Shown here: positions 1 through 64,000 of the stretch, piece after piece | Layout: every line of letters begins with the position of its first letter | How positions within the stretch are numbered: the first letter of the stretch is position 1 | From: Parvularculaceae bacterium | GTDB taxonomy: Bacteria > Pseudomonadota > Alphaproteobacteria > Caulobacterales > Parvularculaceae | Assembly (NCBI GenBank): GCA_028284065.1 | Contig: JANQSJ010000004.1 | Span: forward strand, 310,001-374,000 | Reading direction: 5' to 3' | DNA length: 64,000 nucleotides | Program-made: the position numbers and the translations under genes | The notes under the pieces: generated by a model | Seen by the model: only the letters and a program-made list of their open reading frames with translations | Told to the model about the DNA's origin: nothing | Database searches by the model: none

Positions 1-184
1 CGAGGAGCCAGTCTCTCTCTTTCGCCTCTGGCGACCCGTCGACCGGGGCGAGGCCAGCCTCATCGGCGAGCGGCCTCAAGCCTACCGCCGCATTCTCTAC
101 GAATTCGGAGAGATAGGTTTCCGCGACGTCCAGAACGTCTCGGGGACCGGTCCAAACATGCTTTGCGATTGAAGCGTTCGTCAT
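1..184 (-). CDS. prmA: Probable ribosomal protein L11 methyltransferase, N-terminal part (cut by window edge)
   Basis: Sixty-one codons are open from an ATG that overlaps the stop codon of the upstream helicase gene by four bases (ATGA), so the two are translationally coupled. The visible peptide begins MTNASIAKHVWTGPRD and reaches a DWLL segment at the edge. PrmA methylates ribosomal protein L11 and, by established knowledge, often follows uvrD/pcrA in alphaproteobacteria. The identification rests mainly on that synteny and on the acidic N-terminal region ending in a tryptophan; the catalytic methyltransferase domain lies outside the window. It could be another gene. Confidence 0.45.
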   Translation of the reverse strand, partial: MTNASIAKHVWTGPRDVLDVAETYLSEFVENAAVGLRPLADEAGLAPVDGSPEAKERDWLL

Positions 185-2505
185 CCGGCGTCGAGAAACG
201 TGTCGATGACCCGCTTTGGTCCGGAGTGATCGAAGTCGACAGTGAGCTTCTGGCCTTCGGCGGCGACGACTTTGCCATAGCCAAATTTCTGGTGGAAGAC
301 GCGCGCGCCGATCACGAACTTCGCTTCGCCGGGCGCGCTCACTGAAACGCTTGTGGCGCGGCCTTCGATCATCGGCGGTTGGGCCGCGGGGCGATGTTGC
401 GCCTTGCGCGCCCGCCGCCAGCCGGGATTGTCGTAATACGTATCTTCCTCCAGGCGCGCGCCGTCGAAGCGGGAATGGCTGGCGAAATCATCCGCCGCGG
501 CGCCGTAAAGGCCGGGCTCGGAAACGACCTCCACATGCTCTTCGGGCAACTCGTCGATAAAGCGCGATGGCATTTGCGCGCGCCACTGACCGTAGACCTG
601 CCGATTGGCGGCGAATGAAATGCGACAGTCTTCCTTCGCGCGGGTGACGCCCACATAGGCAAGGCGGCGCTCCTCCTCCAGGGCGGGCGCGCCGCCTTCG
701 TCAATTGCGCGCTTTGACGGAAAAATCTCCTCCTCCCAGCCGGGTAGGAAGACCACCGGGAATTCAAGCCCCTTGGCGGCGTGGAGCGTCATCAGCCAGA
801 CCTGGCCGTCCGCCTGGCCCTCATTGTGTTCGGCGACCAGGGCGACATGGTCGAGATAGGCCGCCATCGTATCGAATTCGGAGACCGCCTGGACGACCTC
901 TTTCAGATTATCGAGTTTTGACCCCGCCTTGGCCGACTTCGAATGCCGCCAGTGGTCTGTATATCCGGACTCTTCCAGGATGAGCTCGGCCAGGTCGCGC
1001 GGCGAGAAGTTCGGCGCCTCGCGGGCCCAGCGGTCGACCATCTCAATGAACTTACGCAAGGCGTTGCGGCCGACGCCCGACAGCTCGTCGGACGCGATGA
1101 GTTCGCGCGAAGCCGCCATGTTCGAGATGCCGCGGGCGCGGGCGAAGGAATGGATCGCCTGCATTGTCTGGCCGCCAAGCTTGCGCGCCGGCTTGTTTGA
1201 GATGCGGTCAAAGGCGAGGTCGTCATCCTGCGAGCGCACAAGTCGGAAATAGGCGATGGCGTCGCGCGTCTCTTCGCGTTCATAAAAGCGCGGTCCGCCG
1301 ACGACTCGGTAGGGCAGGCCAACCGCGTTGAACCGTTCCTCAAACGCGCGCATCTGGAACGATGCGCGCACGAGGACGGCCATGTCGGCCAGCGGCCTGC
1401 CGCGCGCCTGCTCGCTCTCGATATCGTCGCTGATCGTCCGGGCTTCTTCCTCACCGTCCCAAACGCCGCGTACGCGGACCTTTTCGCCGTCGTTCCGGTC
1501 GGTCCACAGCGTCTTGCCCAGGCGCTCTTTGTTGGCGCTGATGAGGCCCGATGCGGCGCCGAGTATGGCGGGCGTGGAGCGATAGTTCCGCTCAAGGCGG
1601 ATTATCTTGGCGCCAGGGAAGTCCTTCTCGAAACGGAGGATATTCTCCACCTCAGCGCCGCGCCAGCCATAGATCGACTGGTCGTCGTCGCCGACGCAGC
1701 AGATATTCCGGTTCTTCTGGGCGAGAAGCCGCAGCCAGAGATACTGCGCGACATTCGTGTCCTGGTACTCGTCCACAAGGAGATACCGGAACCGCGCGTG
1801 ATACTCCTCAAGGATATCCGGACGTTCCTGAAAGATGGTCACGGTATGCACAAGAAGATCGCCGAAATCGGCGGCGTTAAGCGCGATGAGGCGCGACTGG
1901 TAGGTGCGGTAGAGGTCGATCGCCCGTCCCTCGGCGAAGAAGTAGGCTTCGTTCTTCGGCGTTTTTTCGGGCGTCAGGCCGCGGTTCTTCCAGCCGTCGA
2001 TGACGGCGGCTAGTCCGCGCCCCGTCCAGCGCTTCTCGTCGAGTCCGGCGTCGATGATCACCTGCTTGGCGAGGCGAATCTGGTCGTCGGCGTCGAGAAT
2101 GGTGAAAGTCGACTTCAACCCCGCAAGCTCGGCGTGTCTGCGCAGAATCATAGCGGCGATCGAATGGAACGTGCCGAGCCAGCGCATGCCCTCCATGCCG
2201 TCGCCAACGAGCTCGCGGACGCGGTCCTTCATCTCGCGGGCGGCCTTGTTGGTGAAAGTAACGGCGAGGATCTGGCTCGGACGGGCGAGGCCGCTGGCGA
2301 GGAGGTGAGCGATTCGGGAAGTAAGCGCCCGGGTCTTGCCGGTGCCGGCGCCCGCCAGGAGGAGGACCGGCCCCTCGGTGGTTAGCACCGCGTCTCGCTG
2401 CTCGTCGTTGAGGCCGTCAAGGTATCGCGCGTCATTGGGTTTCGCCTCACGGCCGCGCGCGCTTGCGGCCATAGCGCGCTCTGATAATGAGAGTGTCGAT
2501 GACAT
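181..2505 (-). CDS. uvrD: UvrD/PcrA-type ATP-dependent DNA helicase
   Basis: This is a superfamily 1A 3'-5' DNA helicase used in nucleotide excision and mismatch repair and in clearing replication forks. The 774-residue length is normal. The Q motif (LNDEQRDAV, about 32-40), Walker A (GAGTGKT, 52-58), Walker B with the DEYQDT signature (about 245), the GDDDQSIYGWRGA motif III region, the TLHAAKGLEF motif V segment and the AYVGVTRAK motif VI segment are all present in order. The C-terminal tail ends with the KVVAAEG-type Tudor-like segment seen in PcrA proteins. An internal ATG at residue 12 is a possible alternative start. The next gene starts inside the stop codon, indicating an operon. Confidence 0.95.
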   Translation of the reverse strand: MSSTLSLSERAMAASARGREAKPNDARYLDGLNDEQRDAVLTTEGPVLLLAGAGTGKTRALTSRIAHLLASGLARPSQILAVTFTNKAAREMKDRVRELVGDGMEGMRWLGTFHSIAAMILRRHAELAGLKSTFTILDADDQIRLAKQVIIDAGLDEKRWTGRGLAAVIDGWKNRGLTPEKTPKNEAYFFAEGRAIDLYRTYQSRLIALNAADFGDLLVHTVTIFQERPDILEEYHARFRYLLVDEYQDTNVAQYLWLRLLAQKNRNICCVGDDDQSIYGWRGAEVENILRFEKDFPGAKIIRLERNYRSTPAILGAASGLISANKERLGKTLWTDRNDGEKVRVRGVWDGEEEARTISDDIESEQARGRPLADMAVLVRASFQMRAFEERFNAVGLPYRVVGGPRFYEREETRDAIAYFRLVRSQDDDLAFDRISNKPARKLGGQTMQAIHSFARARGISNMAASRELIASDELSGVGRNALRKFIEMVDRWAREAPNFSPRDLAELILEESGYTDHWRHSKSAKAGSKLDNLKEVVQAVSEFDTMAAYLDHVALVAEHNEGQADGQVWLMTLHAAKGLEFPVVFLPGWEEEIFPSKRAIDEGGAPALEEERRLAYVGVTRAKEDCRISFAANRQVYGQWRAQMPSRFIDELPEEHVEVVSEPGLYGAAADDFASHSRFDGARLEEDTYYDNPGWRRARKAQHRPAAQPPMIEGRATSVSVSAPGEAKFVIGARVFHQKFGYGKVVAAEGQKLTVDFDHSGPKRVIDTFLDAG

Positions 2506-2643
2506 CTAGTCGACTCTAGGCTCCGAACGACGATTCTCAAAGCCGGCGCGCCGCCCGGCTGTTTGCGGGAACCGCCACGTTCCCGCCGTCTCGGAATGGT
2601 TGAATCGGGGTAGGTGATCGCGAAGCAATAAGGAGGAGCCGCC

Positions 2644-2979
2644 ATGGCGGGCAAGTTTGAAATCTACAAGGATAAGGCCGGCGAGTTCCGCTTTCGCCTC
2701 AAAGCGGGAAATGGGCAGACGATCCTCGCCAGCGAAGGGTACAAGGACCGGTCCGGCGTCGATAACGGGGTCGCGTCCGTAAAGACCAACGCGCCGCTCG
2801 ACGAACGCTATGAGCGCAAGGAATCGTCGAACGGCAAGCCTTACTTCGTCCTGAAGGCCGCCAATCACCAGGTGATCGGCAATTCGGAAATGTATGAAAG
2901 CGAGGCCGCGCGCGACAACGGAATCGACAGCGTCAAGACGAATGCGCCAGACGCGGCGATCGACGACCAGACGGCCTGA
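2644..2979 (+). CDS. YegP-family protein with tandem DUF1508 repeats
   Basis: The 111-residue protein consists of two DUF1508 repeats of roughly 50 residues. Each carries the family pattern: a strand ending in FRFRLKA or YFVLKA, then GN or NH, then an SE.Y segment and DNGI/V..VK.NAP. The first repeat begins GKFEIYKDKAG. The family is a small beta-rich protein of unknown biochemical role, common in proteobacteria. A strong ribosome site (AAGGAGGA) sits eight bases before the ATG. It is a single gene, divergent from uvrD, with a promoter presumably in the 138-base gap. Confidence 0.85.
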   Translation: MAGKFEIYKDKAGEFRFRLKAGNGQTILASEGYKDRSGVDNGVASVKTNAPLDERYERKESSNGKPYFVLKAANHQVIGNSEMYESEAARDNGIDSVKTNAPDAAIDDQTA

Positions 2980-3152
2980 CCTGAATATCTATCCTTGAAG
3001 ACAGGCGTCTCGCGCGGTGGGCGGCATTTTGGGCCGCTCGCCGCCGAGGCGCTTGCGTTTTGCTTTCGACGCTTCCGGCCGCGCAGCTGAATGCTCTCCA
3101 GTCGCCCAAATGCGAAAGACCATCCGCCATCGTAGTCGGCGTTTGAGCGAGG

Positions 3153-4097
3153 CTATTCCGCTCCCTCAGCCTGACGCGCTTCGGCGCTCGCCGTGCGGAT
3201 CCCCGCAAGGGTCGACGCGCAGACATTTCCGTCGAGAATATCCGTCTTCTGAATAAACGCCACATCGTCTATCAGGAAGTCGATCCGGCGCGTCCTGCGC
3301 TCGGCCTGAGCAAGCTTCCGCGCCCTTATCTCAGCCTCGCTCAGGCGCGGCGGCTCGCCGCCAGCGGCGACAAATTCAGCGAATTTGGCGCGCGCGTCCG
3401 CGTCCGCGTCTTGCTGCTTGAGGCTGCGCATCTCCAGTTCGATATGGTCGGCTGACGCGTTTTCAAGAAACGCCATCACCTTGTTGCGCCAGCGAAATGT
3501 ATTGCGCGTCCAGGTAAAATCCACCGTGGTCGAACCGACCTTGGCGGGCGGCGACTCCTCGCCAGTGTCGCGGAGCAGGGTCATGTTCACCCGAAATCTT
3601 TCGCCTTCAGTCCCTCCGATCGGGTACATGGCGAGCGACGCCGCGCAAACCGGCTTGTCGAAACTGATGCGAAGCGGCCGCCGCGGCGCGGCCGTATAGA
3701 CGGCGGCGTACTTGCCGCTTGCCGGAGCTTCATAGGTGCAGCGAGAATCGTACTGCATGTAACGCTGGCCTTCGCAGATCTGCAGCTTAAGGCCTTCGCT
3801 GAACCGGACGCCCGGGCCGTCCGCGTATTGCGCGGTGAGGACGTCGTTATGGCGCCCCGGCGGCGGATCAAAAGTGACGACCTTGAAGGGGCGATCGAAC
3901 TGGTCAGACGTGTCGGCGGCCTCGCGGTAGAAGCCGAATACGTCCGTTGCTGGGTTGCCGTCGCCATCGGGGTCTGCGCCGACGCCGTTCGGCTGGGCCA
4001 ACGCCCCGCCGGCGTTGAATGCGGCGCCGGCCGCAACGCAAAAGACGGTCGCCAATACGCTCGCGCCGTCGCGGCGCCCCCAATAGAAAGCCAGCAT
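3153..4097 (-). CDS. Secreted protein of unknown function
   Basis: The chosen ATG has a good ribosome site (AAGGGGAT) and gives a clear signal peptide: a short basic start with GRR, a hydrophobic stretch VLATVFCVAAGAAF and a GALA cleavage region. A longer upstream frame has no such signal. The mature part of about 280 residues has a VTFDPPP...ADGPGVRFS segment resembling the first strands of jelly-roll domains in exported bacterial proteins. A CEGQRYMQYDSRC segment follows, with two cysteines that could pair. The C-terminal third is charged and probably helical (LSEAEIRARKLAQAERR). No catalytic motif was seen. It is divergent from the M28 aminopeptidase gene. Confidence 0.6.
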   Translation of the reverse strand: MLAFYWGRRDGASVLATVFCVAAGAAFNAGGALAQPNGVGADPDGDGNPATDVFGFYREAADTSDQFDRPFKVVTFDPPPGRHNDVLTAQYADGPGVRFSEGLKLQICEGQRYMQYDSRCTYEAPASGKYAAVYTAAPRRPLRISFDKPVCAASLAMYPIGGTEGERFRVNMTLLRDTGEESPPAKVGSTTVDFTWTRNTFRWRNKVMAFLENASADHIELEMRSLKQQDADADARAKFAEFVAAGGEPPRLSEAEIRARKLAQAERRTRRIDFLIDDVAFIQKTDILDGNVCASTLAGIRTASAEARQAEGAE

Positions 4098-4243
4098 ACC
4101 GTATCCCCTTGATCGGTTAACCTTACACCTTGCGCCCCAGCGCCGCAAACGGACGCGTTCTGCGGGTAGGGCTACCCAGGGCGCGCCAGCGGCGATTCTC
4201 AGCGATGCGTTGCAAATTCCCTCGCCGCACACACTATGCGGCC

Positions 4244-6013
4244 ATGGTTGGTAGGGCATCATACTGGCGCGGCTCAAGAATTTGCGCCTTGGCTGCGCTC
4301 AACTTGATAGCGCCTGCCGCCAGGGCCGTGGGCCCTTCGGCTGATGCTCAGGAAGCCGGTCCGGCGCCCGTCGACGGCGCGTTCCGGCGTTCCGCGTCGC
4401 AAAGCGACTTCGCGTCGATGGCCCGTATTGAGCGGGACCTTAATTGGCTCGCCGATGACGCCCGGCAGGGCCGCCTCGCCGGAAGCGAGGGATACAACGC
4501 CGCCGCGGCCTATGTCTCGGCCGAGATGGCCCGCGCGGGCCTTCGCCCGGGCGCGCAGGGCGGCTGGTCGCAGCCGGTTCCTCTTCGAAGCGTGAGCCCA
4601 ATCCCGGAGGCCGCCTCGCTTTCGGCCACATTCGGCGTGGGCGGCCCGGCTTGGACGCTGTCGTATGGCGCGGACTTCCTACCTGGAGCGACTGCTCTGA
4701 ATAAGGCGACCTGCCGCGGCGCGGCGGTCTTTGTCGGCCTTGGCATCGTCGATCCCCTTGGTCGGTGGAATGACCTCAAAGGCGGCGACCTCGCTGGCAA
4801 GTCTGTGGTCGTCCTCGAAGGCGCGCCGGAGACCTTCCACCACGACGAACAGGCGCTCGTTTCAAGCCGTCGTTCGAAGACCGAGACTCTGGCGCAGCGA
4901 GGGGCGCAGTGCGTCCTTTTTGTGCGCAACGCCGATGCCGCCAAGGCGAGGCCCTGGATTAGATATGTCTCGACCGTCAGACGGCCGTCGACGACGTGGG
5001 TCGATCCCGTTGAGCCATGGCGCATGACGCCGACCGCCACGTTGAGCCGCGCTGCCGGGGCGAGGCTCATTGCAAGCGTTGGCGGCGACGACGCGTTGCT
5101 GGCCGCCGCCGCCGCGCCGATGGCGGCAGGTCCGGTCGATCTCGACATTTCCATTGACCTCAGCCTCGCCAACAAGGTGGCGCCAATCGAGAGCGCAAAT
5201 GTGCTCGGCGTCGTCCGAGGGCGAGACGATAACGGATCGGCGCGGCCGGTCGTCGTCACGGCTCATCTGGACCATGTGGGCGAGCGCGCGCCAGGTTTCG
5301 CGATGGCCAACCGAGCTGACAGTACCGATGCGAATCAAAATCCCCGTCGCTCGACCGACACGATCAATAATGGCGCCATGGACAATGCCTTGGGCGTCGC
5401 CATCATGCTCGAGGTGGCGAGGGCGGTCGCGTCACGGCCTAGTCCTCTCAACCGCGATATCATCTTCGCCGCGGTGACGGCCGAAGAGTCAGGTCTCCAT
5501 GGGTCAGACTATCTCGCCGCGCGCCTCGCGGCCGCATCGAATTGTCCGGTCGCAAACATCAATCTCGACATGCCTCTGACGCTGTTCCCTATTGAAGACG
5601 TCGCCGCTTTTGGCGCCGACCGGTCGAGCCTGGCGAGCTTCTTCGAAGCCGCGGTTCTCCGCGAAGGCCTGAGGCCGGGCGAGGGGCCGGCGCTCAACCT
5701 TTTTGCGCGTTCGGACCATTTCAGCTTTGCGCGACGCGGCGTTCCATCCGCGTTCCTGTTCGTCGGCATGGCCGGCGCTGGCCGTAACGCGTTTGAAGAC
5801 TTCATGAAGCGTCATTATCATCAGCCATCAGACGAGTCTGATCTGCCGATTGACTACGCCTCGGCGCTTAAGATTGCGAATGTGGCGCGACGACTGGTCG
5901 AGGCCGTCGCCGACGCCGATGCGCCGCCTGCCTGGAACGCTGGCGACTACTTCGGCGCCATGGATAGGCCTTGTGGAGAAGGCGCAGCCTCTTCTATTCA
6001 ATCTCCATCGTGA
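4244..6013 (+). CDS. Exported M28-family zinc aminopeptidase with PA domain
   Basis: This is a secreted metallo-aminopeptidase that would remove N-terminal residues from peptides in the periplasm or outside the cell. After a signal peptide (start with RGSR, hydrophobic ICALAALNLIA, AARA cleavage) there is a protease-associated domain region (GDLAGKSVVVLEG...GAQCVLFV), then the M28 core. The two-zinc ligands are visible: TAHLDHVG (His), MDNALGVA (Asp), VTAEESGLHGSD (Glu-Glu), NINLDM (Asp) and RSDHFSF (His). The start is uncertain: none of the possible starts (TTG further upstream, ATG 39 bases upstream, or this ATG) has a good ribosome site, and this one gives the best signal peptide. Its 3' end overlaps the convergent SIMPL gene by 20 bases. 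Confidence 0.85.
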   Translation: MVGRASYWRGSRICALAALNLIAPAARAVGPSADAQEAGPAPVDGAFRRSASQSDFASMARIERDLNWLADDARQGRLAGSEGYNAAAAYVSAEMARAGLRPGAQGGWSQPVPLRSVSPIPEAASLSATFGVGGPAWTLSYGADFLPGATALNKATCRGAAVFVGLGIVDPLGRWNDLKGGDLAGKSVVVLEGAPETFHHDEQALVSSRRSKTETLAQRGAQCVLFVRNADAAKARPWIRYVSTVRRPSTTWVDPVEPWRMTPTATLSRAAGARLIASVGGDDALLAAAAAPMAAGPVDLDISIDLSLANKVAPIESANVLGVVRGRDDNGSARPVVVTAHLDHVGERAPGFAMANRADSTDANQNPRRSTDTINNGAMDNALGVAIMLEVARAVASRPSPLNRDIIFAAVTAEESGLHGSDYLAARLAAASNCPVANINLDMPLTLFPIEDVAAFGADRSSLASFFEAAVLREGLRPGEGPALNLFARSDHFSFARRGVPSAFLFVGMAGAGRNAFEDFMKRHYHQPSDESDLPIDYASALKIANVARRLVEAVADADAPPAWNAGDYFGAMDRPCGEGAASSIQSPS

Positions 6014-6737
6014 CGATCACCTGGGCCGTCAGCGAAAGCTCGCCCGGCTCCACCGGGGTGGGGGCGAAACCCGATGCGTCGGCCTCGGCGCGCATTGCTG
6101 CGATCCGCGTTCCAGGCGCCCGCGCTGCCGCGACGTCTGAAATTTCAACGACCCTACCGGCTTTGACGCCTGCCGCGTTGGCGTAAAGTTCGGCTTTCGC
6201 CAGGGCGTCCTCCACGGCCGAACGCCGCGCCTCATTCAGAAGCGGCGCCGGGTCGTCGAACGCGAAAGAGATGCCGTCGAGATTGTTGGCGCCCGCTCCT
6301 ATCGCTGCGTCGATAACCGGCCCCGCCCGGTCGATTTCCCGGACTTTCGCGGAAACACTGTTTGCGGCGAGGTATCCGGTGAGGCGCGGCTGTTCGCCCC
6401 GTTGCTGCGATCTGTAGTCGTACTGTGCGGTCACGGAAATCCGATCCGTTTGAATGTCCTCCCGTGCGACGCCTGCGCCTTTCAGCGCATCAAGCACCGA
6501 CGCCGCAGCCGCGTTGACCGCGGCCATGGCGTCGACCGCCGTCGGTCGGCGCGCTTCCACGCCTAGATTTATGATGGCGACATCCGGTTCGCCGGCGGCG
6601 CGCCCTTCGCCGGACACGGTAATTAGGCGCGCGTCGGCGGCTCCGGGCGCTTGCGCCGTGGCCGCGGGCGCGCAGGCGGTCAGCAGAGCCGCTGCGCCGA
6701 GACTCGAGACGGCGCGGTTGAGGGTAAGCGACTTCAT
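5994..6737 (-). CDS. SIMPL-domain (DUF541) periplasmic protein
   Basis: The 247-residue product has a signal peptide (LNRAVSSLGAAALLTACAPAATAQA) followed by the SIMPL/DUF541 pattern: ITVSGEGRAAGEPDVAIINLGVE at the start of the mature protein, the V..ALK..GV...DIQT segment, and A...A..KAELYA..AG...G.V..I near the end. The family includes the oxidative-stress protein YggE and forms periplasmic or membrane-attached oligomers; its molecular role is not firmly known. A cysteine at TACAP could be a lipobox, but the AxA site just after it fits better. The chosen ATG has GGAAGG nine bases upstream. It is convergent with the M28 peptidase, with overlapping stop regions. Confidence 0.85.
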   Translation of the reverse strand: MKSLTLNRAVSSLGAAALLTACAPAATAQAPGAADARLITVSGEGRAAGEPDVAIINLGVEARRPTAVDAMAAVNAAAASVLDALKGAGVAREDIQTDRISVTAQYDYRSQQRGEQPRLTGYLAANSVSAKVREIDRAGPVIDAAIGAGANNLDGISFAFDDPAPLLNEARRSAVEDALAKAELYANAAGVKAGRVVEISDVAAARAPGTRIAAMRAEADASGFAPTPVEPGELSLTAQVIVTMEIE

Positions 6738-6801
6738 GGCGAGACCTTCCATTGGCTTTGCTCGCAGGGAGGGGTATGAGGCGCGACGAGCTAGCACTGC
6801 G

Positions 6802-6878
6802 GGGCCTGTAGCTCAATTGGTTAGAGCTGGCGGCTCATAACCGCTAGGTTGGGGGTTCGAGTCCCTCCGGGCCCACCA
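6802..6878 (+). tRNA. tRNA with CAT anticodon, probably tRNA-Ile2 (or elongator tRNA-Met)
   Basis: A complete 77-base cloverleaf with encoded CCA can be folded: acceptor GGGCCTG with CGGGCCC, D stem GCTC/GAGC, anticodon stem GGCGG/CCGCT around loop CTCATAA, five-base variable region, and T arm GGGGG-TTCGAGT-CCCTC. The anticodon is CAT. Base pairs C4-G69 and C5-G68 are the known acceptor features by which TilS recognises tRNA-Ile2, so lysidine-modified isoleucine tRNA reading AUA is more likely than elongator methionine. No initiator hallmark (mismatched first pair, three GC pairs in the anticodon stem) is present. Confidence 0.93.
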
Positions 6879-7402
6879 CTTTACGCATCTCGCGATAGAT
6901 TGCGTCGCGATAATCTCCGATGGGGCGGGCTGACCGCCCGGTGGCGGGTTGGCCGCGTTGGCTCGGTTGGATGCAGCCTCGGTTAGCTCCATTAGCGAAG
7001 TCTTTGGATCGCATAGAAATTGAAGTTGAATGGATCAGCGCCGACCCCGCCAAAATGTGAGACTTGAGCTATTTGAAGACGCATTCAAGTCATTGGAATT
7101 CCGCAGGGCACGCGATGCCGAGCTTGCGCTATCACGCTGATCGCCCGGACATCATGGCCTGTTGTCTCGCCCGCCAAGCACGTACATTTGCCGAGGCTCA
7201 CCTCGACTTCACTCAGCTTTGCATTCGGGGCATGCCCTAACCCTCGTCCGGCTCGGCACTCTTCGCGATGTCTCAGTAATTTATTGTTGCTGCGGATTTG
7301 TTTGCCGAACCCACTTGAATTGTGGATGAAATGTAAGTGAGCTACGGGCGGTTATCGCGAATGTCCTATCGACGGTCTGTTGTCGGTGAGCGGGAGTTCT
7401 TT
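6879..7402. other. Intergenic region between tRNA and accessory region
   Basis: No convincing gene is visible. A 36-codon frame (7030-7140) with a charged, helix-like sequence directly follows a stop codon and has no good ribosome site; it may be a remnant. A GGGCATGCCC palindrome occurs near 7230. I looked for a second copy of the tRNA 3' end that would mark an integrated element and did not find one here or near 50 kb. A weak version of the shared dyad lies at 7316-7335. Confidence 0.4.
7316..7335. promoter_or_regulatory. Weak match to the shared TACATTT-N6-AAATGTA dyad
   Basis: The right half-site AAATGTA is exact. The left half is TGAATTG, matching four of seven positions with the correct six-base spacing. 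It lies about 70 bases before the start of the PLP enzyme, the same distance range as the stronger sites near 20.3, 24.8, 28.8 and 45.2 kb. Alone it would not be called. Confidence 0.25.
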
Positions 7403-8539
7403 ATGGACAAGCATGGCGACGTCTCAACCCCAGCATTGTTGCTCGACGCAGATGCGCTCGATCGAAATGTCACGCGAATGAGCGACAGGATCGCCGCCCT
7501 CGGGGTGTCTTTGCGCGCCCATATGAAGACCGCGAAATCAACAGATGTCCTTGACCGGATCCGGTTTGCCGGGCCGCGGAAGATCGCGGTCTCCACATTG
7601 AAGGAGGCCGACTACTTTCATCGCGCCGGCGTAGGAGACGTCTGCTATGCGACGCCATTGGCGCCCAGCAAAGTTGAGGATGCGCTCTCTCTAAAGGAGA
7701 ACGGCGTTGGATTGAGTGTCTTCGTCAACTCCGCGGCGACCGCGGCGGCGCTCGCCGAAACGTCATTCCGGCCGGACGACCCGATCGACGCCTTTATTGA
7801 AATTGACGCCGATGGTTACAGATCGGGCGTCGCCCCGGTTGGCGAGACATTTAAGGACATCGCTTTGCGTTTGGCCGCTGCTGAAGGCGTACGCCTCAGG
7901 GGCGTTTATAACTTCGCTGGTCGAACTTATGACGCTAGATCTGCAGCTGAAGGCGCCGAGATCGTCGAAAATTGTCGGAGAGCCCTTCTGGACGCGATCG
8001 AACGGCTGAGTGTGCTGGGCATTGACGCCGGTTCCGTGACGATTGGCGGCAGTCCCGTTGCGGCGTATGCAGAGCGCCTCGACGGCGTCGATGAGCTTTG
8101 CGCCGGCGTCTGGATGTTCCAGGATATCTTTCAACTGGGGCTCGGCGTTTGCGAGCCGGAAGATCTGGCGGTCAGCGTACTCGCCAGCGTGATCGACGCC
8201 AATGCGGCGTCTGGCAAAGTATTTATCGACGCTGGCGCACTGGCCCTGTCGCAGGACCGTTCAACCGGGAGCCAGGAATGCGACGCAGGGTTCGGACTTA
8301 TTGCCGACCCGGATAGCGGCGACATTATCGATGGATATCTGGTCGCCGCGGTAAGCCAGGAAATCGGTCACGTGGTCGGCCTGGATGGAAGGAACGCCAT
8401 CGAACGGTTTCCAGTGGGCGCGCGGATTCGCGTCTTGCCGAACCACGTTTGCATGACCGCAGCGGCGTATGACGGCTACCATATAGTCCGCGGCGGTCTG
8501 TCGCCCGAGGCCTATTGGGAGCGTATAAATGGCTGGTGA
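7403..8539 (+). CDS. D-serine dehydratase / D-threonine aldolase-like PLP enzyme
   Basis: This fold type III pyridoxal-phosphate enzyme has the alanine-racemase N-terminal barrel and the C-terminal domain of eukaryotic-type D-serine dehydratases and D-threonine aldolases. The PLP lysine is K42 in LRAHMKTAK, matching the family RPHxKTHK motif with the second His replaced by Ala. The metal-site motif near the end is PNHVC (H348, C350), as in zinc-dependent D-serine dehydratase rather than the His-Asp pair of D-threonine aldolase. It should act on a D-beta-hydroxy amino acid in the cytoplasm. The ATG with GGGAG upstream is preferred over longer starts. It opens the accessory region and is followed by a TetR regulator. 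Confidence 0.8.
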   Translation: MDKHGDVSTPALLLDADALDRNVTRMSDRIAALGVSLRAHMKTAKSTDVLDRIRFAGPRKIAVSTLKEADYFHRAGVGDVCYATPLAPSKVEDALSLKENGVGLSVFVNSAATAAALAETSFRPDDPIDAFIEIDADGYRSGVAPVGETFKDIALRLAAAEGVRLRGVYNFAGRTYDARSAAEGAEIVENCRRALLDAIERLSVLGIDAGSVTIGGSPVAAYAERLDGVDELCAGVWMFQDIFQLGLGVCEPEDLAVSVLASVIDANAASGKVFIDAGALALSQDRSTGSQECDAGFGLIADPDSGDIIDGYLVAAVSQEIGHVVGLDGRNAIERFPVGARIRVLPNHVCMTAAAYDGYHIVRGGLSPEAYWERINGW

Positions 8540-8885
8540 AGGGGTTCGCCGCAGCGCGTAGCCTTGAACCCCGCACGCCTCGTTCGTCGGAACGGCGTCC
8601 TTGTTTCGTGAGCCTGCATAGCGTCAATCTGTTGGCGTCCAATGCTCTTTGCGGCGCCTCGTCGGATCCAAAACGATCGCAGAGGCTCAGGAACGCGATG
8701 ATGATACGGTCGCGCGTCTGAAAGCAGCGCCGCTGCCACCTTTCCCCCGACCGAATACAGGCTGCGGTTGGCAGGGATGCGCCGAGACATATCGATCCGT
8801 GAGCGGCCGCAGGCGCCGTTGACCGGCTTTGGTTCCGGCGAGAAAATGCGCTTTGGAAAGAACCGTTTGCGGGAGACATTAACGG
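8540..8885. other. Intergenic region with no recognised feature
   Basis: Frames exist on both strands here but none has a ribosome site or a recognisable motif. A promoter for the following TetR gene is presumably inside. No strong inverted repeat was seen. Confidence 0.4.
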
Positions 8886-9554
8886 ATGGCGAAAACGCGT
8901 GGCCAGGAGGAGGGCGCAAGGCTATCGCCAGACATTATTCTCGATGTCGCTTTAGACCGGGTACGGAGTGAAGGCATTGACTTCTCCATGCGTGATATCG
9001 CCGACGATCTCGGCGTATGGCCGATGGCCACATACAGACACTTCGAAAATCGCGACGCACTTATCTCAGCGATCGTGGATTTTGTCCTCGGCGAGGTAAT
9101 GAGCGACGCAGCGATCCAAAACATGGGCGACAGGCGACGTCGTTGGCAGGGGCGAATTAGGGAGTTTTGTCTTCATGCTTACGATATACTTGTCCAGTAT
9201 CCCGGCGTCGCAGAAAAAGTCACCTACGGGCTACTGCATACGCCGAACGGTCTGCGACTGATTGAAACGATGATCGCGTTCCTCAATGAGATTGGATTGC
9301 CGCGCCGACGGGCCGCGGTCGTCTTTCAGAGCGTGAGCATTTTTGTCACCGAAACGGCGACTCTAGAGTATGCTCGTTTTCGAGGCGATGCGAATGCCGA
9401 CGCTCTCGTTGATCGAATTGAAGATCAGCGTCCGGTGTATCCTGAGGCGTGCGACTTTGTTGGAATTCTGGTCTCGATCCCGGTTCGGGATCGACTGAAG
9501 GCGGGCCTTGACCTGTTTATTGCAGGGGTGTCGGCCGAGCTCGCCGATCGGTAA
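8886..9554 (+). CDS. TetR-family transcriptional regulator (paralogue of the one at 49.1 kb)
   Basis: The 222-residue protein has an N-terminal TetR DNA-binding domain: LSPDIILDVALDRVR, then FSMRDIADDLGVWPMATYRHFENRDALI at about 33-60, the usual helix-turn-helix. The C-terminal ligand-binding domain shares specific segments with the regulator at 49.1 kb: W..R.R.FCLH, a VFQSV..FV.E.A.LE helix and RDRLKAGLDLFI. The two therefore belong to one subfamily. It lies between the PLP enzyme and the MFS gene, so it probably controls one or both; a perfect palindrome in the next gap is a candidate operator. A GGGAG ribosome site is ten bases before the ATG. Confidence 0.88.
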   Translation: MAKTRGQEEGARLSPDIILDVALDRVRSEGIDFSMRDIADDLGVWPMATYRHFENRDALISAIVDFVLGEVMSDAAIQNMGDRRRRWQGRIREFCLHAYDILVQYPGVAEKVTYGLLHTPNGLRLIETMIAFLNEIGLPRRRAAVVFQSVSIFVTETATLEYARFRGDANADALVDRIEDQRPVYPEACDFVGILVSIPVRDRLKAGLDLFIAGVSAELADR

Positions 9555-9772
9555 TCTTTGTACGAACGACATAACGCCAGCGCCGATCGTTTCCCGGGCT
9601 AAAAAAACGCCGAAGCGATTAGCAGGTTTGCGTGAACCGTTTCATTTTTTTGAACTTGCCTGACCGAGCATTGACGTCGATTGCGTTGCGCGCCGCCAAG
9701 GCGCGTGACTATCGATTAAGTGGGATCTTTCGCGCCGCATATGGCGCATATAGACAGCCTTTGCGGTATTTG

Positions 9773-9785
9773 TATACACTGTATA
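9773..9785. promoter_or_regulatory. Perfect 13-base palindrome, candidate operator before MFS gene
   Basis: TATACA-C-TGTATA is a perfect dyad in an AT-rich stretch, 45 bases before the MFS start. TetR regulators bind sites of this form. The adjacent upstream TetR gene is the natural candidate; this is inference from position only. Confidence 0.45.
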
Positions 9786-9830
9786 TTAGATCATTTGCGC
9801 ACGGGAGAACGAGCGCTTGCGGAGGCTTAG

Positions 9831-11177
9831 TTGGTAGCGGACGAATTGCGCCGTTCGACGCGGCTGCCGGATGCGGTAAGGCGCTGGAGCGTCGTCTCGC
9901 TCCTAATGGCGGGCATGGTGATGTCGCTCATCGACCGCCAGATTATCGCGCTATTGGTGGAGCCCATAAAGGCGGATTTATCCCTTAGCGACACGCAGTT
10001 CAGCTTGCTCGTCGGTCCAGCGTTCGTCGCTTTCTATCTCGTCTTCGGCGTACCATTTGGTTGGGCGGCGGATAGATTTCAACGCCGATGGGTGATCGCT
10101 GCGGGAATGGCGATTTGGAGCCTCGCGACAATTGGCTGCGGCTTGGCTGGCGGCTTTGTTATGTTGCTTTTCGCCCGTGCCTTGGTCGGCGCGGGCGAGG
10201 CGTCTCTTACGCCCGCGAGCCTGTCGATCATCAGCGACCTCTTTTCGCGCGAGCGCTTACCGTTTGTCACCAGCATTTTTTTCGTGTCGATCCACATCGG
10301 CGGCGCTGCGGCGATGATCGTCGGGGGCGGAATTCTATCCTTGCTCGGCGACGCGGATCTCGTCGCCATTCCGATATTTGGCGCGCTTGCACCGTGGCAG
10401 GTCGCGTTCATCATTGTCGGCGCGCCTGGGCTTCTCTTGGCGCTCGTTTTCGCAACGATCGCAGAACCGAGTCGCAGGGAAGAGCTGGATTCGCCGTCAA
10501 TCATTCGATCGACGGAGCAAAATGTTTCGCTGCGGGCGTTCCTGCGCGAGCATCGCCGTACGATAGTTATCCAGCTTTTTTCGGCGGCGGCGCTGGCGAT
10601 TGGCACGGCAGGCATAACGGCCTGGGCGCCGGCCTACTTGATTCGTGCGCACAGCCTCCCAAGCGACACGGCGGCGCTCGGGCTTGGAGTAGTTTTGTTG
10701 GCATGCGGACCGGCCGGTACGGTCGCGGGCGGCGCGTTATCTGGATTCCTGTTGAAGCAACGAGGCGATGCGGACGCGCCCTGGCGGGTGATGACGATTA
10801 GCGCTCTCGGCACTGGGATATTCGGGACAACGCTCTTCCTCTCGCCTTCCATTCCGATCGTCATTGCGGCGGCCATTCCCACGGTCTTTCTGGGTAGTCT
10901 TTATCTAGGCGTCGTACATGCCGCGGTTCAGATGATTACGCCCTCGCGGCTTCGCGGACGACTGGCGGCGATGCAGTTATTCGCAATGACAGGAATCGGC
11001 GGGATGATCGGACCCGTTGTCGTGGCTCTGCTGACCGACTCTTTGTTCGCGGATCCGCAGATGGTCGGACGATCGCTTGCGGTGGTCGCTGGCGGCGTCG
11101 GCGCAAGCGTCGCGGCGCTTCTTGGCCTCAGCTTGAAAAGTTATCGACGAAGCTACGCGCTGGCGAACCGCCAATGA
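9831..11177 (+). CDS. Major facilitator superfamily transporter
   Basis: The 448-residue protein has about twelve hydrophobic segments and the MFS signature loop between helices 2 and 3 (GWAADRFQRR). A second family feature, RALVGAGEASLTPAS, lies in helix 4. The sequence resembles spinster-like and organic-anion carriers in which helix 1 carries the DRQIIALLVEPIK segment. It likely moves a small organic acid or amino-acid derivative across the inner membrane; direction is not evident. The start is a TTG with a strong GGAGG site nine bases upstream. It is followed after 27 bases by the SCP2-VOC gene, so the two should be co-transcribed. Confidence 0.85.
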   Translation: MVADELRRSTRLPDAVRRWSVVSLLMAGMVMSLIDRQIIALLVEPIKADLSLSDTQFSLLVGPAFVAFYLVFGVPFGWAADRFQRRWVIAAGMAIWSLATIGCGLAGGFVMLLFARALVGAGEASLTPASLSIISDLFSRERLPFVTSIFFVSIHIGGAAAMIVGGGILSLLGDADLVAIPIFGALAPWQVAFIIVGAPGLLLALVFATIAEPSRREELDSPSIIRSTEQNVSLRAFLREHRRTIVIQLFSAAALAIGTAGITAWAPAYLIRAHSLPSDTAALGLGVVLLACGPAGTVAGGALSGFLLKQRGDADAPWRVMTISALGTGIFGTTLFLSPSIPIVIAAAIPTVFLGSLYLGVVHAAVQMITPSRLRGRLAAMQLFAMTGIGGMIGPVVVALLTDSLFADPQMVGRSLAVVAGGVGASVAALLGLSLKSYRRSYALANRQ

Positions 11178-11204
11178 CGTTAGAAATGACTAAGGAGAGA
11201 ATGA

Positions 11205-12389
11205 ATGGCTGATACGCTGGAAGAAGCGATTGCCGAATTGAGAGCGGCGGCCGAAGGCGTCAAGGGCGTCGCAGTACGTTTTGACGTTGATGGTCAAAAA
11301 ATTGATCTCGGCGATGGCCCGCCTCAGGTGACCTTAAAACTGAGCGGCGCCTCATTGGGGCGAATGGTTCGGCGGGAAGTCGAATCCGCTTCGCTGTTTA
11401 TGACCGGTGATCTCGTCATTGAGGGCGAAATGTCCGCCGCCATCGCGTTCGGACAAGCGCTCCAAAACACTGAGGCCGCCGCTCCAGGGCCAGTCGAGGC
11501 GGCAAGCGAAACGAATAAAAATATTCTCTATATGGATAATATAGGGCTCATCGTGCTCGACCTAAATGTGGTAAGAAACGCCTATGAGGCCCTGGGCTTT
11601 AATTTGGCGGAACGCGGGACGCATTTCTATGAGGACGCGTCTGGTGACTTCCATCGTTGGGGCACTGCGAACCATTGCGTCAACTTTCGCGATGGCGGGC
11701 TGCTCGAGTTCATCGGTCACTATTACCCGAAGTATCCAGCAGGGCTCTACGCGGAGCAACTTAAGGCGTTTGGCAACCATTGGGGAAAAATTACGATTCA
11801 TAATGCGTCGACCAAGGACGAGGTCGCCCGATTGCGGCGCCAGGGCCATGCAACGGCGGATCCCAGCGTCCTTTATCGCTATACAGATGGAGAGGTGTTT
11901 GATTCTCATCCAACTAAATCGAAGCGCACCTCCTTGATCAGTTATCCGACATCCATGGTCGACTCATTCATGTTGGTCGGAGCGCAACACACCCTGGGTG
12001 ACTGGCCAATAGCAGAAGAACATTTCGCACATCCGAATGGGGCGCAAAGGCTGGCGTTTGCTCTTATCGGAGCGCAGGATTTGACCGAGACGACGTCGCG
12101 GTATGAAGACGCCTTGTCGATCAAGTCCTCCGAGTATGAACTCGGGCGGCGCATTGATCTGGGCCGCGAGACATTTCTCCATCTGGTAGCCGCCAGGGAC
12201 CTGCCGGCTCCGCTTCGCAACGAGATGGGAAACCGGAGCGTCGCCACACTAGGCGCTGGCTTTGAAACAGCGGATCATCAACGAACAAGATCGTTCTTCG
12301 CGGAGCGGCGCGTGAAGGTCGAAGAAGGGCCCTTTGGCCTTTCCATCTACGAGCCAATTAAGGGGTCCGGCGCGATATTTTTTTCCTGA
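11205..12389 (+). CDS. SCP2-like domain fused to glyoxalase/VOC domain
   Basis: Residues 1-95 look like a sterol-carrier-protein-2 domain: AVRFDVDG..IDLG, then VTLKLSGASLGRMV and FMTGDLVIEGEMSAAI, the SCP2 pattern of a binding tunnel. From about 105 to the end is a vicinal-oxygen-chelate domain of the Glyoxalase_3 kind (NIGLIVLDLNVVRNAYEALGF, NHCVNFRDGGLLEFIGHYY, WGKITIHNAS). SCP2 binds hydrophobic ligands; VOC proteins use a metal to isomerise, open or cleave substrates, with His and Glu ligands visible. The fusion suggests a hydrophobic substrate presented to a VOC site. It has a strong AAGGAG site and forms an operon with the MFS gene. The exact reaction is unknown. Confidence 0.7.
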   Translation: MADTLEEAIAELRAAAEGVKGVAVRFDVDGQKIDLGDGPPQVTLKLSGASLGRMVRREVESASLFMTGDLVIEGEMSAAIAFGQALQNTEAAAPGPVEAASETNKNILYMDNIGLIVLDLNVVRNAYEALGFNLAERGTHFYEDASGDFHRWGTANHCVNFRDGGLLEFIGHYYPKYPAGLYAEQLKAFGNHWGKITIHNASTKDEVARLRRQGHATADPSVLYRYTDGEVFDSHPTKSKRTSLISYPTSMVDSFMLVGAQHTLGDWPIAEEHFAHPNGAQRLAFALIGAQDLTETTSRYEDALSIKSSEYELGRRIDLGRETFLHLVAARDLPAPLRNEMGNRSVATLGAGFETADHQRTRSFFAERRVKVEEGPFGLSIYEPIKGSGAIFFS

Positions 12390-12508
12390 ATTTGGGCGAT
12401 GGGACTTTGAACGTCTGTTCTCGAAACCTTACTCGAAGGCGTCAGCGCCGACCTGATAGGCAAGAGCCTACGGGTCCAGTAGGCCCGGGCCAGGCTAGCG
12501 CCGGCGCG

Positions 12509-13291
12509 TCAGAAACGCAGAGACATGCAGGAAAGGCCGGCGTCGATTTTCGTCAATTCAGTTACGTCGAATCGCCTCAATCGTACGCCGATTTTTTCAA
12601 GCGCCATAAGGCTCTTCGGAAAGCCATCAGCACAGAAAATATCATCATTGATGCGTATCGCGTTCGCTGCGGCGGGCTCGTCTTCCGCGCACTCAATAAA
12701 TTCATAACTCCGAAAAGACGGGGCAAGCTCCTTCAGACCGAAAATCACGCCATCGTCGACAAGGCTGCACCCCGTCTTCAAGTGCAATAAATTTGCCGGC
12801 ACATCGCACAGACGGACTGTATATCCCATTGGTTCTAGAATCGCGCGCAGCGCGCGAACGCCGTCCTGATTTGTCCGCCTTGAGCCGCCGACAAAAACGT
12901 CGTCTTGGGTGATCAGTATGTCACCGCCATCCGCCTGCGCGCCAACTGGAAGCTCGAAAATCGCGTCTGGTTCATAGAAATGCTGAAGGGCGGCCTTTGC
13001 GTATTTGCTTTCGCCAACACGCGAAGGCGCGCCAGGACGCAGCATCACGGCGCAGTCGGCGAGACATAATGCCGGATCCTCAACGAACACACTGTCTGGA
13101 TAATCATCAAGCGGCGCCTCGACAGTGACCGACAAGCCTGCATCGGCGAGAGCATCGACGTACTTCTGATGAAGCGACGAGATTTCGACGAAGCTTGGAT
13201 CGTTCGCGTCGCCCATTCGCAGCCCCTTAACGACCGACGACGACGGTTTGCGAACGATGGCGCGTGTAAAGTGAATGCCTGATGGGCGCAC
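12509..13291 (-). CDS. N,N-dimethylarginine dimethylaminohydrolase (DDAH)-type guanidine hydrolase
   Basis: DDAH cleaves methylated arginine to citrulline and a methylamine, using a cysteine nucleophile in the guanidino-group-modifying fold. The 260 residues match the bacterial DDAH length. Visible features are the VFVEDPAL substrate loop (69-75), DGGDIL (121-126), GGSRRTN (135-141), the catalytic His170 in HLKTGC and the catalytic Cys255 in DAGLSC, six residues from the C-terminus. The start is GTG with AGGG upstream. It is the last gene of the operon with the ABC importer and the M24 protein. Related members hydrolyse other guanidines, so the natural substrate is inferred only as a guanidino or amidino compound. 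Confidence 0.87.
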   Translation of the reverse strand: MRPSGIHFTRAIVRKPSSSVVKGLRMGDANDPSFVEISSLHQKYVDALADAGLSVTVEAPLDDYPDSVFVEDPALCLADCAVMLRPGAPSRVGESKYAKAALQHFYEPDAIFELPVGAQADGGDILITQDDVFVGGSRRTNQDGVRALRAILEPMGYTVRLCDVPANLLHLKTGCSLVDDGVIFGLKELAPSFRSYEFIECAEDEPAAANAIRINDDIFCADGFPKSLMALEKIGVRLRRFDVTELTKIDAGLSCMSLRF

Positions 13292-13315
13292 GTTAGAACC
13301 CTAATTCAGCAATCG

Positions 13316-14494
13316 CTATTTGATGAATAGCTGGCGGGGCGCATCGCAGAGCGTCTCGGCCCCGGTTTCTGTGACGATGAATGGCTCACTGATGATAATG
13401 CTGGTGTTATCGGACCAAATGGCCGGCAACAGGTGCATGGTCGCGCCTTCGCGCAGGACGGTGTGGTCGCCGCGGCGAATGCTGGCCGTCAATTCGCCGC
13501 CGGTCGGGGGATACGCGATACCTTGCGAGTAGCCACAACGAGAGTCTTTTTCAATTCCGCGCGACTTCAGGAACAAGAGAAAGAAGTCGGCCAGCTCATG
13601 ACATGTCATTCCAGGCGCAATCATGGATAGCGCCTCGTCGATCGCCTCACTGATGATTTGCTCCAGTTCAACCAGCTTCTTCGGCGGATCGCCAATAAAC
13701 ACGGTGCGGCCCATGGTGCATTGATAACGCAGACGATTGCCCATCAATTCCAGATTGATCTGGGTGCCCGTAGCGATCTTTTCATCTGTCCAGGGAAGGT
13801 GCGGGGTCTTGATACGATCGCCGGCCAGAAAAAAGGCTGGACTACTGGTGTAGCTGCCTCCGAAATCTGCTGTTCCGGTGATATTCTCAGCATAAGCGAT
13901 CGCGACGGCGTCGCGCTGGCGCGCGCCTTCCTCGATGGCGTCGACGGTTCGCAGCATGACATTTGTCAATAGCTGGCCGGCTTCACGCATAAGCGTGCGC
14001 TCCTTTTCCGACTTGATGAACCGGACCCAGTTAACGAGCAGTCCGGAATCTTCAAAAATCGCGTTTGGGAGCTTTTGTTGCAGCTGTTGAAATGCGCGTA
14101 CTGATAAATAATAGCTTTCGCTTTCGATCGCGATTTTCGCGGCGCCTGCGCCGAGCGTCTCCTCTATTCGCTCCCCCACGATCGAAAATGGATGTCCTTC
14201 GGCGGATTGGACGAGGTGTTCGCCATAGCCGATGATGGCGCCGTCCGGCATCCATGACGTCATCCGCACGCCGGCGCAGTCCATGTTCCTGACGATGAAA
14301 ACCGGGTCGTCGTTCTGGAACATCAATAGCGCCTGAGGCGTATAGAGCGACCAACCGTCATACCCCGTCAGGTAATAGATATTGCATGGGTCGGTGACCA
14401 CTAAACAGTCATGGCCTTCGTCCGCCATTCGTGTGCGAACCGTATTTATGCGATGCGCAAACTCAGCTGCATCAAAAATGTCTAGCGATGTCAA
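13316..14494 (-). CDS. M24-fold amidohydrolase, ectoine hydrolase (DoeA)/creatinase-like
   Basis: The 392-residue protein has the pita-bread fold of creatinase and Xaa-Pro peptidases and most resembles DoeA. Shared signatures are LTGYDGWSLY near residue 42, a CGYSQGIAYPP segment, and the ending ETLCDAPRQLF. The five metal ligands of true M24 peptidases are missing (INLELMGNRLRYQC and GYSQGIAYPP replace the Asp, Asp and His segments), as expected for the metal-free creatinase/ectoine-hydrolase group. A histidine in IKTPHLPW lines up with the creatinase catalytic His. DoeA opens a cyclic amidine and creatinase cleaves a guanidine; here the pairing with a DDAH-type enzyme points to an amidine or guanidine substrate. 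Confidence 0.8.
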   Translation of the reverse strand: MTSLDIFDAAEFAHRINTVRTRMADEGHDCLVVTDPCNIYYLTGYDGWSLYTPQALLMFQNDDPVFIVRNMDCAGVRMTSWMPDGAIIGYGEHLVQSAEGHPFSIVGERIEETLGAGAAKIAIESESYYLSVRAFQQLQQKLPNAIFEDSGLLVNWVRFIKSEKERTLMREAGQLLTNVMLRTVDAIEEGARQRDAVAIAYAENITGTADFGGSYTSSPAFFLAGDRIKTPHLPWTDEKIATGTQINLELMGNRLRYQCTMGRTVFIGDPPKKLVELEQIISEAIDEALSMIAPGMTCHELADFFLLFLKSRGIEKDSRCGYSQGIAYPPTGGELTASIRRGDHTVLREGATMHLLPAIWSDNTSIIISEPFIVTETGAETLCDAPRQLFIK

Positions 14495-14537
14495 TTTTTT
14501 GCGCCCCCGATTTCTTGTAAATGCGTAATGATCTCAA

Positions 14538-16313
14538 TCATGCCGACTGAATCCGGGATAGCAGCTCGCCGTCGTCGGTCCCTCCCGCATTGGGCGATCC
14601 TGCACCCTTGATCGCCTGAGCCTTACGATCGTCAATCCGTTGGCAAACGTTTGAGTTCAAAACGAGGCGCTGCGTAAATCGATGCTTCGGCGCGTCCAGG
14701 ACGTCAAGCGTAGAACCCGTTTCGCAAACTTCGCCACGGTTTAGAACGACGACGTCGTCGCACAAGTGGCGGCAAACGGAGAGATCGTGAGTGATGAATA
14801 CAATTGTTACGCCGAACGCATCGTTCAGATCCTTCAGCATATCAACGATATAGGCCTGGATCGTGACATCAAGAGCGGACGTCGGCTCGTCGCAGATGAG
14901 TAGCGAAGGGTTCATCGAGAGGGCTCGTGCGATGGATATGCGCTGGAGTTGTCCGCCGGAGAATGCGTGCGGGTACTTGTCGAGATCGTTTCGGGCGAGG
15001 CCAACGGCTTCAATGAGCGTGACGGCCTGGTCTTCCGCGTCGGCGCGGCTCATGCCGGCGACTTTCTTTGGCGCGTCAATAAGCTGTCGAAAGACGGAGT
15101 AGCGTGGATTCAGGGACGCGAAGGGATTCTGAAAGATCATCTGGACCAAGGGCGCGTCCGTGGGCGAGGCGACGGCCTCATCTACGGTGGGCGCATTGGC
15201 GGACCCACCGCTCTTGTCCTCGACCGCGTGAGTAAAGGTGATGCGGCCGGCCGTCGGGTCGGCGAGACCGGCGATCAGTCGGGCGACGGTCGTCTTGCCG
15301 CTGCCGCTCGATCCGACAATCCCCAGAATTCTCCCTGGCGCGGCGGATAGGTTGACGTTCTTCAGCGCATAAAGGTCCGTCGTTTGTTTCAAGAAGATGT
15401 TCCGTTTGCCTGCGTACCGCACCGAGACGTCTTGTAAAACGACGCCAGTCGCAGCGCGGCTGTCGTTTCGGTCTAGACGCAAGCTGTTGGGCTGAAGCGT
15501 CGACAGCGGTGGATTTTGAAGCCGTTTCAATTTCCCCGTAGGCGGCGGGACGCTCGAAATTAACCGCCGGGCGTACGGGTGTCGCGGGTTCGCGAGGACA
15601 TCGCTTGTGGCGCCGGTCTCAATAACCTCGCCCTTATGCAAGATGCAGACGCGGTGCGCCGCCGCCTGCACGACGCTAACGTCGTGGGTAATCAACAGAA
15701 CGCCTATCTGAGAGGCCTCTGCGGCGTCCCGGAGCAACTCGATAATCCCGTTGCGGAGGCTGACGTCGAGAGCGGTCGTCGGTTCGTCGGCGATGATGAG
15801 CGAGGGGTCGCAGGAGAGGGCGATCGCAACGACGACGCGTTGAAGCATGCCGCCCGAAAGTTCGTGCGGGTAGCGCGGCAAGATGATTTCCGGATCATCA
15901 AAACCGACCCGCCGCAGCAACGTGATCGCCCGCTCGCGTGCGCTTCTCCTTGCGACGCCGCCCCTTATGATCAATGTCTCGATGAGTTGGCGACCTGCGG
16001 TCTCAAATGGATTAAGCGCAGACAACGGATTTTGAAAGATCGAACCGATCTCGGCGCCGCGAATGCGCTCGAATTGCGTCGGCGAAAAGCTGTCGAGGCG
16101 CTCACCGTTGAACGTGATCGAGCCAGACATGATCTTTCCGCCTGGCGGAAGGCGTCCGCCTATCGCCGCTCCAACCGTGCTCTTGCCGGCCCCGCTTTCG
16201 CCTACAAGCGCGACGATTTCCCCGGCCGTCACCGTCAGGTTGAAATCTTTGAGGATGTGTGCGGATGACTGGCCATTCTCGAAAGATAAGTTGAGGTCGT
16301 GGATCTTCAGCAT
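14538..16313 (-). CDS. ABC transporter ATP-binding protein, fused DppD-DppF type
   Basis: Two complete ABC ATPase domains lie in one 591-residue chain. The first has Walker A GESGAGKST near residue 38, the signature LSGGMLQR and Walker B LIIADEPTTALD. The second has GSSGSGKTT near 340, the signature FSGGQLQR and LLICDEPTSALD. The segments after each domain fit the oligopeptide/dipeptide importer family (PxHPYARRL and KHRFTQRL). It powers import of the solute captured by the binding protein encoded upstream. It overlaps the permease gene by seven bases and is followed 43 bases later by the M24 gene. Confidence 0.93.
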   Translation of the reverse strand: MLKIHDLNLSFENGQSSAHILKDFNLTVTAGEIVALVGESGAGKSTVGAAIGGRLPPGGKIMSGSITFNGERLDSFSPTQFERIRGAEIGSIFQNPLSALNPFETAGRQLIETLIIRGGVARRSARERAITLLRRVGFDDPEIILPRYPHELSGGMLQRVVVAIALSCDPSLIIADEPTTALDVSLRNGIIELLRDAAEASQIGVLLITHDVSVVQAAAHRVCILHKGEVIETGATSDVLANPRHPYARRLISSVPPPTGKLKRLQNPPLSTLQPNSLRLDRNDSRAATGVVLQDVSVRYAGKRNIFLKQTTDLYALKNVNLSAAPGRILGIVGSSGSGKTTVARLIAGLADPTAGRITFTHAVEDKSGGSANAPTVDEAVASPTDAPLVQMIFQNPFASLNPRYSVFRQLIDAPKKVAGMSRADAEDQAVTLIEAVGLARNDLDKYPHAFSGGQLQRISIARALSMNPSLLICDEPTSALDVTIQAYIVDMLKDLNDAFGVTIVFITHDLSVCRHLCDDVVVLNRGEVCETGSTLDVLDAPKHRFTQRLVLNSNVCQRIDDRKAQAIKGAGSPNAGGTDDGELLSRIQSA

Positions 16314-17242
16314 GTACCGCCCCGCGCGCTAAGAGGGCTTTGGAGAACCCGCAAGCGATCGCCGACGACGTTCATGCAGAAGACCAAGAGCAATAGGATG
16401 GATCCCGGCAGGATGCTGATCCAGTAGGCGCCGCCCATTAAGTACTCTTGGCCATCAGCGACGAGACCGCCAAGAGATGGTTGCGTTATAGGTAGGCCAA
16501 GTCCAAGAAAGGAGAGGCTCGCCTCAAGGGCGATCACAAAGCCGAACTGCACGGCGAGGATTACCGAAATTGGAGGAATGCAATTGGGCAAGACTTGCCT
16601 GAACAAAATGTCCGTGGCCGAAAAGCCTTGCAGCCGTGCAGCCGCCACATAGTCTTTTTTGAGTTCAGCTGTCGCCGCTGCATTCATCGCGCGCGCATAG
16701 TGCGTCCACTGAACGAGCAATATCGCGAGGACGGTGTTTTCTGCGCCGCGGCCCAGAATTGAGATGAATAGAAGCGCGAAGAGAATTGATGGCGCTGAAA
16801 GAAAAATATCAACCGTTCGCATAATTGCCGCCGCCGCGGCGCCCTGGGCATGAGCGGCGGCGAGACCTGCGACGCAGCCGATCGCTAGCGCCCCGCCGGT
16901 CGCTGCGAACGCGACGCCGAGGCTAGTACGCAAACCAAAAATGGCCATGCTGAGTATATCGCGGCCAAGGACGTCAGTTCCCAAAACGTAGCGGACATCG
17001 CCGATGGCGCTTTTTGACAAAGGAGCGAGCATGCTGTCAGCCAACTCGATGGCCGCAAGGTCGCCGGGTTTGTGCAAGGCAAAAAATGGACCAGCTAGCG
17101 CAATGACCAAAAAGCCCGCCGTCACCGACAGGCAAACGGCGGCGAAGCGGTCTTCATTGTAACGGGCGAGCCAGCGTCCGAAAGCGCTTTGCGCTAACCG
17201 TTGAAAGGACATGGCCCGAATATGCGGGACGAGAGCCGTCAT
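16307..17242 (-). CDS. ABC transporter permease, DppC type
   Basis: The 311-residue inner-membrane subunit has the DppC/OppC layout: a first membrane segment (LSVTAGFLVIALAGPFF), a periplasmic loop with the YVLGTDVLGRDILS motif, five further hydrophobic segments and the EAA coupling motif AARLQGFSATDILFRQVLPN that contacts the ATPase. Its start overlaps the stop of the upstream permease by four bases, so translation is coupled. Both permeases probably form the heterodimeric channel of a peptide or opine-type importer. Confidence 0.93.
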   Translation of the reverse strand: MTALVPHIRAMSFQRLAQSAFGRWLARYNEDRFAAVCLSVTAGFLVIALAGPFFALHKPGDLAAIELADSMLAPLSKSAIGDVRYVLGTDVLGRDILSMAIFGLRTSLGVAFAATGGALAIGCVAGLAAAHAQGAAAAAIMRTVDIFLSAPSILFALLFISILGRGAENTVLAILLVQWTHYARAMNAAATAELKKDYVAAARLQGFSATDILFRQVLPNCIPPISVILAVQFGFVIALEASLSFLGLGLPITQPSLGGLVADGQEYLMGGAYWISILPGSILLLLVFCMNVVGDRLRVLQSPLSARGGTC

Positions 17243-18222
17243 GCCGCAACTCTCTTCGGGCGCAGCGTCGGGTCCATCAGCATTTGGGCGATATCCGCCA
17301 GAAGGTTGAGCGCGAGGAACGCCATCGCTGTCAAAATGACAAAGGCGACGATGACTGGCCTATCAAGCGCGGCGACCGAGTCGACAAGTAACTTGCCAAC
17401 GCCAGGCCAAGCGAAGACGGTCTCCGTAATGACTGATCCCGCAATCAGCGCGCCGGTCTCAATAGCGACAATGGTAACCAAGGGCGCGCTCACCGCCTTC
17501 AAGAGATGGTTCGAAATCACGCGGCGCATCGGTAGGCCCTTGGCGTGCGCGAACGAAATAAACGTCTTGTGCTTTGTTTCTTCCGTCATCGTGGAGATCA
17601 TCCGCGTGAAGTAGCCGATCTCGTAAAGAGACAAAGTCACCGCTGGCAAGATAAGATGCGATAGACCATCCGCGGTAAAGACGCTCAGCCGAACGCCCAG
17701 GATTTGTATCGTGTCGCCGCGTCCGATCGAAGGCAAAGCGTCCGCGCCGACAGCAAAAATGTAAATGAGAACAAGGCCCACCCAGAACGTTGGAGCGCTG
17801 TAGCCGAGCACGGCGACGCGTTCGATTGCGGCGGAGAGGCGAGAGGGCTTCTTAAGTCCTGAAATCAGGCCTAAGGGATAGCCGAGGCAAAACGCAATGG
17901 CGATGGCGCACCCGACAAGCTCTAGCGTCGCGGGCAGTCGCTCGAGAATCACCTTCATCGCTGGCTCTTGATATACCCACGACTGGCCGAACTGTCCGCT
18001 CATGACGTCCGCAAGAAAGCGCGCGTACTGAATGTGCAACGGGTTATCGAGACCGAGTTCAGCCCGCAACGCCGCCAAGCGCGCCGGGTCCTCGCGCACC
18101 AGAGGGTCGTAAAGGGCGGCGGGCTCGCCGATCAGGAACACCGCTGCGAAGACTGCGAAAGAGATTGCAATCAGAGTAAGCGCGGATTGTCCGATGCGCG
18201 ATAGAAGAATGGAAAACATCAT
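17239..18222 (-). CDS. ABC transporter permease, DppB type
   Basis: The 327-residue subunit starts with the typical short DppB N-terminus and one membrane segment, then a periplasmic region with LRAELGLDNPLHIQYARFL...GQFGQSW, and five more hydrophobic segments. The EAA-type loop (FAHAKGLPMRRVISNHLLK) and the VFAWPGVGKLLVDSV signature near the end are present. It is translationally coupled by four-base overlaps to both the binding-protein gene and the second permease gene. Confidence 0.93.
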   Translation of the reverse strand: MMFSILLSRIGQSALTLIAISFAVFAAVFLIGEPAALYDPLVREDPARLAALRAELGLDNPLHIQYARFLADVMSGQFGQSWVYQEPAMKVILERLPATLELVGCAIAIAFCLGYPLGLISGLKKPSRLSAAIERVAVLGYSAPTFWVGLVLIYIFAVGADALPSIGRGDTIQILGVRLSVFTADGLSHLILPAVTLSLYEIGYFTRMISTMTEETKHKTFISFAHAKGLPMRRVISNHLLKAVSAPLVTIVAIETGALIAGSVITETVFAWPGVGKLLVDSVAALDRPVIVAFVILTAMAFLALNLLADIAQMLMDPTLRPKRVAA

Positions 18223-19934
18223 TGCGCCTGAGCCAACCGGTTCGTGAGGGCGGGCGTTGCATTGAGAATCTCTAGATCGCGGACATTCTTGGTTGGCTGA
18301 TACTGGATGCGATCGTTGCGATAGCCGAACACATATTCGAAGTGGTAAATCGGGAGGAGGGCGACGTCTTTAGCGGTAAGCCGCGCGACGGCGGCGAGTT
18401 GTTCGTGTTGCTCGGAGACGTCAGCGCTGGTCGTCTGAGCGAGGAGTGCATCCACCATTGGATTCGAGTAGCCGCCGACATTGTCGTACCCATTCGTGTC
18501 GAGCGTGACGGAGACGATTGGCGCTGTGCGATAATACTGCAATCCATAGCTTGATAGGCAGACGGAGAATTCTTTGTTCACCCATCTGCCCCAGTAAACG
18601 CTGGCGGGGATCGCGTCCACATCCACCTCAAGACCGATTTTCGCCCACATGGCGGCCATCGCCTGAAGAATTCGCCTGTCCGGGCCGTATAACCCCGACG
18701 TTCCGTGAAGGGTCAATGCAAATCCGTCGGGGTACCCGGCCTCTTCCAAGAGTTTTCGGGCGCGCCGACGATCGGTCGTAACGTCCTTTATCGCAGCATT
18801 GTGTCCCACAAACCCCGGCGCGATCCACTGCGCAGCCGGCGTCGCGTAACCGTCGAGAAGCTTGTCGACGATAAGTTGCCGGTCAATCGCCAGGGAGAGG
18901 GCCTGGCGGACACGTACATCCTTAAGTGGATTTTCGATCGGCGCTCCGTTCTTGTCGGTGACGAATGGCGATACATCGCGTGCGATATCAATATGAAAAT
19001 AGAGCGCCCTGTTCGCCGGCGCCGTCGCGATGGTGATGTCCTCCGCGCGATCGATACGCTGAATATCGGTGGTCGGGATATAGTTTGTAAAATCAATGTC
19101 GCCTGCCAAAAGGGCTGCGACGCGCGCGGCGTGATTTGGAATGAACTTTAGAACGACATTTTCCCAAAGAGGCGGCTCGCCCCTGAAGTGCGGATTGCGG
19201 ACATACTCGATCAAATCTCCGCGCCGCCATTCGGCGAATTTGTAGGGGCCGGTGCCAACCGCCGCCTCCAGGGTATTGAATTCGGCGGGCGTCGCGTTTG
19301 CGATCTCGCTTGAGAGTATTGGCGCCTCCATCAGATACCCGATGAAGTTTGGCGTCGGCTCGGCAAGTCGCACGATTACGGCGTGCTCACCGCGTGCCTC
19401 AACTGACGAGATCGCATCGGTCACGTATTTAATTGGAATGCCGGCGCCTGGCGGATCGGCGAGTCGTTTCAAGGTGAAGACGACGTCGTCGGCGTCGAAC
19501 GCCGTTCCATCGCTGAATACCACGCTCTTCTTCAAGTCGATCCGCACGGTCAGCGGATCGGTGAATTCGTAGCTTTCGGCAAGAAGCGGGTAGATTGTCT
19601 TGCCATCCAACTCGCGAAAGAAGAGGGGTTCGAAAACTGCAGGGAACGTTGCTTGTTGGATTTGTCCGAATAGGCCGTACTGCGGGTCAAGCGTCTGCGG
19701 CTCTTCGGCGGAACCAATAATGAGCGTCGCCTTTCGCGATTCGCCGTCGCGGGATGCTTCAACGCAACTCGCCATTGCGGCGGCTAGAACAAAGAACGAT
19801 GCAATACGTACGGACGAGAGGGCATGGGCGCCGGCGCATCGAATCGAATTTGCGACCGAACCTAGCCGATGCAAGAGCCAAGGGGCTTTCTGAGCAGGGA
19901 TGCCAGCCGCGCTGTTTCGATCGTCGCCCATCAA
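18219..19934 (-). CDS. ABC transporter solute-binding protein, family 5 (peptide/opine type)
   Basis: The protein resembles DppA/OppA-like binding proteins: EEPQTLDPQYG at the start of the mature part, VRIDLKKSVVFSDGTAFDADDVVFTLKRL, VGTGPYKFAEWRRGD, VRQALSLAIDRQLIVDKLLDG and a LLEEAGYPDGF segment. The N-terminus has a hydrophobic run and a possible lipobox ending in cysteine (AAAMASC), so it may be a lipoprotein; the long leader before it makes the exact start uncertain. Family 5 proteins bind peptides, nickel chelates, opines or oligosaccharides, so the ligand cannot be read from sequence. It is the first gene of the six-gene operon ending with DDAH. Confidence 0.9.
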   Translation of the reverse strand: MMGDDRNSAAGIPAQKAPWLLHRLGSVANSIRCAGAHALSSVRIASFFVLAAAMASCVEASRDGESRKATLIIGSAEEPQTLDPQYGLFGQIQQATFPAVFEPLFFRELDGKTIYPLLAESYEFTDPLTVRIDLKKSVVFSDGTAFDADDVVFTLKRLADPPGAGIPIKYVTDAISSVEARGEHAVIVRLAEPTPNFIGYLMEAPILSSEIANATPAEFNTLEAAVGTGPYKFAEWRRGDLIEYVRNPHFRGEPPLWENVVLKFIPNHAARVAALLAGDIDFTNYIPTTDIQRIDRAEDITIATAPANRALYFHIDIARDVSPFVTDKNGAPIENPLKDVRVRQALSLAIDRQLIVDKLLDGYATPAAQWIAPGFVGHNAAIKDVTTDRRRARKLLEEAGYPDGFALTLHGTSGLYGPDRRILQAMAAMWAKIGLEVDVDAIPASVYWGRWVNKEFSVCLSSYGLQYYRTAPIVSVTLDTNGYDNVGGYSNPMVDALLAQTTSADVSEQHEQLAAVARLTAKDVALLPIYHFEYVFGYRNDRIQYQPTKNVRDLEILNATPALTNRLAQAQ

Positions 19935-20267
19935 CTATTCCGTGTTCGTATTTCTGCTTACCAGCGCCCGGGCTGTGGCGTCGTTGACACACCTTGGACG
20001 CAAATTCCCATTTTCGATCACTGATTCAAACGTTCTCAGGCGTTCGAAACGAAAACGCCCAACCTCCATTAAGCGCACTCAGAAGTGAATTCCGGCACGA
20101 CGCCGGGACTTAATAAAAGCATCCTAATCTCAGAGCTTTGCCGCCGGATCGGCTGGATGCGCGTGAGTTGCTTGGGTCCATCTGAATGCGCTGCCGCCCT
20201 CCTGAATTAGCAGATTATCGTGCAAACCGTTCGCGAAAAGGCTCTCGCTGCCAAGATTCTCGACCAA

Positions 20268-20297
20268 ACATTTGCATTTACGTTTTAACGCAAATGT
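20268..20297. repeat. Nested inverted repeats in the divergent promoter region
   Basis: ACATTTGC and GCAAATGT form a perfect eight-base inverted pair separated by 14 bases. Inside it, CATTTACGTT and AACGCAAATG form a second pair separated by two bases with one mismatch. The cluster of three CATTT-type half-sites overlaps the shared dyad and lies between the divergent ABC operon and the TonB receptor gene. More than one dimer could bind here. Confidence 0.5.
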
Positions 20298-20298
20298 G
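20279..20298. promoter_or_regulatory. Shared operator-like dyad before TonB receptor gene
   Basis: The site is TACGTTT-N6-AAATGTG, matching TACATTT-N6-AAATGTA at six of seven positions in each half. It sits about 60 bases before the receptor start codon and could also act on the divergent ABC operon. The same 20-base arrangement occurs upstream of the aldehyde dehydrogenase, a serine hydrolase and the sortilin-like gene. The remaining part of this 420-base gap (19935-20267) shows nothing else definite. Confidence 0.6.
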
Positions 20299-20357
20299 AA
20301 ACAGATGTGAAGGCTCTAATCATACCGCAGCGCAGCAACGTGAAAGGCAGGCACGTC

Positions 20358-22976
20358 ATGGGGATTAAAAGGGTTTTCAAGCGGGGCGCGTTGCTGGCGT
20401 CGACGGCGCTGGCGATCACGGGGCAATCCGGCGTCGCACATGCGCAAGGTGAAGATGAGGGAGACGTCATCGTTGTAGTCGGCTCGCGTATTGAGCGGTC
20501 TGCGGAAGATACCGCGTCGCAGCCGGTTCAATTCATCGATGAGGCGTTCTTCAAAACGACGCCAGCTGAGAATGTCGCCGACTTCCTCCGGGAAATCCCC
20601 ATCAATACCGGCGCGTCCGCGTCTAACTTCAACGATGAGTACAATGGCGGCAACTCCAGCATAAACCTGCGAGGGGTCGGCCCGCAGTTCACGCTGGTTC
20701 TGTTAAACGGAAGGCGATTTGGCGGCGAGTCCGTACCAGATATCGGGGCGATACCGCCTGAAGCCGTTGAGACAGTTGAAATCCTGAAGACGGGCGCTTC
20801 ATCCGTTTACGGTTCTGACGCTGTTGCGGGCGTCGTGAACATTCGCCTGAAGGAGGATTTCGAGGGGCTTGATGTCGTGGCCTCATATGGCGGGGCGACG
20901 CAAGGCGGCGGGGAGACCTTTCGGGTCGCGGCCGTCGGCGGTTTCCAGACTGAGCGGCTGAGCTTTACAGGATCGCTCGCCTACCAGGACTACAAGGGGT
21001 TCAACCGCGACGAGCGGGTGTTCACCTCCAGCCGTGATTACCGCCGGTTTGGCGGAATCGATCGGCGTAGCGGGTTCATTGGCGATCCGAACGCGATCTT
21101 CATTCCGTCGTCCGGAAACGTTGTCACGCTGGATACCAATCAGGTCGGGCTTGGCGACGTGCCGACAAGCCCCGGCCAGTTCATCCCGTTTCCTGATGAG
21201 AACAACCGCTTTTCAACCAATGAGCCTGGCGTCGCGCCGCCGGTGGAGCGCATTAACGGCCATTGGTCCGTCAAATACGATCTCGTCCCGGACCTCGTTG
21301 AATTCTACACTGAAGGATATGTTGACACGCGCGAGCAGGAGTTCTTCGCGCAAGTTCCGATCGATTTCGGCGCGAATGTGCCGGCGACGAACCCCTTCAA
21401 TCCTTTCGGCGAAGACGTCAGCGCGCGGTTCGTCCTGAGCGAGTTGGACTTCATCACCGAGACGGCGAACGTGATTAACTATCAGGCGGCTGCCGGGTTC
21501 AAGGGCGCGTTAGGGGACCTAAACTATGACGTCAGCTACACCCGATACCGCCAGTCGAACGAACGCGACTACACTGGCGAACTGAACCCGGCGGGGCTCG
21601 CCGCCGCCTTGTCGCGTACGGACGCCACCGCGCTCAATCCCTTCTGCGACGAGTGCAACACCGACGCGCAATTGGCCGGGATCATCGCGCCGCCTGGATT
21701 CATCGATCAAAATGACCAGATCCAGACGATCGATGTCGTCTTTAGCGGAGACGTATTTGAGCTGCCCGCTGGCGCGGTATCGTTCGCGGCTGGCTACCAA
21801 CACCGCGCCGTCGATTTTGACGTCAACTATAATGATGTTTGGGAAAACGGCAGTACGCAATTCTCTTGGTTCACATCGGATTTTGCCGACACCAGCGGAT
21901 CGCGAAACGTCGACGCGGTATTCGGCGAGGTTCTGCTCCCGCTATATGAGAGCGCCAACCCGGACGCGGTTTTCACCCAGGCCGAAGTGACAGGCTCAGT
22001 ACGCTATGAAAATTATAGCGACTTTGGCGGCGCCACCGTGTTTTCAGCGCTTGGAAAGACAGAGTGGTTTGGCGGCGATGTGATCCTTCGGGCGTCATAC
22101 ACCGAATCTTTCCGCGCTCCCCCCGTCGCAGCGTTGACGCTGCCTGAACGCACTCTCTTTGAACCTAGCGGCGGCGGCGTCTTCGACCCTGTGCGAGGCG
22201 GATTCCTGCCGACGTTCTTCCGCACTGGCGGAAATCCTGATCTTGGTCCTGAGGAAGGAACGACGTTCAGCGTTGGCGCAGTGCTGCGGCCGTCGTTTAT
22301 CGAAGGTTTCTTCGCCAGCATTGACTATTTTGATCTGGAGATCACAAACATCATCCGGACGCCGGACGCGCAAGGCCTACTGGAAGGAACGGAAACCGCC
22401 GGCACCATCACGCGGGACGCCAACAATGTGCCAACGCTTGACCTAAGGTTGAACAATGGCGGCGACCGGACCGTGCGGGGGTATGACTTCAGCGTCAGCC
22501 AAACCTTCGATACCGATCGGGTCGGCACGTTCAACATTTATGCGAACGGCGTCGTTCAGGTTGAAAATGAGCGTTTCGAAAACGGCGTCACGACCAATCT
22601 GCTTGGCGAATTCCTTGAAGGTCCGATTCCCAGGTTCCGCGGTATCTTCGGGGTCGGCTGGGCCGGCGACGCGGTCGATTTCGCAGCGAATGTCGACTAT
22701 GCGACTGGCGTCAATGAGTTTCTTGACGCCGGCGCGGTCGTGATCGACCGCAAGACCGATGATTGGGTCACGGTCGATATGCAGATCGGGTACGACTTCA
22801 GCAATGTCGGGCCCAAGGATTCGCTGATCACAAAGAACCTGCGCGCCTATATTGGCGTTGAAAATATCTTCGACGACGGTCTGCCGTTCTTTGCGCGTAG
22901 TTCCGACGGCTGGGATCGCGCAATTGGCGACCTGAGAGGTCGTTACGTATACGGCGGCGTTCGCAAAAGCTTCTAG
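20358..22976 (+). CDS. TonB-dependent outer-membrane receptor
   Basis: The 872-residue protein has a signal peptide (LLASTALAITGQSGVAHAQ), a TonB-box-like DVIVVVGSR segment, and a plug domain with NVADFLREIP, INLRGVGPQFTLVLLNGRR and VETVEILKTGASSVYGSDAVAGVVNIRLK. A long beta-barrel follows, ending in an aromatic C-terminal residue (GVRKSF). This layout is typical of the many receptors used by Caulobacterales, Sphingomonadales and relatives to take up plant or polymer-derived compounds, not only siderophores. The ATG preceded by AAAGGCAGG is preferred over one 51 bases upstream. It is divergent from the ABC operon and has its own terminator, so it is probably monocistronic. Confidence 0.92.
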   Translation: MGIKRVFKRGALLASTALAITGQSGVAHAQGEDEGDVIVVVGSRIERSAEDTASQPVQFIDEAFFKTTPAENVADFLREIPINTGASASNFNDEYNGGNSSINLRGVGPQFTLVLLNGRRFGGESVPDIGAIPPEAVETVEILKTGASSVYGSDAVAGVVNIRLKEDFEGLDVVASYGGATQGGGETFRVAAVGGFQTERLSFTGSLAYQDYKGFNRDERVFTSSRDYRRFGGIDRRSGFIGDPNAIFIPSSGNVVTLDTNQVGLGDVPTSPGQFIPFPDENNRFSTNEPGVAPPVERINGHWSVKYDLVPDLVEFYTEGYVDTREQEFFAQVPIDFGANVPATNPFNPFGEDVSARFVLSELDFITETANVINYQAAAGFKGALGDLNYDVSYTRYRQSNERDYTGELNPAGLAAALSRTDATALNPFCDECNTDAQLAGIIAPPGFIDQNDQIQTIDVVFSGDVFELPAGAVSFAAGYQHRAVDFDVNYNDVWENGSTQFSWFTSDFADTSGSRNVDAVFGEVLLPLYESANPDAVFTQAEVTGSVRYENYSDFGGATVFSALGKTEWFGGDVILRASYTESFRAPPVAALTLPERTLFEPSGGGVFDPVRGGFLPTFFRTGGNPDLGPEEGTTFSVGAVLRPSFIEGFFASIDYFDLEITNIIRTPDAQGLLEGTETAGTITRDANNVPTLDLRLNNGGDRTVRGYDFSVSQTFDTDRVGTFNIYANGVVQVENERFENGVTTNLLGEFLEGPIPRFRGIFGVGWAGDAVDFAANVDYATGVNEFLDAGAVVIDRKTDDWVTVDMQIGYDFSNVGPKDSLITKNLRAYIGVENIFDDGLPFFARSSDGWDRAIGDLRGRYVYGGVRKSF

Positions 22977-23016
22977 TATCCCTCCCGAGAGCTTGGGCGA
23001 AGGTCCGCTTACTACC

Positions 23017-23056
23017 GGCTCACCGAAGCGTCGGCTTTGGTGAGCCATTCTTCTTC
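23017..23056 (+). terminator. Intrinsic terminator after TonB receptor gene
   Basis: A 13-pair stem (GGCTCACCGAAGC with GCTTTGGTGAGCC, one G-U pair) closes a GTCG loop and is followed by a T-rich run ATTCTTCTTC. It lies 41 bases after the receptor stop codon and separates it from the GMC gene. Confidence 0.8.
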
Positions 23057-23149
23057 ACACACAGTCTGAACTACAGTTGAAAGACATTGCCTTTTGTGAG
23101 TTGATCAGGCCCCTTGGCGTGGGTCCATCCGAGCAAATAGTAGATCTAA

Positions 23150-24769
23150 GTGGCGTTAATAGTGCCGGATACTGATGAATTCGACTACATCGTTATCGGC
23201 GGCGGCAGCGCCGGCGCGCCGGTCGCCGCGCGTTTGAGTGAGTCTGGACGTTATCGTGTTCTGCTCCTTGAAGCTGGTCCGCGGAGATCGCCGTTCTGGG
23301 TACGCACGCCGATCGCCTATGTCTTTTTCCTTGAACGTCCGTCTTCCCATAATTGGGGGTTCAAGACCGAACCAGAGGCCACGCTTGGCGGTCGGGTTAT
23401 CAATGCGCCAAGAGGCAGGGGGGTCGGCGGCACATCGCTCATCAACAGCATGATGTATGTGCGCGGCGCGCCATTTGATTACGACGGTTGGCGAGACAAC
23501 GGCGCCATTGGATGGTCCTATGAAGATGTGCTTCCGTTCTTCAAAAAGGCGGAGCGCCACACATGGGGCGAAAGCGTGCATCATGGGGGCGCTGGCCCTC
23601 TGGAGGTCCGGGGACCGCAATCCAAAAGCCCCATCCATGACGCGATGGTTGCGGCTGGCCGGGAGTGCGGTTTTGCGGCGACTGAGGACTTCAATGGTGA
23701 GGCCTATGAAGGCTTCGGCCGCTATCATCACAACCAATTCCTCAAGGACGGACGCCGTTGCTCTACGGGCGCGGCCTATCTGAATGAAAGCGACGTTCCT
23801 GCGAACCTGGAGATCAGGGACAACGCTAGGGTTACGCAGATCGAGATTAAGGATCGCCGCGCGGTCGGCGTCGCCTACAGGCGGCGGGGTGAGGAAATGT
23901 CGTCGTCCTGCCGTGGTGAGGTCATTCTATGCGCTGGCGCCTTTCAGTCCCCCCAGATCATGATGCTGTCGGGCGTTGGGCCGGCGGCGGAACTGGCGCG
24001 TCATGGTATTGAGGTGCTTGCCGCCCAGCCAAGCGTCGGCGCCAATCTCATGGACCATTATGGCGCCGACATTCAGTGTACAGCATCACAGCCCGTTTCG
24101 TTATACTCCTCCATGACATTCCCGGGCGCGTTGATTGCCCTTTACCAAATGCTGTTTCATGGAAAGGGACCCTATACATTTTTTCCGTTCGACTCCGGCG
24201 CCATGGTGCGCAGCGCGCCGGACGCCGAAGAACCTGACGTCCAATTCCTGTGTGGCGACTACACGCGCGAGGGCGGGCGTAAGACCATGCGTCGCCACGG
24301 GTTCAATATCGCGTGGTGTCAAAGCAGACCGAAGAGCCGAGGGCGGGTTTCGCTTAGGTCGGGTGATCCCTTCGACCCGCCGGCGATTAGATACGACTTC
24401 CTGTCAGAGGCGGAAGACCGCGCCGTTCAAAGGCGAGCGTTCAAGCTCGCGCGGCGTTTGATCGAATCGAGCGCATTCGCGCCTTATCTCGGCGTGGAGA
24501 TAGCCCCCGGGCCGGAGTGCCGAACTGATGATGATATTGACGTCTATATCGCATCATATGGCGCTCAGCATCACCATCCATGCGGAACAATGAAGATGGG
24601 GCCGCCTGGCGAGGGCGTCGTTGATCACCGACTGAAAGTTCATGGCATGGAAGGACTTAGAGTCGCCGATGCCTCAATCATGCCGAAAATCGTCAGCGGC
24701 AACACAAATGCCCCGACGATCATGATCGGGGAGAAAGCCGCCGCGATGATTCTGGAGGATGCGCCTTAA
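23150..24769 (+). CDS. GMC-family FAD-dependent alcohol dehydrogenase/oxidase
   Basis: The 539-residue flavoenzyme has the Rossmann FAD motif YIVIGGGSAGAPVAARLS (17-22 glycine cluster), the second GMC signature GRGVGGTSLINSMMYVRG, and the C-terminal catalytic region with HHHPCGTMKMG (H476 the likely base) and SGNTNAPTIMIGEKAA (N520 as second catalytic position). It belongs with choline dehydrogenase-like and polyether alcohol dehydrogenases, oxidising an alcohol to an aldehyde, likely passed to the aldehyde dehydrogenase encoded 130 bases downstream. The start is GTG without a strong ribosome site. No signal peptide is seen. Confidence 0.92.
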   Translation: MALIVPDTDEFDYIVIGGGSAGAPVAARLSESGRYRVLLLEAGPRRSPFWVRTPIAYVFFLERPSSHNWGFKTEPEATLGGRVINAPRGRGVGGTSLINSMMYVRGAPFDYDGWRDNGAIGWSYEDVLPFFKKAERHTWGESVHHGGAGPLEVRGPQSKSPIHDAMVAAGRECGFAATEDFNGEAYEGFGRYHHNQFLKDGRRCSTGAAYLNESDVPANLEIRDNARVTQIEIKDRRAVGVAYRRRGEEMSSSCRGEVILCAGAFQSPQIMMLSGVGPAAELARHGIEVLAAQPSVGANLMDHYGADIQCTASQPVSLYSSMTFPGALIALYQMLFHGKGPYTFFPFDSGAMVRSAPDAEEPDVQFLCGDYTREGGRKTMRRHGFNIAWCQSRPKSRGRVSLRSGDPFDPPAIRYDFLSEAEDRAVQRRAFKLARRLIESSAFAPYLGVEIAPGPECRTDDDIDVYIASYGAQHHHPCGTMKMGPPGEGVVDHRLKVHGMEGLRVADASIMPKIVSGNTNAPTIMIGEKAAAMILEDAP

Positions 24770-24838
24770 GGCAAGGATTGAGACAGACCGTCGCTGGGTC
24801 TCCCGCGATCACAACGGCTTTCGGTGAGCTACGCGTTT

Positions 24839-24858
24839 TACATTTCAATAAAAATCTT
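24839..24858. promoter_or_regulatory. Shared operator-like dyad before aldehyde dehydrogenase gene
   Basis: TACATTT-N6-AAATCTT: the left half is exact and the right half matches five of seven positions of AAATGTA. It lies in a strongly AT-rich stretch 42 bases before the preferred GTG start, suggesting the dehydrogenase can be transcribed separately from the GMC gene. Confidence 0.5.
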
Positions 24859-24900
24859 TTTTGTGTTTTCATGGATATTGAACGCTGGCGAGGAGTTTCT

Positions 24901-26349
24901 GTGCGGAATCTGGCGTCAATAATTGGCGATGGGCGAAAGTCGGCGGCCTCAGACGTATTCGAAGTCCGTTCGCCTGCGACTGACGACGTCGTTGCGCATT
25001 GTGAAGCAGCCGACCTCAATGACGTCGCCGCATCGATGGCGGCGGCGTCAGCGGCGTTTGACGTATGGCGGAAAAGGTCGCCTGAGGAACGGGCGGCGGC
25101 GCTGTTATTGATTGCAGACGGATTATTGCGCTCAGCCGGTGCGCTGGCGCGAATCATTCATGAAGAGCAGGGAAAACCCTTAGCGGAGGCGGAGGGCGAG
25201 GCGCAGTTCATCGCCGAAGAGTTCCGCATGGCCGCGCGTGAAACGCAAATGCTCTTTGGACGTGTCCTCGCGCCGCCCGATCCTTTCACTGAACGCCGCG
25301 TCGAGCGCGCGCCGCTAGGCGTTATCGCTGTCTTTCCTTCTTCGAATTATCCAGCAGCCATTGCTGCGCGCAAACTGGCGGCAGCCCTTGCCGCAGGCTG
25401 TACGGTAGTAATGCGCGCGCCTGAAGAGGCGCCGGGCGCGGCGTTCCATATCGCGGAGAAGTGCCGTCGCTCGCCCCTCCCGAACGGAGCAGTCTGCTGC
25501 CTCGCAGGAAATCCCGAAATAGTGACTGCGGCGATGATTAAAGACCCGCGCTGCGCGGGCGTCTCGTTCACTGGTTCGGCCCGCATCGGCCGTTTGGTTC
25601 TCTCGCATGCCGCCGCCGCGATAAAGCCAAGCGTCGTAGAGCTCGGCGGCGCGGCGCCGGCGATCATTTGCGCAGATGCGGATATTGAGGCCGCCGCGAC
25701 GTCGATCGCCGTGAAGAAACTGGAGAACGCCGGGCAGAACTGCGCGGCGCCGAACTGCGTTCTCGTCGATCGCCGCATCCACCACGCGTTTGTGGATACT
25801 CTTTGGGATCGTTTCCGCGATGCGGCACTCGATGGGGAGGGGCGAATTGCGATTGGTCCCTTGATCAGCAAAGCCGCGGCCGATGACTACAGCAAGAGGC
25901 TATTAGACTTCGGAGCGCAAGGGGCGACGATTCGGCGCGTCGAAGCGCGCCTGCCGGAAAAAGGCAACTTCGTCTGCCCGGCGCTTGCCACAGGCGTCGG
26001 GCCTGCAAGCGCGTTGATCCACGAGGAGATATTCGGACCGCTATTGCCGATCGCGCAAACATCGTCACTCGATGAGGCGCTCGCCATCGCCAATTCGAGT
26101 CCGCTCGGGCTCGTGGGCTACGGATTTTCCGCCTCCGCACGCAATGCCCGTCGGATCGCGGAAGAATTGGAAGTGGGTAGCGTCGCCATAAACAAGACGG
26201 GCGTCGGCGATATTGACGCGCCTTTCGGGGGCTTGCGCGGCAGCGGCTTCGGAACCGAAGGCGGCGGTTTCGGACTTGAGGCGTTTCTCACATGGCGATT
26301 TGTGTCGCACCGCCACATCTCGCCTTCGTCCGACGCGACGGCCGATTGA
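24901..26349 (+). CDS. NAD(P)-dependent aldehyde dehydrogenase
   Basis: This 482-residue ALDH-superfamily enzyme has the catalytic Cys281 (GQNC), the general base Glu247 (VELGG) and the oxyanion Asn149 (SSNYP). The cofactor-binding lysine region is VMRAPEEAP rather than the usual VKPAE, an unusual substitution that could change cofactor preference. It should oxidise an aldehyde, possibly the product of the upstream GMC enzyme, to an acid. The GTG start is chosen because GAGGAG lies five bases before it; an ATG 30 bases upstream lacks such a site. It converges with a TetR gene. Confidence 0.9.
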   Translation: MRNLASIIGDGRKSAASDVFEVRSPATDDVVAHCEAADLNDVAASMAAASAAFDVWRKRSPEERAAALLLIADGLLRSAGALARIIHEEQGKPLAEAEGEAQFIAEEFRMAARETQMLFGRVLAPPDPFTERRVERAPLGVIAVFPSSNYPAAIAARKLAAALAAGCTVVMRAPEEAPGAAFHIAEKCRRSPLPNGAVCCLAGNPEIVTAAMIKDPRCAGVSFTGSARIGRLVLSHAAAAIKPSVVELGGAAPAIICADADIEAAATSIAVKKLENAGQNCAAPNCVLVDRRIHHAFVDTLWDRFRDAALDGEGRIAIGPLISKAAADDYSKRLLDFGAQGATIRRVEARLPEKGNFVCPALATGVGPASALIHEEIFGPLLPIAQTSSLDEALAIANSSPLGLVGYGFSASARNARRIAEELEVGSVAINKTGVGDIDAPFGGLRGSGFGTEGGGFGLEAFLTWRFVSHRHISPSSDATAD

Positions 26350-26518
26350 TAATTTAAGAGCGGATCGTCGGCGGCGCCGCTGAAATTTCCGTAAACTGAA
26401 ATAAGAAACGCAGCATCCGCAGCACGCCTGCTCTGACGCGCCTAAAAACTGCGCACGTCGATCGCAAAGGGTCCAAAGGCTAGGTCGCAGTCACGCGGAA
26501 CCGTTAAAACTGGGGCAG

Positions 26519-27184
26519 TTAAACGAGAATGGGATAGTCGTCGACACCTCTAAGTTTGGCTGGACTGACGGTGACGGACGGGTCGAGCAAACGGATCGTG
26601 GCGTCCTTCAATGTGGCGAACAGCAAGTTCGGATCGCGTTCGTTCTTAAGAAAAATGCGTCTGGACGCTAGGCCGCTAAGGGTTAGCGTTACGAGGTCCC
26701 TGGCGTTGTCGACCACGCGTTCATCCAGATCCTCGGTCGCGAAGATTGTGAGCCAGGTCGCGCGAACGTCTTCGCTGACCGTTCTTTGTCTGTTCAATAG
26801 TGCGCGATTGAATGCCGGTTGGTGTCGTGATCCTCTCAAGATCTCGACCATCGCAAGGTACGCATCAGACTGATACGCTTTCCAAGTCACGTCGATTATT
26901 CGTTCGACGCGTTTGACAAGCGGAGCAGTCGGAGGAATATCCGCCTTCAGGGCGATTGACAGTTCTTCGTAGGTGCGATTCGCCACGACCAGCAGTAGGT
27001 TTTCCTTGCTGCCAAAAAGATGCTGAGCCGCTCCCCATGTGACGCCCGCCCGCTTTGAAATGCTGTTCGCTTTGAGGGCGGAATATCCGCCCTCGTTCAC
27101 GACTTCGATCGTCGCCTCTATCAACTTATTGGCGGTCGCGCGCCGCCTTTGCTGTTGAGAGCGTCTTACTTTGTTTTCTGACAA
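26519..27184 (-). CDS. TetR-family transcriptional regulator
   Basis: The 221-residue protein has a basic N-terminus (QQQRRRATANKLIEATIEVV) and the helix-turn-helix ALKANSISKRAGVTWGAAQHLFGSKENLL at about 36-63. The C-terminal domain is unlike that of the other two TetR proteins in the window. It lies between the aldehyde dehydrogenase and the serine hydrolase genes, both of which have the shared dyad upstream, so it is the most plausible binder of that motif. This is inference from position. Confidence 0.9.
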   Translation of the reverse strand: MSENKVRRSQQQRRRATANKLIEATIEVVNEGGYSALKANSISKRAGVTWGAAQHLFGSKENLLLVVANRTYEELSIALKADIPPTAPLVKRVERIIDVTWKAYQSDAYLAMVEILRGSRHQPAFNRALLNRQRTVSEDVRATWLTIFATEDLDERVVDNARDLVTLTLSGLASRRIFLKNERDPNLLFATLKDATIRLLDPSVTVSPAKLRGVDDYPILV

Positions 27185-27267
27185 TGAAAACTACCTAAAT
27201 TCATGCGCTAGTGAAGGCCGTCAATCGTATTTGGTTCGACGCAGCGTAACACAAGTAGACGATTGCG

Positions 27268-28782
27268 TCACAGGATTGCCCCGCTCTTTGCCGATTTCTG
27301 CTTGACGAAGCAGGCGCCTTGATCCGTCAGAAGCCTTACGGCCTCGCCACTATTGTCGTATTCCCAGACGCCGGAAAACTGGCGAAGGCGAGCATAGGGC
27401 GGACGACGATATCCGGCAATCGCCCCGCCTTCTTCTTGGCAGATATCGAATTCCGCCGATCCAGCACGAAGTACGAGGTGGCCGTTGTCTACGTATACGT
27501 CACTTTCGCCAAAACCGGTGTCGTCAAAATATGCCCCGCAATGCCGCTCCAAACACGCTGAGTCTACAGTCTTGGAAGCGTGCGCGTCCAATCGCGCGAT
27601 GTGAGGGCGCGTGTGCGCGCATTGTTGATGCTCAAGAAACGCGTCGAGCCAGCGGCCGCCCTCCAGGTTGAGATGTTGGTCGAGGAGCGCCTGAAAGATC
27701 GCGCGCGGCAAGAACGGGTTGTCCGCATTTGCAAGGACCGCGACGCCAAAGTCGGATTCCGGCAGGAAGCCAATAATCGACCGGAACCCATCAATTGAAC
27801 CAGTGTGGTAACAGATTGATGTTCCACGATATTCATGACGGTACCAGCCAAGCGCATAGGTTTGGTTTTTAACGCCCAGCGGGCCATGCCCGAGGACGCA
27901 CGCGAAGTCTTCGTCCTTAAACGGCCCTTCTTCAGCCGTGTGCGGCATGAGCATATGTTCTATCTGCTCCGATGAAATGAGGCGTTGGCCTGCCACGGCC
28001 CCGCGACCCAACAGGGCGCGCAGCCAGATCGACAAATCCGCGGCGCAAGTATTGACGCCGCCGGCCGGCGTAGCAGCTTCTTCATAAGCCCAATCGATTT
28101 CACTAAAGCTGTCGCCATCCCAAAGATGAGGCGACGCGGCGTTGCGATCAGCCTTCGCTCGAATGTGGTCGGCGTTCGTGCGGAACATGCCGAGCGGCGA
28201 CCAGATTTCTTCTTCGGCGAATTGCTCCCAGGTGATTCGCGTCGCCGCTTCGACAATCGCGCCGATGACTGTGAAACCGTCCGAGCAATACCCGTATCCC
28301 TTCCTGAATGGATGTCGGAAACGCTGCCGTCGCATGCGGACTAGTAGATCCTTGCGCGACGTGGCGCAGCGCCGATGCCGCCCTTCTGAACTCTCAAGCC
28401 CGATGCGGTTCGACAACAGATCCCTGATCGTCGCTTCGGAAGTAGCTCGAGGATCCGAAAGAAGAAAATCCGGCAGATGGTTTTTAACCTTGTCGTCAAA
28501 CGTGAGGACGCCCCGGTCGACAAGCACCGCGATTGACGCCGCCGCGAACGTTTTTGAGATGCTCGCCGCCGCGAACAAGGTTTGATCGTCGACACGCGCC
28601 GCATCGTCCATCCGCAGCGCGCCCGCAGCCGCGCGAATGTCATGCTCTCCGTCGACAATGCAAATGGCGACGCCGGGCTGGCGCCAAGCGCGTCGGATCT
28701 TTTCAAGCCAGACGCTAAGGCTGTCCCCACAAAGCAGCTCTGGCGCGGTGAGAATGGCGTCGGCGCTCAAATCTGGCGTCAT
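27268..28782 (-). CDS. Class C beta-lactamase-like serine hydrolase (cytoplasmic)
   Basis: The 504-residue protein has the penicillin-binding/AmpC fold motifs: S74-I-S-K77 (SxxK nucleophile and base), Y165-C-S in place of YxN, and HTG in place of KTG (YHTGSIDGFRS). These changes are common in D-aminopeptidases, esterases and amidases of this fold. A C-terminal domain of about 130 residues (CLERHCGAYFDDTGF...GVWEYDNSGEAVRL) resembles the beta-barrel attached to such hydrolases. No signal peptide is seen. The ATG with GAGGAAAG upstream is preferred over an earlier one. A shared dyad lies 42 bases upstream. Confidence 0.87.
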   Translation of the reverse strand: MTPDLSADAILTAPELLCGDSLSVWLEKIRRAWRQPGVAICIVDGEHDIRAAAGALRMDDAARVDDQTLFAAASISKTFAAASIAVLVDRGVLTFDDKVKNHLPDFLLSDPRATSEATIRDLLSNRIGLESSEGRHRRCATSRKDLLVRMRRQRFRHPFRKGYGYCSDGFTVIGAIVEAATRITWEQFAEEEIWSPLGMFRTNADHIRAKADRNAASPHLWDGDSFSEIDWAYEEAATPAGGVNTCAADLSIWLRALLGRGAVAGQRLISSEQIEHMLMPHTAEEGPFKDEDFACVLGHGPLGVKNQTYALGWYRHEYRGTSICYHTGSIDGFRSIIGFLPESDFGVAVLANADNPFLPRAIFQALLDQHLNLEGGRWLDAFLEHQQCAHTRPHIARLDAHASKTVDSACLERHCGAYFDDTGFGESDVYVDNGHLVLRAGSAEFDICQEEGGAIAGYRRPPYARLRQFSGVWEYDNSGEAVRLLTDQGACFVKQKSAKSGAIL

Positions 28783-28823
28783 CAACAGCTTTCCTCTCCC
28801 TGCGCGCCGCCACATACGCTATT

Positions 28824-28843
28824 TACATTTGTTTCAAAATGTA
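28824..28843. promoter_or_regulatory. Shared operator-like dyad between two divergent serine hydrolase genes
   Basis: TACATTT-GTTTCA-AAATGTA has two perfect seven-base half-sites. It is 42 bases before the leftward hydrolase start and about 300 bases before the rightward one. The rest of the 360-base gap (28844-29145) shows no other feature apart from a purine-rich ribosome region before the rightward gene. Confidence 0.65.
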
Positions 28844-29145
28844 TGTAGCTTCCCTTGTCTTCATATCACACTGGCGCTGTTCTGCGAGACGCCAATTGGT
28901 CCGACTTCGATCGGAAACGCTGTTCATTTCGCGACTGCAGCAGAAGGAATGGATGAGAATTTTGCGGCTTACGCCAAAGGGGCGAGACGACCGCAGCGCT
29001 GATAACCACTAGGCGCATCTTCCCTTGTTGCGGTGAGCCCATCATCGCGAACATAGGGTCGCGGCCGCGGATACAGGCAATGCGCTTTTTTCTCGTGATG
29101 TCATTGCGCGCCGGAGGCTCGTGAGGAGAGGGAGCGTGCGGCGTT

Positions 29146-31224
29146 GTGCTAGTGCTTAGCATCAGAAAATGGAGAAAGACCGAAGCGGCGCAGCGATTTG
29201 CGCGAGTTCTTTCGGCGCTTGCGATGTCTTGCCTGCTTCTTGTCGCAACAGGACGCGCGGGCGCGACAGATAGTTCGCCTGCGTCAGTCGAATCCAGTGA
29301 ACTTGCGGCAGGAACAGATGCGACACTGTCCGCATCCGTTGCGGACATTGCTGGCTCCATCAGTCGAACTCCCTCGGCAGCGAAACTTGATGTTCGAGAG
29401 CTGGAGCGCTTCGTCGATGGCGTCGTTATGACGGCGATGCAGGATCATTCGATCGCCGGCGCTGTCGTATCGGCTGTATCGACGGACGGGACGCTACTAG
29501 TAAAGGGATACGGCTACGCTGACGTTGAAAGCGGTCGCAAAGTCGATCCCCACAATGATCTCTTTCGGGTCGCCTCCATATCCAAGTTGTTCACGGCGAC
29601 CGCCATCATGCAACTTGTGGAACAAGGCCGCATTGACCTCGATACCGATATTCGCGCCTATCTCGGGGATTTAGGGTACGATGATTCAAAAGGAGCCATC
29701 ACGGTCGCCGATCTTCTCACCCATACGGCCGGTTTCGAAGATCGAATTTTTGGTTACTTCGGGGCGAATCCGGATTTGGAGAATAAACCGCGTTCGGAGC
29801 AGTTCGCCGCCCTAGCGCCGAAGCAGGTTCGCGCCCCCGGTGAATGGACGGCCTATTCGAACTATGGCTTTGCATTGCTCGGCGAAATCGTCGCGCGCGT
29901 CTCTGGCCTGTCCTACGCTGAGTACATCGAACGGCGCATCTTTGTCCCGCTCCGCATGGAAAGCTCTGCCACGTCGATCAGGTCGACCGCGTCCGGAACG
30001 GGCGATGCGAAGACTGAGCGACTGCGCGTGCGCGAAGCGAAAAGCCATCGCCCGGGCGACGGGTGGTTGGTGACTCAGTCCTTTCCGGAGACGCTCGACC
30101 TTCTCGAACCGGAAGGCAGCATCGCGACGACGGCCGCAGACATGACGCGTTTCATGCGCGCGCACTTAAACGACGGCGCGCTTGATGGCGCGCCTATTCT
30201 CTCCGTCGACACGACGCGGAAGATGCATGAAACGCTTTATTCTGACCTCCCTGGCATTGTTGGAAACGCTCACGGGTTCTGGGTGAATGACGTCGCGGGA
30301 TACCGAACGCTTGAGCATGGCGGGTCAATCAACGACTTCAAATCGAACCTCGTTCTTATCCCCGAACTGGGCCTTGGCGTGTTCGTTTCGACGAATTCCG
30401 CTGCAGGAAGCGCCCTGTCGCGGTTGCCGGAGCGCCTGGTGCGTGAATTCTTTCTCCGATCGCCTGACTACCGCACATCGACAGGCGGAAACACGTCGTT
30501 CGACCCAAACGACCTCGCTGGCAGATATCTGGGGGCGAGACGCGTCCATTCACGGCTCGGAAAGCTCCTTAGCGCGCCCGATATTCTCACCGTGGCCGTA
30601 GCGGATGATGATGCGTTAGTCGTTTCGGGTGACTTCGGCGCCGTCCGGTATGAGCGCATGCCGGATGGCGTCTACCGGTCGCTGAAGTCGCTCGAACCGA
30701 TCGGCTTCGAACCAGCAGATGGCGATAAGCCTGCGCTGATACACTTCGGCGGCTCCGCCCATAACGCATACGAACGTTTGACAGTCGCGAATGACCCGGC
30801 GACGTTTTTTGGTCCCGTGGCCCTTGCGTCGGTCGCCTGCTTGGCGGTCTTTGCCGGATACCTTGTGCGCTTGTTCGGCTATAGGATCGCGCATGCCTCG
30901 GTCGCGCCACTCGCTGAGCGGTCGGTTGTGCTGGCTGGCGCGGCCGCGACTCTCGCCTATATTGGTTTCGCGGCGTTGACGCTCGCTAATCTCGTCGCAA
31001 ATCCAAACATTCTCTATGACTCTTTTCCGACGCCGAGCTTTCGGATCGCGTTCGTACTTGGGTGGCTCGCGGTAGCCGCCTCCGCAATCGTTGGTTTGGT
31101 CGCCGTACGCGCCCTTTTTGGCGACGAGCGCAACGTGTTTCAGAAGGCGCGCCTCCTGCTGTTTGCGGCGGTCCTCATTGATTTTTCCTGGTCGGTGTTC
31201 CACTGGAAAGCGTTGGCGTTTTAG
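29146..31224 (+). CDS. Class C beta-lactamase-like serine hydrolase with C-terminal membrane domain
   Basis: The 692-residue protein has a signal sequence or anchor (VLSALAMSCLLLVATGRAGA), then the hydrolase domain with S144-I-S-K147, Y237-S-N239 and HGG (LEHGGSINDF). After a beta domain there are four hydrophobic segments at the C-terminus (for example ALASVACLAVFAGYLV and FAAVLIDFSWSVF). The catalytic domain should face the periplasm. Related proteins are D-aminopeptidases, peptidoglycan-directed enzymes or esterases. A GTG start is used; GGAG lies about 11 bases upstream. It is followed after 85 bases by the PLP-enzyme gene. Confidence 0.87.
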   Translation: MLVLSIRKWRKTEAAQRFARVLSALAMSCLLLVATGRAGATDSSPASVESSELAAGTDATLSASVADIAGSISRTPSAAKLDVRELERFVDGVVMTAMQDHSIAGAVVSAVSTDGTLLVKGYGYADVESGRKVDPHNDLFRVASISKLFTATAIMQLVEQGRIDLDTDIRAYLGDLGYDDSKGAITVADLLTHTAGFEDRIFGYFGANPDLENKPRSEQFAALAPKQVRAPGEWTAYSNYGFALLGEIVARVSGLSYAEYIERRIFVPLRMESSATSIRSTASGTGDAKTERLRVREAKSHRPGDGWLVTQSFPETLDLLEPEGSIATTAADMTRFMRAHLNDGALDGAPILSVDTTRKMHETLYSDLPGIVGNAHGFWVNDVAGYRTLEHGGSINDFKSNLVLIPELGLGVFVSTNSAAGSALSRLPERLVREFFLRSPDYRTSTGGNTSFDPNDLAGRYLGARRVHSRLGKLLSAPDILTVAVADDDALVVSGDFGAVRYERMPDGVYRSLKSLEPIGFEPADGDKPALIHFGGSAHNAYERLTVANDPATFFGPVALASVACLAVFAGYLVRLFGYRIAHASVAPLAERSVVLAGAAATLAYIGFAALTLANLVANPNILYDSFPTPSFRIAFVLGWLAVAASAIVGLVAVRALFGDERNVFQKARLLLFAAVLIDFSWSVFHWKALAF

Positions 31225-31309
31225 TGAGCGAGCGCCCCCGACCAGCATAAGTTTCTTACAGACACTACGTACAACGATGAAACGTTAAGCCACGCTACGG
31301 AGATTTCAG

Positions 31310-32500
31310 GTGACGAAAAGAAACGAAGCCCCAGCCGCCGCAACGCGATGCGTATGGGGCGGCGAAGACGCCTACCTGCTGCAGGGCGCAACGCAGGTGC
31401 CGGTCGTGCACAGCGTATCTTTCGGATATGAAGATGTCGATGAATGGCAAGCCGTCGCGCTGGGAGAAGCTCCCGGCCATATATATGGCCGCAATACCAA
31501 TCCGACCGTTGAGGCGTTCGAAGAAAAAGTCCGCCTACTTGAGGACGCTGAAGCGGCCACAAGCGCGTCGACGGGGATGGGGATCATCAGTTCGACCCTC
31601 TTCGCCTTGTTGGCGCCAGGCCGGCGTGTCGTCTCGGTAAAGGACACCTATGGCGGCACGAACGTGATCTTTCAGGAGTTTTTGCCGCGCTTTAATGTTG
31701 ATGTCGCCCTATGCGATACGACGGACCATGAACAAATAGAGACTGAAATCGCTAAAGGGTGCGACCTGCTTTACCTTGAGAGCCCCACCAATCCGACGAC
31801 GAAAGTAATGGATCTCGCCCGCCTCGCGCAGGCTGGACGAAAGGCAGGCGCCGTTGTCGTGGTCGACAATACTTTCGCGACGCCGATCAACCAGAATCCG
31901 CTTGCGCTCGGCGCAGATCTCGTACTGCATAGCGCGACGAAGTTTCTCGGCGGCCATGCCGACGCCCTCGGCGGGGTGATTTGCGGGCGGACGGCTCTCA
32001 TCAAGAAGATTTATCACTACCGCGAGATCAACGGCGCGACGCTTCATCCAATGGCGGCATATCTCCTGCTCCGCGGCATGAAGACCCTCTCAATCCGGAT
32101 TGAGCGGCAGAATGCAAACGCCATGACCGTGGCGTCATTTCTGGAGAGACATGAGAAAGTCGCACGAGTATTCTATCCAGGATTGGAATCGCACCCCGAC
32201 CACGAGACGGCGAAAAAGCAAATGCGCGGCTTTGGCGGCATGCTGAGCTTCATGCTGGCGGACGACAGCTATGATGCTGTGAAGAAGTTCGTGCCGCGTT
32301 TGAAGTTCGCGCATGCGGCGGCGAACCTAGGGGCGGTTGAAACGATTGTCGGTCCGCCAGCGACAACGAGCCATGTGGAATGCACGCCTGAGGAAAGGGC
32401 GGCGATGGGCATCCCTGAGAGCCTTATCCGCTATTCAACCGGCATCGAAGACGCTGACGACCTGATCGCGGATTTAGACCAGGCCCTGACGGCAATCTGA
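31310..32500 (+). CDS. Cystathionine gamma-synthase/lyase-family PLP enzyme
   Basis: The 396-residue enzyme of the Cys/Met metabolism family has the PLP lysine K211 in HSATKFLGGH, the phosphate-binding Y59 and R61 (IYGRNTNPT), the aspartate in VVVVDNTF and the C-terminal RYSTGIED segment. Members perform gamma- or beta-elimination or replacement on sulfur amino acids and homoserine esters; the exact reaction cannot be read from these motifs. The start is GTG with CGGAGA upstream. It converges with the M19 gene 51 bases downstream. Confidence 0.9.
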   Translation: MTKRNEAPAAATRCVWGGEDAYLLQGATQVPVVHSVSFGYEDVDEWQAVALGEAPGHIYGRNTNPTVEAFEEKVRLLEDAEAATSASTGMGIISSTLFALLAPGRRVVSVKDTYGGTNVIFQEFLPRFNVDVALCDTTDHEQIETEIAKGCDLLYLESPTNPTTKVMDLARLAQAGRKAGAVVVVDNTFATPINQNPLALGADLVLHSATKFLGGHADALGGVICGRTALIKKIYHYREINGATLHPMAAYLLLRGMKTLSIRIERQNANAMTVASFLERHEKVARVFYPGLESHPDHETAKKQMRGFGGMLSFMLADDSYDAVKKFVPRLKFAHAAANLGAVETIVGPPATTSHVECTPEERAAMGIPESLIRYSTGIEDADDLIADLDQALTAI

Positions 32501-32551
32501 CATGTTTCCTGTGAGCCGGTGTATGAAGGCAGATGGTTAGATCTGCCGTCT

Positions 32552-33547
32552 TCATTTCCACACGGCGTTCGCGACGCGAAGATGGTTGCCGCCGAGCAAG
32601 TTTTTCAGGTCCGCGTCGCGCCAGCCCAGCTTGATAAGCGTCTCTATAATCGCGGGTATCCTCCCAGGTTCGACCATGCGAACGCCGGCGCCATAGCCTT
32701 TGTCCGGCGGGAACAATGCCGGGTTCTGAGCGAAGTACGCGTTCAGTTCATCCGTATCAAAAACGTAGTCGAGGCCGAAACCTACATGATCCGGCCCGAC
32801 CAGATCGGCGATATACTGAATATGGCGGACAAGCGTTTCCGTTCGGTCGTCATTGTCGCCGGTGAACAGGCCGAAGCCGTTGACGCCTACGACGCCGCCG
32901 CTCGCCGCGCAGGCGCGTATGAGGTCGTCGGAGATGTTGCGCGGGTGGTCGTAGACGCCTTTTGCGTTGGAGTGGGAAAAAATAACGGGACCTTGCACAT
33001 AGTCGAGCACGTCGCGCGCCGTCCGCGCGCCGGTGTGCGAGCAGCAGACGACCATGCCGGCCCGCGCCATTTCATCGAGCACGCGTTTTCCGAACGCAGT
33101 CAATCCGCCGTCCTCGTCCTGGCACCCACCGCCAAGCGCGTTGTTCTTGTTATAGGCGATCAACATCCAGCGCACGCCGAGCGCGTAGTAGGCTTCAATG
33201 AGTTCCGGCCGATCGTCCACGGCTGAGCCGCCTTCGATGTCGAAGACGACGCCGAGGCGCCCGGACGCCTTGGCGGCGGCGATGTCGGCTGTCGTTTCAA
33301 TCAGGACGTAGGCGTCGCTTCGGTCCTTGATCCAGAGACGGAACGTGGCGAGCGCCTTAAACGTCTCTTCCCAGGCGATCGCGTCGAATCCGACATTGAG
33401 ACTAACGACGCTTGCGCCGATATCGCGATAGACCGCGAGCTGGTTCAAATGCTCTGTGTCGCCGGGTCGCAGCGGCATGCAGGCGTGATTGTCCCACACG
33501 AGCGCATTCGCCATGACGCTGCATAATCGCTGTTCCGCCGTCGTCAT
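32552..33547 (-). CDS. M19-family (renal dipeptidase-like) protein with altered metal site
   Basis: The 331-residue protein follows the membrane dipeptidase fold: D19-N-H21-A-C23 near the start, E105 in FDIEGG, H171 in CSHTGAR, H192 in FSHSNAKGV, then GLDYVF and the closing GGNHLRVANAVW. In active M19 enzymes the first motif is DxHxD, and its last Asp binds zinc; here that position is Cys23. The other four ligands are kept. M19 proteins cleave dipeptides, including those with D-residues, and some occur near sarcosine oxidase genes. No signal peptide is present, so it acts in the cytoplasm. It is encoded 131 bases downstream of the AraC gene in the same direction. Confidence 0.88.
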   Translation of the reverse strand: MTTAEQRLCSVMANALVWDNHACMPLRPGDTEHLNQLAVYRDIGASVVSLNVGFDAIAWEETFKALATFRLWIKDRSDAYVLIETTADIAAAKASGRLGVVFDIEGGSAVDDRPELIEAYYALGVRWMLIAYNKNNALGGGCQDEDGGLTAFGKRVLDEMARAGMVVCCSHTGARTARDVLDYVQGPVIFSHSNAKGVYDHPRNISDDLIRACAASGGVVGVNGFGLFTGDNDDRTETLVRHIQYIADLVGPDHVGFGLDYVFDTDELNAYFAQNPALFPPDKGYGAGVRMVEPGRIPAIIETLIKLGWRDADLKNLLGGNHLRVANAVWK

Positions 33548-33678
33548 AAGAGCCTCAACTCTCGTTCAAAGTGGGACCGGACCGGGTCTTCGCCAAGCCC
33601 GGAGCGTTCCTGATGGAAAGTCGAGCTTAGACTGTTCCGGCAGCCCGCGAAATGCGCGCCTGCCTGTCCTCCTGCCCC

Positions 33679-34758
33679 TCAACGACTTGGCGTTTCACCG
33701 CCGTAAGCGGGGTTTTTCCTCTGCAAATTCATGCGATACTCGGATGGTTTCTGGGCGTACTTTCGCCGAAAGCGGCGAGCGAAATGCGCGCTGTCCGCAA
33801 AGCCGCTTATGTGGGCGATCTGGGTGATGTTTGCGTCGCTCGCGATGAGCCGCATACGGGCGTATTCAAGCTGCAAGTCGATTTTCGCTTCCGCGGGACT
33901 GCAGCCTAGCTCCGATTGAAAATCCCGGTGTAGCTGGCGCGGCGACACCCGCAGGCGCTGAGCAATATCAGCGATCGACAACGGTGAAGCGAGGTGCTGC
34001 TCCATCATCAGCAGCGCACGGCGCACCCGATCGTTCTTCACCGCTGGCGCGAGCCCCGGACTTGGCTGCAGCGCTTCCTCCGCGAGCGTATGGTCGACCT
34101 GCAAGATACGGAGCGCTTTTTGGGCTTTTTGCAAGGAGCAATGGCGCTCCACGAGGTGCGCGGCGAGATCCGCAGCGCCGGCGCCGCCCGCGCAGGTTAT
34201 GCGATCGCCATCATCGACATAGAGTTTGTCTGCGACCGGTATCGCCGTCGGAAACCGCTCGAGCAGGTCAGCGACGTGAAACCAGCTGACGCAGCATTTG
34301 CGGTTCTCCATGAGGCCGATCTTGAAGAGCTCCAGACTACCGGTGCAGACGCCGATCAACGGCGTTCCGTCTTCAGCGCGCGCCCTCAGGAAAGCTTGCT
34401 CGGCCGGGCTGAGATTCGGTGAATCGTGGAGGAGGCCGCCCATGACGGCGATATAGTCGTACCGCGGCGCGTCGCTTGTCTTCGCTGTGGGACTGATCGC
34501 GAACCGGCAACTGGCGGCGATCGGCTGATCGGTCGCCGCCACCACGTCCCATCGGCAACTGACCGGACGGCTGAAATCGTCCACGTCAGCCGCAAGGCGC
34601 AGGACGTCTATCATTGCCGCAAAAGGCGTCAGCGTGAATTGCGGCATGAGCATAAAGCCCACGGACAGCATTGGTTCGGGCGCGTTCACCGCAGTTTTCA
34701 AACGCCTTCCAAAATCGATCGACCAGCCAATCGTCGCCGATTTAGATGTCCGATACAA
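33679..34758 (-). CDS. GlxA/GbdR-type AraC-family regulator
   Basis: The protein has an N-terminal DJ-1/PfpI amidotransferase-like sensor domain ([53 protein letters not shown]) and a C-terminal AraC DNA-binding domain ([25 protein letters not shown] and [24 protein letters not shown]). GbdR and related proteins of this layout sense glycine betaine or dimethylglycine and activate sarcosine oxidase genes. Its position, divergent from soxB, fits such a role. The first 29 residues precede the usual start of the family, so an ATG at 34671 or a GTG at 34689 may be the true start. Confidence 0.9.
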
Positions 34759-34832
34759 TCAAATTCCTGTCGCAACCAGCATATGCTTGGCGGTCGATCA
34801 GCGCTGTGATGACGCCTCATCCGGGAGCGGAC

Positions 34833-36089
34833 ATGGGCGGCGAGCACTCAGTATTTGCACTGATCAAAGGCGGGCTCACCGGCCATCGGTCGTGGGCGCG
34901 CCAGTGGCGAGACGCTGCGCCGAAGGCCGCCTACGACGTCGTCATCATCGGCGGCGGCGGCCATGGGCTCGCCACCGCTTACTACCTCGCCAAGCGCCAC
35001 GGCCTGACCAAAATCGCCGTCTTGGAGCGCGGCTGGATCGGCGGCGGCAATACCGGACGCAACACCACGATCATTCGCTCGAACTATCTCTATGACGAAA
35101 GCGCCGCGCTGTATGATTATGCGCTGAAGCTCTGGGAGGACCTTTCTCAGGAGCTGAACTACAACGTCATGTTCTCGCCGCGCGGCGTCTTGATGCTCGC
35201 GCACTCCGTCCACGACGTTCAATCCGCCCAACGACATATTCACGCAAATCGGGTGAACGGCGTCGACAATGAGTGGCTGACGACCGCCGAGGTCAAGGCG
35301 TTCTGCCCGCCGCTGAATACGTCGCCGGACGCGCGCTATCCGGTCCTGGGCGGGGCGCTGCAACGGCGCGGCGGCACGGCGCGCCATGACGCCGTCGCCT
35401 GGGGCTATGCGCGCGCGGCAAGCGCGCTCGGCGTCGACATCATCCAGAAATGCGAAGCGACCGGCGTTCGCAGGGACGCTTCCGGCGCGATTGAGGGCGT
35501 GGAGACGAGTCGCGGGTTTATCAAAACACGGAAGATCGGCGTCGTCGCCGCGGGCCATACGAGCCTCGTCATGCAAATGGCGGGGCAATCCATGCCGCTT
35601 GAAAGCTACCCGCTTCAGGCGCTTGTCTCCGAGCCGGTAAAGCCGGTCCTGCCTTGCGTCGTGATGTCGAACACCGTCCACGGCTATATTAGCCAGTCTG
35701 ATAAGGGCGAGCTGGTGATTGGCGCCGGGACCGATCAGTACATCTCATACGGTCAACGCGGGTCATTCCACGTCATAGAAGAAACGCTCGCCGCGATCTG
35801 CGAGATGTTTCCGATCTTCAGCCGCATGCGGATGCTGAGAAGTTGGGGCGGCATCGTGGACGTAACGCCCGACCGCTCGCCTATCATCAGCAAGACTCCG
35901 GTCAAGGGGCTGTACGTCAATTGTGGTTGGGGAACAGGCGGCTTTAAAGCGACGCCGGGCTCGGGCGCGGTGTTCGCTGCGACAATCGCCAATGACGACC
36001 CGCACCCCATCGCCGCGCCCTACGCGCTCGAGCGCTTCCGCACCGGCCGTCTGATCGATGAGGCGGCGGCGGCGGCCGTCGCCCACTGA
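34833..36089 (+). CDS. soxB: Sarcosine oxidase beta subunit
   Basis: This FAD/FMN-binding subunit of heterotetrameric sarcosine oxidase converts sarcosine to glycine while passing the methyl carbon to tetrahydrofolate. The chosen ATG has GGGAG upstream and gives the family N-terminus ([19 protein letters not shown]). Visible features are the FAD motif [20 protein letters not shown], the [11 protein letters not shown]-type loop ([17 protein letters not shown]), [14 protein letters not shown] whose His is the covalent FMN site in the family, and [14 protein letters not shown] near the end. It is first in soxBDAG. Confidence 0.96.
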
Positions 36090-36101
36090 CGAGGTTTCGC
36101 C

Positions 36102-36425
36102 ATGCTATTGATCGTCTGTCCCTATTGCGGCGAGCGTTCCGAACTTGAGTTCACCAATGCGGGCGAGGCGCATATCAGACGGCCGTCCGACCCGTCTGCG
36201 TTGTCCGATGAGGCGTGGGCGGCGTTTTTGTTTTACAGGTCAAATCCCAAGGGGACCCATGCGGAGCGATGGCGCCACACCCATGGCTGCGGCAAGTTCT
36301 TCAATGCGCTCCGGGATACGCGCACCGATCGGATCGTCGCGACCTATAAAATCGGCCAACCCGCGCCGATGGTTGAGACGGGTGCCCCGGACGCGGCGAC
36401 GCCACGCATGGCGGGCCGGCCGTGA
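36102..36425 (+). CDS. soxD: Sarcosine oxidase delta subunit
   Basis: The small zinc-binding subunit has 107 residues. The zinc ligands of the family, C6 and C9 (CPYC) and H59 and C63 (HTHGC), are all present at the expected positions. The conserved W..RWRHTHGCGKFFNALRDT segment is kept. It begins 12 bases after soxB and its stop codon overlaps the GTG start of soxA by four bases. Confidence 0.96.
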   Translation: MLLIVCPYCGERSELEFTNAGEAHIRRPSDPSALSDEAWAAFLFYRSNPKGTHAERWRHTHGCGKFFNALRDTRTDRIVATYKIGQPAPMVETGAPDAATPRMAGRP

Positions 36426-39418
36426 CCGGGCCGCGACGGATCCGATCGACGCCGTTTGTGCACGAGGAAAAGCCGCTTTCCTTCACGTTCGACGGCGTGG
36501 CGATGCAAGGGTTGGCGGGCGACACTCTGGCGTCGGCCTTGCTCGCGAATGACGTCCATCTCGTCGGTCGATCGTTTAAGTATCACCGCCCACGGGGCGT
36601 CATGTCCGCCGGCCCGGAGGAGGCGAACGCGCTTGTCGGCGTGCGCCGGGGGCCTGGTCGGTTCGAGCCCAACGCGCGCGCGACCATGCAGGAGCTATAT
36701 GAGGGCTTGTCGGCCGAGAGCCAGAACCGCTGGCCGAGTCTGCGCTTCGACGTGGGCGCCGCGTCGGGCCTCGCCAGCCGTTTCCTGCCCGCGGGTTTCT
36801 ACTATAAGACGTTTATGTGGCCACGTTGGGGCTGGCGACGCGTCTATGAACCGGCGATCCGCCGCGCGGCGGGACTCGGCAAGGCGCCAGTCGATCCGGA
36901 CCCTGATCGGTACGTCAATCAATACGCTCACTGCGACATTCTTATTATCGGGGCCGGGGCGGCCGGCCTGTCGGCGGGTATTGCGGCGGCGGACGCGGGC
37001 GCGCGCGTTATCATCTGCGACGAGCGTGCGCGCCCCGGCGGTGGCTTACTGACGGAGGCCAGCGACACAATTGGCGACACGACCGCGCGCGAATGGGGGG
37101 ACCAAGCGATCTCCCATCTCAAGACAGCGGAAAACGTCACGCTCTTACCGCGAACCACGGCGTTCGGGTACTACGGGCAAAACTATGTCTGTCTCGCCGA
37201 GCGCCTCACGGACCATCTGGCGAAGCCGCCGGACGGCGCACCGCGCGAACGGTTGTGGCAGGTCCGGGCCAAGCAGATCATTTTGTGCGCTGGCGCTATA
37301 GAGCGCCCGCTGCTTTTCCCCAATAATGACCGCCCGGGTGTCATGCTCTCAGGCGCGGGCCGTACGTACCTCAATCAATTCGGGGTCGCTTCCGGACGGC
37401 GCGTGGTCGTCGCGACGAACAATGACGCCGCCTGCCGCGCCGCCCTCGACCTGATTGAGGCTGGCGTCGAGGTCGCGGCCATAGCGGATATGCGGACATC
37501 TCCGGACGGGCCGGCGACGTGTGCGCTTCGCGACCATGGCGTGACAGTCTATGCCGGCGCGGCGTTGTCCGGCGCACGAGGGCGCACGCGGGTGAGCGCT
37601 GTGACCGTCGCCGCGCTCAACGACGATCAACGCCATGAAACGACCATCGCGTGCGACGCTGTCCTGACGAGCGGCGGCTGGACGCCGAGCGTGCATCTTT
37701 ATTCCCAAGCCGCGGGCAAGCTGAACTGGCGCGACGATGTCGGCGCGTTCGTCCCTGAGGACACGATCGAGGATTTCCACTGCGCCGGCGCGTGCCGCGG
37801 GGTGTTCTCTCTCTTTGAGTGCGTGGAAGACGGCGCCCGCGCCGCATTGCGTGCGCTGAAGGCCCTTGGCTTCGGATCGGCGGCGACCGCCCGGCCGTCC
37901 GCCCAACCATTGGCCGGGTCCGTCGATAGCCCGGTCGTCGCCGCCACACCGGCAAGCGATGCACCGTACACAAATGGGATGACTTTCGTCGATCTCCAGA
38001 ATGACGTCACCGCGAAGGATATCGGGCTTGCCGTCCAGGAAGGTTTCCGGTCGGTCGAGCACGTCAAACGCTACACGACCAACGGCATGGCGACCGACCA
38101 GGGCAAGACCTCAAACATCAATGGTCTTGCGATCGCCGCGCAGCGCCAGGGTCTGACCGCCGAGGCGGCGGGACTTACGACCTTCCGGCCGCCCTATACG
38201 CCCGTCACCTTCGGTGCGCTCGCCCATGCGGCGCGGGACCTCGGCCTCGACCCTGTCCGGCGCACCGCCATTGATCCGTGGGCGGCGGAGCAGGGCGCGG
38301 TCTTTGAAGATGTCGGTCAATGGAAGCGGGCGCGCTACTTCCCGAAGGAGGGCGAAACCATGCTCGAAGCGGTCGCCCGCGAATGCGCCGCGACCCGAGC
38401 GAGCGCAGGGCTTTTTGACGCGTCGACACTCGGCAAGATCGAGGTCGTCGGCCCGGACGCCGCGGAGTTCATGAACCGTATGTATACGAACCCGTGGAAG
38501 GGCTTAAAGCCAGGGCGATGCCGCTACGGGCTGATGCTGGGAGAAGACGGCTTCATCTACGACGACGGCGTTGTCGGCCGCATTGACGAAGATCGCTTTC
38601 ACGTCACCACAACGACCGGCGGGGCCGCGCGCGTGATGGCGCATATGGAAGACTATCTTCAGACGGAGTTGCCGGAGCTGGACGTATGGTTGACGTCGAC
38701 ATCGGAGCAATGGTCCGTGATCGCGCTGAACGGTCCGAATGCGCGCCGCATTCTTGAGCCGCTTGTCGACGATATCGATCTCGACAAGGATGTGTTCCCG
38801 CACATGAGCGTGCGGCTCGGCCATATGCTGGGCGTTCCTATTCGGCTCTTTCGAGTCAGCTTTACCGGAGAGCTGGGGTTCGAAGTCAATGCGCCGGCTG
38901 AATACGGATTATCCATCTGGACGGCGCTGATGGAGACGGGAAGGGCCTATAACCTGACGCCCTATGGCACCGAGGCGATGCATGTCATGCGGGCCGAAAA
39001 AGGCTACATCATCATTGGCCAGGACACGGACGGGACGGTGACGCCGAATGACGCCGGCATGGCCTGGGCGGTCGGCAAGAAGAAAAAAGACTTCGTCGGC
39101 AAACGATCCTTGTCGAGACCTGACATCGAAGCGACAAATCGCAAACAGCTAGTTGGCCTACGGATGAGGAAGCCGTCTTTCGTCGCTGAAGAGGGCGCTC
39201 AGGTCCTGCCTGCGGAAGGCCTCGGCGCGCCGCTTGGGCATGTGACGTCTTCTTATTGGAGCGCCGCGCTTAATCGCTCGATCGCTCTTGCGTTGATCGA
39301 AGGGGGGCACGAGACCATGGGCGCCGCGGTGCGGGTGACGACGGACGGCGCGCCAGTCGCCGCCGAGATTTGCGAAACCGTCTTTTACGACAAGGAAGGA
39401 GCGCGCGTGAATGCTTGA
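36422..39418 (+). CDS. soxA: Sarcosine oxidase alpha subunit
   Basis: The 998-residue subunit has the normal three parts. The first is an N-terminal ferredoxin-like domain (LAGDTLASALLANDVHLVGRS, then KYHRPRGVMSAG). The second is an NAD/FAD-type dinucleotide domain (ILIIGAGAAGLSAGIAAADAG at about 173). The third is a C-terminal aminomethyltransferase-like, folate-binding domain (from about 610; GLFDASTLGKIEV, GFIYDDGVVGRI, FTGELGFEV). It oxidises sarcosine-derived methylene groups and transfers them to tetrahydrofolate. The start is a GTG overlapping soxD, and its end overlaps soxG by eight bases. Confidence 0.96.
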   Translation: MTGPRRIRSTPFVHEEKPLSFTFDGVAMQGLAGDTLASALLANDVHLVGRSFKYHRPRGVMSAGPEEANALVGVRRGPGRFEPNARATMQELYEGLSAESQNRWPSLRFDVGAASGLASRFLPAGFYYKTFMWPRWGWRRVYEPAIRRAAGLGKAPVDPDPDRYVNQYAHCDILIIGAGAAGLSAGIAAADAGARVIICDERARPGGGLLTEASDTIGDTTAREWGDQAISHLKTAENVTLLPRTTAFGYYGQNYVCLAERLTDHLAKPPDGAPRERLWQVRAKQIILCAGAIERPLLFPNNDRPGVMLSGAGRTYLNQFGVASGRRVVVATNNDAACRAALDLIEAGVEVAAIADMRTSPDGPATCALRDHGVTVYAGAALSGARGRTRVSAVTVAALNDDQRHETTIACDAVLTSGGWTPSVHLYSQAAGKLNWRDDVGAFVPEDTIEDFHCAGACRGVFSLFECVEDGARAALRALKALGFGSAATARPSAQPLAGSVDSPVVAATPASDAPYTNGMTFVDLQNDVTAKDIGLAVQEGFRSVEHVKRYTTNGMATDQGKTSNINGLAIAAQRQGLTAEAAGLTTFRPPYTPVTFGALAHAARDLGLDPVRRTAIDPWAAEQGAVFEDVGQWKRARYFPKEGETMLEAVARECAATRASAGLFDASTLGKIEVVGPDAAEFMNRMYTNPWKGLKPGRCRYGLMLGEDGFIYDDGVVGRIDEDRFHVTTTTGGAARVMAHMEDYLQTELPELDVWLTSTSEQWSVIALNGPNARRILEPLVDDIDLDKDVFPHMSVRLGHMLGVPIRLFRVSFTGELGFEVNAPAEYGLSIWTALMETGRAYNLTPYGTEAMHVMRAEKGYIIIGQDTDGTVTPNDAGMAWAVGKKKKDFVGKRSLSRPDIEATNRKQLVGLRMRKPSFVAEEGAQVLPAEGLGAPLGHVTSSYWSAALNRSIALALIEGGHETMGAAVRVTTDGAPVAAEICETVFYDKEGARVNA

Positions 39419-40010
39419 AGTCGCGCATCGGATCGATCGACGTTCGCCGCTGGCCGGCCGTTCGATTGCAATGACGCCGTTTTTCGAGGCGAAGCCCGCG
39501 CCGGCGATGCGTCGATGGTCACTGCGCACGCGTGCGCGCGATGCGGCGCGTATCGGCGAGGCGATGGAGATGACGCTAGACGTCCCGCTTCTGCGTTCTG
39601 TCAGATATGACGGCTTTTCTGTATTGCGCCTGTCGCCGGACGAATGGATGCTTCTTTGCCCTGATGATGCGATGGGCATCGAGCAGCGCCTCTCGGCGGC
39701 GCCGACCGGAGTTCTTTCCGCTGTCGACGTCTCGCATCGACAGACCGCCATCATCGTTTCCGGCGCGTCGTGCGTGCACATCTTGTCCACCTATTGCCCG
39801 CTGGATTTTGAGTTATCGTCGTTCCCGGTGGGAGGTTGCACACGGACGGTCTTCGCGCGATCTGAGGTGTTGTTGTGGCGGTTGGCTGACACGGCGTTCC
39901 ACCTGGAAGTCTGGCGGTCCTTCTCGGATTATGTGTGGCGTGGGCTGGAGCGCGCAGGGGAGGATCTACGATTTGAAGATCAAGTAAAGGGGACCAAAGA
40001 TGGCCAGTAA
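39411..40010 (+). CDS. soxG: Sarcosine oxidase gamma subunit
   Basis: This subunit of 199 residues belongs to the weakly conserved SoxG family. The recognisable parts are LRLSPDEWMLLCP, a VDVSHRQTAIIVSGASC segment and LSTYCPLDFE near the middle, and RLADTAFHLEVWRSFSDYVWRGLERAG at the end. Its start overlaps soxA and its end overlaps the next gene by 11 bases, so all five genes from soxB should form one transcript. The usual folate partner genes (glyA, purU, folD) are not next to it. Confidence 0.9.
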   Translation: MLEVAHRIDRRSPLAGRSIAMTPFFEAKPAPAMRRWSLRTRARDAARIGEAMEMTLDVPLLRSVRYDGFSVLRLSPDEWMLLCPDDAMGIEQRLSAAPTGVLSAVDVSHRQTAIIVSGASCVHILSTYCPLDFELSSFPVGGCTRTVFARSEVLLWRLADTAFHLEVWRSFSDYVWRGLERAGEDLRFEDQVKGTKDGQ

Positions 40011-41523
40011 CGTCAGTAGGCGGCAATTTTTGCAAACGGCGGCCTGTATAGGGGGTCTTGGCGCCGGTTCGGCGGCGCGCGGACAAAACGAAGTGGCGTC
40101 CCTCGCGGGAACGCGGACCCCCGCGCAAGAGTTGGCGGCGTCGAGGCCGTCCGCCCTGAACGAAGCCAATCTCCGCGCGCTCTTCGACAAGGCGATGCGC
40201 CTAAGCGGCGTGGCGGGCGCTCAAATGGCGGTGATCAAAGGGGATCAGATCGTCGAAGTGGCCGGCGGATTCGCCGATGCGCCGAACGGCGTTCCGATGA
40301 CAGTCGACAGCGTCATACAAATTGGGTCGACGACAAAGATTCTGAACGCGCTGACGGTAATGTCGGTGGTCGATGAAGGGCTCTTGGACATCGACGCGCC
40401 GGTAAAGACCTATATACCCTACTTGAAACTCTCCGACCCGGTCGCGACGAACACCATCACCATACGGCAACTTTTGTCCATGTCGTCGGGCGTCGATAAC
40501 GGTCCGTATAAAAAGTACGGTTCCGGCGACGACGCGATCGAGCGCTATATGCGGACGCTCGGCAACCTGCCGCAGCACTTCGCGCCGGGCGCGCATTACG
40601 GCTATTCCAATTGCGGCACGGCGATGGCGGGCCATGCGGCTGCGAACGTCAAGGGTCAGACTTGGGAGGAGCTGCTTTCGGAGCGGGTTCTGGATCCCGC
40701 GGGACTAGATCGCTTCGCGCATTTTAGACGCCAATTGGGCGGGCGAACGATTTCGCTCGGGCATGAGCTTCGCGATGGCCGCTCGCCCAAAACGATCCAG
40801 CCGTTTCTGGACGAGGCGCGATGCGCAGGCCCGTCGGGAGCTGCGATGGCCATGGCGATGGGCGATCTCGTCCGGATCGCGAAACTTTTCTTGACAAAGG
40901 GTCGGACCGAAAGCGGAACGCAGGCGCTGCCGTCGTCGACAATTGACCTGATGATGGAGCGTCAGGTCGACAAACCATCGCGACGTTACGGCACCGCGTG
41001 GTGTTTGGGGCCCGCCTACGCCAACTGGAATGGGGTCGACGTGTGGGGCCACCCGGGCGGCACCGAGACCGCGTTGACGTTCGTGCACTGGGCGCCGTCG
41101 CTCGACGGGGCGATCGCGTTCGCCGTCAATACTAGTTCGGGCGTTGGCCCATTTGCGGAGGTCATGTTTAGCGAAGTGCTGGAGGAAGCATTCGGTTTCA
41201 CAAAACCGTCGTTTACGGAACCCGACCCGGACCTGAAGCCAATCGACCACGCGCGATATGTCGGCAAGTATCGGAAAATCGATCGCCATATCGAGGTTAA
41301 GTCTCAAGACGATGGGCTTATTGCAACTTACACAGATAATTATTTCGGCGTCTTCTATAAAAAAACGGCGCTATTGAGGCCACTCGGCCGGGACCGGTTT
41401 TTGGTGACCGATCCTGAAGGCCAGGGCGGATACCCAAGCGACACGGCTTTCTTCGGCGAAGACCAGCGGGGACGGGCGACGAACATGCTCGAGAACGTTT
41501 TCCCGACAAGCCGGGTCTCATAG
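40000..41523 (+). CDS. Tat-exported class C beta-lactamase-like serine hydrolase
   Basis: The 507-residue protein has a twin-arginine signal (SRRQFLQTA, then CIGGLGAGSAARG), so it is probably folded in the cytoplasm and exported to the periplasm. The catalytic motifs are S110-T-T-K113, Y202-S-N204 and HPGG (WGHPGGTETA). A C-terminal domain of about 110 residues (YVGKYRKIDRHIEV...) resembles the lipocalin-like part of this group. The ATG, preceded by AAAGGGG, lies within the end of soxG, so it is translated with the sarcosine oxidase operon. That coupling suggests it releases a substrate of the oxidase, perhaps an N-methylglycine or similar unit. Confidence 0.87.
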   Translation: MASNVSRRQFLQTAACIGGLGAGSAARGQNEVASLAGTRTPAQELAASRPSALNEANLRALFDKAMRLSGVAGAQMAVIKGDQIVEVAGGFADAPNGVPMTVDSVIQIGSTTKILNALTVMSVVDEGLLDIDAPVKTYIPYLKLSDPVATNTITIRQLLSMSSGVDNGPYKKYGSGDDAIERYMRTLGNLPQHFAPGAHYGYSNCGTAMAGHAAANVKGQTWEELLSERVLDPAGLDRFAHFRRQLGGRTISLGHELRDGRSPKTIQPFLDEARCAGPSGAAMAMAMGDLVRIAKLFLTKGRTESGTQALPSSTIDLMMERQVDKPSRRYGTAWCLGPAYANWNGVDVWGHPGGTETALTFVHWAPSLDGAIAFAVNTSSGVGPFAEVMFSEVLEEAFGFTKPSFTEPDPDLKPIDHARYVGKYRKIDRHIEVKSQDDGLIATYTDNYFGVFYKKTALLRPLGRDRFLVTDPEGQGGYPSDTAFFGEDQRGRATNMLENVFPTSRVS

Positions 41524-41647
41524 GCGAAGGACTTATCGAGTTGCGCGTGTGTCTGCTGACTCATGAACGTTGCGGCGACCGAGTCGCCTGCGCTGTTGTC
41601 GCGCTTTGAATCAGAGCGGGCGGCGCGTCATGAAATCGATCGCAGCG

Positions 41648-41818
41648 TTACTCTTCTGATCGTCCGGCAAGTAGAAACGCCCAGGCAAAAAACACGAACA
41701 GCGCTGCGTTCATGCTCGCCACATAGAGGCCGGGACCGAATGGCGATGACAGATTTTCCGCCGGACCCAACATCAAAGGCTGGATAAGGAAAGGTGATGC
41801 GAAGGCGCGCTGGAGCAT
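41648..41818 (-). CDS. Possible small membrane protein or gene remnant
   Basis: A 56-residue frame encodes one likely membrane segment near its end (MNAALFVFFAWAFLLAG) after a PFGPGLYVA stretch. Its composition looks coding rather than random. There is no good ribosome site, and the frame is open only a few codons upstream of the ATG, so it may be the C-terminal piece of a lost transporter. It lies downstream of the acylase gene in the same direction. Confidence 0.3.
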   Translation of the reverse strand: MLQRAFASPFLIQPLMLGPAENLSSPFGPGLYVASMNAALFVFFAWAFLLAGRSEE

Positions 41819-41855
41819 TGGCCTTAAGCCGATCCGCGCCTGCTAAATCGTTGAA

Positions 41856-41981
41856 TTAAAATTGTTCAACGACGCCTTGCCGGATGAGAATTGCCGCATC
41901 ATCGGCCTCGACTTCAAAATTTTCGAATTCAACGCTCTGAAGCGTAACCGTTTTGCTTTGCTGGAGCGGAAGCGCGCCCAT
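41856..41981 (-). CDS. Possible small protein or gene remnant after acylase gene
   Basis: A 41-residue frame reads like real protein (TVTLQSVEFENFEVEADDAAIL). AGGAGG occurs upstream but about 45 bases away, so the start is doubtful. It follows the acylase stop codon by 80 bases and precedes the small membrane frame by 37 bases. Together they might be pieces of one decayed gene. No other feature is seen in the rest of 41524-42061. Confidence 0.3.
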   Translation of the reverse strand: MGALPLQQSKTVTLQSVEFENFEVEADDAAILIRQGVVEQF

Positions 41982-42061
41982 TGCGACGCATCGCACGTGG
42001 TGTCGTCGTTGGGCGCGTTTTGCCTCCTGGGACTATGACTCTCGATGCCTCGTGGCGATCT

Positions 42062-44512
42062 TTAATGTCCATTCGGCTCCAATATCGTCACGTGACGGCT
42101 CTCTTCGTCGCCGGGCAACAACTGCAGGTATTCACCTGCGGCCCATGGGCCCGCCATATCGTCCCAATGCTTGGACGCTGCGTTTCCCGAAATGCCGGGA
42201 GCAAACGACATCAGCGAACTCGTAGGGTCGCCAAGGTCCGCAATCAGACGATATGTTGCGCCGTGTCCTTGAATGAACTGAAGATTTGACAACATATCCT
42301 CGAGCGTCGCATCAGGGCGTTGACCAGGGCCCGTGTTCAATGTCGACTCTCCGCCCCGGGTGGGCAGCCGGGTTCGGGTCAACCGATCCAGAAACGGTAC
42401 ATGGGCCCACGAATATTCCGCTGGAAACTCAGCATGGTGCTTATCGCCCCATCGCCATTGGGACATGTCGGGGCCTTGATCGGCGGAAACGGCCTCTATC
42501 GCCTTGGCGACCGCCTCATTCACCGCCATATCGCAAGTTTCGATACCATCGGTTTGCGGATGATCGCACCATTCTTCACCTTCGGTCAGGGCGCGCGAAA
42601 TTCGAATTACATTTGGCGTAAGACTGGCGGCCGCGTTGTCATGGACGTTGATAAGTCGTTGTTGTAGGGCGAGTTCAATCGCGGAGTAGAGCAGTGGTTC
42701 GGGCCTGTCGAGCTCCATCTTGAAGTCCCATTGCGCCAGCATCGCCATGGCTTCTCGACTTCTGTCCGACGTCATCTCAATGTCGGAAATCTGATCCAGG
42801 AGCCATCTTCCTTGGGCGGAGTGAGTATCGAGCTGGATTTCCGCTACCGACGCGAGGTCATGGCGGTCTTTGTTCCCGATCAATTCATAGGCGCGCGAGA
42901 CCCGCCACGGCGGCGAAAAATTGTCGGTCACTCTGAACGGTATCGTATCGTCTACCGCACGGCTATTTGCATCCGCCACCCACCCTTTCGAGGGATTGAA
43001 GATAGTCGGCAGGTCGTCAAATGGTACGTAGTCAACCCACTCGCCTTCGCCCAGCCAACCTCGCGCAAGGCGTTGGCCGTTCCACCCGTTAACGATACGC
43101 CGGACAGGAAGTCGGGCCGCCATTTGCACGCCAATATTCCCATCAACATCCGCGAAAACAAAATTGTTCGTCCACTCATAATCTCGAAGCGCGTCGCGGA
43201 ATTCTTTCCAGGTGTGGGCGCGGCTGACCTTGACGTAGGACTGCATCGTCGTCTGTCCTTCCTCGACCGCAAGCTGACGACGCACCACCACATGTCCGGG
43301 CCCGAAAACCTCCTCTACTATTTTAAATTTTTCAGACAATGACCGTTCGTCTGCGTCACGTTCATCCGTGGTGGGATCGCTGACAACAACGCCATTCCGC
43401 GTCCGCCGTCGCAGGACAGTGCGGTCCTCGCCCCCCTTTACGGGAATGACGATTTCCTCGACCTCAAAGGGCAGGGAGCCTTCTGGCGCCAAATAATTTT
43501 GAGGGTTTTGGGGATCGATCCGTTCGACAACGTAATCGAATGTATCCGCATAAAGGTGCGTTAGCCCCCATGCGATGCGGCTATTCTGTCCAAACGCGAT
43601 TGAAGGCGATCCGATCCAGGCGGCGCCAGCGACAAAGTCGTCGGGCAGCTTGATAGAAACCGGGTAGAGCATCGATGGCGCATGCGTTGGCAGGTGCGGA
43701 TCGACAGCGAGAATCGCATTGCCTGAGACAGTTCTCGACGGAGAGAATACGAAGAAATTTGTCCCGGTCTGTTGTTCAGAGTCCCCACCGCCAAATGGGA
43801 GTGGCGGGCGCGCCGTGTCGTCGGGGTGCGTATCCTGAAAATCTCTGTACAAGGTTGGAAATTGCGCAGAGAGCGGATCGAATAAAAGACGTTCGACATG
43901 CGGCTCATTCGCCGCCGCCACAGTTTCGACCAGAAGTTCTCTTTCTCCGTCCGTTGCGGTCTCGGAGATGATCGTCATAAAATTGTTGGAATCGGACATT
44001 GTCCACGGTTCGGGCTCAACGCCCAGTAGCGGCCATTCCGGCGATGAGGTCGCTTCTCCTGTCTCGATGGCGAGGTTGACGCCATCTGCGAAGGCTTGGA
44101 AAATTTCGCGGGTTTCAGGGTCGATTCGGACAGCGGATTTCGCCGCGACGTCGGGAAGGCTCGCGTGCACCCGATAAGCGACATCTGTCGATACTAGTCC
44201 CTCGCCAAAGAGTTGGGCGGTCCGTCCGTAGACGGCGCGCCGCATTGCGTCCATCTGCCAAAAGCGATCTTGAGCCTGAACAAAGCCCATCGCGAACGCT
44301 GCGTCGTGAAAAGAGCGCGCTTCGATGTGGGGAACGCCGTGTCTGTCTCGGGAAATTTTCACCGTCGCATTGAGCGCGTCGGTTTGCAACGTTCGAGAGT
44401 AGTCCGGCAACGTACTTTGTAGCCATAGGTGCGCGCCGCCCCCGACTATGGCGACGGTCGCGACGACGCTTGCGACGATGTATTTGGATACGGAGGCGAC
44501 GCTTGCTGACAC
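42062..44512 (-). CDS. Penicillin/N-acyl-homoserine-lactone acylase-family Ntn hydrolase
   Basis: This S45-family amidohydrolase is exported and self-cleaves into alpha and beta chains. The alpha region has IxRDxxGVPHI (ISRDRHGVPHIEA) and FAMGFVQAQDRFWQMD. The cleavage site is TGTNFFVFSPSRTVSGNAILAVDPHL: the residue after Gly is Thr251 where the family normally has Ser. The later GLTHLYADTFDYVVE, NIGVQMAARLPVR and GWVADANSRAV segments match the beta chain. A GTG start with AGGA upstream gives a short N-terminal membrane anchor; an ATG 42 bases upstream would place the promoter palindrome inside the gene. It should hydrolyse the amide of an N-acyl compound. Confidence 0.88.
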   Translation of the reverse strand: MSASVASVSKYIVASVVATVAIVGGGAHLWLQSTLPDYSRTLQTDALNATVKISRDRHGVPHIEARSFHDAAFAMGFVQAQDRFWQMDAMRRAVYGRTAQLFGEGLVSTDVAYRVHASLPDVAAKSAVRIDPETREIFQAFADGVNLAIETGEATSSPEWPLLGVEPEPWTMSDSNNFMTIISETATDGERELLVETVAAANEPHVERLLFDPLSAQFPTLYRDFQDTHPDDTARPPLPFGGGDSEQQTGTNFFVFSPSRTVSGNAILAVDPHLPTHAPSMLYPVSIKLPDDFVAGAAWIGSPSIAFGQNSRIAWGLTHLYADTFDYVVERIDPQNPQNYLAPEGSLPFEVEEIVIPVKGGEDRTVLRRRTRNGVVVSDPTTDERDADERSLSEKFKIVEEVFGPGHVVVRRQLAVEEGQTTMQSYVKVSRAHTWKEFRDALRDYEWTNNFVFADVDGNIGVQMAARLPVRRIVNGWNGQRLARGWLGEGEWVDYVPFDDLPTIFNPSKGWVADANSRAVDDTIPFRVTDNFSPPWRVSRAYELIGNKDRHDLASVAEIQLDTHSAQGRWLLDQISDIEMTSDRSREAMAMLAQWDFKMELDRPEPLLYSAIELALQQRLINVHDNAAASLTPNVIRISRALTEGEEWCDHPQTDGIETCDMAVNEAVAKAIEAVSADQGPDMSQWRWGDKHHAEFPAEYSWAHVPFLDRLTRTRLPTRGGESTLNTGPGQRPDATLEDMLSNLQFIQGHGATYRLIADLGDPTSSLMSFAPGISGNAASKHWDDMAGPWAAGEYLQLLPGDEESRHVTILEPNGH

Positions 44513-44534
44513 AAAAAATCCTGGGAATTGGGAA

Positions 44535-44549
44535 TAGAACTTAGTTCTA
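44535..44549. promoter_or_regulatory. Perfect 15-base palindrome before acylase gene
   Basis: TAGAAC-TTA-GTTCTA is a perfect dyad 23 bases before the preferred GTG start of the acylase. Its place fits an operator for this gene. It differs from the TACATTT dyad, so another regulator is implied. Confidence 0.45.
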
Positions 44550-44554
44550 AACAT

Positions 44555-45240
44555 TACGGGAGTGGGTCGCCTTTGGTCAAGGCGACGTCATTCGACGGGG
44601 CGCAAGTGCGATGCGCTCTTTTGTTGGGGAAGGAGAGAGCGAGCCCCTGCGAGTTGCTGACGGAAGGCGCAAGGACCAGCGGCTTTACGAGCGCTGTGAG
44701 GTCGACGCCTCTGCGTTCGCGTTTGTAATGCGCGCATTTTGTCATGCGCTACAGTCGTCAATAGGCGCATAAATGTCGGCGCGCTTGACGCGATGAAAAA
44801 CGTTATCGGGAATGCAGGCAGGCGTTGGGTCGTATACGCAAGTGACTGACGGGTGCTGTCGCCTGTGTTGTGATTGGAGCCGCGCTCTCCAATGTCTGCG
44901 TACTGCCAAAAAATGCTGCAACTTAAGGTCTTGTCTGGGCGACGCTCGTCCTGCTCGCAGTCTTGCTTCGCCAGTTGAAGGCGTATCTATTCGGAATAGT
45001 CCCTGACGGTGGGGGCGGGCCGGATTCGTATCCACGTCAGGCGTCGCAGGCATCGTCATCGGCGCTTCCTCAATCGAAGCAACATCAAAGAATTGAGTCT
45101 TTAACAGAAGCGTGCGCGTTCTTGGCGTGAAGGGCTGCCGGCCGGAGCATTCGCGCGCGTATGGCGTGATGGTCCGCTCGCCCGACGGTGGTTGAATGCG
45201 CCGGCAGTCTCGCGGGATTGTTCACCAGCGGGACAAATGA
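44555..45240. other. Intergenic region between divergent acylase and sortilin-like genes
   Basis: No convincing gene is visible on either strand. Frames of up to 105 codons exist but lack ribosome sites and recognisable motifs. The promoters for both divergent genes should be inside. Confidence 0.4.
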
Positions 45241-45260
45241 TACATTTCGTCAGAAATGTA
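45241..45260. promoter_or_regulatory. Shared operator-like dyad before sortilin-like gene
   Basis: TACATTTC-GTCA-GAAATGTA is a perfect eight-base inverted pair, and fits TACATTT-N6-AAATGTA exactly. It is 67 bases before the preferred start of the large Asp-box protein gene. It lies inside a longer upstream reading frame, which supports the shorter start. Confidence 0.65.
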
Positions 45261-45326
45261 AATCCCGTCTTTGGTTTTACCGCGATGATGATCGCGGATG
45301 ACGGCGTCAAGCGAACGGTCAGGTGC

Positions 45327-48300
45327 ATGGGCAAACCTTCAAATTCGAAGTCTCTCGCCAGGATTTGGCGAACGGTCCGCATGTTGGCGCTGTGCTTGAG
45401 CGCGACAGGCGTCTCGACGGGACATGCGCAACTTTTGCCAGGCGACACGTTCCGCGGGCTCAGCGCCCGCTTTATAAGCGGCGGCGTTCCCGGGGGCAGA
45501 GCGACGTCCATCGCCGCGGACCAGAGCAACCCCGACGTGCTTTATGTAGGCGGGGCGACCAGCGGCGTCTGGAAAACCGAAAATGGCGGCATGACGTGGC
45601 GGCCGATGTTCGATGATCAGAGCACGTCGTCAATTGGAACAATTACGGTACACCAGAAGAATCCCAATATCGTCTGGGTGGGGACGGGTGAGGGGAAGCC
45701 CCGCTACGGCACAGGTGTCGGGACTGGTATATTCAAGAGCATTGATGGCGGAGAAACGTGGAAAAACATGGGGTTGGAGGAGAGCGAACGCATTCAGCGT
45801 ATTCGTTTGCATCCTGATAACCCTGATATCGTCTATGCGGCCGCGATTGGCCCTGCATATGCGGACGGCGAACAGCGTGGCGTGTTCAAGTCTACTGATG
45901 GCGGCCAGTCCTGGCGTCGCGTCTTATTCACAAATGCGGGGGCCGGGGCGGCCGATTTGGCGATGGACCCGGCGAATCCGAAACGCCTGTTGGCTGCAAT
46001 GTGGGAGTTTCGGCGCAAACCCTGGGACTTCAACTCCGGTGGGCCAGGCAGCGGTCTGTTCTTAAGTGAGGACGCAGGCGAAACCTGGAAACGGCTCACC
46101 GCAGCCGACGGTTTGCCAGCGGGCGACCTCGGCCGCATCGGCCTTGCTTTTGACCCGAGCGAACCGAGTCGCGTCTTCGCGTCGATTGAGGCAGAGAGAG
46201 GCGGCCTATACAGGTCCTCCAATGGCGGTCGCACATGGTCGTTGCACAATGACGACCCCCTCATTTTCGGTCACTACGCGAGGGCCTGGTATTGCCAGGA
46301 ACTGGCGATCGACCCCAATGACGGGCGGCGGCTCTATTACAGCGCCTATGTCTCCCTAAGCAGCGACGGCGGCGCGTCTTTCCGCAGCATTGTGCGCGAC
46401 GGCGACTTGCTCGGCGTCGCTGAAACGCATCAAGCGCTCTTCCTAGATAAGCGTCCCGGTCATTTCTATGTCGCGACCGATCAAGGACTGATCGAGACCC
46501 GGGACGACGGGAAAACCTGGCGGCGATTCCGCAACTTGCCTTTCGCGCAGTACTATCAGATCAGCGTCGACAACGAAACTCCGTACAATGTGTATGGAAA
46601 CCTACAGGACATGGCGGACTATAGAACGCCAAGCGAGACCTTTGCGGCAGGCGGACTTGGCGTCTTGCCGTCATACGATGTCTTCTTGCTGGCGGGCGGC
46701 GAGCAGGGACATGTATATCCGCACCCTGACGACAGCTCGATCGTCTATACATCCAGCCAGCAGGGATCGTTTAAGGTCCACGATCTGAAAAACCGGATTG
46801 TCTATCGTCGGCCGCCCATCGCCGCGGCAGATGGGCCGGCGTTGCGCTTTAACGTGCATACAGGGCAGGCGGTTGATCCATTCGACGGCGACACGGTATA
46901 TCTGGGCAGTCAGTTTCTGCATCGCAGCCAAGATCGGGGGAAAACTTGGGACATCATTAGTCCTGATCTCACGACAAACGACCCTTCGAAACAGATGTCC
47001 GAGCGGCAGGCCGTGGGCGGGCTGACCCAAGACAGCGGCGGTGGCGAGCGCCATACCGCGATCGTCTCCATCGCTCCGAGCCCCGCCCGGCGCGGGGTAA
47101 TCTGGACAGGATCAGATGATGGCAAAGTCCATGTGACGCGCAACGATGGACGCACGTGGACTGACGTTTCAGATGCGATCACCGGCGCGCCGAAAGGCTC
47201 GTGGATAAATCACATCGAACCGTCTCTCACCGATCCGGCCAAAGCCTATGTGGTGATTGACAACCATCGCCGCGGCGATCTGAAGCCCTATGCGTTTTAC
47301 ACTGAAGACTATGGAGATACATGGCGGAGCGTTGTCAGCGACAAGACGATCCGAGGCAATGCCTATGTCCTGGTCGCGGACGTCAGGGTCGATGATCTTC
47401 TGTTCCTGGGGACCGAGTTCGGCCTTTACGTAAGTCTTGACGGCGGGGCGAATTGGCATGAATGGCGCGCCGGATTGCCGACCGCGTCGGTGCGCGACCT
47501 CGTGGTGCATCCGCGCGAGGCGGACCTCGTCATCGGGACATTCGGGCGCGGTCTTTTCATCATTGACGATATTAATGCGCTGCGAACGGCGGCGAGCGAA
47601 GACGCATTCTTGGAGACGCCATCGTCAATCGCTCCTATCAAACCGGCCACGCAGCGCCATCGCGCCGTGCAGGGGCGCCTCAGCGCCTTTGACCGCGCCG
47701 CCGGCGCAAACAAACCGTTCGGCGCGACGATAACCTATGTCGGCGATGGTTCTGACGCGCCAGCAAACGTGGAGATTATACGAGACGACGAAGTTATCGC
47801 CCGACTTGATGGGACCAATCACAAGGGGCTCAATCGCGTCGTCTGGGACCTGCGCCATCCGACCGATCTGCAATCCTACTTCAACTGGGACAGCAAATGG
47901 TCCGACCTGTCAGGACCACTGGCGTTGCCGGGTACGTATGAAGCGCGGGTCGTCATCGGCGACGCAATCTCGCAATTGGAATTCGACGTTCGTCCCGATC
48001 CGGATGTACCTTATTCCAAGAAAGCGAGGGCGGCGAAGATCGGCGTCCAACTTGAAACCTTGGCGCGGCTGCAGCGGATCGATGAGTCGCGCGCACAGCT
48101 AGCGGAAATGATCGCGTCGCTGGAGGCGCTTGCGGATGAAAACCCAAGTCTCGCCGAGCGCGCCCGGAAGCTATCGGAGCGGCTGTCGATCGCAAGTTCG
48201 TGGCTTTTCCACGGCAAACCCGCGCAACGCGCGTTTGTTGCGCCTGAAGATGTCGATGGGATGGAAGGGTTACGCGCCTGGGGCGGCGGCTTGACCGCGA

Positions 48301-48518
48301 GAGACGCGTTGCAGGCGGCTTACAGTCTGCTAGCCTCTAGCCGAGATGCGCCCACTGAGTCTGAAGTAGGCTACCTTAACGATGCGGACCGGATCGCAAG
48401 AACAATCTTTGTGCGTATCAATGATCTTGTGACAAATGACTATGCGGCGTTGCGCCAGGAAGCGGCAAGTTCCGGCGACGTGTTGATCGCAGCGAATGCT
48501 CCAGCTTATGACTGGTAA
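45327..48518 (+). CDS. Large exported Asp-box (BNR)/sortilin-like beta-propeller protein
   Basis: The 1063-residue protein has a signal peptide (RTVRMLALCLSATGVSTGHAQ) and at least nine Asp-box turns of the S.DGG.TW kind (SIDGGETW, STDGGQSW, SEDAGETW, SSNGGRTW, TRDDGKTW, SQDRGKTW, TRNDGRTW, TEDYGDTW, SLDGGANW). This marks the VPS10/sortilin and xyloglucanase-like ten-bladed propellers. The C-terminal 200 residues form a beta segment and a helical, possibly coiled-coil part (LARLQRIDESRAQLAEMIASLEALADE). Such exported proteins of bacteria are annotated as glycosyl hydrolase-like, but no catalytic acid can be assigned here. The start has AGG close upstream. Confidence 0.85.
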   Translation: MGKPSNSKSLARIWRTVRMLALCLSATGVSTGHAQLLPGDTFRGLSARFISGGVPGGRATSIAADQSNPDVLYVGGATSGVWKTENGGMTWRPMFDDQSTSSIGTITVHQKNPNIVWVGTGEGKPRYGTGVGTGIFKSIDGGETWKNMGLEESERIQRIRLHPDNPDIVYAAAIGPAYADGEQRGVFKSTDGGQSWRRVLFTNAGAGAADLAMDPANPKRLLAAMWEFRRKPWDFNSGGPGSGLFLSEDAGETWKRLTAADGLPAGDLGRIGLAFDPSEPSRVFASIEAERGGLYRSSNGGRTWSLHNDDPLIFGHYARAWYCQELAIDPNDGRRLYYSAYVSLSSDGGASFRSIVRDGDLLGVAETHQALFLDKRPGHFYVATDQGLIETRDDGKTWRRFRNLPFAQYYQISVDNETPYNVYGNLQDMADYRTPSETFAAGGLGVLPSYDVFLLAGGEQGHVYPHPDDSSIVYTSSQQGSFKVHDLKNRIVYRRPPIAAADGPALRFNVHTGQAVDPFDGDTVYLGSQFLHRSQDRGKTWDIISPDLTTNDPSKQMSERQAVGGLTQDSGGGERHTAIVSIAPSPARRGVIWTGSDDGKVHVTRNDGRTWTDVSDAITGAPKGSWINHIEPSLTDPAKAYVVIDNHRRGDLKPYAFYTEDYGDTWRSVVSDKTIRGNAYVLVADVRVDDLLFLGTEFGLYVSLDGGANWHEWRAGLPTASVRDLVVHPREADLVIGTFGRGLFIIDDINALRTAASEDAFLETPSSIAPIKPATQRHRAVQGRLSAFDRAAGANKPFGATITYVGDGSDAPANVEIIRDDEVIARLDGTNHKGLNRVVWDLRHPTDLQSYFNWDSKWSDLSGPLALPGTYEARVVIGDAISQLEFDVRPDPDVPYSKKARAAKIGVQLETLARLQRIDESRAQLAEMIASLEALADENPSLAERARKLSERLSIASSWLFHGKPAQRAFVAPEDVDGMEGLRAWGGGLTARDALQAAYSLLASSRDAPTESEVGYLNDADRIARTIFVRINDLVTNDYAALRQEAASSGDVLIAANAPAYDW

Positions 48519-48592
48519 AGCATAAGGCCGAAAAATCGACATTCGCCTCTTCGCATCCTGCGAAATCGTTGAGGCGCGGGGAATGCGACCTT

Positions 48593-48637
48593 CCGCAGAA
48601 ATAGATCTGCGGTTTTTCTCCTTCGGAGAAAACCCTG
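48593..48637. terminator. Intrinsic terminator pair after sortilin-like gene
   Basis: CCGCAG and CTGCGG form a stem with an eight-base loop followed by TTTTTC. It overlaps a second hairpin (GGTTTTTCTCC with GGAGAAAACC). It lies 75 bases after the stop codon. Confidence 0.6.
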
Positions 48638-49128
48638 TCAGTTGATCTTGGCGCACCATGCATGACGGACACGGCGATCATGTACCTTTGAATCAGAGCG
48701 TCAATTGAATCGCGGGGAGCGGATTATCTCGCGGCGATGACGGCTTGTGGCGGCTAGGGGGAACTGGAAACAGGGCTCCATCGGCGCGTTAACGATTCTA
48801 TCGTTTTGGCGAAGACAGGAAGACGCCGCGGAATGCGACGCCATTGCGCGCACTTTTCAAAATTAAAGCGGTATACAAACCAAAGTCCGAGATTCGCATC
48901 TTTGCATTCGTCAACAGTGTCTTCGATGAGGTGACGCCGACTTTCGCTCTTGCCGGCGGCGGTCCGTTCTTCGCCGGGATCACGAAAGTCTTATGCGAGT
49001 GTGGCGTCGGAGATATCGAGAGGTTCTAGATAGGGGCAGCCGCGCTTCTTTCCGCCTCTCGGGCGAGCGCTCCGCGAGAGGCCTTCTTTTTTCTCGACAG
49101 AGAACTGGCGTCACGATATCGACGCCGG
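48638..49128. other. Intergenic region with no recognised feature
   Basis: Short frames occur on both strands, but none has a ribosome site and a recognisable product. An AT-rich stretch at 48855-48910 (with GGTATACAAACC) could contain the promoter of the following TetR gene. Confidence 0.4.
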
Positions 49129-49779
49129 ATGGCAGGGCGGTTAAGGCGGCGCCAGCTTTCAAGGGAGGCTGTTCTCAACGCGGCCTTGATCGTCGCGCGC
49201 CGCGACGGCATTGATTTCACGATGAGGGCTCTGGGCGAGGAATTAAACGCCTGGCAGAACGTCGCCTACGATCATTTTCCGAGCAAACGGGCTCTTCAGT
49301 ATGAGATACTGGATCAGATACTTGATGAAGCGCTAGATACGAAAACGCTCGCGCATGTGCAGGATCGATCCCGAGACTGGTCGATAAGACTGAGAACGTT
49401 CTGTCTCCATATGTTCGGGCATTTGGCGGCCTACAGGGGCGCGGGTCGTTTTGTGACGCATCATGGCGCCGCGGGGCCGCCGAATGTCGTCCGATTTGTC
49501 AGCGTGAGCATCGGCCTCTTCCAGGAGGGTGGGATGAGCCTCGATCGCGCCATCGAAGTGTTCCAGGCCGTTACTTTTTTTGTTGCCGAATCGGCCGACT
49601 TGGAAGCGGCCACTCGGCAGGGCCTGACCACAAATGACGTGCTGGCGCATTTGGATGAGCCGTTAGATCCATCGTTTCGCGAGATAATGTGCGGTCTGCT
49701 GAACAAAACGGCGAGGGACAGGGTGAAAGTGGGTCTAGACCTTTTCATTAGATCCATTGAAATGGAGCTGCGCCAATAA
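49129..49779 (+). CDS. TetR-family transcriptional regulator (paralogue of the one at 8.9 kb)
   Basis: The 216-residue protein starts with LSREAVLNAALIVARRDGIDF and the helix-turn-helix MRALGEELNAWQNVAYDHFPSKRAL at about 30-55. Its C-terminal domain shares W.IRLRTFCLH, AIEVFQAVTFFVAESADLE and RDRVKVGLDLFI with the regulator near the other end of the accessory region. The two are clearly of one subfamily. The target is not known; neither neighbour is close enough to be an obvious operon partner. Confidence 0.88.
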   Translation: MAGRLRRRQLSREAVLNAALIVARRDGIDFTMRALGEELNAWQNVAYDHFPSKRALQYEILDQILDEALDTKTLAHVQDRSRDWSIRLRTFCLHMFGHLAAYRGAGRFVTHHGAAGPPNVVRFVSVSIGLFQEGGMSLDRAIEVFQAVTFFVAESADLEAATRQGLTTNDVLAHLDEPLDPSFREIMCGLLNKTARDRVKVGLDLFIRSIEMELRQ

Positions 49780-50754
49780 TCGTTGCATTTGTGTCTGAGG
49801 CGCATTTCAACGTTGGCGACGATTTACCTAAGAAAGAAATACGCAGTCGCCTGTCGATCAGCTCAGGGATGGCGAAAATAGACCCCGCCGGAGATGTTAG
49901 AGGCGGGTACGGATAAGTTTGATCCAGCATGAGGCGCTTGCAATTACGTTGCTTCGTCCGTGGCCGGCTGAGCATTAGCGCGCCGCTCCGCATAGTTGTC
50001 GCGCCAGCCGCACCCGCGCGTTCGACTGGACCGGGGTCAACCACCTAGACCGTTAATGATCCCGACAACCGCTGGCATTTCCATTAGACCTTCAAAGAGG
50101 ATGCGCCGACTGTTGGATGATGTGAGGACACCGTTTGTCGCTTTGGCGGGACCTCCGCGTTAAAGCGCTCCGGGCGCAAGAAAAGTTGAGCCCCGAGCGG
50201 CTTGCGCCGTCATACCGGGTTCGACGGAAGAGTGTTCAGGATCAGCTGCGGCGATCGTGACTGGTGTCGGCGCGAGCCGTTCCTCCCTTAGTCAGCTATG
50301 AAGATAATATGGGTACGGTACATTATGCCGCGTCACGCGTAATCGAAACGGCTGGCGCTTTCGTTTGCTTGCAAATCTCTCGTTCTTCCGCATCTGGCTA
50401 GCTGCGATGCTTGCGCGGTCTGGGCGAAATTCGTCTTTAAAGTGTCCGCCAAGACAATTGGGCGCCTTCGACGCGCCAATAGCCGCACGTTAGGACTGGT
50501 TCACCGGGGCGCGCGAGACGCGTGGCCACGCTGGAAATGTAGTCTCTCAGGCATTCAGGCGCACCGATTTCGCGTCTAAGGAGAGAATTCGCCGCTTTTC
50601 CTTGAGGTCTTTGTCTTCCTCGTTAATAGTAAATCGTCGTGGGTCGGATGACCGTTATGGGGGGCGGACGCCGCTTAATACGCCGGCCTTTGTTCAGTAC
50701 AGCGCAGTTCAGTCGGGTGTAGGGCTGATTGCGCCAGTTTTGAGGGGAGAGCAT
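49780..50754. other. Long intergenic region at the right boundary of the accessory region
   Basis: No gene could be supported over nearly 1 kb. Several frames stay open for up to about 100 codons but lack ribosome sites and known motifs. No terminal inverted repeats, transposase fragment or tRNA-end copy were recognised. The region may be decayed sequence. GGGGAGAG just before 50755 is the ribosome site of the next gene. Confidence 0.4.
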
Positions 50755-51339
50755 ATGCTTTCGATTAACGAATGCGGCGTGCGCCGCATCCGTCAGTGGG
50801 TGGTCGGCGCTATCGGCGCGGCTGGTCTTTCGGTTGTAACCGCGGGGGCGGCGAGCGCCTCTATCGTTGAGGTGGAGCTCGACAGCGCGATCTCTGTACC
50901 GAGCGTAGGTTTGCCCGTCACGGTCACGTTCGACGAAGCCGTGGAGATGGCATTTGATCTTCTGGCGATCACGGACGGAAACTTCTCCACGGCAGGCGGA
51001 GGTTTCTACGCGGTCAGCGTCCTGTTCGAGGGCGGCGGTCAGGCGGTTGTTGTTGATGAAGCCTTTGTGAGCGGCGGCAGCACCGTCAACTTCGCCGACA
51101 TCATGGATTTTCCGAACTTTGTTGCGATGACGGTCGTAGGTTTGATCTTTGAGATTGACACCTCGCTGGAGCCCAACCCGATGGACGTCAGCCTGTTACT
51201 GCCGGCTGGTACGATTTTCCGGTTCGACGTTCCGGACCCGATGGTCCCGGTGGATCCTATCCCCCTTCCGGGTGCGTTGGTCTTTGGCCTGACGGGCCTC
51301 CTCGGACTAGGCGGAGCGAGGCGCATGGCGCGCCGCTAA
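50755..51339 (+). CDS. Secreted VPLPA-CTERM (PEP-CTERM-like) sorting protein
   Basis: The 194-residue product has a signal peptide (RIRQWVVGAIGAAGLSVVTAGAASA) and a C-terminal tripartite sorting signal: PIPLPGA, a hydrophobic stretch LVFGLTGLLGLGG, and a basic tail ARRMARR. This is the VPLPA-CTERM form of the exosortase recognition signal. The middle part is acidic and beta-rich without recognised motifs, as usual for these surface or matrix proteins. The ATG has GGGGAGAG upstream; an earlier frame start lacks it. No exosortase gene is in the window. Confidence 0.8.
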   Translation: MLSINECGVRRIRQWVVGAIGAAGLSVVTAGAASASIVEVELDSAISVPSVGLPVTVTFDEAVEMAFDLLAITDGNFSTAGGGFYAVSVLFEGGGQAVVVDEAFVSGGSTVNFADIMDFPNFVAMTVVGLIFEIDTSLEPNPMDVSLLLPAGTIFRFDVPDPMVPVDPIPLPGALVFGLTGLLGLGGARRMARR

Positions 51340-51361
51340 GGCGGCGAAGGTTTGCACATGG

Positions 51362-51391
51362 AACGCCCGGCCGATCCGGCCGGGCGTTTTT
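51362..51391 (+). terminator. Strong intrinsic terminator after VPLPA-CTERM gene
   Basis: A perfect 12-pair stem (AACGCCCGGCCG with its complement) closes a three-base loop and runs into TTTTT. It lies 22 bases after the stop codon. Confidence 0.92.
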
Positions 51392-51584
51392 GCGTCCGGC
51401 GGCGATATCCTGAATGACATGGCGCTTTGGCCTTACCGGTTTCAGCGGCGCGGTCGATCAGCAAATAGTAGAACCTCGGCTCCTTGCAGTAGGTTCAGAG
51501 GCCTCGTCCGAAGGGCGTTCTGTTTGCTAACGTCAGGGCATCGCCGGTCGTCAATTCAACGTGCCCGCAATCGAAGGGAAGTGG

Positions 51585-51956
51585 TCAGCCTTGTTTTTCA
51601 AGCCGGGCGACGCGCAGTTCGACTTTCTTCAGCTCTCTGAGGATGGTCAGCGTCGCCATGCGATCGAAAACCCACTGCTTGAGAGCGATCTGCGCGGTCC
51701 AGGACGCCCATCCGGCCGCCGCCCAAAGGATCAGGGCGCGGGTCGTCTCCGCCTCAAGCATCCGCCAGACCGAATAGAGGCCGAGGCCCGTCGCTGCGAA
51801 GATCACCACCCCGCCGACCATGGTCCAGAGCCGCATAGGCCCCTGGAACGTGGAACCGAGCTGGGCGAACAGGCCGCGCCCGTCCTCCAGATCGCGCAGG
51901 AACTCTTCGTCGTCCGCGGACAGGCCCCGGGCGAGCGCCTCTTCAAACTGTGCCAT
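51585..51956 (-). CDS. DUF6768-like membrane protein, probable partner of the sigma factor
   Basis: The protein of 123 residues starts MAQFEEALARGLSADDEEFLRDLEDGRGLF, has two hydrophobic segments (MVGGVVIFAATGLGLYSVW and ALILWAAAGWASW) and ends with a helix VELRVARLEKQG. This acidic N-terminus plus two membrane segments fits the DUF6768 proteins found beside ECF sigma factor genes. It may act as an anti-sigma or membrane sensor; that role is inferred. The ATG with GAGGAG seven bases upstream is preferred over a GTG six bases earlier. It overlaps the sigma factor gene by 14 bases. Confidence 0.75.
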   Translation of the reverse strand: MAQFEEALARGLSADDEEFLRDLEDGRGLFAQLGSTFQGPMRLWTMVGGVVIFAATGLGLYSVWRMLEAETTRALILWAAAGWASWTAQIALKQWVFDRMATLTILRELKKVELRVARLEKQG

Positions 51957-52488
51957 CGTCACTCTCCTCTAGCTGCGCCTTCAACTCGCGACGCGCCTGA
52001 AAAATTCTCGATTTCGCGGTCCCGACGGGAATGCCGAGCGCTACAGCGACTTCGGCTAGGGTGAGCCCTTCGCCGAAATAGAGCGCCGCGGCCGCGCGCC
52101 GCGACTGCGGCAGCGCGGCGAATGCGCGGCGCAGGGCGTGGCGTTGCGGCGCGTCGGGCGGCGTCGCGCTTGGACCGTCCGGCGGCGTCGCCTTCCGCGC
52201 GCGATCCCTGACCGTCCGACGCAGCGCGTCGGCGCACTTGCGGTGCAGGATCCCAAACGCCCAGGCTGGGAACATCGCCGGGTCAGAAAGTCGCGGCCAG
52301 CCACGGCAGACGCCCGCCCATGTCTCCTGCGCGGCCTCCTGAGCGAGGTCCTCATCGCCAAGGAGCCTCCGGGCAGTGCGCAAGAATCTCGGGTGCCAGC
52401 GCGCCGCCAGCCGTTCGCCTGCGCGCGCATCGCCTGATCTGACAAGCGTCACCAGAAGTTCGTCATAAACCCTGTCCGTTTCATTCAT
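51943..52488 (-). CDS. ECF-type RNA polymerase sigma factor
   Basis: The 181-residue sigma-70 family protein has region 2 (RFLRTARRLLGDEDLAQEAAQETWAGVCRGW, then FPAWAFGILHRKCADALRR) and region 4 (ALPQSRRAAAALYFGEGLTLAEVAVALGIPVGTAKSRIFQARRELK). It would direct polymerase to a small regulon on an extracytoplasmic signal. It overlaps its downstream partner. Its target promoters cannot be read from this window. Confidence 0.92.
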   Translation of the reverse strand: MNETDRVYDELLVTLVRSGDARAGERLAARWHPRFLRTARRLLGDEDLAQEAAQETWAGVCRGWPRLSDPAMFPAWAFGILHRKCADALRRTVRDRARKATPPDGPSATPPDAPQRHALRRAFAALPQSRRAAAALYFGEGLTLAEVAVALGIPVGTAKSRIFQARRELKAQLEESDDGTV

Positions 52489-52777
52489 CGACGTCGTCAG
52501 TTCTTTCCGGCGGGCCTGGCGTTGCGTCTCTCAAGACGGTCTTTTCGAGCTGCCGTCAGTGCTTTAGTCGCCGGACGGGCTGAGAAGGTTCGCCGCGCCA
52601 CAGCTTTTTCTCTGCAAGGGCGAATGTGCCTTGCGCAGCCGCCTGCGACGCGATATCGGCCTCGTTTTATGGACCTGAGGGCGCGTCCCACGGTTGGCGT
52701 GCGGCCGCCGGGTTCCTACGTCACAGGCGGTCGGAGCGTCGCGTCCAGGAAAGCGGCGCGTTTGGAGCGATCGAAGC

Positions 52778-53248
52778 ATGATAAACGTCATTTTGACGAT
52801 CCACGTTCTCATCGTCCTCGCGCTTATCGGCATTGTCCTGATTCAGCGGTCCGACGGCGGCGCGCTCGGGCTTGGCGGCGGCGGGGGCGGCGGCTTCATG
52901 ACGGGCGCGGGCGCGGCGAATGCGCTCACGCGGACGACGTCGCTCCTGGCGGCCGGCTTTTTCGCGACCTCCCTCGGCCTCGCCATCTTTGCTCAGCCGC
53001 CTGAGAGCCAGCAGGAACTCATCCGCGAGCTCACCGGCGATGACGTCGAGACGCCAGGCGCGCCGGCGACGACAGAGGATCTTCTGCGCACGCTCGGCGG
53101 TTCTTCAAACGAGGAAGCAGATGCGCCGGCCTCGGGCGAGCCGGAGGACGACGGGCTCTCCCTCGACGAGGCGGTGGAGCTTGCGCCGGCTGAGGCCGCG
53201 CCGGCGGAAGAAGAGGCGGCTTCTGATGACGATGAGACGCCGCTCTAG
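52778..53248 (+). CDS. secG: Preprotein translocase subunit SecG
   Basis: SecG is a small SecYEG subunit with two membrane helices. Visible are helix 1 (MINVILTIHVLIVLALIGIV), the QRSDGGALGLGGGGGGGF loop, and helix 2 (TTSLLAAGFFATSLGLAIF). The C-terminal tail of about 80 residues is Ala-, Glu- and Asp-rich, as is common in alphaproteobacteria. The ATG chosen begins the first helix; a longer frame upstream adds non-homologous sequence. It is followed by pyrG after 91 bases, the usual alphaproteobacterial order. Confidence 0.93.
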   Translation: MINVILTIHVLIVLALIGIVLIQRSDGGALGLGGGGGGGFMTGAGAANALTRTTSLLAAGFFATSLGLAIFAQPPESQQELIRELTGDDVETPGAPATTEDLLRTLGGSSNEEADAPASGEPEDDGLSLDEAVELAPAEAAPAEEEAASDDDETPL

Positions 53249-53288
53249 AATGCGGTTCTTCCGCGACTGCGCAGTTTCCGTCGGATAG

Positions 53289-54971
<1,683 letters not shown>

Positions 54972-55122
54972 CCGGCGCGCCGGGAACGCCATCCTCGCCG
55001 ATGACGGCATGGCGATCTCGGTCGGGCGTGACGGCGCGCAAGTTGAGCGGCGATGAACCTTGGCGTCACTGCGCTGTTCACGGCGCGCCGGCGCAGGAGC
55101 CCTGACCACAGGAGAAAAGGCG

Positions 55123-55983
55123 ATGTACAAACCCGTTCTCGTCACCGGCGCGTCGAGCGGTATTGGCGAAGCTGCGGCGGTCGCACTGGCGCGCAAGGGA
55201 TACCGGATCTTCGCCGGGGCGCGCCGGCTTGAAAAACTCAAGTCGCTCGAGGGCCTAGGCCAGGGCGGGATAACCGCCGTCGAACTCGACGTGACCGACG
55301 AAGGGTCGATTGACGCCGCGTTCTCTGCGATCGAAGCGGAAGCCGGTCCTGTCTACGGCGTCGTCAACAATGCCGGCGTGTCTGTAATGGGGCCTCTGGA
55401 GGAAGTGCCGACAAATGAATGGCGTCGGCAGTTTGAAACCAATGTTTTCGGCGTCGTCGCCGTCTGCCAGCGCGCCCTGCCGGGCATGCGCGCCGCCGGC
55501 GCCGGGCGAATCGTCAATGTCGGCTCGCTCGCAGGGCGCATCGCCGCGCCGTTTCAGGGCGCCTATGCGGCGTCGAAGCACGCGCTTGAAGGCCTGAACG
55601 ACTCTCTCCGTCGCGAAGTCGAGCCCTTCGGCGTAAAGGTGAGCCTCGTTCGACCGGGCTTCATCAACACGCCCTTCGGAAACCAGGAGCAGGAAGGGCT
55701 TGAGCGCTATGCGGGCAAAGGCCATCCGTATGCGGCGTGGCTGGGCAAGATGAAGGCCTGGCACGCCAAAGGCCACCCCAGCGGCGCATCGCCCATGGAT
55801 GTCGCGGAAAAGATCGTTCACGCGATGGCCGCCGAGCGCCCGAACTCGCGCTACACCGTCCCGGAACGCTATATCCCCAGCCTCATCCTGCGGAACACAA
55901 TGCCATCGGCTTTGACGGATCGGGCGTTCGCCCGCGTCATTGGCGTCGCCGGCGTCAAGCCGCCGGCTGCGAAGGCGCAGTAA
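55123..55983 (+). CDS. Short-chain dehydrogenase/reductase
   Basis: The 286-residue SDR has the cofactor motif TGASSGIG (8-15), NNAG (82-85), and the catalytic S135, Y148 and K152 (YAASK). ARR after the second strand suggests NADP preference. The long C-terminal part (RYTVPERYIPSLILR) is typical of the classical extended-tail SDRs that act on lipids or ketones. The ATG with AGGAGA upstream is preferred. The DUF1330 gene follows after 19 bases. Confidence 0.92.
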   Translation: MYKPVLVTGASSGIGEAAAVALARKGYRIFAGARRLEKLKSLEGLGQGGITAVELDVTDEGSIDAAFSAIEAEAGPVYGVVNNAGVSVMGPLEEVPTNEWRRQFETNVFGVVAVCQRALPGMRAAGAGRIVNVGSLAGRIAAPFQGAYAASKHALEGLNDSLRREVEPFGVKVSLVRPGFINTPFGNQEQEGLERYAGKGHPYAAWLGKMKAWHAKGHPSGASPMDVAEKIVHAMAAERPNSRYTVPERYIPSLILRNTMPSALTDRAFARVIGVAGVKPPAAKAQ

Positions 55984-56002
55984 CAGACGAGGAGGCGCTG
56001 CG

Positions 56003-56437
56003 ATGACAGACTATGTCGATCCGACCCGGGAGCGGTTCGGCGAGATGATGAAACTTGCCGATGATGGGCCTTTGCATATGCTCAATATGCTGCGCTTCAG
56101 GGATCGCGCCGACTATCCCGCAGGCCACGAAAAGGACGGCGAGGAACTTTCCGGCGCTGAAGCCTACAAGCATTATGGCGAGGAAAGCGGCCCCATATTC
56201 CGGCGCGTTGGCGGCGAAATTGTCGCGGCCTGGTCGCCGAGGCTCGTCCTCATCGGACCGGCGGACGAAGTCTGGGACGCCGCCTTCGTCGCGGCCTATC
56301 CTACCGCGGCGGCGTTCGCGGAAATGGTCAAAGACCCCGACTATCAGCGCGCGGTCATTCACCGACAGGCGGCGGTGAAGACGTCCCGGCTTATTCGAAT
56401 GAGCCCGCGCGCCACGGGCGCCGGATTTGCGGACTAA
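56003..56437 (+). CDS. DUF1330-family protein
   Basis: The 144-residue protein fits the DUF1330 ferredoxin-like (dimeric alpha-beta barrel) fold: LHMLNMLRFRDRADYP near the start, YKHYGEESGPIFRRVGGEIV, and a VAAYPTAAAFAEMVKDPDYQRAV segment. The function of the family is unknown. It has an excellent GAGGAGG ribosome site and follows the SDR gene, so both are likely co-transcribed. Confidence 0.88.
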   Translation: MTDYVDPTRERFGEMMKLADDGPLHMLNMLRFRDRADYPAGHEKDGEELSGAEAYKHYGEESGPIFRRVGGEIVAAWSPRLVLIGPADEVWDAAFVAAYPTAAAFAEMVKDPDYQRAVIHRQAAVKTSRLIRMSPRATGAGFAD

Positions 56438-56588
56438 CCAAAAGGGCGGTCGATCTCGCCCGCGCCTATTGGCCATCTTCCGCATCTGCTAACGGCCGGC
56501 GGCTTGGGCCGCGGCGCTGTCTCTGGCAAGCTTCTTGCCTCGCACTGAGGGCGGCTCGTTTCGCCGCGATGCTGTCGAGGACAGAGGT

Positions 56589-57089
56589 GTGGCGTCGTTC
56601 CAAGGACTATATAGGCTGATCGCGGCTGGCGTCCTTTCAGGGACGATCGGCGCCGCTGACGCCGGCGAATTCACGCCTATCGGCGAGGGCGGACGGTATG
56701 AGTTCACCGAATGCGTCGAGCCTGTCCCGCCGACAATCGACGAAAAACGCCAACGGCGCATGCGCCGCGCGCCGCGCGCGCGAGCCAGCGCATTCCGCGC
56801 CTACAACGCCTATGTCGACGAGCTGAACGCCTATTTTGAGTGCATGCAGGTCGAGGCGGACAAGGATGTGCGCGCCTACTTCAACGCTGTGGAGGCGGCG
56901 TTTGAAGACCGTCAGACCAAAGGCCTTGCCGAAGCGGAACGCCTGCAGCGGCTCTTGAATGCGCGCGCGCCCAATCCGGCCGACGCGGAGCTCGAGGACA
57001 CCCTTCTCGGCGGAGAAGACGCGCCGTCGGCGCCGTCGACCGCGCCATTGCCCGCCTCTGACGCGGAGCCCCCGGCGGAATCGCAGTAA
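56589..57089 (+). CDS. Secreted protein of unknown function
   Basis: A GTG with GAGG eight bases upstream gives a signal peptide (GLYRLIAAGVLSGTIGAADA). The mature part has two cysteines, in EFTECVEP and YFECMQVE, which could pair, and a basic RRMRRAPRARA stretch. It then has a long charged helix (AYNAYVDELNAYFECMQVE...) and an acidic Pro/Ala-rich tail. No family was recognised. It stands alone between the DUF1330 and pdhB genes. Confidence 0.6.
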   Translation: MASFQGLYRLIAAGVLSGTIGAADAGEFTPIGEGGRYEFTECVEPVPPTIDEKRQRRMRRAPRARASAFRAYNAYVDELNAYFECMQVEADKDVRAYFNAVEAAFEDRQTKGLAEAERLQRLLNARAPNPADAELEDTLLGGEDAPSAPSTAPLPASDAEPPAESQ

Positions 57090-57440
57090 CTGGTTGCGCG
57101 GATCGAAGCGGCCTTGACGCAGCGTGGGACTTCGCCGCCGCTCAAGACGCCTTGTGGCGCTTTTCTCGTCCTTAAAGACGCGCCGGCCCGCTAGAGGCTT
57201 CGCCTGATGAAGCCGTTTCGCACCGCGGCGCCGCCGATCAGCCGCCGCCTGCAATACACGCAGCGCCGCGCTCGCAACATTGCCTGACGACGGGCGTTGC
57301 CGCGGCGGGAAAACCTCTTACAACCAGCCGTAAAACGTGTGGATGCTCGCCGCTTCGCAAGCCGCGCCGGCGCGCGCCCGCTTTGGCGCCTGGAGACGCA
57401 TGCGGTCGAAGGCGTCGAGCCCTGATTTGAGAAAGCAAGA
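57090..57440. other. Intergenic region before pdhB
   Basis: A weak hairpin (CGCC-TTGT-GGCG followed by TTTTC near 57150) may terminate the preceding gene. No gene was recognised; in particular no trace of pdhA, the usual neighbour, is seen. GAGAAAG lies just before the pdhB start. Confidence 0.5.
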
Positions 57441-57720
57441 ATGCCCACGCCCATTCTCATGCCTGCCCTGTCGCCCACAATGGAGGAGGGAACGCTCGCC
57501 AAGTGGAACGTCAAGGAGGGCGACAAGGTGTCCTCCGGCGACGTCATCGCCGAGATCGAGACCGACAAGGCGACGATGGAGGTGGAGGCGGTCGATGAAG
57601 GCGTTGTTGGCAAGCTGCTCGTAGCGGCGGGCGCGGAAAACGTTAAGGTGAATGATCCCATCGCGGTCCTGCTCGACGACGGGGAGAGCGCTGGCGACAT
57701 AGACCTGTCGGCGCTGAACG
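57441..57720 (+). repeat. Long near-identical direct repeat of lipoyl-domain DNA (copy 1)
   Basis: The first 200 or so bases of pdhB and pdhC are nearly the same at the DNA level, including a run of about 35 identical bases around the lipoyl lysine codon. The second copy begins at 59470. This is more than needed for protein similarity and points to recent duplication or gene conversion. Confidence 0.8.
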
Positions 57721-58826
57721 GCGGCGGCGCGCCTGCCCATTCAGCCGACGCGTCCCAGGCGTTCGCGGATGCGCCCACGCCCCAGGCGGCGCCTGCGCAA
57801 ACGGCAGCAGTGGCGGAGCCGGAGGTTCCGCCTGGCACTGCGATGGCCGAGACGACCGTCCGCGACGCCTTGCGCGACGCCATGGCCGAGGAGATGCGCC
57901 GCGATCCGGACGTCTTCCTCATGGGCGAGGAGGTCGCGGAGTATCAGGGCGCCTACAAGGTTAGCCGTGGGCTCCTTGAGGAATTCGGCCCGCGCCGCGT
58001 TATCGATACGCCGATTACGGAATATGGCTTCGCCGGCCTCGGCGTCGGCGCGGCGTTCGCCGGCCTGAAGCCCATTGTCGAGTTCATGACCTGGAACTTC
58101 GCCATGCAGGCGATCGACCATATCATCAATTCCGCGGCCAAGACGCGCTACATGTCCGGCGGCCAGATGGGCTCCCCCATCGTCTTCCGAGGGCCGAACG
58201 CCGCCGCCGCGCGCGTGGCGGCGCAGCATTCTCAGGATTACGCCCCTTGGTATGCGCACGTGCCGGGCCTCATCGTCATCGCGCCCTACTCGGCGTCGGA
58301 TGCGAAAGGCCTTCTGAAGGCCGCGATCCGCGATCCCAACCCCGTCGTCTTTCTGGAGCATGAGCTTCTATATGGAGACGCGATGGGCGTGCCGGACGTA
58401 GAGGACTGGGTTGTGCCTATCGGCAAGGCGAAAGTCGTCCAGGAGGGGACGGACGCCACCATCGCCACTTACTCCCGCGGCGTGAAGTTCGCGCTTGAGG
58501 CGGCTGAGGCGCTCGCGGGTGAGGGGATCTCGGCGGAGATCGTCGACTTACGTACGCTACGGCCCCTTGATACGGACACCGTCGCCGCCTCGGTGCGCAA
58601 GACGAACCGCCTCGTCACGGTTGAGGAGGCGTGGGGCCCCTTCGGCGTCGGCGCGGAGATCGCCTGGGCGACGGTCGACGCCGCCTTTGACTATCTCGAC
58701 GCGCCGCCGGTGCGCGTCTGTCAGGAGCCTGTGCCGCTGCCTTACGCCGCGAACCTTGAAGCCTTGAGCCTTCCGAATGCGGAGAAGATTGTCGCCGCGG
58801 TGAAGCGGGCGATGTATAAGGAGTAG
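57441..58826 (+). CDS. pdhB: Pyruvate dehydrogenase E1 beta subunit with N-terminal lipoyl domain
   Basis: Residues 1-80 form a lipoyl domain with the lipoylated lysine at K43 ([11 protein letters not shown]). A Pro/Ala-rich linker follows. The E1 beta domain begins near 135 ([40 protein letters not shown]) and continues with [17 protein letters not shown] and the C-terminal [14 protein letters not shown] lipoyl domain on E1 beta is a known alphaproteobacterial feature. It works with E1 alpha (not in the window) and E2. An NTF2-like gene separates it from pdhC. Confidence 0.96.
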
Positions 58827-58829
58827 TCC

Positions 58830-59447
58830 ATGAAAAAGAGAAACACTTGGCTTATCGGAACGCTCTTCCTTCCTGGAATGGCTTGTGCAGGGGAACTTGC
58901 CGCCGAAACGCCGCGCGATATCGTTGTGATTGCTGGCGACAAAGTAGACACGGAAGAATTCCAGCGGAGCTTTGAAGAGCTCGGCCTTGATCGATGGGAC
59001 GCTAAAGCGAAGCTCATACTCGCCCACCACACGCCCGGCCATGATGGCGACGGCAAGGAAGAAGCCGCCTTCGTGGCCGAGGCCGATAAGAAAGCCATCG
59101 AGAAGGTCATAGAAGACTATTTTGACGGGATTGGCGCCGCTGACGCTGAACGCCTGAACCGCGCCTTCGCCGTCAAAAAGGCGACGATGGTGGGCATGCG
59201 CAAGGACGGCGAAGGCGGTTACAGGTTCACCGCGTGGAAGGAAATGGCGCCGGTCATCGCCGACTGGGCGGACCACGAAAGGCCGGAAGGGACCGGCCGC
59301 GACGGGGAAATCCTCGCCATGAACGTCACCGACGGCCGCATCGCCGCCGTTACCTTTCGGTACAAAGATGAATACTATGACGTTCTCACCCTTTTGAAGG
59401 TGGACGGCGTCTGGAAGATCGTCACCAAGACCTTCGTCGAACGCTGA
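58830..59447 (+). CDS. Exported NTF2-like/lumazine-binding-fold protein
   Basis: The 205-residue protein has a signal peptide ([19 protein letters not shown]). Residues 90-205 fit the SnoaL/NTF2-like putative lumazine-binding family: [28 protein letters not shown], a [44 protein letters not shown] ending. Its role is unknown. It lies four bases after pdhB and 22 bases before pdhC, so it is inside the pdh operon, an unusual place for an exported protein. Confidence 0.8.
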
Positions 59448-59469
59448 TTTGCCGCACCAAGGACGCGCT

Positions 59470-59750
59470 ATGCCGACGCCCATTCTCATGCCCGCCCTGT
59501 CGCCGACCATGGAGGAGGGGACGCTCGCCAAGTGGAACGTCAAGGAAGGCGATGCGGTGGCGTCGGGCGACGTCATCGCCGAGATTGAGACCGACAAGGC
59601 GACGATGGAGGTGGAGGCGGTCGACGAGGGAACGGTCGGCAAGATCCTGATCGAGGCGGGTACGGAGAATGTGAAGGTCAATGCGCCCATCGCGGTGCTG
59701 CTCGAGGACGGCGAGAGCGCCGGCGATATCGACGTCTCCAGTCTCTCGGC
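59470..59750 (+). repeat. Lipoyl-domain direct repeat (copy 2)
   Basis: This is the pdhC copy of the repeat at the start of pdhB, about 2 kb downstream in the same direction. Recombination between the copies would fuse the first lipoyl domain to E2 and delete the E1 beta and NTF2-like coding regions. Confidence 0.8.
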
Positions 59751-60798
59751 CGGCGGCGCGCCCGCCGCATCGTCTGAGCCGGCAACAACGCCTGAACCAG
59801 CGGCGACGCAAGAGGCCGGAATCCCGCCGGCGGTGAACGGGTCGGCGGTTGAGTCGCCTGCGACTGCGCCGAAGCAGGAGCCTGCGCCTGCCGGTCGCGT
59901 CTTCGCGTCGCCGCTTGCGAAGCGCATCGCCAGGAACGAAAGCCTCGACCTCGGCGCCATAAAGGGCTCCGGGCCGCATGGCCGTGTCGTTAAGCGCGAT
60001 GTGGAGAAGGCGCTGGCGGACGGAACGGCGAAGGCGGGCGCGGCTGCGGCGTTCGTCCCGGCGCCGGCTTCCGTCGACGCGCGGCTTTATCCGCCCGAAA
60101 GCTATGAGGCGGTGAAGCTCGACGGGATGCGCAAGGTGATCGCCAAGCGCCTCACTCAGAGCTTCAACCAGGAGGTGCCGCACTTTCCGCTGAATGTCGA
60201 TATTCAGCTTACCCAGCTTCTCGCCGCTCGCGCGCGCATCAATGCGGCGTCACCGAAGGAAGGTGAGGGGGCGTTCAAGCTCTCCGTCAACGACTTCATC
60301 ATCAAGGCGAGCGCCATGGCGCTGAAGGCCGTACCGGAAGCGAACGCGACCTATACGGATGAGGCGATCCTGTTTCACAAGCACGCCGATATCGGCGTCG
60401 CCGTCGCCATTGACGGGGGGCTCATCACGCCCATCGTCTGGAAAGCGGAGGAAAAGGGCCTGAAACAGATCTCCTCGGAGATCAAGGACATGGCCACGCG
60501 CGCCCGCGCCCGCAAGCTGAAGCCCGAGGAGTATCAGGGCGGCACGTTTTCTGTGTCGAACCTCGGCATGTTCGGGATCACGAGCTTCGCCTCGATCGTG
60601 AACCAGCCTCATGGCGCGATCATGTCCGTCGGCGCGGGCGAAGACCGCGTCGTCGTGCGCGACGGGGAGATGGCGATCCGCACCATGATGACCGTAACGC
60701 TCACCTGCGATCACCGCGTCGTCGACGGCGCCGTGGGGGCGCAGTTCCTCGCCGCTTTCAAGCGCTTCATCGAAGAGCCCGCGGCGATGTTGCTGTAG
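59470..60798 (+). CDS. pdhC: Dihydrolipoamide acetyltransferase, E2 of pyruvate dehydrogenase
   Basis: The 442-residue E2 has a lipoyl domain with K43, a Pro/Ala/Glu linker, a peripheral-subunit-binding domain ([35 protein letters not shown]) and a catalytic domain ending with the H415-R-V-V-D419-G motif. It transfers the acetyl group from lipoamide to CoA and forms the core of the complex. The ATG with AAGGA upstream is preferred over a TTG seven codons earlier. Its lipoyl region is nearly identical in DNA to that of pdhB. Confidence 0.97.
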
Positions 60799-60895
60799 GG
60801 CATTTCCGTCGAGCCGCCTTGCGTTGGCGACGAAGCGTCTTTGCGCTCGTGGAAGACTGCGGCAGTCTTGCGCCAGGCGGGACGAGGGACGAGGC

Positions 60896-61771
60896 ATGAT
60901 CAAGGCGATAGTCAACGTGGCGGCGTTGGCGTTCTGCGTCGCTGGGTGTGTCGCTACGACACCAGAAACGGCGTTGGATGCGCCCGAAACCGCATGGCAA
61001 GGTCCGCCGCCAGTGCGGATTATGATTCTCGGCAGCTACCACATGGCCGCGCCGAATCTGGACCTCGTCAATGCGAAAGTCGACAGTGTCCTGACGCCGA
61101 AGCGTCAGGGGGAGCTCCAGGCGCTCGCGCGTGAGCTCGCCGCTTTCGACCCAACTGTGATCGCAATCGAACGCGCCACCGACGCCCCAGACTATGTGGA
61201 TCGGGAGTTTGAGGCGTTTACGGATGAAATGCTTGCGGCAACGCCCTCTGAAAGCGTCCAGATCGGCTACCGCGTCGCCCGGCTTTCCGGCGTTGATCGC
61301 GTGCATGGCGTCGATGAGCAGCCGGGCGAAGGCGAACCCGACTATTTTCCTTTTGGTCCGGTCGCCAAGCTAGCCGCCGAGACAGGGCGTCAGGACGTGT
61401 TGAACGCCATTCTCGGGGGCGCGCAGGAGATGGTGTCCGGCCTAGAGGAAATGCAGGCGAGTGCGTCGATCCCCGAGCTATTGCGCTATGCGAATACGGT
61501 CCTCAGCGACCACGATTTTTATTTCAGGATGTTCGAATTTGATGAAGGCGAGAATCAGCCGGGCTCGGAGCTTCAGGCCTACTGGTTCATGCGCAACGCC
61601 AAGATCTTCTCAAAGATCCTGCAGGTCACGGAACCCGGCGATCGCGTGATTGTCGTTTACGGTTCCGGCCACAAATACTGGCTCGACCATCTTGTGCGCG
61701 AGACGCCTGGGTATGACCTCGTTGATCCGCTTCCCTTTCTTGATCGGGCGGCTGCAGGGATCGCGGATTAG
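60896..61771 (+). CDS. Probable lipoprotein of the DUF5694/TraB-like group
   Basis: The 291-residue product has a lipobox ending at C18 (FCVAGC). The mature part begins VRIMILGSYHMAAPNLDLVN and includes FDPTVIAIERATD, GYRVARLSGVDRVHGVDEQPG and VIVVYGSGHKYWLDHLV. The GSYH and GxGH segments with an IAIER strand resemble the DUF5694 and TraB/TiKI-type fold, whose members include metallo-hydrolases. Function is unknown. The ATG with GAGG close upstream is used. It follows pdhC by 97 bases. Confidence 0.72.
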   Translation: MIKAIVNVAALAFCVAGCVATTPETALDAPETAWQGPPPVRIMILGSYHMAAPNLDLVNAKVDSVLTPKRQGELQALARELAAFDPTVIAIERATDAPDYVDREFEAFTDEMLAATPSESVQIGYRVARLSGVDRVHGVDEQPGEGEPDYFPFGPVAKLAAETGRQDVLNAILGGAQEMVSGLEEMQASASIPELLRYANTVLSDHDFYFRMFEFDEGENQPGSELQAYWFMRNAKIFSKILQVTEPGDRVIVVYGSGHKYWLDHLVRETPGYDLVDPLPFLDRAAAGIAD

Positions 61772-61781
61772 AAAGGCGACG

Positions 61782-62150
61782 TTAGATTGCGCGACGGCGC
61801 CTTCCTTCCGCGCGAACCGCATTGTCGTCCGGACGTGGCGGTCTGCTTTCGTTCCCTTCGTTGTCGTCCTCCTGGTCTTCTTCTTGGTCGACGTGCGATC
61901 GCTTCAGGTATTTGGCAAGGAACGGCGGCAGGACTTTCTCCAGGCCGGACATATGCCGGTCGAACCAGCGCCAACGGCGTCGCAGCCAGCGGACTGCGCC
62001 GGGCGCCGCCCAAACGAGCAGAGCGAGTCCGAGCGCGATGAACAGAAAGCCGAACGGGATCGGCGAGGGAGTGAGCGGAATGCCGATCAGGATCAGCAGA
62101 AGCCCGAATATCGCCACCAGCATGCGAAAAATCGCAAATAACACCTGCAA
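61782..62150 (-). CDS. Small membrane protein, PGPGW-like
   Basis: The 122-residue protein has two hydrophobic segments (FRMLVAIFGLLLILIGIPLTP and IPFGFLFIALGLALLVWA) followed by a basic region (VRWLRRRWRWFDRHMSG) and a charged tail. This resembles small PGPGW-type membrane proteins. It stands alone between two genes on the other strand. The function is unknown. Confidence 0.6.
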   Translation of the reverse strand: MQVLFAIFRMLVAIFGLLLILIGIPLTPSPIPFGFLFIALGLALLVWAAPGAVRWLRRRWRWFDRHMSGLEKVLPPFLAKYLKRSHVDQEEDQEDDNEGNESRPPRPDDNAVRAEGRRRRAI

Positions 62151-62355
62151 TTCGCCCCTTTATGCGCGGACAGCCATAGCCGTTGACTAATGCGCGCCAA
62201 CGACACCACCCCTCACGCGCGCTCATTGGCGCGCCCCGCCCGTCTTCTCTTAAAGTAGGCGACCCTGGCGAGACGGCAAGCGCCTCCTCGACGGAGCGTT
62301 TGCGGACGAGGACGAGCCCTTCGCGATACAGCGGCGTAGTTTAGGACTTCTGACG

Positions 62356-62607
62356 ATGGCGATAGCCACGCCCATTGGAAGAAACGCCGGCGAGACGCGG
62401 CTGCGGCGGTTCGTCGAAGCGGATGCGGGGTCTTTCGGCGACTGCATGACTGTTCGCGAAAACACACGCTATATGACGTTTCCGGACGAGGTGAAAACCC
62501 GCGAAGCCGCGCCGTCAAAGCGTCTCCTGTCCGCGCTCAGTTTCGTTGATGCCGGCGAGATGGTCGTAAACGGCAAGAACGGTCGGAGGTATGTGCCAAG
62601 CGGATAG
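62356..62607 (+). pseudogene. Truncated GNAT-family acetyltransferase
   Basis: The first 60 residues look like the beginning of a RimJ/RimL-type acetyltransferase: ETRLRRFVEADAGSFGDCMTVRENTRYMTFPDEVKTREAA. The sequence then ends abruptly in an unrelated tail (VDAGEMVVNGKNGRRY). The acetyl-CoA-binding part is missing, and the convergent sulfotransferase-like gene ends 17 bases later. It is most likely a fragment left by a deletion. Confidence 0.6.
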
Positions 62608-62623
62608 CATTGAGCGCATTTTG

Positions 62624-63382
62624 TCATGCGGCCGAAATGCGACGCGCCCAAAGAAACTCGTAATCCTCACGGCAGGCGTCGGCGGCTGCTTGTTCGCGAG
62701 GCGTTAACTCGGGCGGGGCGCCGTCGCCGGCCGGCGCGTCGAAGCCAGTTGAGGCGTTCACTGCGTCGTACCAGTGCGGGGCCCAAGGCCCGTCGCTGTC
62801 GCGGGGGCCCGCGGGCCAGGAGAGCATCGCCGCATCGAAGGGAATGTCGAGCGCTGCGCACAGGGAGCTCATGACGCCATCGGGATCGGCGAGGACGTCT
62901 TCGGAGGAGACCGCCGGAAACGCGTGTCCGTGGTCTGAGAGAAAGTCATGAACGCGTCGCGCGACGCCGTAGCTCCTTATGATCGGCGAAAGATCGTCGA
63001 ACTTCCTGGCATAAGACGCCACCATGTCCTCCGGTCGCCTTATCAGCGCAAACGATCGCTGGCGCAGGAGAAAGTCGATCGGCGCGTCGTCCTCAATGTG
63101 AAAGGCGATATGCTTGAAAAAGCGAATTTTCGCCGGTGGGCGCGACGGCTCGCCGAGCCAGGCGACCACGTCGTCGAAGCGCGCCGGGTAGGCTGCCAAC
63201 GTCTCCGCGCGATAGGGGTGTTGGGCGTGCGAGGCGGCAAGCCAGTGGGCGTAGAAAGGTTCGTCCAGAACCTCCGTATCTGATCGGTTCTCGAATGCGC
63301 GCATCATCGCTGTGGAGATGTTGCGCGGGCCCGCCCACATGGAAATGCGCACGCATGCGTCCGCAGGCTCTTCTACGTTCAT
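62624..63382 (-). CDS. Sulfotransferase-like P-loop protein
   Basis: The 252-residue protein begins with the pattern ISMWAGPRNISTAMMRAFENRSDTEVLDEPFYAH, the first nucleotide-binding loop of this sulfotransferase-related family. FALIRRPEDMVASYARKF is the second conserved segment. Such proteins often occur beside branched-chain aminotransferase genes, as here. The natural acceptor is unknown. Its start overlaps the YjbR-like gene by four bases. Confidence 0.82.
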   Translation of the reverse strand: MNVEEPADACVRISMWAGPRNISTAMMRAFENRSDTEVLDEPFYAHWLAASHAQHPYRAETLAAYPARFDDVVAWLGEPSRPPAKIRFFKHIAFHIEDDAPIDFLLRQRSFALIRRPEDMVASYARKFDDLSPIIRSYGVARRVHDFLSDHGHAFPAVSSEDVLADPDGVMSSLCAALDIPFDAAMLSWPAGPRDSDGPWAPHWYDAVNASTGFDAPAGDGAPPELTPREQAAADACREDYEFLWARRISAA

Positions 63383-63771
63383 GTGTTCGCCCCGCCCGCG
63401 TCATAAGCCTTCAAAAGCCGCTTCGGCGCCATAGCGCGCCAGGTGTCGATAAGACGCGTCTCGATCCAGTCCATTTCGATCCGATCAGGCCTGGCCAGAA
63501 CGAGTTTGTGGTTCTTGTAATGGTCCGTATAGAAAAAGGTCTCAGGCGCCGCTTCGACAAGCATCTCGCGTTCGTCGTGGCTGTCCACCTTGAAGACAGG
63601 CGCGTCCTCGGACGGACTCCAGAACACCCATAGCTTGCCATGCGCTTTCAGCGTCGGTTGGCCCCAGGAAGTGGTCTTTTCGACGTGCGGCAAGTCAAGC
63701 GACAGCGCAAACGCCTGCAGCGCCTGCCAGGTCAGGGGCGATCCGCCCGGCGGCTTTGCCCGCCGCGCCAT
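63379..63771 (-). CDS. MmcQ/YjbR-family protein
   Basis: The 130-residue protein has the YjbR fold signature: ALSLDLPHVEKTTSWGQPTLKAHGKLWVFWSP, then ADPETFFYTDHYKNHKLVLARP-like text (the sequence here is AAPETFFYTDHYKNHKLVL) and WIETRLIDTWRAMAPKRL. The family binds DNA weakly in vitro, and its function is not settled. It is in the middle of an operon, five bases after the aminotransferase stop and overlapping the next start. Confidence 0.88.
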   Translation of the reverse strand: MARRAKPPGGSPLTWQALQAFALSLDLPHVEKTTSWGQPTLKAHGKLWVFWSPSEDAPVFKVDSHDEREMLVEAAPETFFYTDHYKNHKLVLARPDRIEMDWIETRLIDTWRAMAPKRLLKAYDAGGANT

Positions 63772-63776
63772 TTCGC

Positions 63777-64000
63777 TTAGCGGCCCTTCGCGACGTCCGC
63801 CGCGACGAGCTCGAGGTAGGCGGCGCGCAATCTTTCGGTGACCGGTCCTATTCCCTCTCGGATATTGCGTCCGTCAACGGATGAGACTGGCGTCAGGCCC
63901 GCGAACGTGCCGGTGACGAACGCCTCCTGCGCGCCATAGACGTCGGTGAGGGAGAAGTTCTTCTCCCGCGTGCGAACGCCCGCCTCGTTTGCCGCCTCAA
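63777..64000 (-). CDS. Class IV aminotransferase, C-terminal part (cut by window edge)
   Basis: The last 74 codons of the gene are present. The segment TDVYGAQEAFVTGTFAGLTPVSSVDGR is the C-terminal signature of branched-chain/D-amino-acid aminotransferases of fold type IV, in which GTFAGLTPV contributes to the PLP phosphate and substrate site. The protein ends LELVAADVAKGR. It is most likely a branched-chain amino acid aminotransferase homologue; the catalytic lysine is outside the window. Confidence 0.85.
   Translation of the reverse strand, partial: EAANEAGVRTREKNFSLTDVYGAQEAFVTGTFAGLTPVSSVDGRNIREGIGPVTERLRAAYLELVAADVAKGR

Follow-up and report, generated by a model that had tools for sequence, protein, structure and literature searches.

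A six-gene operon joins a peptide-type ABC importer to a predicted metal-free DoeA-like M24 hydrolase and a DDAH-like enzyme, possibly for the breakdown of modified arginine

Which molecule would a bacterium import and cut when one run of genes carries a Dpp-type ABC importer, an M24 hydrolase resembling the ectoine hydrolase DoeA, and a DDAH-like enzyme, and do its two enzymes work in succession? The question is raised by an operon in a 64,000-nucleotide stretch of a Parvularculaceae genome (contig JANQSJ010000004.1), called the window below, whose first letter is position 1. ORF and gene calls placed six minus-strand genes from 19934 to 12509, each at the coordinates given by an earlier sequence-only reading of this DNA, and the assigned families were all upheld by Pfam and NCBIfam (Table 1). 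The tight layout described by that reading, with four- to seven-base overlaps or short gaps, was recovered as well. From the gene coordinates, the substrate-binding protein (SBP) gene overlaps the first permease gene by 4 bases, the two permease genes overlap by 4 and the second permease gene overlaps the ATPase gene by 7, while gaps of 43 and 24 bases separate the ATPase from the M24 gene and the M24 from the DDAH-like gene. Since scans for consensus promoters and terminators returned sites no commoner than in shuffled sequence, we infer co-transcription of the six genes solely from their spacing.

Table 1. The six genes of the operon and the divergent TonB-dependent receptor gene, in window positions
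Feature	Coordinates	Strand	Family support
Substrate-binding protein, family 5 (Dpp/Opp/Nik type), probable lipoprotein	18219..19934	-	SBP_bac_5 6.7e-84
ABC permease, DppB type	17239..18222	-	BPD_transp_1 7.5e-32 and BPD_transp_1_N
ABC permease, DppC type	16307..17242	-	BPD_transp_1 2.8e-25
Fused two-domain ABC ATPase (DppD-DppF type)	14538..16313	-	two ABC_tran stretches and oligo_HPY
M24 'pita-bread' hydrolase, predicted metal-free DoeA-like kind	13316..14494	-	Creatinase_N and Peptidase_M24
DDAH-like, likely N-omega-substituted arginine hydrolase (C255, H170, D121)	12509..13291	-	ADI/DDAH family; NF045658 2.1e-56
TonB-dependent receptor, divergent from the operon	20307..22976	+	Plug and TonB_dep_Rec

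The operon holds a Dpp/Opp/Nik importer gene set in one run (SBP_bac_5, two BPD_transp_1 and two ABC_tran domains), and these domains, together with oligo_HPY, bear out the peptide-type importer proposed earlier. The set shares with other importers of this family the SBP_bac_5 protein, the two permeases and the ATPase domains with oligo_HPY; it differs from them in that both ATPases lie in one chain, and the closest SBP homologues in the sampled genomes are only 37-38% identical. A lipobox-like LAAAMASC lies inside the longest SBP ORF, at residues 50-57 of the translation, so the start codon is uncertain. Matches of the SBP in the PDB scatter over peptide, opine and nickel binders, with AgaA among the nearest solved structures; such matches are not diagnostic of a ligand, and the ligand is not readable from the sequence. 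Peptides are not the sole ligands of family-5 binding proteins, which also bind opines, nickel complexes and others. The TonB-dependent receptor encoded divergently from the operon may serve this uptake at the outer membrane, a link that we infer. Taken as a whole, the operon probably serves the import of a small, peptide-like molecule and its cleavage by two enzymes.

The chemistry of the last enzyme is the most readily predicted. The DDAH-like protein aligned over its full length with Pseudomonas DDAH (PaDDAH, 3rhy; 168.6 bits), and mammalian DDAH1 aligned too. In the alignment to the PaDDAH and mammalian DDAH1 structures its triad is intact (C255, H170, D121), the triad of DDAH1 being Cys273, His172 and Asp126 (PMC10256801). 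D121 stands in the place of PaDDAH E114 and is an aspartate, as in mammals. The PaDDAH positions L18, D60, F63, E65, D66 and R85 read L24, D66, F69, E71, D72 and R91, and R132, H162, I243, D244 and C249 read R139, H170, I249, D250 and C255; we take these conserved contact positions to include those that hold the guanidino, alpha-amino and carboxylate groups of the substrate. Because the triad and every checked contact are kept, hydrolysis of an N-omega-substituted L-arginine is likely, and we hold with good confidence that the enzyme converts some such arginine, its substituent left unspecified, to citrulline, a reaction that we presume from knowledge of the family. The intact active site thus supports the DDAH-like enzyme of the earlier reading. 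The protein scored under all three NCBIfam equivalog cut-offs for dimethylargininase (191.5 against 450, 146.4 against 340 and 26.1 against 300 bits), which lowers the exact naming only, since these models are narrow. It therefore resembles the dimethylargininases (PaDDAH 1h70 and 3rhy; mammalian DDAH1) in full-length alignment, triad and substrate contacts, but differs from them in its scores in these three models and in having genes for a Dpp-type importer and an M24 protein as neighbours. In genomes of the same family, DDAH genes were seen by eye near apparent kynureninase, kynurenine formamidase and amino-acid permease genes.

The AlphaFold model of the M24 protein (pLDDT 94.5) matched best the DoeA of Halomonas elongata (6yo9; Z 52.5, rmsd 1.5 over 389 residues, 37% identity), followed by creatinase (Z 40.5) and then by prolidases. 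When the alignment was read by hand, the metal ligands of the Pyrococcus prolidase (D, D, H, E, E) corresponded to E249, T260, Q324, L356 and E370, so that three of the five are gone (T260, Q324, L356) in a pattern like that of DoeA. H232 and E249 were at least 98% conserved among 119 relatives. In both trees, for which the H. elongata protein (6twk) served as the DoeA reference, the M24 protein was placed apart from the clade of DoeA. In the second tree, three Steroidobacteraceae proteins were its partners (support 100), a fourth joining at 97, and the M24 proteins of its class mates grouped with Rhizobiaceae, which points to an alphaproteobacterial host. Fold model, residues and trees together identify it as a predicted metal-free DoeA-like hydrolase of an uncharacterised branch apart from the ectoine hydrolases. 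Low-similarity DoeA homologues (30-45% identical) lacking other ectoine genes were already noted in 2011 by Schwibbert et al. (PMC3187862). Ours is alike in its identity to DoeA and in the absence of ectoine-pathway neighbours; theirs, however, came from Firmicutes, Euryarchaeota and gamma-proteobacteria, whereas ours is probably alphaproteobacterial, sits on a Steroidobacteraceae branch and adjoins a DDAH gene.

Our preferred reading, to which we give a probability of about one in three, is that both enzymes act in sequence on an arginine-derived compound. The Dpp-type importer would bring in a peptide-like arginine derivative, which may reach it by way of the divergent TonB receptor; the M24 enzyme would cleave a C-N bond of the amide or amidine type and release an N-omega-substituted L-arginine, which the DDAH-like enzyme would turn into L-citrulline and an amine through a cysteine-bound intermediate. 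We put this pathway first because it accounts for the whole gene run. It builds on the observed gene order, protein families, predicted M24 fold, loss of M24 metal ligands and kept DDAH active site, whereas what the M24 enzyme acts on, and in which order the steps follow, is guesswork. In a more specific version, the substrate would be a cyclised or blocked arginine, for example MG-H1 (methylglyoxal hydroimidazolone, in which arginine bears a creatinine-like ring) or a peptide residue with a cyclic guanidine, whose ring the M24 enzyme would open before the DDAH-like enzyme yields citrulline and an amine or amino acid. This version is suggested by the kinds of enzyme alone and we consider it improbable. 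In the literature searched, neither a DDAH-M24 operon nor a bacterial pathway for MG-H1 was described. If it is true that both enzymes act in sequence, the operon would encode a new catabolic route for modified arginine. M24 proteins that resemble DoeA but fall outside the ectoine clade are widespread, occurring in Bacillota, haloarchaea, rhizobial plasmids and Steroidobacteraceae, and they usually bear peptidase names; in the protein of the window the metal site is gone. The operon ties such a protein to an importer and to an enzyme of predictable chemistry, which makes for a short list of substrates.

About as likely as the sequential pathway, even slightly more so, is that one transcript serves two functions: importer and M24 enzyme, with the TonB receptor, would form a module for a peptide-like compound, like those of Steroidobacteraceae, and the DDAH, serving methylarginine salvage, would have been added in this lineage, the two enzymes not acting in sequence. 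The distribution of the genes bears on this choice. M24 matches were listed for 289 genomes of the class, 249 of the order and 398 of the phylum (about 940 in total), and DDAH matches for the order (249) and phylum (398) samples. The search for the same gene pair, which the sequence-only reading had called for, returned no adjacent M24-DDAH pair in the about 940 sampled genomes beyond the source genome. Eight phylum genomes contained both genes, on separate contigs or hundreds of kilobases apart, which favours two functions. DDAH was absent from the flanks of the examined M24 loci of the class and phylum samples (about 1.5 kb, and more around 20 of the class loci) and, among the matches listed in a scan of a genome collection, from flanks of up to 9 kb around 80 M24 loci. 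The pair is thus rare, perhaps recent.

The contexts of the M24 kin also argue for two functions, being of a peptide type and devoid of DDAH. The nearest named relative, from Peristeroidobacter soli (51% identity), is flanked by a TonB receptor and an M16 peptidase, with a penicillin acylase, an S9-like peptidase and a POT transporter nearby, and DDAH was not detectable in the P. soli genome, so this M24 clade can do without that enzyme. A Steroidobacteraceae-related genome holds seven DoeA-like M24 paralogues, several of which, mostly as judged by eye, adjoin TonB receptors, POT-like transporters or S12-like hydrolases; the TonB receptor of the window is 33% identical over 915 columns to a receptor adjoining one of them. 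These contexts, which count for the sequential pathway as well, fit a peptide-like substrate and do not name one. DDAH kin, for their part, have other partners elsewhere: in Ruegeria pomeroyi, the DDAH relative comes after an aminotransferase and a 5-guanidino-2-oxopentanoate decarboxylase. Against two separate functions stand the gap of merely 24 bases between the M24 and DDAH-like genes and the operon-like spacing throughout, and methylarginine could still come from imported peptides. The earlier reading had proposed import and stepwise dismantling of a guanidine- or amidine-containing molecule; of this, the importer, the DDAH active site and the DoeA-like M24 protein stand, while action of the M24 enzyme on amidines or guanidines is not established. 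Nor is sequential action, given that no other sampled genome has the two genes side by side, that eight genomes keep the genes apart and that P. soli has no detectable DDAH. A joint guanidine/amidine pathway would be a reasonable guess from the sequences.

Far less likely is that the M24 protein is an ordinary Xaa-Pro peptidase acting on imported dipeptides, the name that automatic annotation would give. The M24 fold, the peptide-type importer and the many relatives annotated as 'Xaa-Pro peptidase family protein' speak for it, but a metallopeptidase is disfavoured by the loss of three of the five metal ligands (the positions now T260, Q324 and L356) and by the far closer structure of metal-free DoeA.

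Creatine-type catabolism, in which the M24 enzyme would free sarcosine for oxidation by soxBDAG, has a still smaller chance. Creatinase is the next structural relative after DoeA, and about 20 kb from the operon, at 34746-40010, there is what looks like a full set of sarcosine oxidase genes. Like creatine amidinohydrolase (1chm, 1kp0, 7yto), the M24 protein has a metal-free M24 fold (Z about 40) and keeps the H232 and R335 positions. In the alignment to 1chm, read by hand, however, creatinase R64, E262 and E358, which we take to be substrate residues (numbering and roles), are T52, G262 and L356 and so are not retained, and the sox genes form a separate unit whose GC3 is nearer that of the chromosome than the GC3 of their neighbours is.

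The least likely reading is a variant of ectoine or hydroxyectoine catabolism with the M24 protein as ectoine hydrolase: DoeA is its nearest solved structure and TIGR02993 its top NCBIfam match, but the score of 354.5 bits is far from the equivalog cut-off of 613, the clade is another one, the pocket is altered, no DoeB-type gene is annotated in the window and the importer differs in kind from known ectoine importers. DoeA/EutD of H. elongata (6twj, 6twk, 6yo9) and the M24 protein share the whole fold, the pattern of metal-ligand loss and the H232/E249 positions. Unlike DoeA, the M24 protein reads P for H54, S for D220, Q for H264, T-G for D338-W339, L for R342 and I for E374, and it adjoins neither DoeB nor ectoine genes. 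These pocket positions, fixed in the DoeA clade, differ in the clade of the M24 protein, so that an amidine substrate cannot be transferred from DoeA. Among the window genes scanned, neither doeB/eutE nor any other ectoine gene was found, and the earlier remark that DoeB, ureohydrolase and creatininase are missing also holds, since neither the operon genes nor the remaining genes scanned are annotated as any of these. Hence, of the DoeA/creatinase-like label given earlier, the DoeA fold and the metal-free state are retained, and cut-off, clade and pocket residues argue against an ectoine hydrolase and the substrate residues against a creatinase, in agreement with the earlier view that the substrate is not simply ectoine or creatine.

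The operon lies inside a lower-GC region that begins at a tRNA-Met gene (6802-6878), directly past which the GC content drops from about 0.64 to 0.58, recovering near 52 kb. In a congener, the left flank as far as the tRNA and the right flank from about 52.7 kb onward are also present; they lie on separate contigs that carry other genes beyond. No relative of the M24 protein was found at 1e-40 in the 248 other genomes of the order, and single-protein scans of genome-contig and viral-contig collections with the M24 protein gave no relatives. Acquisition by transfer is likely; as the congener's flanks are on different contigs, no clean insertion was seen, and the 3' end of the tRNA-Met gene has no exact repeat of at least 12 bases elsewhere in the window. 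The variable lower-GC region from the tRNA-Met 3' end (6802-52700) is a candidate genomic island.

On one side of the operon, the DDAH-like gene converges with a gene for an SCP2 and Glyoxalase_3 domain protein that ends at 12389. On the other, divergent from the operon, the TonB receptor gene is followed in series by genes for a choline-dehydrogenase-like GMC oxidoreductase and an aldehyde dehydrogenase (20307-26349), and the TetR regulator at 26519 is 41% identical to a TetR near the P. soli M24 gene. The sarcosine oxidase genes (soxB, soxD-like, soxA and soxG-like, apparently a complete heterotetrameric enzyme) are accompanied by a divergent AraC/DJ-1-type regulator (33679-40010 in all). 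The variable region also encodes three S12 beta-lactamase-fold hydrolases and a penicillin-amidase family acylase (27268-28815, 29146-31224, 40000-41523 and 42062-44554). Finally, a cystathionine gamma-synthase family protein scoring above the PRK08249 cut-off is encoded at 31310-32500; on a Priestia plasmid, an M24/eutB cluster also contains a gene annotated as belonging to this family.
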